44,853 nucleotides of DNA from Defluviicoccus sp. GTDB taxonomy: Bacteria; Pseudomonadota; Alphaproteobacteria; MPNO01. This document shows, in pieces, positions 1-44,853 of this stretch. Below the pieces are notes generated by a model. It made no database searches and was not told where the DNA came from. It saw nothing but the letters and a program-made list of their open reading frames with translations. A program made the position numbers and the translations under genes. Positions within the stretch are counted from its first letter, which is position 1; the number at the start of each line of letters is the position of its first letter. Where the stretch lies: positions 1 through 44,853 of the forward strand of contig JAPPIT010000002.1 of assembly GCA_028820505.1 (NCBI GenBank), read 5' to 3'.

Positions 1-74
1 GGATGGTCGGCCTTCGCCGACCATGACGGAAGAGAACGGATGAAGCGGTTCCGACGAAAACGGATCCGCTCTAG
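1..74. repeat. Partial copy of a long palindromic repeat
   Basis: This is the right arm of a palindromic element that recurs, inverted, at 3786-3911. The shared part runs from the GGTCGGC...GCCGACC hairpin core through CATGACGGAAGAGAACGG and AAGCGGTTCC to the terminal GGATCCGCTCTAG, with only a handful of differences by eye. The left arm would lie outside the window. The end CTAG is also the first four bases of the next repeat (71-441), so the two elements abut or one inserted into the other. Confidence 0.75.
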
Positions 75-441
75 CGTCCTGATCGAGAAGTTCGCATGAC
101 TTCGGGTTGGCGATGCGATCTCCCCGCCCCCTTCTTGTCACCCCGGACTTGTTCCGGGGTCCAGGCCTGCCCCGGACCGCGATCCGGGGAAACCGGGCGA
201 GAGCGGCGCCTGACGGTCTGGACCCCGGATCAAGTCCGGGGTGACAGCGGGGGACACGGATGGGCGGTGCGGGCATCCCGCAATCCGAGCCTCGACCGGA
301 CCGATACGCCGGAAACCCACGGGTAACCAAGCCATACACCCGGTCCACCAAAGTTAAACCGGACAGCAGTGGACTTGTTCCGGGCATGCCGTGATTTGGG
401 CGCTTGGCCAATGCACTAGAACTTCTCGATCAGGACACTAG
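71..441. repeat. MITE-like element with 23-bp terminal inverted repeats
   Basis: Positions 71-93 and 419-441 are inverted copies of each other (CTAG, one variable base, then GTCCTGATCGAGAAGTTC), matching at 22 of 23 bases. They enclose about 325 bp with no plausible gene. CTAG at both outer ends gives a TA dinucleotide at each edge, as left by IS630/mariner-type transposition, so a non-autonomous element of that type is my inference. No transposase is present in the window. A separate palindrome (137-245) sits inside it. Confidence 0.6.
137..245. repeat. Paired palindromic repeat units (CCCCGGACTTGTTCCGGGG type)
   Basis: The unit GTCACCCCGGACTTGTTCCG...CCAG at 137-164 is repeated in inverted orientation at 218-245 with one difference, and each unit is itself partly palindromic. 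A shortened match, ACTTGTTCCGGG, recurs at 373-384. This family of short dispersed repeats is common between genes in alphaproteobacteria. It could fold into a large cruciform or stem-loop RNA. No function can be read from it. Confidence 0.7.
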
Positions 442-532
442 GCTATGCTCGGCCGTTATTGAACGGGCCCCGGGCCGGGGCCATGTCGGGATTCAGGCGT
501 AGTCTTCGATTCCAGTGCCGGAGGGCCGGGAA

Positions 533-2056
533 ATGTCGTTGTTCGCCGATTTTTCGATGGCCAGCATCAACGTGCTGACGACCCTGTTCGTGTTTGCCGC
601 CGCCGTCGTCTTTCTGATCGTCGCGGCGATGTTCGTCATCGACGTTACGCAAACCGCGGACGCGGTGCGGCGCAATTACCCCGTCATCGGCCGGTTCCGG
701 CGCCTCTTCACCACCCTCGGCGAGTATTTCCGCCAGTATTTTTTCGCCATGGACCGCGACGAGATGCCGTTCAACCGGGCGGAGCGGGACTGGGTCTACA
801 AGTCCTCGCGCGGCGTCGACAACACGATCGCGTTCGGTTCGACGAAATCGCTGCTGCCGGCGGGCACGGTCATCTTCGTCAACTGCCCGTTTCCCAAGAT
901 CGACGAGGACAGCGAGCCCGCGCCGGCGCTGACCATCGGCCCCTACGCCAGACAGCCCTATGTCGCGCAATCCGTGATCAACATTTCCGGCATGAGTTTC
1001 GGCGCGATATCGCAGCCGGCGGTCCAGGCGCTGTCCAAGGGCGCCGCGCTCGCCGGCTGCTGGCTCAATACCGGCGAGGGCGGTCTGGCCCCGTACCATC
1101 TCGAGGGCGGCTGCGATCTCGTGTTCCAGATCGGCACCGCGAAGTACGGCGCGCGCGATGCCGACGGCAATCTGAGCGACGACCGGCTGCGCGCGCTGGC
1201 GGCCCACGAACGGATCCGGATGTTCGAGCTCAAGCTCAGCCAGGGCGCCAAGCCGGGCAAGGGCGGCATTCTGCCGGCCGCCAAGGTCACCGAGGAAATC
1301 GCCGGGATCCGCGGCATCCCCGTGCACACGGATTCGATCTCCCCCAACCGGCACCTCGATATCGATTCGGTCGCCGACCTGCTGGACGTCATCGGCCGGA
1401 TCCGGGACGTCACCGGGAGGCCGGTCGGCTTCAAGACGGTGGTCGGCGCCTATGGCTGGATCGAGAGCCTGTGCCGGGAAGTCCACAAGCGCGGCATCGA
1501 ATCCGCGCCCGACTTCATCACCGTCGATTCCGGCGACGGCGGCACCGGGGCGGCGCCGATGCCGCTGATGGACAATGTGGGCATGCCGATCAAGGAGGCG
1601 CTCCCGGTCGTCGTCGACATTCTCACACGCTACGGCTTGCGCGAGCGCGTCAGGGTGATCGCGTCGGGCAAGCTGATCACGCCGGCCGAAGTCGCGTGGG
1701 CGTATTGCGTCGGCGCCGACTTCGTGGTGTCGGCGCGCGGCTTCATGTTCGCGCTCGGCTGCATTCAGTCGCTGAAGTGCAACAGGAACACCTGCCCCAC
1801 CGGGATCACCACTCACGACCGCCGGCTGCAGCGCGGGCTCGACCCGGAAACCAAATCGGTGCGGGTCAGGAACTTCGTCGAGAAGCTGCGCTACGGCACC
1901 GGGATCATCAGCCATTCCTGCGGGGTCTCCCATCCGCGGGCGCTCAAGCGCTATCACTGCCGGATCGCTTCGGGAGACGGCAAGTCGATACCCCTCGACG
2001 AGCGGTACCCGGTTCCCGATATATATCCCGAGTACGCGTCCCGAGAAGCCTCATAG
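533..2056 (+). CDS. FMN-binding glutamate-synthase-family protein, membrane-anchored
   Basis: A 507-residue protein matching the glutamate synthase central/FMN domain as a stand-alone protein. The N-terminus has one hydrophobic segment (about residues 11-35), so the enzyme is probably anchored to the inner membrane facing the cytoplasm. The FMN-barrel motifs ISGMSFGAIS, NTGEGGL, QIGTAKYG, KPGKGG and VDSGDGGTGAAP appear in the usual order. A C-x5-C-x4-C motif (CIQSLKCNRNTC), which in GltB holds the [3Fe-4S] cluster, is intact. The glutamine amidotransferase domain and the C-terminal GXGXG domain of full GltB are absent, so it cannot use glutamine alone; its substrate is unknown. I chose ATG 533 because GGAGG lies 8 bases upstream; a GTG at 515 is the alternative. 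It is followed after 31 bp by the acetolactate-synthase-like gene, probably in one transcript. Confidence 0.88.
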   Translation: MSLFADFSMASINVLTTLFVFAAAVVFLIVAAMFVIDVTQTADAVRRNYPVIGRFRRLFTTLGEYFRQYFFAMDRDEMPFNRAERDWVYKSSRGVDNTIAFGSTKSLLPAGTVIFVNCPFPKIDEDSEPAPALTIGPYARQPYVAQSVINISGMSFGAISQPAVQALSKGAALAGCWLNTGEGGLAPYHLEGGCDLVFQIGTAKYGARDADGNLSDDRLRALAAHERIRMFELKLSQGAKPGKGGILPAAKVTEEIAGIRGIPVHTDSISPNRHLDIDSVADLLDVIGRIRDVTGRPVGFKTVVGAYGWIESLCREVHKRGIESAPDFITVDSGDGGTGAAPMPLMDNVGMPIKEALPVVVDILTRYGLRERVRVIASGKLITPAEVAWAYCVGADFVVSARGFMFALGCIQSLKCNRNTCPTGITTHDRRLQRGLDPETKSVRVRNFVEKLRYGTGIISHSCGVSHPRALKRYHCRIASGDGKSIPLDERYPVPDIYPEYASREAS

Positions 2057-2087
2057 GCGGGACCGCCAACCTCTCGAGGAACATGCG

Positions 2088-3776
2088 ATGAGCACCGTCG
2101 ATTTCGCCGCCGCCGAAGCGGCCGACAGGCCGATGCGGGCGTCCGACCTGTTGGTCCGGGCGCTGGAAAACGAGGGCGTGAAGTACGTCTTCGGCGTCCC
2201 CGGAGAAGAAAATCTCGATTTTCTCGATTCGCTCCGCACGTCGAGCATCGAGCTGATCCTGACCCGGCACGAGCAGTCGGCGGGCTTCATGGCTGCCACC
2301 TACGGCCGGCTGACCGGCGAGGCCGGCGTGTGTCTGGCGACGCTCGGACCGGGCGCGACCAACCTGGTGACGGCGGCGGCCTACGCGCAGCTGGGCGCCA
2401 TGCCGATGATGATGATCACCGGCCAGAAACCGATAAAGTCCAGCAAGCAGGGCCGCTTCCAGATCGTCGACGTGGTGTCGATGATGCGCCCGATCACCAA
2501 GTTCGCGAAGCAGATCGTCAACGGCAACACGATCCCGAGCGTCGTCAGGGAGGCGTTCAGGCTGGCCGAGGAAGAGCGGCCGGGCGCGGTGCATATCGAG
2601 CTGCCCGAGGACATCGCCGCCGAACGGGTCGACGCCCAGCCCCTGTTCCCTCCGACGACGACGCGGCGGCCGCATTGCGACCCGCTGGCCGTCGACCGGG
2701 CCGTCGACATGATCCGCTCGGCGAAGCGCCCGCTGCTGCTGGTCGGAGCCGGCGCCAACCGCAAGCGGATCATCGCGGCGCTCGAGGCCTTCGTCGGCAA
2801 GACGGGAATCCCCTATTTCGATACCCAGATGGGCAAGGGGGTCATCGGCCGGTTTCACGATCTCCATATCGGCACGGCGGCGCTGTCGGACGGCGATTAC
2901 GTGCACTGCGCCATCGACCGCGCCGACCTCGTGATCAATGCCGGCCACGACGTCGTCGAGAAGCCGCCTTTTTTCATGGAGCACGGGGGCAAGAAGGTCA
3001 TCCACGTCAACTTCAGCCCGAGCGAGGTCGACGAGGTCTATTTTCCGCAGCTGGAGCTGGTCGGCGACATCGCTTCGAGCTTCGAACGCCTCGCCGAACG
3101 GCTGGAGCCGCAGCCGGGGCACGAGTTCGACTATTTCATGCGGGTGCGGAAGGAAGTCCAGGCGCACATCGCCGAGCGCGCCGACGACGGGTCGTTCCCG
3201 CTATTGCCCCAGCGCATCGTCGCCGACGTGCGCGCCGTCATGCCGCCCGACGGAATCGTCGCGCTCGACAACGGCACCTACAAGATCTGGTTCGCGCGCA
3301 ACTATCCGGCCCGCCAGTCGAACACGGTGCTGCTCGACAACGCGCTGGCGACCATGGGGGCCGGGCTGCCGTCGGCGATGATGACGGCCATGATGTATCC
3401 GGATCGCCGGGTGATGGCGATCTGCGGCGACGGCGGCTTCATGATGAACAGTCAGGAGCTGGAGACCGCCGTGCGCCTGGGCCTCGACCTGACGGTTCTG
3501 ATACTGCGCGACGATGCCTACGGCATGATCCGCTGGAAACAGGCCGATGCGGGCCTGCCCGACTGGGGGCTGGGATACGGCAATCCGGATTTCGTCGACT
3601 ATGCCGGGAGCTACGGCGCGGCGGGTCACCGCGTCGGCGCGGCGGACGAGCTCGCGCCGCTGCTGGAAAGCTGTTTCCAGGCCGGCGGAGTCCATGTCGT
3701 CGAGGTGCCGATCGACTATCGCGAGAACCAGCGCGTTCTGATCGACGAGCTGGCCGAGCGCGTCTGCCTCCTGTGA
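2088..3776 (+). CDS. Acetolactate-synthase-like TPP-dependent enzyme
   Basis: A 562-residue member of the IlvB/AlsS family of thiamine-diphosphate enzymes. The catalytic glutamate is E62 in the motif RHEQSAGF. The central domain and the TPP/Mg motif follow, starting with GDGGFMMNSQELE near residue 447 and including the usual DDAYGMI. Acetolactate synthases join two pyruvate molecules with loss of CO2. No regulatory small subunit (ilvN) is nearby, which fits a catabolic AlsS-type enzyme or a related carboligase rather than the branched-chain biosynthetic enzyme. GAGGA lies 9 bases before the ATG. It follows the FMN glutamate-synthase-like gene by 31 bp, and a large inverted repeat begins 9 bp after its stop. 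Substrate specificity cannot be settled from sequence. Confidence 0.88.
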   Translation: MSTVDFAAAEAADRPMRASDLLVRALENEGVKYVFGVPGEENLDFLDSLRTSSIELILTRHEQSAGFMAATYGRLTGEAGVCLATLGPGATNLVTAAAYAQLGAMPMMMITGQKPIKSSKQGRFQIVDVVSMMRPITKFAKQIVNGNTIPSVVREAFRLAEEERPGAVHIELPEDIAAERVDAQPLFPPTTTRRPHCDPLAVDRAVDMIRSAKRPLLLVGAGANRKRIIAALEAFVGKTGIPYFDTQMGKGVIGRFHDLHIGTAALSDGDYVHCAIDRADLVINAGHDVVEKPPFFMEHGGKKVIHVNFSPSEVDEVYFPQLELVGDIASSFERLAERLEPQPGHEFDYFMRVRKEVQAHIAERADDGSFPLLPQRIVADVRAVMPPDGIVALDNGTYKIWFARNYPARQSNTVLLDNALATMGAGLPSAMMTAMMYPDRRVMAICGDGGFMMNSQELETAVRLGLDLTVLILRDDAYGMIRWKQADAGLPDWGLGYGNPDFVDYAGSYGAAGHRVGAADELAPLLESCFQAGGVHVVEVPIDYRENQRVLIDELAERVCLL

Positions 3777-3785
3777 TCGCGGGTG

Positions 3786-3911
3786 CTAGAGCGGATCCGT
3801 TCTGGTTGGAACCGCTTCATCCGTTCTCTTCCGTCATGGTCGGCCTTCGCCGACCATGACGGTGAGAAGACAGGGGTAAAGGCGCTTCTATCTGAAACGG
3901 ACAGGCTTTAG
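3786..3911. repeat. Long imperfect palindrome, inverted copy of the repeat at 1-74
   Basis: The left arm (CTAGAGCGGATCCGTTCTGG...) and right arm (...CTGAAACGGACAGGCTTTAG) are imperfect inverted repeats around the hairpin core GGTCGGCCTTCGCCGACC. The element lies between two convergent genes, 9 bp after the TPP enzyme stop and 12 bp before the isomerase stop. It could therefore act as a bidirectional terminator, though it lacks a T-tract. Its left arm is the inverted counterpart of 1-74. Confidence 0.7.
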
Positions 3912-3923
3912 GCGACGCCCCGC

Positions 3924-4553
3924 CTACCATCCGCCGGTGGCCAGCCACTCCTCCAGGAGCTCCATCTTCTCCAGCCCGAAGAAGGGCTCGCCGTCGACGA
4001 TGAAGAACGGCGAGCCGAACGCGCCCGCCGCCAGCGACTCGTCCACCGCCGCGCGCAGCAGGAGGGCCGCCTCGCCGCTGTCGAATCCATCGCGCAGGGC
4101 CGCGCTGTCCACGCCTTCCGACGCGGCGATCGCGGTCACCGTTTCCGGCGTGCCGATGTCGGCCCCTTCCTGCCAGCAGGCGCGCAGCAGCCTCTTCGCG
4201 ACCGGCTTGGCGCGTCCGGGGTCGTGGCGGCGCAGCCAGTGGAAGGCGCGCCCGGCGGCGAGCGGGCGGGGCTGGACCCGGCCGGAACCCAGCGGCGGCG
4301 ACAGCGCGACGCCGTGGCGGCGGCAATAGCGCTCCGCGTCGCGCTGCGCATAGGGACCCTTGAGCGGCGTCTCCGGGATCGGCTTCAGGCCCATCACCTT
4401 GAGCACCGAAATGCCGGTCAGCATCGAGCGCCAATCCGCCTCGCGCCCGTACTTCGCCGCCAGCGCGTCGACCCGCAGGCTCGCCAGGAACCCGAACGGC
4501 GAGATGAAATCGAAATAGAAGAGAACCGGCGCGGGCCGCGGTTCGACGGTCAT
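3924..4553 (-). CDS. 2-hydroxychromene-2-carboxylate isomerase family (DsbA-like)
   Basis: A 209-residue thioredoxin-fold protein of the DsbA/HCCA-isomerase family. The N-terminal strand and active-site loop read FYFDFISPFGF, with the serine that replaces cysteine in the glutathione-using isomerases (about S18). The C-terminal thioredoxin signature GSPFFIVDGEPFFG is also present. NahD-type members isomerise 2-hydroxychromene-2-carboxylate in naphthalene breakdown using glutathione, but many homologues have other, unknown substrates. The gene is convergent with the TPP enzyme and stands alone, and there are no naphthalene genes in the window. Family assignment is secure; the reaction is not. 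Confidence 0.86.
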   Translation of the reverse strand: MTVEPRPAPVLFYFDFISPFGFLASLRVDALAAKYGREADWRSMLTGISVLKVMGLKPIPETPLKGPYAQRDAERYCRRHGVALSPPLGSGRVQPRPLAAGRAFHWLRRHDPGRAKPVAKRLLRACWQEGADIGTPETVTAIAASEGVDSAALRDGFDSGEAALLLRAAVDESLAAGAFGSPFFIVDGEPFFGLEKMELLEEWLATGGW

Positions 4554-4686
4554 CGTATGACGGCTCCCGACATGCGGCCGGCATTGTAGCCGGAGGGCGC
4601 CTCGAGCGTAGCCCGCTTCGACCGCTCCGGTTGACCGAAGCAGGGCCGGGTGACATCAACCGGCGGCCGAAAGGAGGAATCGGGGA

Positions 4687-5715
4687 ATGTCTGGAACCGA
4701 TGGCGGCGAGGCAACTCGTCGCCGCACCGCGGCCCCGCCCTGCGTCGTCGTCACCCACGACCCCACGCCGGAGGTGCGCGGCGCCTACCGGAGAGAGCTC
4801 GGCGCCCGCTGCGAGCTGCTTTTCCTGCCCGATCTCGCGCCGGCGGACCGGAACGCCGCGCTTGCGCGTGCGAGTGCGCTGATCGCCTGGAACCCCCGGA
4901 TCGAGATCGGGGCCGCCGATGTCCATGCGATGACGTCGCTCGGCTTCGTCCAGCTGATGACCGCGGGCGTCGATCACGTGCCGCTGCATCTCTTTCCGCG
5001 CGATGTGCCGATCGCCTCCAACGCGGGCGTTTTCGCCGGTCCGATGGCGGAGTTCGCGCTCGCCATGACGCTGGCCGCGGCCAAGCGCCTGCCGGTCGAG
5101 CACCGGGAGATGCGGGACGGGCGGTTCAACCAGTTCGCCGTCAACAGGACGCTCGACGGGGCGGTGTGCGCCATCCTCGGCTTCGGCGGCGTCGGGCGCG
5201 CGGCGGCGTGGCTTTTCGGGGCGCTGGGCGCGGAGATCTACGCCATCAACCGCAGCGGGAAGACCGACGAGAAAGTGGCGTTCATCGGCACGCTGGCGGC
5301 GCTGCGAACCGCGCTCGACGCCGCCGATGTCGTCCTCGTCTCGCTGTCGCTCACCGGCGCGACGGCGGGGCTGATCGGCGCGCGCGAGCTGGGCTGGATG
5401 AAGGACGACGCGATCCTGGTCAACGTCGCGCGCGGCGAGATCGTCGACCAGGACGCGCTCTACCGCCATCTGGTCGACAACGGCCGGTTTTTCGCATGTC
5501 TGGAATCGTGGTGGATCGAGCCGGTGCGGCACGGCGAGTTCCGGATCGAGCACCCGTTCCTCGACCTGCCCAACGTCATCGCCGCGCCGCACAATTCGGC
5601 GAGCGTCCCCGGCGCGCATCTCGATGCGGTGCGAAGCGGCGCGCGCAACGTCCGCCGGTGGCTGGACGGCGAGGCGCCCCGGAACCTGCTGGGCGCGGAC
5701 GAGCGCGGCGCCTGA
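4687..5715 (+). CDS. D-isomer-specific 2-hydroxyacid dehydrogenase
   Basis: A 342-residue NAD(P)-dependent 2-hydroxyacid dehydrogenase. The Rossmann motif GFGGVG lies at 165-170, within ILGFGGVGRAAAWLFGALG. The catalytic arginine is R249 in NVARGEIVDQ. A glutamate in the CLESWW segment (about 275) and H302 in APHNSA complete the usual triad. The strand after the Rossmann motif ends AINRSG, with a basic residue where NAD-specific enzymes carry an acid, which hints at NADP(H). A strong Shine-Dalgarno sequence, AAGGAGGA, lies 8 bases before the ATG. It reduces a 2-oxoacid to a D-2-hydroxyacid or the reverse; the substrate is unknown. It stands alone, followed by about 350 bp with no clear gene. 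Confidence 0.88.
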   Translation: MSGTDGGEATRRRTAAPPCVVVTHDPTPEVRGAYRRELGARCELLFLPDLAPADRNAALARASALIAWNPRIEIGAADVHAMTSLGFVQLMTAGVDHVPLHLFPRDVPIASNAGVFAGPMAEFALAMTLAAAKRLPVEHREMRDGRFNQFAVNRTLDGAVCAILGFGGVGRAAAWLFGALGAEIYAINRSGKTDEKVAFIGTLAALRTALDAADVVLVSLSLTGATAGLIGARELGWMKDDAILVNVARGEIVDQDALYRHLVDNGRFFACLESWWIEPVRHGEFRIEHPFLDLPNVIAAPHNSASVPGAHLDAVRSGARNVRRWLDGEAPRNLLGADERGA

Positions 5716-6066
5716 GGATCCGATCGAACTCCGGGCCGCTCCTCCATACGGCCCCGCTACCGGTGGGAGGGCTCTTCCGGGTCCGGGTTGTCCGGACGGG
5801 TCGAATCCCGGCCCATGTAGACGCCGCGCTCCCAGCTGCGCCCGAGGGGATCGGCAACGCCGATCTCCATGCGTCCGATGCCGGCGGTCTCGATCTCCGC
5901 CATACCCACGCCGCTCACCCGTTTCCTGCCGCGGGAGGAGATCGACCGGCTCCACCGGGTGCCGGTGCGCTCGATGACGGCGGCGGATCGCAGAAAGACG
6001 ACTCCAGCCTGCCGCCGGCGCGAGGGTTGATCGCGTACAATTCGGGTCCGCGCCCGCGAAGAACCG
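5716..6066. other. 350-bp gap without a recognised gene
   Basis: Between the hydroxyacid dehydrogenase and the convergent hydrolase. A minus-strand frame stays open from 5757 into the hydrolase gene, and its part near 5757-5900 (a stretch beginning MAEIETAGIGRMEIGVADPL) has a coding-like composition, but there is no Shine-Dalgarno sequence before its internal ATG and I do not recognise it. It may be the degraded tail of a lost gene. No terminator hairpin was seen. Confidence 0.3.
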
Positions 6067-6957
6067 TCAGGGCAATCCGCGGGGCGGCCCCAGGCCATCG
6101 ATGAACCCGCGCAGCGAATGGTTGAACGCATCCACTTGCTCGCGGAACGAAAAGTGACCCGCCTGGTTGAGTACGACCATCCGGGCGTGGCGTTCGGTCG
6201 CCGCGATCACGTCGAACAGCGCCTGACCCTGGGCGATCGTCGCGGTGGGATCGTTGTAACCCCACATTACCTGCGTGGGGCGGCGCACGCCCTGGTCGCG
6301 CAGCCGGGCGAAGGTGTCCTCCTTGTCCCGGGCGAGACGGGGCATGAAATATGAGGACCGGAGCCCCCCGGCTTCCATTTTTTCCAAAGCCTCTCGGCCT
6401 TTCGGCAGGGCCGCGACGGCACAGACCTCATCGAGCCAGGCCTCCGTGATGTGCCCGGTGCCGTACGAATAGCGCTCGATGATCCAGCGCTGGCTCTCGC
6501 GGCTCAACCTGGGCTCGGGCGGGTTGGCGAGCACGATCTCGCTTCGCGGAACTCCCGGCGCCAGCGTATTGGAGTCGACGACGACGCAGGAGCGGATACG
6601 CTCGGGATGGTCGAGGGTGAGCCGGCAAACCAAGTAACCGCCGCGCGAGTGCCCGACGACGTGGACGTCCTCAAGCCCAAGCGCCGCCAGGAACCCGTGG
6701 GCGTGCCGGACCACCGCCGCCATGCTGTAATCGTCGTTCTTCGGGTTGTCGGTATAGCCCTGGCCCAGCTTGTCGACCGCGAACACGCGATACCACCGGC
6801 TCAGACCCTGGACGTTGAGTTCCCAGTCCCACGCCGACTCCGCCAGATTCTGCGACCCGAATTGACCACCGTGGAACAGCACCAGCGGCGCGCCCTCGCC
6901 GGCCGTGAAATAGCGTGTCCGGATTCCGTCCACTTCGATGAATTTGGCTTCGTTCAT
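6067..6957 (-). CDS. Alpha/beta-fold hydrolase (MhpC/BphD-like)
   Basis: A 296-residue alpha/beta hydrolase. The nucleophile elbow is GHSRGG with S104, the acid is D236 in MWGYNDP, and the histidine is H268 in NQAGHFSF, so the triad is complete. The oxyanion-hole HGG lies near residues 29-31. The family includes carbon-carbon hydrolases of meta-cleavage products as well as esterases and epoxide hydrolases. The general look (ring-fission-product hydrolase) and the catabolic surroundings suggest a role in aromatic breakdown, but this is inference. I chose ATG 6957 (MNEAKFIEVDG), the usual start of the fold; ATG at 6996 is an alternative adding 13 residues. It is divergent from the TTT binding-protein gene. 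Confidence 0.85.
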   Translation of the reverse strand: MNEAKFIEVDGIRTRYFTAGEGAPLVLFHGGQFGSQNLAESAWDWELNVQGLSRWYRVFAVDKLGQGYTDNPKNDDYSMAAVVRHAHGFLAALGLEDVHVVGHSRGGYLVCRLTLDHPERIRSCVVVDSNTLAPGVPRSEIVLANPPEPRLSRESQRWIIERYSYGTGHITEAWLDEVCAVAALPKGREALEKMEAGGLRSSYFMPRLARDKEDTFARLRDQGVRRPTQVMWGYNDPTATIAQGQALFDVIAATERHARMVVLNQAGHFSFREQVDAFNHSLRGFIDGLGPPRGLP

Positions 6958-7301
6958 CGACCCGGCCAGCCTTGCCCCTGTCGGTCTTGCCGCCATCTCC
7001 GTCTCTTGAACTTCATTGTCATGGGGTGCGTCCGGCTTCGCAACCCGCACTGCCCTCCCCGGCTGGTCCGGTGTCTGGCCTGACCCGGGAAGAGCGGTCG
7101 GGTTCGACCGACGAAACGCCGTTGCCGGCGGTCGCGATCGGTCGGACAGCCGCAATTCGCGGCTGCGGCAGGAACCCGATCGTTTGGAATATCGTTCTGG
7201 ACGGGCAGCAAAACTGTATCTCGCCGAAAACGACATCTGTTAAGCTCACTTGCAAAAAGCGAAACGTGACAACCACGTTCGTCAATGAAGGAGGAAACGA
7301 A
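6958..7301. promoter_or_regulatory. Intergenic region between divergent hydrolase and TTT operon
   Basis: About 340 bp that should hold the promoters of both divergent genes. Close to the TTT binding-protein gene, the right end is less GC-rich and contains the inverted repeat AACGTG-N5-CACGTT (7263-7279), 8 bases before the Shine-Dalgarno sequence AAGGAGG (7288-7294). This is a possible operator or leader hairpin. No convincing -35/-10 pair was found. Confidence 0.35.
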
Positions 7302-8399
7302 ATGAGAGCCATATCTCGCCTGTTCATGGGTCTCGCCGGTCTCGCGCTCGTCTCCGGGATCGGATCGGCTACGGCTCATGCGCAGTTCTACAAGGGCAAG
7401 ACCCTCAACGTGATCATCAACTATGCGCCAGGCGGCAACACCAGCATCCAGGGTCGGCTGCTCATGCGGTTCATGCCCAAATACATCCCGGGCACGCCAC
7501 GAGTGGTCATTCGCAACATCGCCGGCGCGGGCGGCAAGGTCGGAACCAATTTTCTCGGCATCAAAGCCAAGCGCGACGGCTACACGATGGGCGTTTTCAC
7601 GATCAGCCTGCTGAGCGAGGTCCTCAAGGATCCGGCGCTGCAGGTCAGCCACTCCGACCTGATCTTCATCGGCGGTCTCGGCTCCCAGGAAGTCGCCTAT
7701 ATCCGCAAGGACCATCCGCCGGGCATCCAGAAGCCTTCGGACCTGTTCAAGATCACAGAGCCGTTCAGGACCGGCGGCCATGCGCCGACCAATACCAAGG
7801 ACATGGGCACCCGGCTCGCCCTCGACCTTCTGAAAGTGCCGTATCGTCATGTGCACGGCTTCAAGTCGGGCGCAATGCTGCGCAAGGCGGTACAGCAGAA
7901 CGAGCTTCAGTACTCTTCCGACTCGACGCCCGGGTTCCGCGGCCGGGTCGAGCCCATCATGGTAAAGGAAGGGATCGTCACGCCGCTGTTCCATACAGGC
8001 GTTCCGACCCCGGACGGCAAGGGCCTGACGGCGCATCGCGACTACCCGGACGTCCCGAGCTATCTCGACCTATACCGCATGAAGTTCGGCAAGGACGCCA
8101 TGCCCTCCGGCAAGCTGTGGGAGGGTTATCTGCTGATCTCGGTGATGCGGGCCAATATCCTGCGGGCCGTGTTCCTGCCGCCCAACTCGCCTCAGGAAGC
8201 GGTGGACATCCTACGCAAGGCCTACGACGCGACGATGAAGGACCCGCAATACCTGGAGGAATACAAGAAGCTCAACAAGGGCCTGCCCTCGCCGATCAAG
8301 GGAGAGCCGGGACAAAAGTTCTTGCTCGATCAGGTGAAGAACGCCGACCCGGAGTTGGTAGCTTTCCTGACGGCTTACGCCGACAAGGTCCGCAAGTGA
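7302..8399 (+). CDS. TTT-family solute-binding protein (TctC/Bug)
   Basis: A 365-residue extracytoplasmic binding protein of the tripartite tricarboxylate transporter family. A Sec signal peptide (MRAISRLFMGLAGLALVSG...) ends at AHA-Q near residue 27. The first strand of the mature protein, GKTLNVIINYAPGGNTS, is the diagnostic Bug-family start with the ligand-binding glycines. A very strong Shine-Dalgarno sequence (AAGGAGGAAA) precedes ATG 7302. Bug proteins deliver carboxylates (citrate, tricarballylate, aromatic acids and others) to the TctA/TctB membrane part. The fused permease follows after a 13-bp stem hairpin. The ligand is unknown. Confidence 0.9.
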   Translation: MRAISRLFMGLAGLALVSGIGSATAHAQFYKGKTLNVIINYAPGGNTSIQGRLLMRFMPKYIPGTPRVVIRNIAGAGGKVGTNFLGIKAKRDGYTMGVFTISLLSEVLKDPALQVSHSDLIFIGGLGSQEVAYIRKDHPPGIQKPSDLFKITEPFRTGGHAPTNTKDMGTRLALDLLKVPYRHVHGFKSGAMLRKAVQQNELQYSSDSTPGFRGRVEPIMVKEGIVTPLFHTGVPTPDGKGLTAHRDYPDVPSYLDLYRMKFGKDAMPSGKLWEGYLLISVMRANILRAVFLPPNSPQEAVDILRKAYDATMKDPQYLEEYKKLNKGLPSPIKGEPGQKFLLDQVKNADPELVAFLTAYADKVRK

Positions 8400-8441
8400 T
8401 CGGCCAACGTCCTGATGCATTCATGACGGGTTAGTCTCCCT

Positions 8442-8470
8442 GCGCCCCGGAAGGTCTCCTTCCGGGGCGC
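8442..8470 (+). terminator. Perfect 13-bp hairpin between binding-protein and permease genes
   Basis: GCGCCCCGGAAGG, loop TCT, CCTTCCGGGGCGC: a perfect inverted repeat ending 18 bases before the permease ATG, with no T-tract. Such hairpins commonly protect the upstream message or attenuate transcription, so that the binding protein is made in excess over the permease. That role is inferred from position. Confidence 0.7.
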
Positions 8471-8488
8471 CAAGAAGGCGGTTCCCTG

Positions 8489-10453
8489 ATGTGGGATGCG
8501 GCATTCGACGGCCTCGCTCTCGTCGTTCAGTGGCCGGCGGGCGGATACTTGCTGCTCGGCCTGGCGATCGGCATGTATTTCGGCGCGGTGCCCGGACTCT
8601 CCGGGCTTGTCGGGATGGCGATTCTCCTGCCCTTCACTTTCGGCATGGAGCCCGCCTGGGCCTTCGCCTTCCTGATGGGCATGTATTCGATCACCACCAC
8701 CAGCGACACCATCTCGTCGGTTCTTCTCGGCATCCCCGGCACCGCGGCCTCGCAGGCCACCATCCTCGACGGTTACCCGCTGGCGCAGAAAGGGCAGGCA
8801 TCGCGCGCCTTCGGGGCCGCGTTCACGGTGTCCGCGGTGGGCGGCGTGCTCGGCGCACTCGTGCTGGCCCTTTCGATCCCCATCGTCAGGCCGCTGATCC
8901 TCTCCTTCGCTTCGCCCGAGTTCTTCATGCTCGGGCTGCTCGCCCTCACCATGGTGGGCGCGCTGAGCGGTAGCTCGATCCTGAAAGGGCTGATCGCCGC
9001 GATTCTCGGCCTCATCCTGTCGATGATCGGCTACTCGCCCGAGGGCGCGATACCGCGCTATTCGTTCGATACCACCTATCTGATCGACGGGCTGCCGCTG
9101 ATTCCGTTCGTGCTCGGGCTGTTCGCCTTGCCGGAACTGCTCGAACTCGCGGTTCGGGACACCTCGATCTCGCGCATTCCGCGCGAGCAGGCGAAGACCG
9201 GCCTCCTCACCGGCATGATCGATGCCGTCCGCAATTGGTGGCTGGTGGTGCGCTGCACCCTGATCGGCGTCTATATCGGCCTGCTCCCGGGGGTGGGCGG
9301 CTCGCTGGTCGACTGGGTCGCCTACGGTCACGTGGTGCAGAGCTCGAAGAAGAAGTCCGAGTTCGGCAAGGGCGACATCCGCGGCGTGATCGCACCGGAG
9401 ACCGCGAACAACGCCATGAAGGGCGGGTCGCTGATCCCCACCATCGCCTTCGCCGTCCCGGGCAGCGCGTCGATGGCGATTCTCCTGGTCGCGTTCGAGA
9501 TCCAGGGGCTCGAGCCGGGGCCGCAGCTCCTCACCACCAAGCTCGACATCACCTTCAGCCTGATCTGGGCGCTCGCGCTCGGCAACATCCTGGGCGCCGT
9601 CTTCCTTCTCATCTGGGGCCGCCAGGTGGCAAAGCTCACCTTCATCCGAGGCCACCTGATCGTGCCGGCGATCACGATGTTCGTGTTCATGGGCGCCTGG
9701 CTCGCGGGCAACGGTCTGGGCGATTGGTTCACCCTGATCTTCGCCGGCATCCTCGGCTACGTCATGAAGCAGAGCGGATGGCCGCGACCGCCTGTCATAC
9801 TGGGCTTCATCCTGGGCACCATCATGGAGGTTTCGCTCCACATCTCGATGCGGAGCTACGACTACAGCTGGCTCGGGCGCCCCATCGTGCTGATCCTCGC
9901 CGTACTGATCGTGCTGGGGCTTTTCGTGGGCGTGCGCGGCATGCTGCGCCGGCGGGCGGCGCCGGCGGGCGTGCAGATCGACGATTCCGCCGCGCAAAAC
10001 CCGGCGCTGTCTCTCCCCTTCGCCGTCCTTCTGCTTGGCGCTCTCGTCTACGGGCTGGTTCTGGCGGCGGAGTGGCATCACGCCGCGCGGTTCTTCCCCT
10101 TCATCGTGATGGTCACCGGCATCCCGCTCGTCCTCGTGGTCATGTTCCACGACTGGAGCGACATCAGATTGCGCATCGGCCAGGCGGTGAGCGTCGCGGG
10201 CGACGCCCATGACCGGAAACTGCTGCTCTCCGGCGCGCATTACTTCGCCTGGATGTTCGCCATACTCGTCGCCACCGTCCTTATCGGTCAGTTCCTGGCA
10301 ATCGTGGTCTTCGTTCCCGCCTATCTCTGGTACTGGGGCGGTTACAGCTGGCGGCTGTTCGTCCCCTACGCCGCCGGTGCGGCGGTCTTCCTCTACGTCA
10401 TGTTCGAGCAGATCGTTCCCGTCTTCTGGTATGAGTCGGTGATCTTCTCGTAG
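8489..10453 (+). CDS. TTT-family permease, TctA-TctB fusion
   Basis: A 654-residue integral membrane protein. Residues 1 to about 485 are a TctA large permease. Hallmarks are YFGAVPGLSGLVGMAILLP near the N-terminus, the SVLLGIPGTAAS motif, and its repeat near the middle, GLLPGVGGSLVDWVAY. The last 150 or so residues (from about 510) form four hydrophobic segments with the spacing and late YVMFEQIVPVFW pattern of the small subunit TctB, which is usually a separate protein. They resemble the free-standing TctB at 16000-16512. The protein should therefore supply both membrane subunits for the binding protein encoded just upstream, with uptake driven by an ion gradient. ATG 8489 follows AAGAAGG. 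An alternative reading, that the tail is only an extended TctA C-terminus, is less likely because of its length and TctB-like pattern. Confidence 0.88.
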   Translation: MWDAAFDGLALVVQWPAGGYLLLGLAIGMYFGAVPGLSGLVGMAILLPFTFGMEPAWAFAFLMGMYSITTTSDTISSVLLGIPGTAASQATILDGYPLAQKGQASRAFGAAFTVSAVGGVLGALVLALSIPIVRPLILSFASPEFFMLGLLALTMVGALSGSSILKGLIAAILGLILSMIGYSPEGAIPRYSFDTTYLIDGLPLIPFVLGLFALPELLELAVRDTSISRIPREQAKTGLLTGMIDAVRNWWLVVRCTLIGVYIGLLPGVGGSLVDWVAYGHVVQSSKKKSEFGKGDIRGVIAPETANNAMKGGSLIPTIAFAVPGSASMAILLVAFEIQGLEPGPQLLTTKLDITFSLIWALALGNILGAVFLLIWGRQVAKLTFIRGHLIVPAITMFVFMGAWLAGNGLGDWFTLIFAGILGYVMKQSGWPRPPVILGFILGTIMEVSLHISMRSYDYSWLGRPIVLILAVLIVLGLFVGVRGMLRRRAAPAGVQIDDSAAQNPALSLPFAVLLLGALVYGLVLAAEWHHAARFFPFIVMVTGIPLVLVVMFHDWSDIRLRIGQAVSVAGDAHDRKLLLSGAHYFAWMFAILVATVLIGQFLAIVVFVPAYLWYWGGYSWRLFVPYAAGAAVFLYVMFEQIVPVFWYESVIFS

Positions 10454-10485
10454 CCGCGAGACCGGCATCGACGGGGTTGGCAGCG

Positions 10486-12123
10486 ATGACGAATCCGGCG
10501 TGGCTCACCATCGCCCAGGCATCCCATCTGATCGCGCGCGGGGCGCTGTCGCCGGTCGAGCTGACCGGGGCCTGTCTGCGCCGGATCGAGGCGCTCGACC
10601 CCCAGATCTCCGCCGTCGTGACCCTCGCCGGCGAGCGGGCAATCGAGGCCGCACGCCGGGCAGAGGCGGAGATCGCCAAGGGCCGTTGGCGCGGCCCCAT
10701 GCACGGCATCCCCTTCGGCCTCAAGGACATATACGACACGGCGGGGATACGCACGGCCGGGCAATCGCGCATCGCGATGGACAACGTGCCGGCGAAGAAT
10801 GCCGCCGCGGTGGACCGTCTCCACGCGGCCGGCGCCATTCTTCTCGGCAAGCTGACCACCCATGAATTCGCCCGCAGCGGTCCGGCCTTCGACCTTCCCT
10901 GGCCGCCGGCGCGCAATCCGTGGGACCCGATGCGGGTGCCCGGCGGCTCGTCGAGCGGCTCCGCCGCCGCCGTCGCCGCGGGTTTCCTCCCGGCGGCCCT
11001 CGGCACCGACACGGGAGGTTCGATCCGCAGCCCGGCCGGGCTGTGCGGCGTCGTCGGGCTCAAGCCGAGCTACGGCCGGGTGAGCCGGCGCGGGGTCATG
11101 CCCAACGCGTTTTCGCTGGACCATTGCGGGCCGATGACGTGGAGCGTCGAGGACTGCGCCATCGTCCTCGGCGCCATCGCCGGTGCCGACCCTCTGGACC
11201 CGTCAAGCGCGGCGCGCCCCGTCCCGGATTATCGCGCCACTCTATTCGAAGGCGCCAAGGGCCTGCGGGTCGGTGCGATCCGGCATTTCTGGGAACTGGA
11301 ACAGCCGGCGTCACCCGCCGTCCGCGAGGCCATGGAAACCGCGATCGAGGTGCTGCGCGACCAGGGGGCGGCAGTCGAGGAGGTGCGGCTCCGGCCGCTA
11401 GCCGATTTCAACGCCGTCAAGATCGCCCTCGGCGAAACCGAGGTCTACGCCGTCCACCAATCCAACGTTGTCGCCCGGCTCGACGAGTTCGGCATCGATT
11501 TCCAGAAGCGGATCGTCGCCGCGTGCCTGATCGGCACTCCGGCCTACATCCAGGCGCAACGCGAGCGGCGTCGAATGATCGCCGAGACGATGCCCGTGTT
11601 CGAGCGCTTCGACGTGCTGCTGACGGCGACCGGCACTCGCGCGGCGCGCCCTTTCGGCGCGGCGTCGCGACCTGCAGCCTGGACCGAGGCCGGAACGACC
11701 GCGCCGTTCAACGTTCTGGGCCTGCCCGCCCTCTCGCTTTGCAACGGCTTCGACGCGGACGGATTGCCGCTCGGTATGCAGATCGTCGGCCGCCCCTTCG
11801 ACGAGGCGACCGTCCTGCGGGTCGCCCACGCCTACGAGGCCGCCACGCGATGGCAAACCCGTCGGCCGGCGCTTGTCCCGGGGGCGAAGCCGGCGCCTGT
11901 GGGTCCGCCGCCCGCGCAATCGCCGGACAGTCCCGACGGATCCACCCGGGCCTTCGTGGATGCGATGCTCGCCCGGGCAGGACTCTCGCCCTCCGACGCC
12001 GTTCGCGCCGCGGCCTACGCCGCCGCGCCCGCCGTGCTGGAAGCCATGGGCTCGCTTCCCCGCGACCACGCCTTCTCCGAGGAGCCCGCGGCGGTGTTCG
12101 GCGTCCCAACGGCTGAAGACTGA
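10486..12123 (+). CDS. Amidase-signature-family amidohydrolase with AtzG-like tail
   Basis: A 545-residue amidase-signature enzyme. The catalytic triad is K80 (GLKDIYDT), S155 (GGSSSGS) and nucleophile S179 (GTDTGGSIR); the 24-residue step between the serines is canonical. It hydrolyses an amide, or is a GatA relative used in catabolism. The last 55-60 residues (from FVDAMLARAGLSPSDAVRAA) resemble the DUF4089/AtzG-like small domain, which in the cyanuric-acid system is a separate partner of the AtzE amidase; here it appears fused. The gene follows the TTT permease by 32 bp in the same direction and is probably co-transcribed, so the transported carboxylate may be linked to an amide. I chose ATG 10486; a TTG three codons earlier is possible. 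Confidence 0.87.
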   Translation: MTNPAWLTIAQASHLIARGALSPVELTGACLRRIEALDPQISAVVTLAGERAIEAARRAEAEIAKGRWRGPMHGIPFGLKDIYDTAGIRTAGQSRIAMDNVPAKNAAAVDRLHAAGAILLGKLTTHEFARSGPAFDLPWPPARNPWDPMRVPGGSSSGSAAAVAAGFLPAALGTDTGGSIRSPAGLCGVVGLKPSYGRVSRRGVMPNAFSLDHCGPMTWSVEDCAIVLGAIAGADPLDPSSAARPVPDYRATLFEGAKGLRVGAIRHFWELEQPASPAVREAMETAIEVLRDQGAAVEEVRLRPLADFNAVKIALGETEVYAVHQSNVVARLDEFGIDFQKRIVAACLIGTPAYIQAQRERRRMIAETMPVFERFDVLLTATGTRAARPFGAASRPAAWTEAGTTAPFNVLGLPALSLCNGFDADGLPLGMQIVGRPFDEATVLRVAHAYEAATRWQTRRPALVPGAKPAPVGPPPAQSPDSPDGSTRAFVDAMLARAGLSPSDAVRAAAYAAAPAVLEAMGSLPRDHAFSEEPAAVFGVPTAED

Positions 12124-12192
12124 CGGTGGAGTGCGGCGAGACTTCGCCCTCGCACAAACGCGGCCGCACCGGCCATGATCCGATGACCCGTC

Positions 12193-12221
12193 TTCTAGTC
12201 TCCCCGTACGGCGTCTATACT
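12193..12221 (+). promoter_or_regulatory. Candidate -10 element upstream of the VOC gene
   Basis: TATACT at 12216-12221 lies 54 bp before the VOC start. The -35 position (TTCTAG, 12193-12198) is a poor match, so the promoter would need help or is weak. The 150-bp gap after the amidase holds no gene. Confidence 0.3.
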
Positions 12222-12274
12222 CGACTGTCACACAACGAGAACCCGAACCGGCCTCTTTTCGGAGGAGAAACAAA

Positions 12275-12682
12275 ATGCCCCAGATCCGGCACCTTGCGAT
12301 CGTCTCGCTCAATCCGGAGAAGCTTGCCAAGTTCTACGAGGAGGTCTTCGACATGGAGCTCCTCAACTCCGGCAACGGCGCCTACTACATGACCGACGGC
12401 CACATCACCCTTGCCCTGCTGCCCAACAAGGCCGAGGGCAAGCCGAGCGGCCTCAATCATTTCGGCTTCCAGATCGAAGATGCCGACGAGATCGCGCGCC
12501 GGCTGGAAGAACACGGCATGGCGCGACCGGCGGAACGGCCGGCCGACCGACCCTATGCCGAGACACGTGCGACCGACCCCGACGGCAACAATTACGACCT
12601 CTCGGTCCACGGCTATCAGAAGTCGGAGACCAAGTTCGACCGCCTGGCCAAGGAGCCGGAGTTGGAAACGGAACCCGTCTAG
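12275..12682 (+). CDS. VOC-family (glyoxalase/dioxygenase fold) protein
   Basis: A 135-residue single-domain member of the vicinal-oxygen-chelate superfamily. It starts MPQIRHLAIVSLNPEKLAKF, with the first metal-type histidine in RHLAI; a second is in GLNHFGFQI. The TDPDGNNYDLSV segment is the usual final strand, but the acidic ligand found there in most family members is not obvious. A strong Shine-Dalgarno sequence (CGGAGGAG) precedes the ATG. Single-domain VOC proteins act as dimers and may be lyases, isomerases, dioxygenases or resistance proteins, so no reaction can be assigned. It is a short transcription unit convergent with the CapA-family gene, with a 31-bp gap. Confidence 0.84.
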   Translation: MPQIRHLAIVSLNPEKLAKFYEEVFDMELLNSGNGAYYMTDGHITLALLPNKAEGKPSGLNHFGFQIEDADEIARRLEEHGMARPAERPADRPYAETRATDPDGNNYDLSVHGYQKSETKFDRLAKEPELETEPV

Positions 12683-12713
12683 CGGCGGCGATTCCGGATA
12701 AGCGGGTCGGGCA

Positions 12714-14075
12714 CTAAAGGGCGACGATGCCGACGGAGCCGTCGATCGCGAGCTCGGTGCCATAGCGACCGGACAGGCGCCGCAGGTTTTCGAGAACGCT
12801 CGCCGCGAGCTTCCCGTCGGCCAGCAACGGACGGCCGCGCTGCGAGCGGGGACGGCCGTAGCCGAGATCGATCGGGTAGAACCGCAACTCGCTGCCGCCC
12901 TGTTTCCGCAAACGGCAGATGCAGGCGGCGCCTTGCCAGAACCCGGGCGAAGCGGGATGTCCCTTGGTGTCGTTCTCGGTCCGCGCATCCAGAAAGTCGG
13001 CGGGGGTTGCCTCCATGCCGAGGTCGAACCGGCTGTAGGCCTGCGCCGGAAAGGCGGAGATCGTCTCGTTCTGAAAGATGAAGTTGCCCATGCTGTAAAG
13101 AATGGGCCTGTCCTTATAGACCTCGACCCCGAGCAGGGTATGCGATCCGTGGCCTACGAAGACATCGGCGCCCGCGTCGATGGCGGCGTGCGCGAACTCG
13201 CGGGTGAAGTCGGCGAGCTCCTCCAGCTCGGCGCGCGACCGCGCGGTCATCAGGCCGCGCCCGCCGAACTCGTGGCTGTGAAATGCGACGACGACCCAGT
13301 CGGCCTGACGCCGGGCTTCGCGGATCCATCTCAGATTGTCGGCCATGTCGGCCTGGTCAACCCGGGTCTCCATCGCGAATTCGTCGCCTGAAACGAAGCT
13401 CTGGCCGAACAGGCGGATCTCCTCGGCGGCTTCGTCGGGAACTTCCTGCGCGCCGAAGAAATGCCGTCGGTCGCGCTCCTTCGCGCGCTCGAATCCCAGC
13501 CCCTCGCTGATCCTCCGCAACGCGGCGAAGGTGTCGCCGTCCACGGTGTAGCGGGTGGCGTGCGCAAGCGGGTTGATCCCCGGCCGGCCCCCCATGTCGG
13601 GCCGCTGCGGTGCCGCCCGGTTCCACGGCTTGAAGGTCGCCGTCATCGCCACCGCCGCGACCCGTCCGTTGGGCGTTTCGAGATAGCCGGGTGCGCGCGC
13701 TTCGGCCAGGTTGGCGCCCGAGCCCGCATGTGCGATTCCGGCCGCGTCGAGATGGGCGATACAGGCCATCAACCCGCCTTCGCCGTAGTCGAAGGAATGG
13801 TTGTTGGCGCAGGTCAGCAGGTTGATGCCCATCCACTTGAGGTCCTCGAGGCAGACCGGCGGGATGGTCACATAGGTGCCTTCGGTGATGCCGGGCGTCC
13901 CCTCGTCCCAGTTCCGAACCGTGCCTTCGAGATTCGCCAGAATCGCATCCGCGCCGCGCAGCAGGTCGACCAGGGCGAGGTAGCGTTCCTCGGCGAAGCA
14001 GGCGAGGCGCCGCGTCGGCATTGCGTCACCCAGCAAAGCGACGGCAATTTCGCCTTTCTCCGACTGATACAGCAT
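12714..14075 (-). CDS. CapA-family metallophosphatase-fold protein
   Basis: A 453-residue protein of the CapA family (poly-gamma-glutamate capsule type), built on a calcineurin-like metallophosphatase fold. The metal-site motifs occur in order: LLGDAMPTRR, ANLEGT, CANNHSFDYG, VVAFHSHEFGG, GADVFVGHGSH and LYSMGNFIFQ. Capsule-synthesis CapA proteins are membrane-anchored; this one has no signal peptide or transmembrane segment, so it is probably cytoplasmic, and no capB/capC genes are nearby. Similar soluble CapA proteins are common in alphaproteobacteria with unknown substrates. It lies 72 bp downstream of the flavoprotein gene on the same strand and may be co-transcribed. Confidence 0.87.
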   Translation of the reverse strand: MLYQSEKGEIAVALLGDAMPTRRLACFAEERYLALVDLLRGADAILANLEGTVRNWDEGTPGITEGTYVTIPPVCLEDLKWMGINLLTCANNHSFDYGEGGLMACIAHLDAAGIAHAGSGANLAEARAPGYLETPNGRVAAVAMTATFKPWNRAAPQRPDMGGRPGINPLAHATRYTVDGDTFAALRRISEGLGFERAKERDRRHFFGAQEVPDEAAEEIRLFGQSFVSGDEFAMETRVDQADMADNLRWIREARRQADWVVVAFHSHEFGGRGLMTARSRAELEELADFTREFAHAAIDAGADVFVGHGSHTLLGVEVYKDRPILYSMGNFIFQNETISAFPAQAYSRFDLGMEATPADFLDARTENDTKGHPASPGFWQGAACICRLRKQGGSELRFYPIDLGYGRPRSQRGRPLLADGKLAASVLENLRRLSGRYGTELAIDGSVGIVAL

Positions 14076-14147
14076 CTGTCCCTGTGCCTCTCGCAGTCGG
14101 TCCCGCCGCAGGGCAGATGATATCTGCCCCGGTATTCGCTGACGGCT

Positions 14148-15632
14148 TCAGTTGTTGCGGGCGGCCGCGTTCTCGCCTGCCACCCTGCTGAACACGGCAT
14201 TGCGGGTCTGGCCGGTGCAGGACGGGTAGTTGTGGTAGAAGAGCCCGACGACATCGCCCGAGGCATAGAGCCCCTGGATGGCGCGTCCCGACGTGTTGAT
14301 GACTTCCATCGCGGTGTTCGCCCGCACGCCGCCGAACGAGAAAGTTACCCCGCAGGTGACGGCATAGGCGCGGAACGGCGGCTCGTCGATTCGCGTCGCC
14401 CAATTGGTCTTCGGGGGCTCGATGCCGGACGTCGAACGGCCGTCGAGGCGGGAGGGATCGAACGCGACGTCGTCGCTGATGGCGGCGTTGTAATTGTCCA
14501 CGGTGTGGGTCAGCACTTCCGGATGGAGGCCGATCATAGGTGCGAGCTCTGCGATGGTCGGTGCCTCGACATAGGTATCGGTATAGTCCGGCCCGAGGCG
14601 GAAGAGCCGAATCCCCTGCTGATCGAAGATCTGGTAGGCGACGCTGCCGGGCTGGGCAAGCACGCGGCGCCCGGTCTTGGCGTAGGTGTAGGACAGGTTC
14701 GCCTCGCCCTCGTCGAAGAAGCGCCGGCCGGCCGAATTCACGGTGATGCCGAACATGTAGTCATAGCGGTTCGCCGTGTTGCTGTGGCCGTCGGCGCGCG
14801 CCGGCGTGGCGCCGTCGGACGCGCCGGCGTCGATCGGGGTGGCGTGCGCGCCCTGCCAGTGGCCGGCGGCTCCGGCGCCGAGGGCGAGCATCATGTTCAG
14901 CACCTCGCCCGTATCGTGGACGCTGCCCCGTACTTTCATCAGGTCGGCGTTGGGGCCGAGATAGCGTGCCCGCATCTCGGAGTTCGCCTGAAACCCGCCG
15001 GAACAGGCGATGACGGCGCGGCCGCGGATATCGTATTCGCCGTCGTCCGAGGAGACGCGCACCCCCTCGATGCGGCGATCGTTGCCGTGGAGTGCGACCA
15101 CGCGCGAGTCGTAGCGAATGTCGACGCCCATCCCGAGCGCGATCTCCCGCCAGCGCAGGAGCTGGCCGAGCCCGCCGCCGACCGAGTGAACGATAATGCC
15201 GGGTTCGAAATAATATCTTCCGTTGATCGGCGGATGCTGCTCGGGTTCGAACACGATTCCGACGTCGCGCATCCAGCGCACGGCGTCCAGGGAATTGTCG
15301 ACCATGAAGCCGGAGAGCACCGGGTCGATCCGTCCCTGGGTCACCCGATTGAGGTCGGCGAGGAAATCGTCCCGCGTATAGGGCGGCAAGTGGAAGGTCT
15401 GGAACAAATCCTCGTCGACATCCGGAATGATCTCCCGGATCTCGTCCGGCGTGTCGTAGACGAAGCGGAATCCGGTATGGGAATAGCGCGCGTTGCCGCC
15501 GAATTCGCGCTCCGGCGCCTTTTCCAGCATGACGATTCTTTCGGCGCCCGCCTGACGCGCGGCAACGGCTGCCTCGAACGCTGCGCTACCTCCGCCGATG
15601 ACGACGATATCGCATACCTCTTCCCGTGCCAT
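14148..15632 (-). CDS. FAD-dependent oxidoreductase, tricarballylate-dehydrogenase-like
   Basis: A 494-residue flavoprotein of the FAD_binding_2 (fumarate reductase/succinate dehydrogenase flavoprotein) family. The N-terminal dinucleotide motif is VVIGGGSAAFEAAVAARQAG, followed by GGNARYSHTGFRF, the pattern of TcuA-type tricarballylate dehydrogenases. The C-terminal FAD motif is GLYASGDVVGLFYHNYP. TcuA oxidises tricarballylate to cis-aconitate with electrons passed to TcuB; no tcuB homologue is present. A stand-alone TctB gene and a tctA stump lie upstream on the same strand, so oxidation of a tricarboxylate-like compound taken up by a TTT system was probably the original context. AGGGGGA lies 3 bases before the ATG. 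Family is firm; substrate is inferred. Confidence 0.87.
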   Translation of the reverse strand: MAREEVCDIVVIGGGSAAFEAAVAARQAGAERIVMLEKAPEREFGGNARYSHTGFRFVYDTPDEIREIIPDVDEDLFQTFHLPPYTRDDFLADLNRVTQGRIDPVLSGFMVDNSLDAVRWMRDVGIVFEPEQHPPINGRYYFEPGIIVHSVGGGLGQLLRWREIALGMGVDIRYDSRVVALHGNDRRIEGVRVSSDDGEYDIRGRAVIACSGGFQANSEMRARYLGPNADLMKVRGSVHDTGEVLNMMLALGAGAAGHWQGAHATPIDAGASDGATPARADGHSNTANRYDYMFGITVNSAGRRFFDEGEANLSYTYAKTGRRVLAQPGSVAYQIFDQQGIRLFRLGPDYTDTYVEAPTIAELAPMIGLHPEVLTHTVDNYNAAISDDVAFDPSRLDGRSTSGIEPPKTNWATRIDEPPFRAYAVTCGVTFSFGGVRANTAMEVINTSGRAIQGLYASGDVVGLFYHNYPSCTGQTRNAVFSRVAGENAAARNN

Positions 15633-15999
15633 GACTCCCCCTGATACTTGGTGTGACGATGCACCGGTCCGGCAGGTTGCTCGGACGCCGTGGGCGCCGT
15701 GGACGCCTGCACCGGGAGCCGACCGTCGAGATCTGTGCGGATCATTCTGGAAGCAGACTCACAACCCGTCAACGGCGTCCGATCCTCGGGCTGACGCATG
15801 AACGTCCGCGTCTCAGGGAAAGGGACTGCGCGGGGGCGGGTGCATAGATCGGGACCGGTCGAATTGAGGGATGGGAGAAGAGCGCGGCGCAGCCCGCCTT
15901 GGAAACCCATACCGGACAGCGGGGGACCGAGCCCCGCCATCGCGAAGGAAACGGCGCCCACGGTTCGATCCGAACCGGACAGGCTCCAACGCCGATCCG
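15633..15999. other. 367-bp gap upstream of the flavoprotein gene
   Basis: It contains no gene I can support. It should hold the promoter of the minus-strand flavoprotein/CapA unit, but I could not pick a convincing -35/-10 pair or operator. Confidence 0.4.
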
Positions 16000-16512
16000 T
16001 CACAGCGCTGTCGCCGCCCATCGATATACCGCACCGTCCAGCCAGGTTACGGTCAGCACACGATCGAACACCACGTACAAATAGCCGCCGGTGAACAAGG
16101 CGGCCGAGGATGCCGTGAGCCACCTGAAGCCGGCTTCGCAGCGCAGGAATCCGAGCATAAACAGCGGCATCGCAACCATCTGTCCAGGCAGCCAGGACAG
16201 ACCGATCACCGCGGCGATCCAGGCGAGCGGGCGGAGGGCCCGCACATGATCGCGATTTCCGGCCGGTGGCGGAGCGCTGTCGGGTTCCGGCGGCTCGTCC
16301 GCGACCGCGCTCCCGGAGGCCCGACCCGGGGCCCGCCGAGCGACGGCCGGGACAACGAGAAGTGCCCCGACCGCCGCCAACCCGGCCACACCGATCGCTT
16401 GCGGAAACAGGGCCGAACGGTAGTCCCACGCGCCCGCCTCGACGGCGAGAAAGACGAACACGGTGGCGAGAACGACCGAAACGAACAGATCGGCCCCGGT
16501 CCCCGCCCTCAC
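16000..16512 (-). CDS. TctB-family small permease subunit of a TTT transporter
   Basis: A 170-residue membrane protein with about four hydrophobic segments: ADLFVSVVLATVFVFLAVEA, a second near ALFPQAIGVAGLAAVGALLV, a third after the charged loop (PLAWIAAVIGLSWLPGQMVA) and a last one near LYVVFDRVLTVTWL. Size, segment spacing and the late FDRVL...W pattern fit TctB. The start is GTG 16512, with GGAGGGG 7 bases upstream; no ATG suits. It lies 44 bp downstream of the remains of a tctA gene on the same strand, so it has lost its usual partner and may no longer work unless it pairs with another TctA. Confidence 0.78.
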   Translation of the reverse strand: MRAGTGADLFVSVVLATVFVFLAVEAGAWDYRSALFPQAIGVAGLAAVGALLVVPAVARRAPGRASGSAVADEPPEPDSAPPPAGNRDHVRALRPLAWIAAVIGLSWLPGQMVAMPLFMLGFLRCEAGFRWLTASSAALFTGGYLYVVFDRVLTVTWLDGAVYRWAATAL

Positions 16513-16556
16513 CGTCGGCCCCTCCGGTAATCGCGGCGGAACTGCGCGTAGAGCGC

Positions 16557-16733
16557 TCAGACGGCGAGCGCGAAGATGACCAGCACCACCGGCCGCATCA
16601 GCCATTCGAAGCCGTAGACGTTGATCGAGAGGTGCAGGTAGCGTTCGAGCAGCGGGCCGACCGCGCCGGGGACCGGCGTCTTGCCGGCGGGGAGCGCGGC
16701 ATCCCCCGAGTTGTGGGCCGGCGGGAAGGGTGC
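16557..16733 (-). pseudogene. 3' stump of a deleted tctA permease gene
   Basis: An open frame of 58 codons directly before tctB, ending ...LLERYLHLSINVYGFEWL then MRPVVLVIFALAV. It aligns with residues 443-472 of the TctA part of the fused permease (GTIMEVSLHIS through RPIVLIL), 12 of 30 identical by eye. A TAG at 16734-16736 closes the frame upstream, and there is no start or Shine-Dalgarno sequence. More than 400 residues of TctA are missing. The break lies where the divergent binding-protein gene and its promoter begin, so a rearrangement there probably removed the gene. The gene order tctA then tctB matches the domain order of the fused permease. Confidence 0.75.
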
Positions 16734-16740
16734 CTATAGT
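16711..16740 (+). promoter_or_regulatory. Candidate promoter of the peptide-type binding-protein gene
   Basis: TTGTGG (16711-16716), 18-base spacer, TATAGT (16735-16740), 52 bp before the ATG at 16793. It overlaps the upstream end of the tctA stump on the other strand. The -10 context GCCTATAGT is identical to that of the ligJ promoter. Confidence 0.5.
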
Positions 16741-16792
16741 TTGTCGGCGAAACGGGACGCCCGGTCTCCGGGACGGGTACAGGGAGAAAATC

Positions 16793-18310
16793 ATGCCGAA
16801 TACGCGCGTCATCGCACTTGCGGCAGTTGTGGCCGTCGCCACCGCGCCCGCTTTGGCCCAGAAGTCGAAGAACACGCTCCGGATCGGTTTCTACGATCCG
16901 ATCCCGGGTGTCGATCTCGTCTACGACCCCAAGGGGGAGACCGCTCTGACCGCGCGGGCGGTGTTCGACACGCTCATCGGTTACGACGAGCGGACCAGGA
17001 AATTCAAGCCGCTGCTCGCCAAGTCCTGGAAGACGGTCAACCCGACGACCTACGAGTTCGTGCTGCGCGACGACGTCAGGTTCCATGACGGCTCGCCGTT
17101 GGATGCCGACGATGTGGTCTACACGCTGAACTTCCTCGCCGATCCCAAGGTCAAGTTCCGCATCAAGACCCGCTTCCTGTGGATCGCCAAGGCCGAGAAG
17201 GTCGACCGCCACACCGTCCGCGTCACCACCAAGGGGCCGCGCGCGGTCGCCATGGCGCGCTTCGCGGTCAGCATTCCCATCTTCCCGTCGGACGTTCACG
17301 GGGCGCTGAAGAACAAGGCGGCGTTCGGCAAGAAGCCGATCGGAACCGGCCCCTACAAGGTCGTTTCCTACGACCCGAACGAGGGCGTGCGCATGGTGCG
17401 CAACCCCGACTACCGCCACGGCCCGGCCGGGTCGATCGAGAACATCCACGTCCTGCCCATCCCCGACGTGCAGAACCAGGTCGCGCAGCTCATTACCGGC
17501 GGCCTCGACGTGATTCACAACGTGCCGAAGGATCAGGCGGACAATCTCGGGCAGAATCCCGAACTCGCGGTGACGGTGAGCAACGGGATCCTGTACCGCT
17601 ACATCGCGTTCGATGCGATCGGCCGGACCGGGAACGACGACCTCAAGGACGTTCGCGTGCGCCGCGCGCTGATCCACGCGATCGACCGGGATTCGATCCG
17701 CCGAAACATCTTCGCGGGCGGCGACGCGGTGCAGAAGATGGATTCGATCTGCAAGCCGATCCAGATCGGCTGCGTCTACGACGTCAAGCCGCCGGCCCAC
17801 GATCCCGGGAAGGCCAGGGCGCTGCTCAAGGAAGCCGGCAAGGCGGACCTCAAGCTCCAGATCACCACCCTGCCGGAAGCCCGCAAGGTCGCCGAGGCAA
17901 TCGTCGGTTACCTGAGGGCGGTCGGCGTCAAGGCGTCGATCAAGAGCGTGACGTTCGGCGCCTATCGCAAGCTGCAGAGGACCGGAAAGATCCAGACCCT
18001 GGTGCACCAGTTCAGCTCGGGCGGGGTTCCCGACACCGACGCTCTGGTCAGCTTCTATTTCGGCAGCAAGGCGCGCAACTATTACGGCGACAAGCAGATC
18101 GCCGGCTGGATGAAGGAGGCGGGCTCCAGCTTCGACATCGCGGCGCGCGAGGCGCTGTACCGGAAGATCTTCAACCGGATCAACGAGCAGGCCTATATCG
18201 TCCCGATCGCCAGCCTGCCCTCGGTCTTCGTCCACGCCAAGGACCTGGAGATCGACAAGGGGATCATCAACCCGTTCGGGGCGGAGATGAGCCGGATACG
18301 CTGGAAGTAG
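16793..18310 (+). CDS. ABC transporter substrate-binding protein, peptide/nickel family (SBP_bac_5)
   Basis: A 505-residue periplasmic binding protein. A signal peptide (MPNTRVIALAAVVAVATAP...) ends at ALA-Q near residue 22. Family motifs include LRIGFYDPIPGVD, LAKSWKTVNPTTYEFVLRDD, FHDGSPLDADDVVYTLNF, GTGPYKVVSYDPNEGV and the late ALIHAIDRDSIRRNIF. AGGGAGAA precedes ATG 16793. Proteins of this family bind peptides but also many other solutes. No permease or ATPase genes are adjacent, but a matching four-gene ABC set without a binding protein lies at 22.3-26.1 kb on the other strand, and the promoters resemble each other, so I infer that they work together. It is convergent with the NMT1-like gene, with only 6 bp between stops. 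Confidence 0.9.
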   Translation: MPNTRVIALAAVVAVATAPALAQKSKNTLRIGFYDPIPGVDLVYDPKGETALTARAVFDTLIGYDERTRKFKPLLAKSWKTVNPTTYEFVLRDDVRFHDGSPLDADDVVYTLNFLADPKVKFRIKTRFLWIAKAEKVDRHTVRVTTKGPRAVAMARFAVSIPIFPSDVHGALKNKAAFGKKPIGTGPYKVVSYDPNEGVRMVRNPDYRHGPAGSIENIHVLPIPDVQNQVAQLITGGLDVIHNVPKDQADNLGQNPELAVTVSNGILYRYIAFDAIGRTGNDDLKDVRVRRALIHAIDRDSIRRNIFAGGDAVQKMDSICKPIQIGCVYDVKPPAHDPGKARALLKEAGKADLKLQITTLPEARKVAEAIVGYLRAVGVKASIKSVTFGAYRKLQRTGKIQTLVHQFSSGGVPDTDALVSFYFGSKARNYYGDKQIAGWMKEAGSSFDIAAREALYRKIFNRINEQAYIVPIASLPSVFVHAKDLEIDKGIINPFGAEMSRIRWK

Positions 18311-18316
18311 ACGCGG

Positions 18317-19213
18317 CTATTCGGCAGCGATCGCCGTCACCACGGAGTCCGCGTAGCCGCCGGTTCCCCTGCTCTCCTCGGAGAACAGGTCCAGCTCCTC
18401 CATCCACTTGTGGGTGCGCTCGAACACCTCCCGGGTGTAGGGCTCGAAGACGAGGCGCTCGCCCGGCCCCATGCGGCGCACGTCGACCATCGCGCGATAG
18501 CGCTCCGGCAGCTCGCGCAGGAAATAGTGCGTGTAGCGTTCCGGTTCCACGTCGAGGTCGCGCTGGGCCCGGCGGAGCGCACGGAAATATTTCTCGACGT
18601 CCCCCATATCCGCGTCGTTGGTGATCAGCGAGCCGATCATGAAGGTGGTGTCGAGGATTTTCCGGAACCCGAGCTGTTCGAGCAGGTAGTAGGGCGCGCC
18701 GAACGCATTGCCGGCTTCGGCCTTGCCGTCGACCAGAAGCGCGAGGCGGTCCCACAGCACGCCGCCGAAATTGAGCGCGATCCGCTCGCGGTCGAGAAAG
18801 CGCAACAGCGCCTGGAGGGTCGAGTAGTGACTGCCCGAGTGGTAGCCGACCTGAACCGGAACGTCGGCCAGCGCCTCGGGCGTCCGGATCGGTGAATCGG
18901 GCGGCACGAAGATCGCCGAGGGCGTGACCGAATAGGCATCGCCCCACATCCGGCCGTGCCCGGCGGACGCCGCCATATTGACCGTCCAGTGGCAGGCCGC
19001 CGAGACGTTGCAGGCCCGGCCTCGCTCGTAGGACTCGAAGGCGCCGCGCTTGACCTCGTCGGGCGCCTCTTCGCTGCTCGCGACGGTCGCCGACCAGCTC
19101 GCCGGCTTGCCGAGCGCCAGCTCGTAGTCGAGCCCCTCGTCCGCGAAGTAGCCGTGCTCCTCGGCGATCCATTCCTGCAAACGGCCGTGCGACTGGATCA
19201 CGAATTTCGCCAT
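18317..19213 (-). CDS. NMT1/SsuA-type substrate-binding-fold protein without signal peptide
   Basis: A 298-residue protein starting MAKFVIQSHGRLQEWIAEEHGYF, whose first 40 residues follow the periplasmic-binding pattern of the NMT1/THI5/SsuA group (a domain-1 helix reading 'EEHGYFADEGLDYELALGK'). Further features are CNVSAACHWTVNMAASAGHG and a ligand-pocket-like region near VQVGYHSGSHYSTLQALL. No signal peptide or lipobox is visible, so it may be a cytoplasmic sensor or enzyme rather than a transport component. Its gene is divergent from the Rieske oxygenase (96-bp gap) and convergent with the ABC binding protein. The assignment to the fold is moderate; the ligand is unknown, with an aromatic acid being a guess from context. 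Confidence 0.65.
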   Translation of the reverse strand: MAKFVIQSHGRLQEWIAEEHGYFADEGLDYELALGKPASWSATVASSEEAPDEVKRGAFESYERGRACNVSAACHWTVNMAASAGHGRMWGDAYSVTPSAIFVPPDSPIRTPEALADVPVQVGYHSGSHYSTLQALLRFLDRERIALNFGGVLWDRLALLVDGKAEAGNAFGAPYYLLEQLGFRKILDTTFMIGSLITNDADMGDVEKYFRALRRAQRDLDVEPERYTHYFLRELPERYRAMVDVRRMGPGERLVFEPYTREVFERTHKWMEELDLFSEESRGTGGYADSVVTAIAAE

Positions 19214-19297
19214 GCGCCCTCTCCCGGTTCCGCGCCGGACCGGCATGGTCGATCCGGCGTCTTCGCCTGTCAATGCGCCGCCGGGCGGGATTGCGGC

Positions 19298-19309
19298 TAT
19301 ACTGCGGAC
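19298..19309 (+). promoter_or_regulatory. Candidate -10 element giving a leaderless Rieske mRNA
   Basis: TATACT at 19298-19303 is followed by only six bases (GCGGAC) before the ATG at 19310. Transcription would begin at or next to the start codon, and there is no Shine-Dalgarno sequence upstream. The string TACTGCGGACAT here is identical to a string just after the -10 box of ligJ. The inverted repeat CGCCGGA-N13-TCCGGCG at 19233-19259 lies upstream. The -35 region is weak. Confidence 0.4.
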
Positions 19310-20584
19310 ATGCTCGATCGCGAAACCAACCGGAAGCTCTCCCGGGTCGGCGCGGACACGCCGATGGGGGCATTGATGCGCCGCTACTGGCACCCCATCG
19401 CCGGGGCCTCCGAGATGGAACGCCGGCCCACCATGCCGATCCGGCTGATGGGCGAGAACCTGGTGCTCTACCGCGACCTTTCGGGCGGGTACGGGCTCCT
19501 GGATCGCCACTGCTGCCACCGGCGCGCCGATCTCTCATACGGCTACGTCGAGCCGAACGGGTTGCGGTGCAGCTATCACGGCTGGCTCTACGACGCCCGC
19601 GGCGCCTGTATCGAGCAGCCGTTCGAGGACACCGCCGACCCGGGTTCGCGGTTCAAGGACAAGGTCCGCATCAAGTCCTATCCGGTGGAGGAGAAGGCGG
19701 GGATGCTCTGGGCCTATCTCGGTCCCGACCCCGCGCCGCTGGTGCCGACCTGGGAACCGTTCACCTGGGCCAACGGCTTCCGCCAGGTGGTGATCTCGGA
19801 AATCCCCTGCAACTGGTTCCAGTGCCAGGAGAACTCGATCGATCCGGTTCATTTCGAGTGGCAGCACGAGAACTGGCGCGTTCGCGCGACCGGCGCGGCC
19901 GGTCCCTACGCGCCCAAGCACCTGCGGGTCGATTTCGAGGAGTTCGACTACGGGATCACCTACAAGCGGATCCGCGAGAACACGGACGAGCATCACCCGC
20001 TATGGACCGTCGGGCGCAACTGCCTGTGGCCGAACGCACTGTTCACCGGCGATCATTTCGAATGGCGGGTTCCGATCGACGACGACAACACGTTGAGCGT
20101 GGGATGGTTCTTCAACCCGGTGCCGAAGGGCCGGCGGCCGTTCGCCCAGAACGAGATTCCCTGCTGGCGCGGCCCGATAAAGGACGACGACGGGCGCTGG
20201 ATCACCAGCCACGTGATGAACCAGGACTTCGTCGCCTGGGTCGGACAGGGCACGCTCGCCGACCGCTCGAAGGAGCATCTCGGGCGCAGCGACCGGGGCG
20301 TCATCATGATGCGCAGGCGGTTCCTTTCCGACATGGACCTTGTCGAACGGAACCAGGACCCCAAGGCCGTCGTCCGCGATCCGGAGGTCAACGACTGCAT
20401 CGAGCTTCCCATCTTCGACCGCGATTTCTTCGTCGACGGGTGGGAGCCCAAGGACCTTCGGGATGCGGCGCATGTGCGCACGCGCTCGACGCTCAACTTC
20501 GTCTTCCAGGCCGGCCAGCCCGCGGAGGTTCGGGCGGCCTATGTCGACGCGATGGGGCTCGACGGCGAAGGCGGCTTCCGTTGA
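19310..20584 (+). CDS. Rieske non-haem iron oxygenase, phthalate-dioxygenase type
   Basis: A 424-residue oxygenase component. The Rieske [2Fe-2S] ligands are C68-C-H70 (DRHCCHRRAD) and C87-S-Y-H90 (CSYHGW). The catalytic mononuclear iron site is N175...D178-P-V-H181...H186 (ENSIDPVHFEWQHE). Length and motif spacing match single-component-oxygenase families such as phthalate 4,5-dioxygenase and related O-demethylases, which act as trimers with a separate reductase. No reductase or ferredoxin gene is in the window. The reaction would be hydroxylation or demethylation of an aromatic acid. It converges on the extradiol dioxygenase operon, which fits a role in feeding a di- or trihydroxybenzoate into ring cleavage. 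Start ATG 19310 is preferred although there is no ribosome-binding site (see the upstream element). Confidence 0.9.
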   Translation: MLDRETNRKLSRVGADTPMGALMRRYWHPIAGASEMERRPTMPIRLMGENLVLYRDLSGGYGLLDRHCCHRRADLSYGYVEPNGLRCSYHGWLYDARGACIEQPFEDTADPGSRFKDKVRIKSYPVEEKAGMLWAYLGPDPAPLVPTWEPFTWANGFRQVVISEIPCNWFQCQENSIDPVHFEWQHENWRVRATGAAGPYAPKHLRVDFEEFDYGITYKRIRENTDEHHPLWTVGRNCLWPNALFTGDHFEWRVPIDDDNTLSVGWFFNPVPKGRRPFAQNEIPCWRGPIKDDDGRWITSHVMNQDFVAWVGQGTLADRSKEHLGRSDRGVIMMRRRFLSDMDLVERNQDPKAVVRDPEVNDCIELPIFDRDFFVDGWEPKDLRDAAHVRTRSTLNFVFQAGQPAEVRAAYVDAMGLDGEGGFR

Positions 20585-20635
20585 ACCGCCCCGGTCGCGC
20601 CGCGGACCGGCCGGTTCGCACGGCAACGCCGGGGT

Positions 20636-21646
20636 TCAGGTCCAGCAAACGAAGGCGTTGGCGGTCCCGGTGCCCGCCAGCGACCGGTAGCAGGGGACGT
20701 AGTCGATCACGTCGCCGCCGAGCCCGGTGCCGAAAAGCACGCCCGCCGCGACGATCCAGTTGCGGAGTTCGGACGAACCCGATTGCAGCAGGTCCTGCTC
20801 GATGCCGCAAAGACCCTCCTCGTCGCGGTCGCAGAACGCCTCGAGGAACCGCCGGTCGAGATCCTCGTCGATGCAGAAATGCGACATGCCGCCCGAACCG
20901 ACGACCGCCACGCGGGCGGGCGAGTCCCAGTCGCGGATCGCGCGCCCGATCATCGCCCCGAAGTCGAAGCAGCGCCGCGCGGTGGGCTGGTTCGGCGGGT
21001 AGAATGTGTTGGCGATCACCGGCAGGGTCGGAACCGCGCGGTCGCGCATGATCCGGCGCAGGACGAAGCTGAAGGCGTGCGGCGTGCCCACATGACGATG
21101 GTTCCGGTGCTTTAGCCACTCGTTCGAGGCGGCGAGGTCGAACCCCTCCTCCATCGCGCGCGCGAAAACGAGCTCGGCCAGGTCCGGCAGGCCCGGATAG
21201 ACGGTGTGACGCGCCGGCCGATAGGCCCATTCGGCATCGCCGACGCCGGGCGGCAGCTTGGCCTTCTGCGCCGCGCTGGTCGGCCGGTTGTAGAAGGTCT
21301 CGCCGCGATAGACGGTGAAGGTCGGCTGGATGTCTTCGAGAAACAGCTCGCGCTGGTCGTTGCCGAGGATCACGCAGGCATCCGGCTCCATTTCCTCCCA
21401 TCTGTCGGCAAGCGCCTTAATCCCGGCCTGGCAGGCGTCGTAGCGCCGCCGGCGCTCGTCGTCGGCGATCCATGCCGCGATGTCCTCCCCCGACCGTCGC
21501 TCGACCAGCTCGTCGAAGGTGAAGCGCTCGCCCTTGAACCAGTGCTCGTTCACCAAATCGGCCTTGACGCGCTCGCCCCATTGGTCGGGGGTCGTGTTGA
21601 GGGTCGGCCCGTGGGTCGTCCACATGCCCAGAACGATTTCCGCCAT
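20636..21646 (-). CDS. LigB-type extradiol ring-cleavage dioxygenase
   Basis: A 336-residue class III extradiol dioxygenase related to the beta subunit of protocatechuate 4,5-dioxygenase and to gallate/3-O-methylgallate dioxygenases. H12 (MWTTHGPTL) matches an iron ligand of LigB; further conserved features are GNDQRE near 95-100, H190 (HVGTPHAFSF, candidate base) and GSGGMSHF near 250. No separate LigA-type alpha subunit gene is present and there is no fused LigA domain, so it is likely a single-subunit enzyme. It is the last gene of the ligJ operon; its ATG overlaps the preceding stop by one base (TGATG). With LigJ and the aldolase, the natural product of cleavage would be 4-oxalomesaconate or its methyl ester, so gallate or a methylgallate is the favoured substrate (inference). 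Confidence 0.85.
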   Translation of the reverse strand: MAEIVLGMWTTHGPTLNTTPDQWGERVKADLVNEHWFKGERFTFDELVERRSGEDIAAWIADDERRRRYDACQAGIKALADRWEEMEPDACVILGNDQRELFLEDIQPTFTVYRGETFYNRPTSAAQKAKLPPGVGDAEWAYRPARHTVYPGLPDLAELVFARAMEEGFDLAASNEWLKHRNHRHVGTPHAFSFVLRRIMRDRAVPTLPVIANTFYPPNQPTARRCFDFGAMIGRAIRDWDSPARVAVVGSGGMSHFCIDEDLDRRFLEAFCDRDEEGLCGIEQDLLQSGSSELRNWIVAAGVLFGTGLGGDVIDYVPCYRSLAGTGTANAFVCWT

Positions 21647-22323
21647 CAATCGTCTCCACCCCGTTGCAGCATCGTTTCGTAGGACACGCCCATGACGCGG
21701 CCGACCGGCTCGCCTCGCCTCACCGCCTCGGTCATGGCCCGTTCCCTCGCGACGATCGCTTCCGCCTTGTCCAGCACGTCCTCCGCCCGGTCCCGCGGGA
21801 CCGCCGCGACCCCGCTCCGGTCGGCGATGATCGGGTCTCCGGGACGCACGGTCAATTCTCCGACGGCGATGTCGATATTGAAACCCTCCTCGTAGATCCG
21901 CCCGCGCGCCGTGCGCGCGGTGGCGCTCCGGGCGTAGACGGGGAAGCCGAGCTCCGCCGCCTCGTCGATGTCGCGCGCCGGACCGTCCACGATCACGCCC
22001 TCGATGCCGGCCGCCTGCGCGGCGTTGGACAGCACCCCGCCCCAGCCGGCAGCGTCGATGCCCGTGCGCTGTTCGATGACCAGAACCCGGCCCGGGCCGG
22101 CCGAGTCCACCGCGCCGCTGCAAAGATGCCTGACCGGCGCGTTCTCCGGCTTCCGGTCGGTCAGCTTGACCGTCACGGCGAGGCCGGCAATGCGCTTCGC
22201 CGTCGTCTGCGCCGCGATCCCGGTCACCGCGCAAGGCAGCCCGAGCGCGTCCAGGGCATCGGAAACCGCGCAGGTGTCGAGCGCCCGGAGTCGTGCGATC
22301 AGACGGCCGTCGTCATCGGTCAT
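21646..22323 (-). CDS. RraA-family aldolase (HMG/CHA aldolase-like)
   Basis: A 225-residue member of the RraA/demethylmenaquinone-methyltransferase-like family. The signature GWGGVLSNAAQAAGIEGVIV then DGPARDIDEAAELGFPVYAR matches the class II pyruvate aldolases that cleave 4-hydroxy-4-methyl-2-oxoglutarate and 4-carboxy-4-hydroxy-2-oxoadipate (CHA). CHA is the product of LigJ, whose gene opens the same operon, so I infer that it performs the LigK/ProA step: CHA to pyruvate and oxaloacetate. I chose ATG 22323, with GAGGAGA just upstream, over ATG 22335. The start overlaps the end of the ABC ATPase gene by 11 bp and the stop overlaps the dioxygenase start, showing tight coupling. Confidence 0.84.
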   Translation of the reverse strand: MTDDDGRLIARLRALDTCAVSDALDALGLPCAVTGIAAQTTAKRIAGLAVTVKLTDRKPENAPVRHLCSGAVDSAGPGRVLVIEQRTGIDAAGWGGVLSNAAQAAGIEGVIVDGPARDIDEAAELGFPVYARSATARTARGRIYEEGFNIDIAVGELTVRPGDPIIADRSGVAAVPRDRAEDVLDKAEAIVARERAMTEAVRRGEPVGRVMGVSYETMLQRGGDD

Positions 22324-23311
22324 GGCTCTCCTCATTGTACAGGTGGCATTCGACGAGGCCCGGGGAATCCGTTTCCGCCTCGGGAGCGACCGCGCCGCAG
22401 AGGTCCATCGCTTTCGGACAGCGGGGATGGAACCGGCAGCCGGAGGGCGGATCGAGCGGGTCGGGAAATTCTCCGCCGGTCGGCCCCGGCGGCAGGCCGA
22501 GCGAGGGATCGGGCGTCAGGATCGACCGCAGCAGGGTCTCGGTGTAGGGATGCCGGGGATCCTCGAAGATCGTGCCGGTGTCCCCCAGCTCCACGAGCCG
22601 GCCGAGATACATCACCGCCACCCGGTCGGCGATGTGTTCCACCACGGCAAGGTCGTGGCTGACGAAAACGTAGGTCAGCTTGAGCGTGCGCCTCAGCTCC
22701 ATCAGCAGGTTCAGGATCTGCGCTTGCACGGATACGTCGAGAGCGGAGGTGGGTTCGTCGAAGACGACGATGCCGGGCTCGATGGCAAGCGCGCGGGCGA
22801 TCGCCACCCGTTGGCGCTGGCCGCCGGAAAGCTGATTCGGATAGGCATGGACCAGATGGGAGGGAAGACCCACGAGCTCCATGATCCTGGCGATCCGGTC
22901 GCGCCGCTCGGCTTCGGTGCCGATGCGATGGACGGCGAGCGGCAGTCCGACGATCTGCCCCAGCGTCTTGCGGGGGTTGAGCGACGAATAGGGGTCCTGG
23001 AAGACCGGCTGCACGCGGGCGGCGATCTCCGAGCGGCCGACGTCCTCCATCGGTCGGCCGGCGAACCGTATGGTCCCGCCGGAGGGCGGCAGGAGCCCGA
23101 GGAGCATGCGCGCGAGCGTCGTCTTGCCGCACCCGGACTCGCCGACGATCGCAAGCACCTCGCCTTTCCGTACCGCGAAGGACACGTCGTCCACGGCGCG
23201 CAGGATGGAAGCGGCCTCGAACAGACCCTTCTTGACCCTGAAGAGTCGGGTGACGCCGTCGCATTCGAGCACCGGCGTCTCTCCCGGGGCGATCGCCGAT
23301 GCGGCGCTCAT
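22313..23311 (-). CDS. ABC transporter ATPase, OppF/DppF type
   Basis: A 332-residue ATP-binding protein. Walker A is GESGCGKT (57-64), the signature is LSGGQRQ (161-167), Walker B is IVVFDEP (181-187), and the H-loop lies in VFVSHDLAVV. The C-terminal oligopeptide-transporter extension is present, with GCRFHPRCPKAM and a late cysteine, a pattern that binds a [4Fe-4S] cluster in some Dpp-type ATPases. It pairs with the ATPase encoded just upstream (ATGA overlap) to power the two permeases. It belongs to the ligJ operon. Confidence 0.93.
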   Translation of the reverse strand: MSAASAIAPGETPVLECDGVTRLFRVKKGLFEAASILRAVDDVSFAVRKGEVLAIVGESGCGKTTLARMLLGLLPPSGGTIRFAGRPMEDVGRSEIAARVQPVFQDPYSSLNPRKTLGQIVGLPLAVHRIGTEAERRDRIARIMELVGLPSHLVHAYPNQLSGGQRQRVAIARALAIEPGIVVFDEPTSALDVSVQAQILNLLMELRRTLKLTYVFVSHDLAVVEHIADRVAVMYLGRLVELGDTGTIFEDPRHPYTETLLRSILTPDPSLGLPPGPTGGEFPDPLDPPSGCRFHPRCPKAMDLCGAVAPEAETDSPGLVECHLYNEESHDR

Positions 23312-24318
23312 GACGGAACCGCGGCCCCGCGCAGCCGCTCGACGGGATGGATGCAACGGTAGGTGTGGCCGTCCTCGACGGGCCGTTCGAGGTTTCCGCC
23401 GTCGCGGCAGCGCTCTTCCGCCAGGGCGCAACGGTTGCGGAACAGGCACCCGGGCGCATCGCCGATGAGAGAGGGAACGATGCCGGGAATGGAGCCCAGC
23501 GCCGTCCGTCTTTCGGTCTTTCCCGGGTAGGGAATGCAATCGATCAGCCCCTGCGTGTAGGGGTGGGTCGGGGCGGTGAATATCTGCCGGCTCGATCCGG
23601 TCTCGACGATGCGCCCGGCATACATGACGGCGATCCGGTCGGCGATGCGCGCGACGATCCCGAGATCGTGGGTGATCAGGATCAGCGCCATGTCGAATTC
23701 CGCCTGCAGGTCCTTGAGAAGGTGGAGGACCTGCGCCTGCACGGTGACGTCGAGCGCCGTCGTCGGCTCGTCGGCGACGATCAGGGCCGGGTCGCACATC
23801 AGCGCCATCGCGATCATCGCCCTCTGGCGAAGCCCGCCCGAGAGCTGATGCGGAAACTGCCCGAGCCGCGCGCCGGGATTGACGATCCCGACGCGGCCCA
23901 ACAGGTATTCCGCCCGTTCGCGCGCCTCGCGCCGGCCGCTCCCCCGGTGGCGGAGGTAAATCTCTTCGAGCTGGTCCCCGATCGTGTAGACCGGGTTCAG
24001 GGAGGTCATCGGGTCCTGGAAGATCATCGCCATGCGGTTTCCGCGTATGGCCGAGAACGCCTTGTCGGAAACCGAGCGCAGGTCGGTGTCCAGAAGACCG
24101 ATTTCCCGCGCCCTCAGCGTCGCGCGGCCGGGCAGAAGGCGCATGACCGCGAGCGCCGTCATCGTCTTGCCGCATCCGGACTCGCCGACGATGGCGAGCG
24201 TTCGGCCGCGAAATGCCGACAGGTCGACATTTCGTACCGCATGGAGGGTCCCGGACGGCACCGGAATGTCGACACAGAGGTCGCGCACCCTGAGGACGGT
24301 GTCGTCATCGCCGGTCAC
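23308..24318 (-). CDS. ABC transporter ATPase, OppD/DppD type
   Basis: A 336-residue ATP-binding protein. Walker A is GESGCGKT (45-52), the signature is LSGGLRQ (159-165), Walker B is LIVADEP (179-185), and the C-terminal extension carries GCLFRNRCALAEERC. The start is GTG 24318, which overlaps the permease stop by four bases (GTGA); no ATG sits closer to the conserved N-terminus (VLRVRDLCVDIP). It forms a heterodimer with the OppF-type ATPase in the usual dipeptide/oligopeptide-type importer. Its own stop overlaps the next start (ATGA). Confidence 0.92.
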   Translation of the reverse strand: MTGDDDTVLRVRDLCVDIPVPSGTLHAVRNVDLSAFRGRTLAIVGESGCGKTMTALAVMRLLPGRATLRAREIGLLDTDLRSVSDKAFSAIRGNRMAMIFQDPMTSLNPVYTIGDQLEEIYLRHRGSGRREARERAEYLLGRVGIVNPGARLGQFPHQLSGGLRQRAMIAMALMCDPALIVADEPTTALDVTVQAQVLHLLKDLQAEFDMALILITHDLGIVARIADRIAVMYAGRIVETGSSRQIFTAPTHPYTQGLIDCIPYPGKTERRTALGSIPGIVPSLIGDAPGCLFRNRCALAEERCRDGGNLERPVEDGHTYRCIHPVERLRGAAVPS

Positions 24319-25217
24319 CGGGCGCGGCCCTCGGGCACGGTGATGTCGCGAATGCCGTCGCCCATCAGGTTGATCGCGATCACCAGGAAGAACAAGGCGA
24401 GCCCGGGCAGCGTGATCAGCCAGGGCTTGAAGAACATGAAATTCCGCCCCTCGGAAATGAGCAGGCCCCATGACGGCGTGGGCGGCTGGATCCCGAGGCC
24501 GAGAAACGACAGCACGGCCTCGACAAGAATGGCGATCGCCATTTCCAGACTCGCGATGACGATGATGTGACTCATCACGTTGGGCAGGATTTCGCGCGTC
24601 ACGATGCGCGCGTGGGACGCGCCGACCGCCTCGGCGGCGGCGACGAATTCCTGGCCCCTGACCTGCTGCGTGACGCTCCGGGTAACGACGGCGAAACGGT
24701 CCCAGAACAGGAAGCCGAGGATGGCGATCAGCGCAACGAGCGAGCCGCCGAATACCGAAACCAGGGAGAGCGCGATCAGGATGCCGGGCAACGCCAGCTT
24801 GACGTTGATCAGGTACATCACGAAGGCGTCGACGCGGCCGCCGAAATAGCCGCCGACGATTCCGATCGTCGACCCCACGACGCCGGAAATGATGGCGGCG
24901 CCGAACCCGATCGTCAGCGAAATCCGGGCGCCGAACAGGATGCGCGTCAGATAGTCCCGTCCGAGCGAGTCGGTACCGAGCGGATGCGCCCAATCGCCGC
25001 CCTTCCCCCAGATCGGATCGAGCAGACGGGCATCGAGATCCTGCGTGAACGGATCGGACGGCGAGACCCACGGCGCGAAGACGGCCAGGAGAACGACGAG
25101 GAGAACGAACCCGCTGCCCGCCAGGAACCCGACATGGCTGCGTGCGCGGCGGCGCATGATCTCTCCGGGCGCGGGCGCGTCGACCCGGAATTCGTTCGCG
25201 AAGAGCCCGCCCGCCAT
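24315..25217 (-). CDS. ABC transporter permease, DppC/OppC type
   Basis: A 300-residue membrane protein with the OppC N-terminal domain: one transmembrane segment (FVLLVVLLAVFAPWV), then a periplasmic loop ending HPLGTDSLGRDYLTRILFG. The remaining segments carry the cytoplasmic EAA loop, AAAEAVGASHARIVTREILP. ATG 25217 lies 8 bp after the DppB-type stop. It forms the channel with the DppB-type permease. It belongs to the ligJ operon, so the importer probably carries an aromatic acid or related compound rather than a peptide (inference from context). Confidence 0.92.
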   Translation of the reverse strand: MAGGLFANEFRVDAPAPGEIMRRRARSHVGFLAGSGFVLLVVLLAVFAPWVSPSDPFTQDLDARLLDPIWGKGGDWAHPLGTDSLGRDYLTRILFGARISLTIGFGAAIISGVVGSTIGIVGGYFGGRVDAFVMYLINVKLALPGILIALSLVSVFGGSLVALIAILGFLFWDRFAVVTRSVTQQVRGQEFVAAAEAVGASHARIVTREILPNVMSHIIVIASLEMAIAILVEAVLSFLGLGIQPPTPSWGLLISEGRNFMFFKPWLITLPGLALFFLVIAINLMGDGIRDITVPEGRAR

Positions 25218-25225
25218 CGGCTTCC

Positions 25226-26143
25226 CTATCCCAGCCTGATCCGGGGATCGAGGCGGGCGTTGATCAGGTCGGACGCCAGCGTGAGCACGATATAGGCGAG
25301 GGACACGAAGACGAGGATCGACTGCACCACCGGGAAGTCGCTGCGGAGGATCGACTCGTAGGCGAGCAGGCCGATGCCGTTGAGCGCGAAGACGGTCTCG
25401 ACGATCACCGAGCCCCCGAGCAGAAAACCCAGCGACACCGCCGACAGGGACACCACCGGGAGAATGGCGTTCCTGAGCGCGTGCTTGAAGAACACCGCGC
25501 CGGGCCTGAGCCCCTTCGCCCGCGCGGTGCGGATGAAGTCCGCTTCGAGGACCTCCAGCATCCCGGTCCGGGTAAGCCGCATCAGCGCCGGCATCACCGC
25601 CGTACCCAGCGCCACGGTCGGCAGTATGAAATGGGCGAAACTGGACGAGCCCGAGATCGGCAGCCACCGCAGCAATACGCCGAACAGGTAGATCAGGATC
25701 AGCCCGAACCAGAAATTCGGGATCGCCTGTCCGAACACCGCCACCCCGAGCGCCGCCCGGTCTATGGACGTATTGGCCCTGATCGCGGCCAGCACCCCGA
25801 GCGGGATGGCGATCGCCAGCGCGAGCACGAGGGAATAGAGCGACAGCAGTATCGTCACCCCGACCCGTTCCAGGATCAGGTCCATCACGGGCTCGTTGGT
25901 GAACAGCGACTGGCCGAGATCGCCGCCCAGCGCGTTCGCTGCCCAGCTCAGATATTGTTCGTGCAGCGGCCGGTCGAGGCCGTAGAGCGCCGCGATCTCG
26001 GCGATCTCGGCGGGGCTCGCGTCCTCACCGGCGAGGTCGGCCGCGAGATCTCCCGACACGCGCAGGAGCGCGAAACCGATGACGGAGACCGTGATCGCCA
26101 CCAGCACGGCCACGGCCAGCCTCTGAACGAAAAACCGTCCCAC
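25226..26143 (-). CDS. ABC transporter permease, DppB/OppB type
   Basis: A 305-residue membrane protein with the canonical DppB start (MGRFFVQRLAVAVLVAITVS), the YGLDRPLHEQYLSWA loop, about six transmembrane segments and the EAA loop FIRTARAKGLRPGAVFFKHA. It begins 27 bp after the ligJ stop, so ligJ is very probably co-transcribed with the transporter. A binding-protein gene would normally precede it; here ligJ occupies that place. Confidence 0.92.
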   Translation of the reverse strand: MGRFFVQRLAVAVLVAITVSVIGFALLRVSGDLAADLAGEDASPAEIAEIAALYGLDRPLHEQYLSWAANALGGDLGQSLFTNEPVMDLILERVGVTILLSLYSLVLALAIAIPLGVLAAIRANTSIDRAALGVAVFGQAIPNFWFGLILIYLFGVLLRWLPISGSSSFAHFILPTVALGTAVMPALMRLTRTGMLEVLEADFIRTARAKGLRPGAVFFKHALRNAILPVVSLSAVSLGFLLGGSVIVETVFALNGIGLLAYESILRSDFPVVQSILVFVSLAYIVLTLASDLINARLDPRIRLG

Positions 26144-26170
26144 CGGCGGCTCTCCGGCTAGCGGCGACGC

Positions 26171-27184
26171 TCAGGCATCGAGATTGAAGACGCGGCGCGC
26201 GTTGCCGGCGAGGATCTTGTCCTTGTCGGAATCGGACAGCCAGTCGAACCCCTTGATATGGTGCGCGACGTCGTCCATATGGCGCCCGGTATCGGGGTTT
26301 ATCGACGAGCCGACGCCGGGACACTCGGCGCCGAACAGGCACCGGTCGACACCCGCGACCCTGATCAGCAGTTCGATCGCCTCCGGCGTGTAGAGGACGG
26401 TGTCGTAGTAGAGCCGCCGCATGCGCCGGCTGAAGCGTTCGGCGCCTTCGCGGCGTAGCGTGCCGGATTCGAACCGTCCGAGCTGGTACGGGATCGCGCC
26501 CCCGCCGTGGCTGACGACGATCTTGAGATCCGGGAAATCGTCGAGCACCTGGGAGTTGACCAGACCGTAGACCGCCGTCGTCTCCTCGTTGATGAAGCGG
26601 AGCGAATAGGGCTCGCGCTCGGACCGGGACCCGGTGCCGTGGATATGGGCCGGCACGTCGAACTCGCACAGCTTCTCGTAGAGCGGATACCAGTAGCGGT
26701 CGCCGAGGGCGGGCGGGTGGACGCCGGTATTCTCATAGGGGTCGGGGTTCAGCAGGCAGCCCTTGAAGCCGAGTTCCGAGATGCACCGCTCCAGCTCCCG
26801 GATCGCCATGTCGAGCGGCTCGCCGCAGGGCTGCGGCAGGCCGGCGATCCCGATAAACCGGTCCGGGTAGAGCTGCGTCTCCCGGTGGATCATGTCGTTG
26901 CATTCCTCGTGAAACCACTGGACGAGCCTCGCCGGCTTTTCGGAATGCATGAGCTGGAACGGGCGCGGCGAGACCAGCTGCATGTCGGTCCCGAGCGCAT
27001 CGATATAGCCCATGTGGCTGTGTCCGGAGCCGGGGAAATGTTTCTTCTCGACGGATTCTCGGATGTCGTCGTCGCTGACGTTCACCCGGCCGCGCCCGTG
27101 CGAGCCGCGATGGGCCAGCAGCGTCGCCTTGTAGGCCCACAGCTCGGAAGGCGCGCTCACATGGGCGTGGCAATCGATGATCAT
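26171..27184 (-). CDS. ligJ: 4-oxalomesaconate hydratase LigJ
   Basis: A 337-residue amidohydrolase-superfamily protein that I recognise as LigJ. The start MIIDCHAHVS, the segment ELWAYKATLLAHRGSHGRG, GTDMQLVSPRPFQLM, GFKGCLLNPDPYE, VVSHGGGAIPYQLGRFES and GAECPGVGSSINPDTGR closely follow the Sphingobium SYK-6 enzyme as I remember it. LigJ hydrates 4-oxalomesaconate to 4-carboxy-4-hydroxy-2-oxoadipate in the protocatechuate 4,5-cleavage and gallate pathways. Metal ligands begin with H6 and H8. A strong GGAGGGG precedes the ATG. It is the first gene of a seven-gene operon with an ABC importer, an aldolase and an extradiol dioxygenase. LigC and LigI (needed from protocatechuate) are absent, which favours a gallate-type substrate. 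Confidence 0.93.
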   Translation of the reverse strand: MIIDCHAHVSAPSELWAYKATLLAHRGSHGRGRVNVSDDDIRESVEKKHFPGSGHSHMGYIDALGTDMQLVSPRPFQLMHSEKPARLVQWFHEECNDMIHRETQLYPDRFIGIAGLPQPCGEPLDMAIRELERCISELGFKGCLLNPDPYENTGVHPPALGDRYWYPLYEKLCEFDVPAHIHGTGSRSEREPYSLRFINEETTAVYGLVNSQVLDDFPDLKIVVSHGGGAIPYQLGRFESGTLRREGAERFSRRMRRLYYDTVLYTPEAIELLIRVAGVDRCLFGAECPGVGSSINPDTGRHMDDVAHHIKGFDWLSDSDKDKILAGNARRVFNLDA

Positions 27185-27216
27185 GTCCCCTCCGCTCGTC
27201 CAGCGATGTCCGCAGT

Positions 27217-27269
27217 ACTATAGGCGAGTTCCCGAAGCGGCCAAGATCGGGCGGTGCCTCCCGCACCGC
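27217..27269 (-). promoter_or_regulatory. Candidate promoter and operator of the ligJ operon
   Basis: Reading on the minus strand: a perfect inverted repeat GCGGTGC-N5-GCACCGC (27269-27251), then TTGGCC (27244-27239), 16 bases, and TATAGT (27222-27217), about 33 bp before the ligJ ATG. The palindrome sits just upstream of the -35, where an activator would bind. No regulator gene is adjacent. Confidence 0.5.
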
Positions 27270-27292
27270 GTCATGCGCGGACTTGCTCCGGT

Positions 27293-27349
27293 TTAGCCCC
27301 AATCCTGTCAACAGCATCAAAGTCATAAAGTGAACGGTATTGGGGCTAA
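27293..27349. repeat. 11-bp inverted repeat in an AT-richer stretch
   Basis: TTAGCCCCAAT (27293-27303) and ATTGGGGCTAA (27339-27349) flank 35 bases that are clearly less GC-rich than the surroundings. This may be a remnant of a small mobile element or a long-loop hairpin. The rest of 27350-27578 holds no recognised gene; a short plus-strand frame (QRVMERIGADADVVEMPVQS...) is open there but has no good start. Confidence 0.4.
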
Positions 27350-27578
27350 CTCAGCGTCTGTGTTCGGTCAGCGGGTGATGGAGCGGATCGGTGCCGATGC
27401 CGATGTGGTGGAAATGCCGGTCCAGTCGCGCTCCTTCGGCGCACCGATCTTCATCCACTCCGAATTCTCACCCGTGACCGAACGAACACGCCGGAGGTGT
27501 CATGGCGGAATCGTCCGGAGCTGCTGTCGCTGTAGGATCGTTCCGTGGTCGTTCGCCAGGCGACCGGCGCCCTGCCCT

Positions 27579-28928
27579 TCAGACGACACCGAAGGCAAGC
27601 ATCGCGTCGGCGACCTTCTTGAAGCCCGCGATATTCGCTCCCCTCACATAGTCGACGTAGCCGCCGCCAGCCTCTCCATGGCGCACGCAGGCGGCGTGAA
27701 TGTCGCGCATGATCGTCCGCAGCGCCCTCGCGAGATCGTCCTCGTCCCTGTAAAGTCTGGCGGCGTTCTGGCTCATCTCGAGGCCCGACATGGCAACGCC
27801 GCCCGCGTTGGACGCCTTGCCCGGAGCGAAACAGATCCGCGCTTCCTGAAACACGTCGACCGCTTCCGTCGCGCAGGGCATGTTTGCGCCCTCGCTGACT
27901 GCGACGCAGCCGTTCTGGAGCAGTTGCCTGGCGTCGTCGGCCAGCAGTTCGTTCTGGGTCGCGCACGGAAGCGCCACCTCGCAGGGCACGCCCCACGGCC
28001 GTGCAGCGGGATGAAACTGCGCGCCGGGAAATTCATCGGCATAGGCCGAGATGCGGTTGCCCCGCTGCTTCTTGTGTTCCTTCACCCAGTCGAGTTTCTC
28101 CTGCGTGATGCCGGCGGGGTCGTGTACGAAGCCGCTCGAGTCGCTGAGCGTCACGGGCCTGCCGCCGTGCTGCAGAATTGCTTCGGCCGCATGGCATGCG
28201 ACATTTCCCGACCCGGAAACCGCCGCGCGCTTTCCATCGATCGCGTCTCCCCTATGGCCAAGCATTTCCTCCAGGAAGTACACGGCTCCGTAGCCCGTGG
28301 CCTCGGGGCGCAGCAGCGAGCCTCCGAACTCAAGCCCCTTGCCCGTCAGCACGCCCTCGAAGGCGTTTGTCAGCCGCTTGTACTGGCCGAACATGTAGCC
28401 GATCTCCCGCGCGCCGACGCCGATATCGCCGGCCGGAACGTCGATGGTGGCGCCGATATGGCGGTAGAGCTCGGTCATGAAGCTCTGGCAGAACTTCATG
28501 ATCTCGTGCTGGCTGCGGCCCTTGGGATCGAAGTCGGCGCCTCCCTTGCCGCCGCCCATGGGAAGGCCGGTGAGCGAGTTCTTGAAGATCTGCTCGAAGC
28601 CGAGGAACTTCAGGACACTCTGGTTGACCGAGGGGTGAAAGCGGATGCCGCCCTTGTAGGGGCCGATGGAGTTGTTGAACTGCACGCGATAACCCCGGTT
28701 CACATGCAACTCATTGTCGTCGTCGGCCCAGACCACCCGGAAACTTATCACCCGGTCCGGCTCCGCCATGCGCTCGAGCACCCTGATCTTGGCATAGACC
28801 GGGTATTCGTGGACGAAGGGAACGACGCTCCTGGCGACCTCGTGGACGGCCTGATGAAACTCTGTTTCGCCGGGATTGCGGCTGACGATCCAGTCCATGA
28901 ATTCCGACAGCGCCGCACCGCCTGACAT
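27579..28928 (-). CDS. gdhA: NADP-specific glutamate dehydrogenase
   Basis: A 449-residue glutamate dehydrogenase of the hexameric GdhA class (usual length 445-450). The substrate lysine K92 in GPYKGGIRFHP and the catalytic lysine K128 in LPMGGGKGG are present, with DVPAGDIGVGAREIGYMFG next. The cofactor domain carries SGSGNVACHAAEAI, and the late SNAGGVAMSGLEMSQN is typical. It converts 2-oxoglutarate and ammonium to glutamate in the cytoplasm. I chose ATG 28928 because GGAGG lies 7 bases before it; ATG 28940 would add four residues. It stands as a single gene, and its relation to the neighbouring catabolic operons is not obvious. Confidence 0.95.
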   Translation of the reverse strand: MSGGAALSEFMDWIVSRNPGETEFHQAVHEVARSVVPFVHEYPVYAKIRVLERMAEPDRVISFRVVWADDDNELHVNRGYRVQFNNSIGPYKGGIRFHPSVNQSVLKFLGFEQIFKNSLTGLPMGGGKGGADFDPKGRSQHEIMKFCQSFMTELYRHIGATIDVPAGDIGVGAREIGYMFGQYKRLTNAFEGVLTGKGLEFGGSLLRPEATGYGAVYFLEEMLGHRGDAIDGKRAAVSGSGNVACHAAEAILQHGGRPVTLSDSSGFVHDPAGITQEKLDWVKEHKKQRGNRISAYADEFPGAQFHPAARPWGVPCEVALPCATQNELLADDARQLLQNGCVAVSEGANMPCATEAVDVFQEARICFAPGKASNAGGVAMSGLEMSQNAARLYRDEDDLARALRTIMRDIHAACVRHGEAGGGYVDYVRGANIAGFKKVADAMLAFGVV

Positions 28929-29339
28929 TTCTGCCTCCATTCCCCCGGCTTGCCGCCAGCGCGTCCTTCGACATGGGCTAACCGGGCGCATTTCAAGATT
29001 TCCACGCGCTCGGGGACGGTCGCCCCGCAATTGAGCGGTCGGGTCACATATTCGCGCTTTCCGATTCTCGGCTTGCCATATCGGCCGAGTGTGGATTGGC
29101 GCCCCAACGGCGGCAAGCGCTACTTCGCCCGGACCTTCAGCCTCCCGCAATGGCGCGTTTGCCGTCTAGCGAGGGGGCGGGGTTTCGGATCGAAGCTCAT
29201 GCGGCAGGGCCCGTCCAAGGTTGAGTGAACCGCCCGGCAGGAAGGGAACGCGGTCGGGGTCCCGTCCGGCGGCGCCTGCGAACCGGCCGCGCCCCGTTCT
29301 CCTTCTCGATCTCCCATTCCGCGAGCAGGGGACGGACGA
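28929..29339. other. 411-bp gap upstream of gdhA
   Basis: No supported gene. It should hold the gdhA promoter on the minus strand. Open frames on both strands here lack homology I can recognise and have no convincing ribosome-binding sites. Its left boundary with the truncated dehydrogenase marks a sequence break. Confidence 0.4.
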
Positions 29340-29912
29340 TTACCGGTCCGACGATCCGCATGATCTTGTCGCGGTGTTGGCCTCGAGCCCCGCCTTGGAG
29401 GGTCCGTAGGCGCCGCAACCCGGCATGTACATGGCGTTCAGCGACGTGGTGACGTTGACGATCCGCCCCCAGCCCCGCTCGATCGTGTGCGGCGCGGCAA
29501 GCGCCGCCATCACGTGGCTGCCGACCGTGTTGACCTCGACCGTGCGGCGCCAGCGTCCGAGGTCGTTTTCCCAGAATTTCTCCGGGTCGTCGAACAGGCC
29601 GAGGCCGTTCGCGGGCGGGCCGATGCCGGCATCGTTGACCAGGATGTCGAGACCGCCCGAGAAGTCCAGGGTCGCCGCGATCGCGGAACGGACCGCCGCC
29701 TCGTCGCTCACGTCGGCCGCCTGCGCGAACGCCCGGTCGTCGCCCACCTCCCCGGCGACCCGCGCGCGGGCGCTGTCGAGCGCCTTCGCGTCGACGTCCA
29801 CGAGGCTCACCCTGGCCCCGGCGCGCGCCAGCCCGAGCGCCATCGCAAGGCCCAGCCCGCGCGCGCCTCCCGTGACCAGCGCGGTCCGTCCCGCCAGATC
29901 CTCAAGCTGAAT
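29340..29912 (-). pseudogene. Truncated short-chain dehydrogenase/reductase with lost start codon
   Basis: The frame encodes the first 180 or so residues of an SDR: TALVTGGARGLGLAMALGLA (cofactor motif), DILVNDAGIG, GRIVNVTTSLN and the catalytic AYGPSKAG. At the 5' end a good Shine-Dalgarno sequence (GGGGAGG, 29927-29921) lies 8 bases before ATT at 29912, exactly where ATG is expected (giving ATT-QLEDLAGRTALVTGG), and there is no other start in frame. At the 3' end the SDR match stops after SKAGLEANTA and the frame runs into unrelated sequence and a stop; about 80 C-terminal residues are missing. It lies 67 bp after the CMD-family gene and was probably the last gene of that operon. Confidence 0.7.
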
Positions 29913-29979
29913 CCCTACGGCCTCCCCTCGATCATCCGCCAGTTCGCATCCGATCCGGTTTCGGCCCCCACCGTTCGAT

Positions 29980-30297
29980 CTATTGTGCGATGTCGTCGAT
30001 CCAGCGCAGCGCGGCGACGATGTCGCCGAATGTGGCCGTCGCCGCGAAGGTGACCAGAACCGCCTGACGCAGCGCCGCCACCGGCACGTCTTCCTTCAGC
30101 AATCGCCTTGCATGGGTCTTGAAGCTCGCCTCGTTGCCGACGGTGGCGAAGGCGCCGAGCGTGATGAGTTCGCAGGTGTTGCGGTCGAGCGGGCCCGATT
30201 CCATCACGGCGCTCCGGAGTTCCTGGAAGGACCGGGACGCGTCGGGACTGAACTGCGCCAGGTACTGGACCGGAGTCAGCGGCTTCGACTCGTTCAT
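29980..30297 (-). CDS. Carboxymuconolactone-decarboxylase-family protein
   Basis: A 105-residue all-helical protein of the CMD/AhpD-like family. The core runs GPLDRNTCELITLGAFATVG, NEASFKTHARRLLKEDV and FAATATFGDIVAALRWID. It lacks the CxxC redox pair of AhpD, so it resembles the decarboxylase-type and uncharacterised branches. True CMD decarboxylates 4-carboxymuconolactone in the protocatechuate 3,4-cleavage route, but most small homologues have unknown roles. It follows the OCD-family gene by 10 bp at the end of the minus-strand catabolic operon. Confidence 0.83.
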   Translation of the reverse strand: MNESKPLTPVQYLAQFSPDASRSFQELRSAVMESGPLDRNTCELITLGAFATVGNEASFKTHARRLLKEDVPVAALRQAVLVTFAATATFGDIVAALRWIDDIAQ

Positions 30298-30307
30298 GTC
30301 TTCCCCC

Positions 30308-31279
30308 TCAGGCCTTCTTGACGTTCAACAGGTCGGCAAATTCGATGCCGAGGCCCCGGTCGCGCGCGCGTTCGTAGATCTTCGCCGCTAGCGCGATGTC
30401 CTGGATGCCGGTGCCGACCGACTTGAACAGCGTGATCTGGGTATCGTCGGTGCGCCGGGGCGTGCCGTCCGCGACCACGTTGCAGAGCTCGTGCACCTCG
30501 TCCGGCACGATCGCGTCCGCCGCCTCGATCGCGTCGCCCGCCTCGTTGAGGACGCCGTGCCTTGTGTCGACGACGGTGACGTCGCTGCGCGCGAATGTCT
30601 CGGGGTCGATCTCGCGCTGGTTCGGCCGGGCGGTGCCGACCGAGTTCACGTGCATCCCCGGTTCCAGCCAGGCGCCGTAGAACGCATGCTCGCTCGCCTT
30701 TACCGCGGCCACGACCATGCCGGCCCCGTCGACCGCCGCGCGCGCGTCCCCGACCGGCGCGACTTCGATCCCGAGGCTTTCGGCGTAGGCGGCGGCGAAC
30801 GCTTCGCGGTTTTCCCGGGTCGGGCTGAACACGCGGGCGCCCGCGACCAGGCCGAGCGCGTGCATCGCCTCGAGCTGGACGCGCGCCTCCACCCCCGATC
30901 CCAGCACCGCGACCGTGACCGCTTCGTCGCGGGCGAGGCGCCGCGTCGCCACCGCGCTGGTCGCCCCGGTGCGCAGCGTCGTCAGATGCTGGGCGTCCAT
31001 GATCGCCTTGAGGTCGCCGTCGGCGACGGTGTAGAGGTGGACCTGGTAGCGGACGCCGATTCCGGCGGAGAGGTTCATCGCCTTGAACCCCATCCAGCCG
31101 CTCCGCTCCATCACCACCGGGCCGATGCGCAGGAAGCCGTTCGCCAGCCGGATATTGGTGCGCGGCGGCTGGTTGACGCCGCCCGCGCCTTCCTCCGCGA
31201 AGGCGGCCTCCATCGCCTCGATCGCATCGTTCATGTCGACCGCCGCGAGGACGTCGGCATGGTTGAGGATGAGCGTCAC
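30308..31279 (-). CDS. Ornithine-cyclodeaminase/mu-crystallin-family protein
   Basis: A 323-residue member of the OCD/mu-crystallin family. The substrate-binding lysine is in GFKAMN (about residue 69), the arginine in LTTLRTGATSAVATR, the dinucleotide motif is VAVLGSGVEARVQLEAM, and VVDTRHGVLNEAGD holds the usual aspartate. Members cyclise ornithine, reduce ketimines or dehydrogenate alanine or other amino acids using NAD(P). The start is GTG 31279, preceded by GAGGG, 10 bp after the DapA-family stop. In this aromatic catabolic setting it may act on an imine or amino-acid intermediate, which would fit an N-heteroaromatic substrate, but this is speculation. Confidence 0.87.
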   Translation of the reverse strand: MTLILNHADVLAAVDMNDAIEAMEAAFAEEGAGGVNQPPRTNIRLANGFLRIGPVVMERSGWMGFKAMNLSAGIGVRYQVHLYTVADGDLKAIMDAQHLTTLRTGATSAVATRRLARDEAVTVAVLGSGVEARVQLEAMHALGLVAGARVFSPTRENREAFAAAYAESLGIEVAPVGDARAAVDGAGMVVAAVKASEHAFYGAWLEPGMHVNSVGTARPNQREIDPETFARSDVTVVDTRHGVLNEAGDAIEAADAIVPDEVHELCNVVADGTPRRTDDTQITLFKSVGTGIQDIALAAKIYERARDRGLGIEFADLLNVKKA

Positions 31280-31289
31280 CGGTCCGCCC

Positions 31290-32303
31290 TCACGTCGGGT
31301 AACGACCCCGGTAGAACTCGGAAAACGGCGCGTCCTCCGGCTCGAAGCCGGCGCGCACCAACCCTTCGCGCACCTGCCGCATCTGCGGGTCGGTGAGCTT
31401 CATGATCGGCTGGCGCATGGGGCCGCCGGCATAGCCGTGCAGCCAGGCCTGGTACTTCCACAGATAGCGGTGGATGAAGTTGGCGCCGGCGAAGGTTCCC
31501 TGGACCGCGAAGCGGGTGGCGCGCACCGGCTGGAGCGACCAGTAGACCTCCATCGCCTCCTCGTAGCGCCCCTCGCGCAGCATCTTGAAGTATTTCGGGA
31601 TACGCTCTCCGAAATACTCGTAGTTGCTGGTTCCCATCCATTGCTGGCCGAACATCTCGACGGTCAGCGGCGCGTGCGCTTCCAGCGGGTCGGAGAACAG
31701 GACCGGCTTGTCGCGAATCATCTTCCAGAACTCGTAGTCGCCAGCGATCCCGGGCCGGGCGACCTCGTATTTCACCGCGACGACGTTTTCCAGGTCGCAG
31801 GCGCGCGCGAGCACGTCCGGCGGGTATCCGCTCGGGTGCAGCCGCCCATAGTTCCAGTGCCCCGCCGCGAACAGGCAGACCGCGAGGTCCGTCCGGTCGC
31901 ACACATAGGCGAGATAGTCGTAGAGCCGGTCCCGGGTCTCGGGATAGAACGAGTTGGGGTGGCCCAGCAGCAGCCCGTCCATGCCGATCGCCTCGCCCGC
32001 CTTGCACATTTCGACGATGTCGTCGGGCGTGTCGTGCGTGCCGTGGACCAGGAACTGTTGCCGGCCCGCCGCCTCGTCGACCGCGATCTCCATGAATTGC
32101 CGCATCTCGTCCTTGGTGGTGCCGCATTCCGAGACGATCAGCGCGCCCCAGAACCCCTGCTCGATGTTGCGCCGCACGTCGTGGCGGATCGCCTGCTCGT
32201 TGAGCCCTTTCAGGTCGCCGGTAAAGCTCGGCAGGATGACGTTGCAGCAACCGTGCCAGCGTTCGAGCGCATAGTCCTTCGCCTCGGCGCGCGTGTAATC
32301 CAT
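31290..32303 (-). CDS. DapA-family (class I) aldolase/hydratase-aldolase
   Basis: A 337-residue protein of the dihydrodipicolinate synthase/N-acetylneuraminate lyase family. The Schiff-base lysine is in VVAVKYE (about residue 175), and the barrel motifs ALIVSECGTTKDEMRQFMEI and GLLLGHPNSFYPE are in place. Its long C-terminal part (KYQAWLHGYAGGPMRQPIM) marks an aromatic-catabolism-type branch rather than lysine biosynthesis. The family includes hydratase-aldolases that split pyruvate from ring-cleavage or hydroxybenzylidenepyruvate intermediates. ACGGAG precedes ATG 32303, which lies 11 bp after the GST stop. I infer that it releases pyruvate late in the pathway. Confidence 0.86.
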   Translation of the reverse strand: MDYTRAEAKDYALERWHGCCNVILPSFTGDLKGLNEQAIRHDVRRNIEQGFWGALIVSECGTTKDEMRQFMEIAVDEAAGRQQFLVHGTHDTPDDIVEMCKAGEAIGMDGLLLGHPNSFYPETRDRLYDYLAYVCDRTDLAVCLFAAGHWNYGRLHPSGYPPDVLARACDLENVVAVKYEVARPGIAGDYEFWKMIRDKPVLFSDPLEAHAPLTVEMFGQQWMGTSNYEYFGERIPKYFKMLREGRYEEAMEVYWSLQPVRATRFAVQGTFAGANFIHRYLWKYQAWLHGYAGGPMRQPIMKLTDPQMRQVREGLVRAGFEPEDAPFSEFYRGRYPT

Positions 32304-32314
32304 CTGGGTCTCCG

Positions 32315-32935
32315 TCAGTGCAGGGGGCCGGCGACGAACTTCTCGAATGCCGGGCGGGACTCGAGCCGCGACTGCCACGCCTCGATGTTGGGGAAGGGGG
32401 GACGGTCGGCGACCATCTTGAAGAAACGGTAGATCGAGATGCCGAGCGGGATGTCGGCCATGGTGAGGCGGGCGCCGGCCAGGAAGTCGCGGTCGGCGAG
32501 GCGCTTCTCCGGCACGGCGAGCGCTTGCGTGACGCGTTCTATCGCCGCCCCGATGGCCGCCATGTCGCGCTTCTCGGAGGGCGTGCGGATCAGCCCCAGG
32601 AAAATCGTCGGCATGTGCGGATAGACCGTCGAGAGCTGCCAGTCCATCCAGCGCTCCGCGTCGGCACGCTCGACCGGGTCGACAGGCCACAGATTGCCCG
32701 CGTCGTGCTTGGCCGCCAGGTAGCGCACGATGCTGTTCGACTCCCACAGCACGAACCCGTCATCGTCGACGGTCGGGATCACCCCGTTGGGGTTGAGCGC
32801 CCGGTATTCCGGCGAATCGTTGCCGCCGAACTTGCCGCCGATGTCGATCCGCTCGAACGGAATGCCGGCTTCGCCGCAGCACCAGAGAACCTTCTGCACG
32901 CACATCGAATTGGCGCGGCCCCAGATCTTCAGCAT
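32315..32935 (-). CDS. Glutathione S-transferase family protein
   Basis: A 206-residue GST. The thioredoxin-like N-domain starts MLKIWGRANSMCVQKVLWCC, with a serine where glutathione is activated (S10 region); NPNGVIPTVDDDGFVLWESN contains the cis-proline and the glutathione-contact ES pair. The all-helical C-domain ends with LTMADIPLGISIYRFFKM. In ring-cleavage operons such GSTs can be glutathione-dependent isomerases (maleylpyruvate type), dehalogenases or ether-cleaving enzymes. Together with the gentisate-dioxygenase-like cupin, an isomerase role is attractive but unproven. Confidence 0.88.
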   Translation of the reverse strand: MLKIWGRANSMCVQKVLWCCGEAGIPFERIDIGGKFGGNDSPEYRALNPNGVIPTVDDDGFVLWESNSIVRYLAAKHDAGNLWPVDPVERADAERWMDWQLSTVYPHMPTIFLGLIRTPSEKRDMAAIGAAIERVTQALAVPEKRLADRDFLAGARLTMADIPLGISIYRFFKMVADRPPFPNIEAWQSRLESRPAFEKFVAGPLH

Positions 32936-32956
32936 CGTGCGAGGCTCCGCGGCGGC

Positions 32957-33997
32957 TCAGGCGGCCTTGTTTTCGGCGAGGCGTTCGAGCGCGGCGACCT
33001 GGGCCTCGGCCTCCTTGCGGTAGTAGCGCCGGATGCGGGCGACGCCGAGGTCGTGCTGGTAGAGGTTCTCCGGCGCCGGCCAGGGCGGCAACGTCTCCAG
33101 GATCTCCCGGTCCTGCTCGATCACCTCCCAGGTCAGCGGCTCGTACAGGTTGTTGAACATGAAACGGAACATGGCGCCCTGCCAGCCGTCCAGCTTGCGC
33201 ATCCGCCAGGCGTTGAACTGGCTCGAGTTCTCGTCGATCGGCACCACCGTGGCGATGATGCGGAGGAACCCGCCCGGACCGCCGCCCGGCGGGATGTAGA
33301 CGCCGACCCGCGCATGGGCGTTGTTGCAGGCGACGAACTCCATCCGCTCGACGTTGCTCTCCTTGTCCTCCTTGCGGCGGACGATGAAGCCGGTCTCGGT
33401 GTCGTCGATCTGGACCACGTCCGACTTGTCGCCGTAGGCCAGCGTATAGGTGTCGTCGTGCAGATAGGGCGGATGCATGATGTCGACGAAATTGTCGAGC
33501 ACGTACTGGTAGTTGCCGTGCCAGGTGGTCGAGACCAGGAAGCCGGTCCATTCCGGCGAGGTGAGCTCCTCCGGCAGGTCGATCGGCGGCGGCTCGGCGT
33601 GCGCCTCGTCGCCGAACCAGGCCCAGATCGCCTGGAAATGCTCGACCGTCGGATAGGCCTTCACCAGCTCCCGCCCGACCAGCTCGCAGCCCGGGAAGGC
33701 GGGCACGTCGAGCACGCGCCCGTCGCCGCCCACCTGGACGCCGTGGTAACGGCAGGTCAGCCGGCCGTCGATCACCTTGCCCATGGAGAGCGCCGCCGCG
33801 CGGTGCGGGCACCGGTCCGCGACCAGGTTGACCTTGCCCGTCTCGTCGCGCCACGCGACCAGCTTCTCGCCGAGCCGCGTCAGCGCGACCGGCGTGTCCT
33901 GCACCATCGCCGAGGGGCCGATGCACCACCAGCGATTGCGGATCCCCGTCGCCAGCAGGCGGTCGACATGTTCTTGCCGGGTCTCGGTGCCGTCCAT
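32957..33997 (-). CDS. Rieske non-haem iron oxygenase, VanA-like
   Basis: A 346-residue oxygenase component. The Rieske ligands are C63-P-H65 (DRCPHRAAAL) and C82-R-Y-H85 (CRYHGVQV). The mononuclear iron site is N169...D172-I-M-H175...H180 (DNFVDIMHPPYLHD). Length and the C-terminal NLYQHDLGVARIRRYYRKEA resemble the vanillate O-demethylase/toluenesulfonate group. It would need a VanB-type reductase, which is not encoded here. The gene is separated from the upstream small helical protein by one base, implying translational coupling. The reaction is demethylation or hydroxylation of an aromatic acid, preparing it for the extradiol dioxygenase encoded two genes upstream. Confidence 0.9.
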   Translation of the reverse strand: MDGTETRQEHVDRLLATGIRNRWWCIGPSAMVQDTPVALTRLGEKLVAWRDETGKVNLVADRCPHRAAALSMGKVIDGRLTCRYHGVQVGGDGRVLDVPAFPGCELVGRELVKAYPTVEHFQAIWAWFGDEAHAEPPPIDLPEELTSPEWTGFLVSTTWHGNYQYVLDNFVDIMHPPYLHDDTYTLAYGDKSDVVQIDDTETGFIVRRKEDKESNVERMEFVACNNAHARVGVYIPPGGGPGGFLRIIATVVPIDENSSQFNAWRMRKLDGWQGAMFRFMFNNLYEPLTWEVIEQDREILETLPPWPAPENLYQHDLGVARIRRYYRKEAEAQVAALERLAENKAA

Positions 33998-33998
33998 C

Positions 33999-34322
33999 TC
34001 AGTGCCTCCCGTGCTCGCCCTTGGGCGGCCGCTCGCGGGTCGAGGTGCCGGGCGGAACGATGCCCGACGGATGCTCGCCCAACGGGGCGCCTGAGCTGTT
34101 GGGATAGGCGCCCAGCCGCTCCATCTCCGCGGCGAAAATCTCCTCGGTCCAGCGATCGCCTTCCGGCGGCCGCAGGTCGCTCTCGTCGAGCGCCCGCACG
34201 ATCCCGGGAAGATCGTGGATGCTCTTGCTCAGAATTCCGAACAGCGTACGGCTCAACGCCTTCTCGTAGTCGCCGGGATCGGTGTTGAGCGTGCGGTGAA
34301 CGTAGCGCGGTCTTTCTTCCAT
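33999..34322 (-). CDS. Small conserved Rieske-associated protein (recombinase-like HTH type)
   Basis: A 107-residue protein with a helical N-terminal region (DPGDYEKALSRTLFGILSKS, then IHDLPGIVRALDESDLRPPEG) and a second conserved block, RWTEEIFAAEMERLGA. The tail is proline- and charge-rich and likely disordered. The pattern matches small proteins annotated as 'recombinase-like helix-turn-helix' that sit next to Rieske oxygenases; no recombinase catalytic residues are present. The stop lies one base before the Rieske start, so the two proteins are probably made in equal amounts. It may be an accessory subunit or assembly factor of the oxygenase (inference). Confidence 0.75.
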   Translation of the reverse strand: MEERPRYVHRTLNTDPGDYEKALSRTLFGILSKSIHDLPGIVRALDESDLRPPEGDRWTEEIFAAEMERLGAYPNSSGAPLGEHPSGIVPPGTSTRERPPKGEHGRH

Positions 34323-34340
34323 GGCTGCGTCCTCCCGGGC

Positions 34341-35285
34341 TCAGCTGGCCGGCCGTTCTTCCTTGACCCGCCCTCCGACGGCCGGCCCGACGCCGTCCTG
34401 GACGTGCCATTGGGAAAATCGCAGACCCTCGAAGGTCCGGGGCTTCCATGCCTCGGTCGCGTAGTCGGAATCGGCGTAGTACTCGACGGCCCCGCCGAGC
34501 GGGCTCTCGAAGTACCAGAAATAGGCCGAGGACACGGGGTGGCGCCCGGGACCGACATCGGTCCTGTAGCCAAGCTGCTTCATTCGCACTCCGCCGCCGA
34601 ACATCTCATGGATGTCGCGCACCTGGAAGGCGACGTGCTGGAGCTCGGTCTTGGCCCCGTTGGTGTTGAGGAAGAACAAATTATGGTGCTCGTTCTCCGG
34701 CGAGCAGCGGAGGAACACCGCGCGATTCCCGGAATAGCGGTCCGAAAGACGGAAGCCCAGCCGGTCGCGGTAGAACTTCTCGCCCGCCTCGATGTCCGCC
34801 GCGAGGAAGACCACGTGGCCGATCCCGAGCGGGCTCGCGCCCTCGTCGTAGAGCGGCGCCGGGCTGTCGACCCGCGCCCGCTCCATGCCGGTATTGAAGG
34901 CGGCCGCCTTCACCGAAAGCCGCTTGCGGTGCGGCCACACCCGGAAGCCGATGCCGATCCCGTTGGGATCGTGGGTATGGATCGTCCCGTCACGGTCGAT
35001 CTTGAGCTCGCGGTCGGAACCGAGCTCCCTGGCGATCCGCGCGAGGTCGCGCTTTCCCCTCACCCCCCAGATCACCTCGCGGAACCCGCCGGCCGGGCTC
35101 AGCGGCGATGCGAGGCCTCTCGCACCCTCCGCCCGGACGACGACGCGGCTGCCGATCTCGGTGGCGAATATCTTTTCCGAGCGTCCGTTCTTGACCGCCT
35201 TCAGGCCCCAGTCGGCGAAGAATTTTCCGGCCGCCGGAAGATCGGGGGTCCCGAAAACAACCGACTCAATGCCCATGAACTGCAT
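34341..35285 (-). CDS. Two-domain VOC extradiol dioxygenase (BphC-like)
   Basis: A 314-residue type I extradiol dioxygenase with two VOC modules (about 1-120 and 150-290). The C-terminal module holds the metal facial triad: H157 (GIGHVVFL), H217 (LQHVAFQV) and E268 (GGAVEYYAD), with H200/H201 near the expected proton-relay site. The family cleaves catechol-type rings next to the hydroxyls using Fe(II) and O2. GGAGG lies 5 bases before ATG 35285. It follows the cupin gene by 29 bp and precedes the small helical protein and the Rieske gene. The window therefore encodes two unrelated extradiol enzymes (with the LigB type at 20.6 kb), serving two separate operons. Confidence 0.9.
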   Translation of the reverse strand: MQFMGIESVVFGTPDLPAAGKFFADWGLKAVKNGRSEKIFATEIGSRVVVRAEGARGLASPLSPAGGFREVIWGVRGKRDLARIARELGSDRELKIDRDGTIHTHDPNGIGIGFRVWPHRKRLSVKAAAFNTGMERARVDSPAPLYDEGASPLGIGHVVFLAADIEAGEKFYRDRLGFRLSDRYSGNRAVFLRCSPENEHHNLFFLNTNGAKTELQHVAFQVRDIHEMFGGGVRMKQLGYRTDVGPGRHPVSSAYFWYFESPLGGAVEYYADSDYATEAWKPRTFEGLRFSQWHVQDGVGPAVGGRVKEERPAS

Positions 35286-35314
35286 CTCCGCCTCCTTTCC
35301 GGCGCGTCGCCGCT

Positions 35315-35938
35315 CTATTCCTTGTCCGGATCGCGGGTCGCGCTCCACGACTTGCTGGTGCCCTGGACCATGTGGCGAACGTTCTCGACGCCCACCGGCT
35401 CCTCGAAGAACAGGGTCCGCTTGGCCGCCATCTCGGTCATGTCCTGGCACACATACATGATCGTGTCCTCGTCGCCCGTGGCCTCGTGCTCGTGATAGGC
35501 CCAGGGCGGGCAGACGATGGTGTCGCCCTTCTTGTAGGAATAGCGCGTGCCTTCGACCGTGGTGAAGCCGGTGCCCTGCAAATAGTGGTAGATCGCGACC
35601 GAGTTGTGCCGGTGATTGGGAACCAGCTCGCCCGGATGGATCAGCTGGATGCCGATGAAGATGCCGGGCGACGCGCCGGCGAGGTCGCCGTGATCCTCGT
35701 TGATCAGGCTCACGAAGCGGCGCTCGGCGTGCCGGATCGGGTCCTTGCCCAGCTCCTCCAGCGTCTCCTGCCAGTCCTCGGCCTCCCACTTGCAGCCGCG
35801 CACATGGGTATGACGCACGCGCTTGAAGTATTCGTCCGCGGTGATCACGCGCGCATTGCCGAAACCCGCATCCCCCTCCCGCGCGGGGTCGGTCGGGCTC
35901 GTGTCGACGGACGGCTTGTCCTTGACGGTCTGGGTCAT
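35315..35938 (-). CDS. Cupin protein, gentisate-dioxygenase-like metal site
   Basis: A 207-residue single-domain cupin. The first motif is PNHRHNSVAIYHYLQG, with H109 and H111 but no glutamate at the usual place; the second is CPPWAYHEHEA with H149. A three-histidine iron site without glutamate is the arrangement of gentisate, salicylate and 1-hydroxy-2-naphthoate dioxygenases, which are bicupins of about 350 residues. This protein is shorter, with only the active domain. It may be a ring-cleaving dioxygenase or an isomerase/sensor. It is the first gene of the minus-strand operon, with a GGGAG ribosome-binding site, divergent from the IclR gene. Confidence 0.82.
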   Translation of the reverse strand: MTQTVKDKPSVDTSPTDPAREGDAGFGNARVITADEYFKRVRHTHVRGCKWEAEDWQETLEELGKDPIRHAERRFVSLINEDHGDLAGASPGIFIGIQLIHPGELVPNHRHNSVAIYHYLQGTGFTTVEGTRYSYKKGDTIVCPPWAYHEHEATGDEDTIMYVCQDMTEMAAKRTLFFEEPVGVENVRHMVQGTSKSWSATRDPDKE

Positions 35939-35997
35939 GCGAGGTCTCCCGTTGGCCGAAAGAATGGGTGGCGTGAGTCCGAATTTCTGTCATAATA

Positions 35998-36028
35998 AGT
36001 ATGATCCGTTATACCTGTTGAGTCAACC
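35998..36028 (-). promoter_or_regulatory. Promoter of the cupin/Rieske operon with overlapping operator
   Basis: On the minus strand: TTGACT (36026-36021), 17-base spacer, CATACT (36003-35998). The -35 box lies in the palindrome GTTGA-G-TCAAC (36017-36027). The string GGTTGACTC (36028-36020) recurs in front of the UbiD gene at 36914-36922, in the same orientation relative to the gene. The region is markedly AT-richer than its surroundings. An IclR-type regulator is encoded 43 bp away, so this is a likely binding site. Confidence 0.6.
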
Positions 36029-36070
36029 GGGATCGCCGTCGTCAACATCCAACCCACGGAGTCGACCGAT

Positions 36071-36883
36071 ATGCCCGGAGAGGAAGGGGACCGGCTCGGG
36101 ATCGGCTCGGTCGAGACCGCCGCGGCCATCCTCGGCGCGCTCGCCGAAGGCGGCGGGCAGATGCCGCTCGGCGCGCTCGCCGACGCCGCCGGCATGCATC
36201 GCGCCAAGGTCCACCGCTATCTGATCAGCCTGACGCGCACCGGGCTGGTCGCCCAGCCGGAACGGAACGGCGCCTACAGCATCGGACCCAGCGCCATCTC
36301 GATCGGCCTCGCCGGGCTGCGCCGGGTCGACCCGATCCGCATCGCCTACGAGGCCCTGCCGGAGCTCCGCGACCGGGTGGACGAGACCGTCTTCCTGGCG
36401 ATCTGGGGCGACATGGGGGTCACATGCATCGGCCTCGAGGAGAGCGCGCATCCCGTCACGCTCAATATCCGCGTGGGCTCGGTCCTGCCCTTCCTGTCCA
36501 CCGCGGCGGGGCAGGTGTTCGCCGCCTACATGCCGCGCGCCCGGGTCGACCGCTTCGACGAGCAGGACCGGAAGCAGTCGCGGCGGCGGCCGGCGGTCGC
36601 CGTCAAGCTGTCCAGGGACGCCCGCGAAACGCTGTTGCGGGAGGTGCGCGAGCGCCGGCTGGCGCGGGTCAGGGGAGCGCTGTTCGCCGGGGTCAACGCC
36701 ATGGCCGCGCCGATATTCGACCACAGGGGCGACCTGTCGACGGTGGTCGGCATCATGGGGCGGCAGGAAACCCTCGACGTCGCCTGGGACGGGGACGCGG
36801 CGGATGACCTCACCGCATTCGCGGAACGCCTGTCCCGCCAGCTGGGTTTCGCCGGCAACGGCATCGGTACGGGAGACGGCTGA
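36071..36883 (+). CDS. IclR-family transcriptional regulator
   Basis: A 270-residue regulator. An N-terminal winged helix-turn-helix (about 12-70: VETAAAILGALAEGG through MHRAKVHRYLISLTRTGLV) is followed by the IclR effector domain, with LNIRVGSVLPFLSTAAGQVF, then AVRRGLFAGVNAMAAPIF-like and VVGIMG blocks. IclR proteins bind small acids, often aromatic, and repress or activate divergent catabolic operons. It is divergent from the cupin operon (132-bp gap containing a palindrome) and followed by the UbiD/TRAP operon, with the same nonamer in front of both. It most likely controls both transcription units. Confidence 0.92.
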   Translation: MPGEEGDRLGIGSVETAAAILGALAEGGGQMPLGALADAAGMHRAKVHRYLISLTRTGLVAQPERNGAYSIGPSAISIGLAGLRRVDPIRIAYEALPELRDRVDETVFLAIWGDMGVTCIGLEESAHPVTLNIRVGSVLPFLSTAAGQVFAAYMPRARVDRFDEQDRKQSRRRPAVAVKLSRDARETLLREVRERRLARVRGALFAGVNAMAAPIFDHRGDLSTVVGIMGRQETLDVAWDGDAADDLTAFAERLSRQLGFAGNGIGTGDG

Positions 36884-36913
36884 GGCCGCCGTTTGCGTCC
36901 GCATTTTGCGTGT

Positions 36914-36922
36914 GGTTGACTC
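36914..36922 (+). promoter_or_regulatory. Repeat of the IclR-region nonamer upstream of UbiD gene
   Basis: GGTTGACTC, identical to 36028-36020 on the minus strand, 31 bp before the UbiD start. It contains a good -35 hexamer (TTGACT), but no clear -10 follows at 16-18 bases. It is either an IclR binding site, the -35 of a regulated promoter, or both. Confidence 0.45.
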
Positions 36923-36952
36923 GAAAACGGACCGGCAATGGGGTGTTGCGAA

Positions 36953-38551
36953 ATGGCGAACGTCCGGGAGTTCGATTTCGACAAGTTCCGTCTGCGCCGT
37001 TTCGTCGAACGCCTGATCGAGATCGACGAGGTCGAGATCCATGACGGGCCGGTGCCGCTCACCGGCCTCAGCCCGATCATCGAAGCGACGCCCAAGGCCG
37101 TCCTTTTCAAGCAGGCCGGCCCCAACCGGCTGGAGCTCGTCGCCAAGGCGTCCGCCGGGCGGCGGCGCCTGATCGCCGCGTTCGACAGCAGCGAGGAAGA
37201 GATCTACGACGAGTTCTACCGCCGCATGGCGAACCCGCAGGAGGTCGTCGAGGTGCCGTCCGGCGAAGCGCCGGTCCACGCCGTCAAGATCGTCGGCGAG
37301 GACGTCGACCTGACCGCGCTCCCGTTCCACCTGCAGCACGAATTCGACGGCAGCTGCTACATCTCGTCCGGTATCGACTACACCGTCGATCCCGAGACCG
37401 GACGGACCAATGTCGGGAGCCGGCGCCTGTCGCTCAGGAACCGCTATCAGGCGGGGACCAACGTCACCGCGCCCTCCGACCTCAAGCGGATCTACCAGGC
37501 GTGCGCCGCCCGCCGCGAGCGGCTTCCCGTCACCTTCACCATCGGCAGCCACCCGCTGGACATGTATGCGGCGACGACGCGCGTTCCGGGCGACGAGTTG
37601 AGCCTGATCGCGACGATGAGGGGCGAACCCGCGCCGGTCGTCAAGAGCCTGACCAACGACATCCGGGTCCCGGCGGACGCCGAGATCGTGCTGGAGGGCT
37701 ATCTCGACGAGCGCGGCTATGTCGAGCCCGAAGGGCCGTTCGGCGAGTACATGGGGTATTACGGTTCAATCCACATGGATCCGGTCTTCACCTGCACCGC
37801 GATTACCATGCGCGAGGACGTGCTGCACCAGACGTTGCAGCACGGCAGCGCCTTCGTCCTCGACGAGACCGACTCGGCGAACATCACCGCGCTGCGCCTG
37901 GAAGCGGAAGCGATGCGGATCCTGAAACAGGCGGTGCGCGAGCCCGTGGCGGCCTGTCTTCGTCCGACGGCGGGCGGGGCGAACGCCCTTCGGGTGTCGA
38001 TCCGGCAGCGCGAACTGGGCGAGCCGAGGCACGCCATCTCCGCCCTGTTCGGCGGCCTCCGCCGCCTGAAGCATGTCTGGGTGTTCGACGAGGACATCGA
38101 CATCCGCGACGAGCGGCAGGTGGAATGGGCGTTCGGCACCCGCTTCCAGGCCGACGAGGACATCGTGATGCTGACCGGCACGATGTCGATGCCGATGGAC
38201 CCGTCGCTCAAGGGGCGCAGGACCGGGGCCAAGGCGGGTTTCGACTGCACCCGCCCGTTCGGTACCGACAAGGAGATCCGCTTCACCCGATGCGCCGCCA
38301 AGACGTTCGACGGACAGGCCCGGTTCCAGACCGTCGAGCAGGCGCTCGGCGCGGGCCCGCTGTATTTCGGCGAGATCGTCGAGGCCATCGGCAGCGAGGA
38401 CGGCCGCGAAGTCGCCTGCGCGCTCGACGAATTGCGCGAGCAGGGCAGGCTCGGACGCGACCGCGACGGTCGCTACCACGCCGCCGACGGGGAGCCGGGG
38501 CTGACGGCCATCGTCGGTGAGCTCTATCACGATCCCAACGAAGGGACCTGA
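36953..38551 (+). CDS. UbiD-family prenyl-FMN-dependent decarboxylase
   Basis: A 532-residue UbiD-family enzyme. The catalytic motif EPEGPFGEYMGYYG begins at residue 258 and holds the active-site glutamate; the prFMN/metal region includes SSGIDYTVDPETGRTNVG and SRRLSLRN. UbiD enzymes reversibly (de)carboxylate aromatic, heteroaromatic or unsaturated acids and need prenylated FMN made by UbiX; ubiX is not in the window. I chose ATG 36953 (MANVREFDFDKF); ATG 36938 would add five residues. It sits between the IclR regulator and a TRAP importer, suggesting that the imported acid, or an intermediate derived from it, is decarboxylated. Confidence 0.9.
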   Translation: MANVREFDFDKFRLRRFVERLIEIDEVEIHDGPVPLTGLSPIIEATPKAVLFKQAGPNRLELVAKASAGRRRLIAAFDSSEEEIYDEFYRRMANPQEVVEVPSGEAPVHAVKIVGEDVDLTALPFHLQHEFDGSCYISSGIDYTVDPETGRTNVGSRRLSLRNRYQAGTNVTAPSDLKRIYQACAARRERLPVTFTIGSHPLDMYAATTRVPGDELSLIATMRGEPAPVVKSLTNDIRVPADAEIVLEGYLDERGYVEPEGPFGEYMGYYGSIHMDPVFTCTAITMREDVLHQTLQHGSAFVLDETDSANITALRLEAEAMRILKQAVREPVAACLRPTAGGANALRVSIRQRELGEPRHAISALFGGLRRLKHVWVFDEDIDIRDERQVEWAFGTRFQADEDIVMLTGTMSMPMDPSLKGRRTGAKAGFDCTRPFGTDKEIRFTRCAAKTFDGQARFQTVEQALGAGPLYFGEIVEAIGSEDGREVACALDELREQGRLGRDRDGRYHAADGEPGLTAIVGELYHDPNEGT

Positions 38552-38596
38552 ACGCCGTTCCGTTTATCTGCGATACAAATCGAGGGAGGAAACGAG

Positions 38597-39610
38597 ATGA
38601 AGCTACGCTATTTCATCGGCGCGATCGGCGCCGCCGCCGTGCTCGCAACAACGCCTTCTCTGGCCGCCGATCCGGTCACCGTGAAGATCGGTTCGTTTAC
38701 GCCGCCCAAGGCGGCCTACCTGCAAAAGATCATCATTCCGTTTCTCCGCACCGTCGAAAAGGACAGCGGCGGAGAAGTGGCATTCAAGGAATTCTGGGGC
38801 GGCGCGCTGATCCGAAGCCCGCGCAAGCAGTGGGAAGGCGTCATGAACAAGATTCAGGACGCAGCCCAGGTCCTGCCGGCCTATACGCCCAAGCTGTTTC
38901 CCGACTTCACCATATTCGCCCTGCCCTACACGTTCCGTAACACCGGGTCCGCCGAAGCCGCGGTGGCGATCTGGAAAATGTACGAGGCGGGCCACCTCGG
39001 CGGCCTGGAAAAAGTGCATGTGTTCGGTGTCTACACCAACGACAACAGCGGCATGCATCTCAACCGCAAGATATCCTCCCTCGCCGACATCAAGGGGCTC
39101 AAGTTCCGCGTTCCGGGCAAGGCCGAGGCCGATGTCGTGAAGAAGCTCGGCGGAACCCCGGTCGGCATGTCGATCCGCCAGGTCGCCGAGTCGCTCAATC
39201 GCGGCGTCATCCAGGGGGCGCTCGCCGGATGGTCCGCGCTCGGCACGTTCCGCATCACGCCGCTGATCAAGAGCCATATCGACATACCGCTCGGCGTGCG
39301 CACGTTCATCCTCGCCATGCACAAGGACGTCTATAACCGGCTCGGCAGCAAGGCGCGCGACGCCTTGGCGCGTCACGGAGGCCTCAAGCTCAGCAAGGCG
39401 ATGGGCAACTATTACGAGGCCGACGGCAGAAGGCTGCGCGCCGATCCGGGCGAGCGCACCGTCGTTCGCCTGACCCAGAAGGATCACGACCGGCTCTACA
39501 ACGACATTTTCAAGGCCTATCACACCGAGTGGATCGCGAAGAACAAGGACGGCCAGCGCAAATACGCCGCCCTGCAGTCGATCCTGAAGGATCTCCGCGC
39601 CGGGCAGTGA
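38597..39610 (+). CDS. dctP: TRAP transporter substrate-binding protein
   Basis: A 337-residue DctP-type periplasmic protein. The signal peptide MKLRYFIGAIGAAAVLATTP ends near LAA-D. The ligand-binding arginine lies in KGLKFRVPGKAEADVVKKLG, the standard TRAP signature position. GGAGGAAACGAG precedes the ATG. It belongs to the P-Q-M operon 45 bp after the UbiD gene. TRAP binding proteins usually bind carboxylates, including aromatic acids. The first half (TPPKAAYLQKIIIPFLRTVE) resembles the branch seen with aromatic-acid systems, but the ligand cannot be named. Confidence 0.92.
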   Translation: MKLRYFIGAIGAAAVLATTPSLAADPVTVKIGSFTPPKAAYLQKIIIPFLRTVEKDSGGEVAFKEFWGGALIRSPRKQWEGVMNKIQDAAQVLPAYTPKLFPDFTIFALPYTFRNTGSAEAAVAIWKMYEAGHLGGLEKVHVFGVYTNDNSGMHLNRKISSLADIKGLKFRVPGKAEADVVKKLGGTPVGMSIRQVAESLNRGVIQGALAGWSALGTFRITPLIKSHIDIPLGVRTFILAMHKDVYNRLGSKARDALARHGGLKLSKAMGNYYEADGRRLRADPGERTVVRLTQKDHDRLYNDIFKAYHTEWIAKNKDGQRKYAALQSILKDLRAGQ

Positions 39611-39615
39611 ACCCG

Positions 39616-40182
39616 ATGCCGGAAGGCCCGGGCGATTCGACGCAGAGCGTGCCGTTCGACGCGAACGGCACGCTCGGCCCGGCGGCGAACTGGATCGCGC
39701 TGATCGGCGCGACGGCCATCCTCGGGCTGGCGGCCGCGATCGTGGTCGACGTGCTTATGCGCTGGCTGTTCAACGCGCCGATCCTCGGGGTCGACGACCT
39801 CGGCAAGTACAATCTCGCGGTCATCGTCTCCAGCTTCTTTCCGATCTGCCTGATCGGCGGGCATTTCGTGACCATCAGGTTTCTCGGCCGGGCGATCGGG
39901 CCGTTCCGCGCGCTCTGGCTCGAAGCGTTCGGCGGTTTCGTGACGCTTTGCATCTTCGTGCTGTTCAGCTGGCAGTTCTTTCGTTTCACGCTTCACGACG
40001 TCACCCTCACCGGACTGGCGACCGCGGTGCTTGAGCTCCCGCAGGCGCCCTGGTGGTGGATGGTCACGGCGATCGTCTTCGCCTGCACGGCGATCCAGGT
40101 CGTGGTGGTTCTCGAAGCGATCTTCCGGGCCTGGCGCGGCGTGCCCAGGGCCCCGGCGACCGCAGTCGATTCCGGTGTCTAG
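39616..40182 (+). CDS. dctQ: TRAP transporter small permease
   Basis: A 188-residue DctQ-type membrane protein with four predicted segments: WIALIGATAILGLAAAIVVD, LAVIVSSFFPICLIGGH, FGGFVTLCIFVLFSW and MVTAIVFACTAIQVVVVL. The family motif around the second segment (GVDDLGKYNLAVIV, then GHFVTIRF) is present. There is no clear Shine-Dalgarno sequence: ATG 39616 is 5 bp after the DctP stop, and a GTG at 39607 overlaps that stop (GTGA), so translation is coupled either way. It pairs with the DctM protein. Confidence 0.88.
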   Translation: MPEGPGDSTQSVPFDANGTLGPAANWIALIGATAILGLAAAIVVDVLMRWLFNAPILGVDDLGKYNLAVIVSSFFPICLIGGHFVTIRFLGRAIGPFRALWLEAFGGFVTLCIFVLFSWQFFRFTLHDVTLTGLATAVLELPQAPWWWMVTAIVFACTAIQVVVVLEAIFRAWRGVPRAPATAVDSGV

Positions 40183-40214
40183 AAAATTGTATCTCCAGCG
40201 GGAGCGGTGAACCG

Positions 40215-41525
40215 ATGGATCCGGTGATTATCGCGGTCATCGGGATCGCGGGCATGCTGCTGCTGATCGCCCTGCACGTGCCGATCGGCATCGCGATGGC
40301 GACGGCGGGGTTCTTCGGGGTCTGGCTGCTGCTCGACCTCGAACCCGCGATCAAGATGTTCGCCACCGCGCCGACGCAGGTTCTGGTGACCCAGGAGCTC
40401 GGCGCGATTCCGATGTTCCTGCTGATGGGGAGCTTCGCCTCGGCGGCCGGCCTGTCGGGCGACCTCTACCGCCTGTTCTACGCCCTGATCGGGCATTATC
40501 GCGGCGGTCTCGCGATGACCACGATCGGCGGGTGCGGCGGTTTCGGCGCCGTCTGCGGCTCCTCGCTGGCGACCGCCTCCACCTTCATGCGCATCGCGCT
40601 CCCGGAGATGCGCGAACGCGGCTACCGCCCGTCCCTCGCGGCAGGTTCGATCGCCGCGGGCGGCACCCTCGGCATCCTGATACCGCCCTCCAACCTGATG
40701 CTGCTCTACGGCGTGCTGACCGAGCAGTTCGTGATCGCGCTGTTCGCGGCGGCGGTCATACCCGGGCTCATCTGCATCGCGGTCTATTTCGCGACCATCG
40801 CGGCTTATGTCCGGGTCCGGCCCGGCTCCGGTCCGGCGGGACCGCGCATGCCGTGGCGCGAAAGGCTGGTGGTGGTCAGGAGCTGCTGGGGCGTTCTGGT
40901 GCTCGCCGCGGTGGTCTCAGGCGGCATCTATGGCGGCGTGTTCACTGTGCTCGAAGCGGCCGCGGTCGGCTGTTTCATGGCCTTCGGCTTCACCTGGCTG
41001 CGCGGGCGCCTCACGGTCAAGGTGCTGCGCGAGGTGCTGGTGCAGACCGCCGCTTCGACCGGGCTGATCTACATCATCATCATCGGCGCGACGATCTTCA
41101 CCTTCTTCATCACCCTCAGCCAGATGCCGACCGTGCTGGTGAGCGCGATCGAGAGCTCGGGCCTCGAACCCTGGATGGTCATCGTCCTGCTGCTCGTGAT
41201 GTACATCATCCTCGGCAGCATCTTCGAGACCGTGGCGGCGATGATCATCACGCTGCCGGTCGTCTTCCCGCTGGTCGTCGGGCTCGGCTTCGATCCGATC
41301 TGGTGGGGGGTAATCAACATCATGGTCATCGAGATCGGCCAGATCACCCCGCCCATCGGCATCATCCCGTTCGTGCTGCACGGGATGGCGCCGGACGTGC
41401 CGCTGAAGACCATATTCAGCGGCATCGCGCCGTTTTTCGTCGCCGATCTCGCGCGGCTTGCGATCGTCGCCATATTCCCAGCCCTCAGCCTGTGGCTTCC
41501 CGGTGTCCTGGGATTGATGGTCTGA
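40215..41525 (+). CDS. dctM: TRAP transporter large permease
   Basis: A 436-residue DctM-type protein with about 12 transmembrane segments. Typical motifs are IPMFLLMGSFASAAGL, GGCGGFGAVCGSSLATAST, RGYRPSLAAGSIAAGGTLGI followed by LIPPSNLMLLYGV, and the late GQITPPIGIIPFVLHG. It carries solute into the cytoplasm using the sodium gradient, with the DctP and DctQ proteins. GGAGCGG precedes ATG 40215, 32 bp after dctQ. Its TGA overlaps the start of the molybdenum hydroxylase gene by one base, so transport and hydroxylation are genetically coupled. Confidence 0.94.
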   Translation: MDPVIIAVIGIAGMLLLIALHVPIGIAMATAGFFGVWLLLDLEPAIKMFATAPTQVLVTQELGAIPMFLLMGSFASAAGLSGDLYRLFYALIGHYRGGLAMTTIGGCGGFGAVCGSSLATASTFMRIALPEMRERGYRPSLAAGSIAAGGTLGILIPPSNLMLLYGVLTEQFVIALFAAAVIPGLICIAVYFATIAAYVRVRPGSGPAGPRMPWRERLVVVRSCWGVLVLAAVVSGGIYGGVFTVLEAAAVGCFMAFGFTWLRGRLTVKVLREVLVQTAASTGLIYIIIIGATIFTFFITLSQMPTVLVSAIESSGLEPWMVIVLLLVMYIILGSIFETVAAMIITLPVVFPLVVGLGFDPIWWGVINIMVIEIGQITPPIGIIPFVLHGMAPDVPLKTIFSGIAPFFVADLARLAIVAIFPALSLWLPGVLGLMV

Positions 41526-43864
41526 TGCCGGCGATCGGCCGGCCGTTCCGCCGCAAGGAAGACCGCCGCCTGCTGACCGGGCGCGGCCGGTTCTCCGACG
41601 ACGTCAACCTGCCCGGGCAAGCCTATGCCGCGATGGCGCGCTCGCCGCACGCGCATGCGCGGATCGCGGGGATCGACACAGAGGCGGCGCTCGCCGTTCC
41701 GGGCGTCCTTGCCGTGCTGACCGGCGCCGATTTGCTCGCGGACGGCCTCGCGAGCATTCCCCACAGGCCGGCGCCGACGAGCCCGCCCGATATCGAGCTC
41801 GTCAACCGGGACGGAACGCCGAAGCGCCAGGTTCTCCCGTTTCCGCTGCCCGCGGACAGGGCCCGGTTCGTCGGCGAGGCCGTCGCAATGGTGATCGCGG
41901 AGAGCCCCGACCGGGCGAAAGACGGCCTTGAGCGCCTGGACATCCACTACGAACCGTTACCTGCGGTGACCGAGGGCATCGGTGCGTGCGCTGCCGATGC
42001 GCCCCTGCTCTGGGAGGACATGTCCTCGAACGTCTGTGTCGATGCGGACGTGGGCGACATGGCGGCCACCGAACGCGCCTTCGCGGACGCCCGTCACGTC
42101 GTTCGCCTGGAAACCCGGATCCCGCGGGTGACCGGCGTTCCGATGGAACCGCGCGCCGCCGTCGCCGCGTTCGATCCCGGGACCGGCCGCTACACCCTCC
42201 ATGCCGGCGGCGGCGGGGTGGTCCGGCCCAAGCGCGAACTCGCCGAGATACTCGGGGTGGCGGAGGACCGGGTGCGGGTGGTGGCCGCCGATGTCGGCGG
42301 CAATTACGGCACCCGGAACGCGTTCTATCCCGAATTCGCCCTGGTGGCGTGGGCCGCGAGGCGCCTCGGCCGTCCCGTCAAGTGGACGGCGGATCGCGGC
42401 GAATCGTTCGTCAGCGACTACCAGGGCCGCGACCTCGCGGTGGACGCGGAGCTCGCCCTCGACGAAGCCGGCCGGTTCCTCGCGATGCGCGGTTCGAACG
42501 TCAGCAATGTCGGCGCGCACACCGTCTCCTTCGTGCCGCTGATCAAGGGCGTCGAGATCATGACCGGGCTCTACGATGTCCCGGCCGCCGGTTTTCGGGC
42601 CCGTGCCGCGGTGACCAACACGCCGCCCACCAACCCCTATCGCAGCGCCGGCCGGCCCGAGGTCATGTTCGTTCTGGAGAGGCTGGTCGACATGGCGGCC
42701 GCCGCGCACGGCTTCGACCGGGTTGCGCTGCGGCGCGGGAACCTGGTGCCGGAGAGCGCCATGCCGTTTGCCAACCCGCTCGGCATGACCTACGACAGCG
42801 GCGATTACGAAACGGCGATGGATGCCGCGATCGCCGCCGCCGACTGGGACGGGTTCGCCGGCCGCAGGCGGGAGTCGCAACTGCGGGGCAGGTGCCGCGG
42901 CATCGGCATCGCCAACTATATCGAGACGTCGACCGGCGCCCCGCGGGAGAGGGCCGAGATAACAATTCGGTCCGAAGGTCGGATCGACGTCGTCATCGGC
43001 ACCTTGTCGAGCGGGCAGGGCCACGAGACCAGCTTCGCCCAGCTCGCGGCCGAGTGGTTCGGCGTCACCCTGGACGAGGTGAACCTGATCACCGGCGACA
43101 CCGATATCGTCTCCGTCGGCGGCGGTTCCCATTCCGGACGGTCGATGCGTCTCGCCGGGATCACGATGGGCAAGGCGACCGACGAGATCGTGGACCGGGG
43201 GCGCCGGATCGCGGCCTGTCTGATGGAAGCGGCGGAAGAGGACATCGCCTTCGCGGACGGCCGCTTCGAGGTCTCCGGCACCGACCGATCCGTCGGTCTT
43301 TTCGACGTGGCCCGCGCCGCCGAGCGCGGCGACGGGCTGCCGGAGGCGCTACGGGGACCGCTCGCCGGCATCTCGGACGAAACTGTCCGCGTCGCGGCGT
43401 TCCCCTACGGGTGCCACGTGTGCGAGGTCGAGGTGGACCCGGAGACCGGGACCGCGGAGATCCTCCGCTATACCGGAATCGACGATGTCGGGCGCGCGAT
43501 CAACCCGATGATCCTGCACGGTCAGGCGCACGGGAGCATCGCCCAGGGGCTCGGCGAGGCCATGATGGAGCTGAGCGTCTACGATCCCGCGAGCGGTCAG
43601 GCGCTGGCCGCCTCGTTCATGGATTACGCCATGCCGCGCGCCGACGATCTTCCGTCCTTCCACACCGAGATCAGCGAGGTCCCCACGCCCGACAACCCGC
43701 TCGGCATCCGTTCCGGGGGCGAGGGCGGCACGACCCCGTCGCTCGCCGCCTATGTCAACGCGGTCGTCGACGCGCTCGCCGAGTTCGGGGTGGACCATCT
43801 CGAAATGCCCGTCCGTCCCGAGAGCGTGTGGCGCGCCGTTCGGGCAGCGAACGGCGGAGACTGA
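41525..43864 (+). CDS. Molybdenum hydroxylase large subunit (xanthine dehydrogenase family), orphan
   Basis: A 779-residue molybdopterin-cytosine-dinucleotide-type subunit. The N-terminal a/b hammerhead (IGRPFRRKEDRRLLTGRGRF) is followed by VGGNYGTRNAFYPEFALVAW, NPYRSAGRPEVMFVLERL (near 370), GTLSSGQGHETSFAQLAAE and the catalytic glutamate E733 in RSGGEGGTTPS. The loop PYRSAGRPE is of the xanthine/aldehyde oxidoreductase type, not the CO dehydrogenase AYRCSFR type. Such enzymes hydroxylate N-heterocycles or aldehydes, usually as three subunits, but no [2Fe-2S] or FAD subunit gene is adjacent. The start overlaps the dctM stop (TGATG). It may borrow partners encoded elsewhere, or act differently. 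Confidence 0.92.
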   Translation: MPAIGRPFRRKEDRRLLTGRGRFSDDVNLPGQAYAAMARSPHAHARIAGIDTEAALAVPGVLAVLTGADLLADGLASIPHRPAPTSPPDIELVNRDGTPKRQVLPFPLPADRARFVGEAVAMVIAESPDRAKDGLERLDIHYEPLPAVTEGIGACAADAPLLWEDMSSNVCVDADVGDMAATERAFADARHVVRLETRIPRVTGVPMEPRAAVAAFDPGTGRYTLHAGGGGVVRPKRELAEILGVAEDRVRVVAADVGGNYGTRNAFYPEFALVAWAARRLGRPVKWTADRGESFVSDYQGRDLAVDAELALDEAGRFLAMRGSNVSNVGAHTVSFVPLIKGVEIMTGLYDVPAAGFRARAAVTNTPPTNPYRSAGRPEVMFVLERLVDMAAAAHGFDRVALRRGNLVPESAMPFANPLGMTYDSGDYETAMDAAIAAADWDGFAGRRRESQLRGRCRGIGIANYIETSTGAPRERAEITIRSEGRIDVVIGTLSSGQGHETSFAQLAAEWFGVTLDEVNLITGDTDIVSVGGGSHSGRSMRLAGITMGKATDEIVDRGRRIAACLMEAAEEDIAFADGRFEVSGTDRSVGLFDVARAAERGDGLPEALRGPLAGISDETVRVAAFPYGCHVCEVEVDPETGTAEILRYTGIDDVGRAINPMILHGQAHGSIAQGLGEAMMELSVYDPASGQALAASFMDYAMPRADDLPSFHTEISEVPTPDNPLGIRSGGEGGTTPSLAAYVNAVVDALAEFGVDHLEMPVRPESVWRAVRAANGGD

Positions 43865-43882
43865 AGCGAGAGGAAGAAAACC

Positions 43883-44608
43883 ATGTCCGACGAAATCCTG
43901 GTCCGGAAGTCCGGCCGTGCGACGGAGATCGTCCTCAACCGCCCGGACGCCGGCAATGGCGTGACGAACGAGATGGCGGCCGCGCTGGGCCAGGCGATCG
44001 GCGGCGCCAGCGAGTCCCATTTCATCGTCCTGCGCGGGGCGGGCGCGGATTTCTGCACCGGGCGCGCGATCATGGGAAGGCCGCCGGAGGAACGTCCCGG
44101 GGCCTACGAGCGCCGCGCCCAGAACGAGGTGATTTTCGAGTGCTACGGCGCCTTCCGCCGTTCCCCGATTCCGGTCGTGGGCGTGGTCCAGGGCCGCGCG
44201 CTCGGCTTCGGCTGCGCCCTGGCGTCCCTTTGCGACATCACGCTCGCGAGCACGGCGGCGATCTTCCAGCTGCCCGAGATGGGCCACAACATCATGCCCA
44301 CCATGGCGATGTCCTCGCTGGTCGACCGCGTGCCCCGCAAGGCGCTGATGTATCTCACCTACTCGACGAAGCCGATCGACGCCCAGAAAGCACTCTCCTT
44401 CGGCATCGTCAGCGACGTAGTGCCGCCCCAAGACCTCGAGAACGCCGTCGAAGACCTTCGCGAAGCCCTGGAAAAGGCCCCGCGCCCGGCGATCCTCGCG
44501 GTCAAGGAATACGCCCGGTCCGCGCTGTCGATGGACATCGCGAGCGCGGTGGATTTCGCCCGCAACCTGCACGCGACGGTGAACTCGGCGGCCCAGATGC
44601 GTGGCTGA
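43883..44608 (+). CDS. Enoyl-CoA hydratase/isomerase family protein
   Basis: A 241-residue crotonase-fold protein. The first oxyanion-hole region is DFCTGRAIM, the second is QGRALGFGCALASLCDITLA, and ATFQLPE-like IFQLPEMGHNIMPTMAMSSL carries the usual catalytic glutamate position. It is shorter than typical hydratases (about 260 residues). It would hydrate, isomerise or cleave an acyl-CoA intermediate, although no CoA ligase or CoA transferase is in the window. It lies 18 bp after the molybdenum hydroxylase gene and is the last gene of the operon. AGAGGAAG precedes the ATG. Confidence 0.9.
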   Translation: MSDEILVRKSGRATEIVLNRPDAGNGVTNEMAAALGQAIGGASESHFIVLRGAGADFCTGRAIMGRPPEERPGAYERRAQNEVIFECYGAFRRSPIPVVGVVQGRALGFGCALASLCDITLASTAAIFQLPEMGHNIMPTMAMSSLVDRVPRKALMYLTYSTKPIDAQKALSFGIVSDVVPPQDLENAVEDLREALEKAPRPAILAVKEYARSALSMDIASAVDFARNLHATVNSAAQMRG

Positions 44609-44629
44609 TCTGCCGGTCGAGGTGGGAAT

Positions 44630-44853
44630 TCAGCCCGACACCGGTGCGATCCCGAGCACTGGCGGCAGGCCCGAGGCGATGCGGGAGAACCCCTCGCCGC
44701 CGTCCCGGGTGGCCCATATCTCCCCGTCGTTGAGCCCGACGAACACGGTCTCGGGCGATCCCGGATCGACCGCGATCGAGCGCGGCGCGGGCCCGATGCG
44801 CGCCGGCAGCCCGCCCGTCAGCCGCGTCCAGCTCTCGCCCCCGTCCGCGCTCC
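44630..44853 (-). CDS. C-terminal part of a BNR/Asp-box repeat protein (partial)
   Basis: The minus strand from the window edge to TGA at 44632-44630 encodes about 74 residues. SADGGESW is a perfect Asp-box (S-x-D-x-G-x-x-W), followed by RSIAVDPGSPETVFVGLNDG and a second, degenerate repeat, ATRDGGEGFSRI. This is the pattern of beta-propeller proteins related to sialidases or photosystem-assembly factors, often annotated as exo-alpha-sialidase or glycosyl hydrolase although most have unknown function. The start lies beyond the window. It converges on the enoyl-CoA hydratase gene with a 21-bp gap. Confidence 0.8.
   Translation of the reverse strand, partial: SADGGESWTRLTGGLPARIGPAPRSIAVDPGSPETVFVGLNDGEIWATRDGGEGFSRIASGLPPVLGIAPVSG

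Follow-up and report, generated by a model that had tools for sequence, protein, structure and literature searches.

A tctA remnant and an orphan tctB at a rearrangement junction in Defluviicoccus sp.

In a 44,853-nt stretch of Defluviicoccus sp. DNA (contig JAPPIT010000002.1, henceforth called the window), a multi-break rearrangement very probably cut the gene tctA and joined its 3' part to a moved cassette (S), so that tctB was left with a stub as its neighbour. The broken and intact forms of the locus, the tct-side break (to within a few bases), the old and new neighbours of S, and the join between psuG and the TRAP block T (psuG|T) were all observed directly. The window is one contig of a 228-contig draft assembly (G000; 3.6% contamination), and its features, together with the loci of relatives used for comparison, are collected in Table 1.

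Table 1. Features of the window around the junction, and the tct loci of relatives.
Feature	Position or accession	Strand	Remarks
Fumarylacetoacetate-hydrolase gene remnant	5750..5959		Inverted; 3' end and upstream sequence kept, ~1 kb in between lost
tct block	6050..16660		Collinear with G002 C34 (from 6058) and with G004 C90 to 16627; aligned pieces 85-90% identical
TcuA-type FAD-dependent tricarballylate dehydrogenase	14148..15632	-	NF006130, 460.6 bits (cut-off 369)
Orphan tctB	16000..16512	-	170 aa, GTG start; PF07331
Remaining tctA 3' end, past the new stop	16509..16556	-	ALYAQFRRDYRRGRR plus old stop; same residues in intact L107
In-frame TGA	16557..16559	-	TGG in G002, L107 and G004
tctA remnant, in frame	16560..16660	-	33 codons (16560-16658, GPLLERYLHLSINVYGFEWLMRPVVLVIFALAV) plus 2 bases up to the break
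Junction filler	16661..16687		~27 bp, without notable match to either side
Start of cassette S, upstream of the binding-protein gene	16688..16792	+	Common to relatives, weakly so from 16688 and clearly so from 16707-16710
ABC substrate-binding protein gene, family 5, complete	16793..18310	+	PF00496, 1.2e-77
Rest of cassette S: NMT1-like gene (-), Rieske protein gene (+)	18317..20602		Collinear in G002, G004, G001, G003 and G018
G002 locus	MPNO01000050.1 (C34)		Defluviicoccus sp. bin129; intact tct operon
G004 locus	JAJDVM010000095.1 (C90)		Defluviicoccus sp. jk18x22bins.41; broken tct locus
L107 locus	JAPPNV010000361.1		Rhodospirillales bacterium RHO3_bin_80; tctC-like, tctA and tctB intact

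When 97 genomes, among them that of the window, were searched with the TctB region, two besides the latter gave close orthologs, namely G002 (84% identical) and G004 (two pieces in different frames, 71 and 78% identical), all remaining listed matches being 36% identical or less; a TctB scan of the genome collection returned three loci, namely the G002 and G004 contigs and L107. The genomes of the window, G002 and G004 belong to one genus. The operon of G002 is ordered alpha/beta hydrolase (PF07859), TctC-like, tctA, tctB and tcuA, and its tctA (12017-13495) encodes 492 aa (PF01970, 417 bits). The TctC-like protein of G002 scores under the Pfam cut-off (14.7 bits vs 27), shares 31% identity (366 columns) with the TctC-like protein encoded at 7305-8396 of the window, and has three PDB matches, all of them TTT-type binding proteins (weak, E 0.001-0.03). 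The contig of L107, 91.8% identical to G002 over 4.5 kb, follows its gene order as far as tctB and ends short of tcuA. As a whole tctA stands directly upstream of an orthologous tctB in both relatives (G002 and JAPPNV010000361), TctA once preceded the tctB of the window; the doubts that the sequence-only reading had raised against itself (that the 58 codons before tctB might be part of a different gene, or that no TctA ever preceded this tctB) are thereby removed. That reading had recognized in the 58-codon frame the end of TctA, had considered the upstream 90% of the gene gone, and had seen in the locus a rearrangement that left an orphan TctB: the remnant at 16560-16660 is identical to the intact tctA of G002 in 99 of 101 bp, the window retains 152 of the 1479 bp of tctA (reference G002; ~90% lost), and tctB, which adjoins an intact tctA in G002 and L107, here adjoins only the remnant.

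Collinearity with G002 extends over 6058-16660 and no further: window 15874-16660 aligns to G002 11381-12168 at 90%, and homology ends at base 16660, inside the 16.5-16.8 kb interval where it had been proposed that alignment to relatives with an intact locus (here G002, with tctA-tctB-tcuA, and L107, with tctA-tctB) would place the break. The longest exact words that the junction (16662-16709) shares with either side measure 10-11 bp, no microhomology is demonstrable there, and the relatives retrieved all lack this exact join. The long matches of the G002 tctA in G000 are paralog-like (65-67% identical), and across G000, G001, G003, G004 and G005 the G002 tctA-tctC stretch finds long tctA matches at 65-68% identity, with higher values in short patches, the remnants themselves among them. 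The tctC-like part of G002 is met in G000 only as a 65-bp patch; no close copy of the lost tctA or tctC-like gene was found in the G000 assembly, an absence that depends on this draft being complete. Beyond the opposite end of the tct block lies the remnant of a fumarylacetoacetate-hydrolase gene (matching L076:15751-15901 and 16905-16956), which in G002 is whole (PF01557) and adjoins a 2-hydroxyacid dehydrogenase gene. Gene debris is thus present on both sides of the tct block (6050-16660), which fits several breaks better than one deletion. The same end of the window is rich in repeats: those at 3-75, 121-391 and 3785-3910 occur in many copies in G000 and relatives, the first 6.1 kb has 115 matches in G000 (the window itself included), and 3-75 and 3785-3857 are inverted copies flanking a 3.7-kb segment.

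Seen on its own, the window looks as though a simple local deletion had removed the 5' part of tctA together with tctC, the binding-protein gene having already been the neighbour, and the lack of a close copy of the lost tct parts elsewhere in the genome agrees with such an event; the sequence-only reading likewise spoke of a deletion scar. We nevertheless regard a simple deletion as very unlikely, since S never adjoins the tct operon in the four further genomes examined from the genus (0/4; in G002 the two lie on different contigs), and since the deletion leaves unexplained what is found at the old site of S. In all four of these genomes (4/4), S has a psuG-type gene (PF04227 in G002) beside it and is followed by T (DctP PF03480, DctM PF06808), and in the window's genome psuG is located on contig C39, where it is joined straight to T at ~38285-38302, without S. 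Projected onto G001, the psuG side on C39 runs to about 2013 and the S side of the window begins at about 2004, so that the two sides seem to stem from one cut. Furthermore, the motif CCGGTTG, present at each edge of S in G001, recurs at the psuG|T join, which would fit, weakly (7 bp in G+C-rich DNA), the view that S was lost between short direct repeats. The many-copy repeat at the end of C39 is also the one with which the window opens (3-62), and our guess is that C39 and the window contig may be neighbours. The S of the window has after it, at 20634, a LigB-type gene (PF02900), which comes after T in G001 and G004. A second novel join is found there (20602-20634), where a 4.6-kb block (TRAP transporter and monooxygenase) present at this place in G001 and G004 is missing; G000 carries parts of this block on C39 and C15, and at the distal end of T the monooxygenase gene (PF01494 in G001) matches C15 at 84%.

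Cassette S measures 3.9 kb (spread over two contigs in G001), and the match of the window to its start begins at window position 16707 for G002 and 16710 for G001, is in pieces for G004, and begins for G003 only within the binding-protein gene, at 16802. It had been claimed that the promoter of the binding-protein gene lies on the break; this promoter is probably unbroken, as the sequence shared with relatives (from 16707-16710, weakly from 16688) starts before the TATAGT-like element, read by eye, at 16735-16740. A consensus promoter scan of 15600-16900 found no promoter near 16.7 kb, its one site (15772-15744, minus strand) being upstream of tcuA. Nor does the proposal that one transporter was replaced by part of another hold, since the window has an unbroken binding-protein gene and, at ~22.3-26.1 kb, ABC permease and ATPase genes as well. 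Within the rest of S the Rieske gene matches PF00355 (60.1 bits) and the NMT1-like gene scores 15.0 bits, under the cut-off of 20.5. Comparison of the outgroup G018 (L081, C145) with window 16844-27188 revealed an amidohydrolase-ABC block directly beside the binding-protein gene and divergent from it; in this genus the two stand apart, and the region upstream of the binding protein therefore seems to have been rearranged more than once.

A misjoining of a tct contig and an S contig during assembly would produce a junction without any genomic event, and a 228-contig draft with many-copy repeats is the kind of assembly in which it might occur. We observed, against this, that G000 holds no second copy of the junction DNA (of 16 matches to 16600-20600, only the window itself reaches the first 500 bases), that the two source regions, compared over 200 bp each, have no exact word in common longer than 13 bp in G002 or, when the G002 tct side is compared with G001, than 8 bp, that the remnant carries a stop mutation of its own, and that the site vacated by S is found closed on C39. 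The junction of the window is probably no assembly chimera, and we rate the misjoin as highly unlikely.

The open frame at 16557-16733 (minus strand; 58 codons and TGA) is composite: residues 26-58 are TctA, and residues 1-25 come from beyond the break and are not TctA. The 33 TctA residues (GPLLERYLHLSINVYGFEWLMRPVVLVIFALAV) are identical in the intact tctA of G002 and of L107. Among 10 TctA-family frames of the window's genome (picked by similarity to the G002 TctA), five match residues 25-58 with the end of their TctA domain at E 2.4e-5 or better (at best 17/34 identical, E 7e-10), one further frame does so weakly (E 0.05), and the other four give no match at E 1. The resemblance to the fused permease of the window, reported by the sequence-only reading as 12 of 30 identical residues, is real in kind and different in figure (14/34, E 2e-7). 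As the Pfam TctA model gives no match to so short a piece (the sole listed match in a Pfam scan of the 58-residue frame being one by chance, E 0.23), the identity of the frame was settled with the intact relatives. The old tctA stop overlaps the tctB start. A scan for ATG, GTG and TTG found no start before codon index 45 of the 58, and the frame is therefore not a gene of its own. The stub, matching the intact 3' end in the same place in a relative, truncated, with a new stop and no early start, has the attributes of a pseudogene and codes for nothing useful. That the frame is a live small gene is exceedingly unlikely given this late start, the origin of 25/58 residues past the break and the different, shorter stub retained by G004, even though all 33 residues are as in G002 and both base changes in the 101 bp are synonymous (by inspection).

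Under the rearrangement model, the ancestral operon would have consisted of the alpha/beta hydrolase gene, a tctC-like gene, tctA and tctB, with tcuA following ~300 bp on. A break inside tctA, 152 bp before its end, would have freed a 3' part that became joined, via the ~27-bp filler, to the moved 3.9-kb S (between psuG and T in relatives), and the stub would then have taken a nonsense mutation (TGG -> TGA). We infer both the mechanism (end joining or short homology) and the order of these events. Two observations count against the model in this form: the filler at the junction is not accounted for, and ~23 bp of the old S|T edge, which close S in the window and also open T on C39, are not predicted by a clean cut-and-move. 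The presence of this edge in both places suggests that S may first have been duplicated, with the original lost afterwards.

The tctA of G004, a second species, is broken as well (L042:10190-13211, on C90). Collinearity of the G004 tct block with the window ends at 16627, only the 3' end of tctA being left, and the locus differs from that of the window in having the break ~33 bp nearer tctB and, as new neighbour, a beta-lactamase-family (PF00144) gene, relatives of which lie on G002 C111 and G003 C152. Moreover, the G004 tctB is decayed (ATA for ATG, two frames). Quartet sites (596 gap-free columns) group the window with L107 and G002 with G004 nine times, the window with G002 and L107 with G004 twice, and the two broken copies never (0). 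With L107 and G002 intact and the quartet sites, few as they are, against joining the broken copies, the losses of tctA in the window and in G004 look apparently separate. A break hot spot at the 3' end of tctA was considered and rejected, as the chance that a second break falls within 33 bp on either side in 1479 bp is ~4.5%, and a coincidence of this order is too weak a ground.

The tctB of the window remains open, and its product scores 28.5 bits against PF07331, just below the cut-off of 29.1 (G002 ortholog 33.7). Its start is GTG (ATG in G002 and L107), preceded by GGAGG in place of the GGCGG of G002 and L107, and the gap between tctB and tcuA is 367 bp. The dN/dS of the window tctB branch has a bootstrap median of 0.32 (interval 0.13-1.0, up to 500 codon resamples), those of G002 and L107 being ~0.50 and ~0.21 (by division of branch values); the interval is as compatible with relaxed as with continued constraint. 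For the G002-L107 pair we obtained 0.34 for tctB, 0.13 for tctA and 0.11 for the tctC-like gene, so that tctB is loosely held even alongside an intact tctA. The window-G002 pair gave 0.09 for tcuA, 0.15 for the capA-like gene and 0.12 for the fused TctA-TctB. TctA, TctB and TctC are not encoded together at this locus, and tctB would appear to have lost its partner. With 10 TctA-family places in the genome, other partners exist. At 7305-10453, 6 kb from the break, sits a separate TTT set (a fused TctA-TctB of 654 aa and a TctC-like protein under the Pfam cut-off), and 8 of the 10 TctA places lie in open frames >600 aa, so that TctA-TctB fusion may be common in this genome. One could go on to suppose that the orphan TctB continues to be produced and works with a different TctA of the cell, that GGAGG and GTG replace translational coupling to the lost tctA, and that breaks may recur in the last 150 bp of tctA, given the apparently separate break in G004; we consider this chain of suppositions improbable. 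Were TctB shown to work without its own TctA, this would bear on the role of the small TTT subunit.

With intact relatives and a vacated site in the same genome, the locus presents a catabolic transporter operon broken by block rearrangement, beyond point decay alone, and two apparently separate losses of one tctA after which the fates of tctB differ (open in the window, decayed in G004). We regard the event as an ordinary scar of genome shuffling; none of the titles listed in a literature search concerns this locus, though it may still have been published. The window is collinear with the tctC-tctA-tctB TTT operon of G002 and JAPPNV010000361 over tctB and the final 152 bp of tctA (with G002 over tcuA as well), and differs from it in the cut tctA, the missing tctC and the presence of cassette S upstream. 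Gene remnants occur at rearrangement breakpoints in bacteria, and the short 3' stub with a stop mutation at the junction described here is likewise of this type, with no difference in kind.
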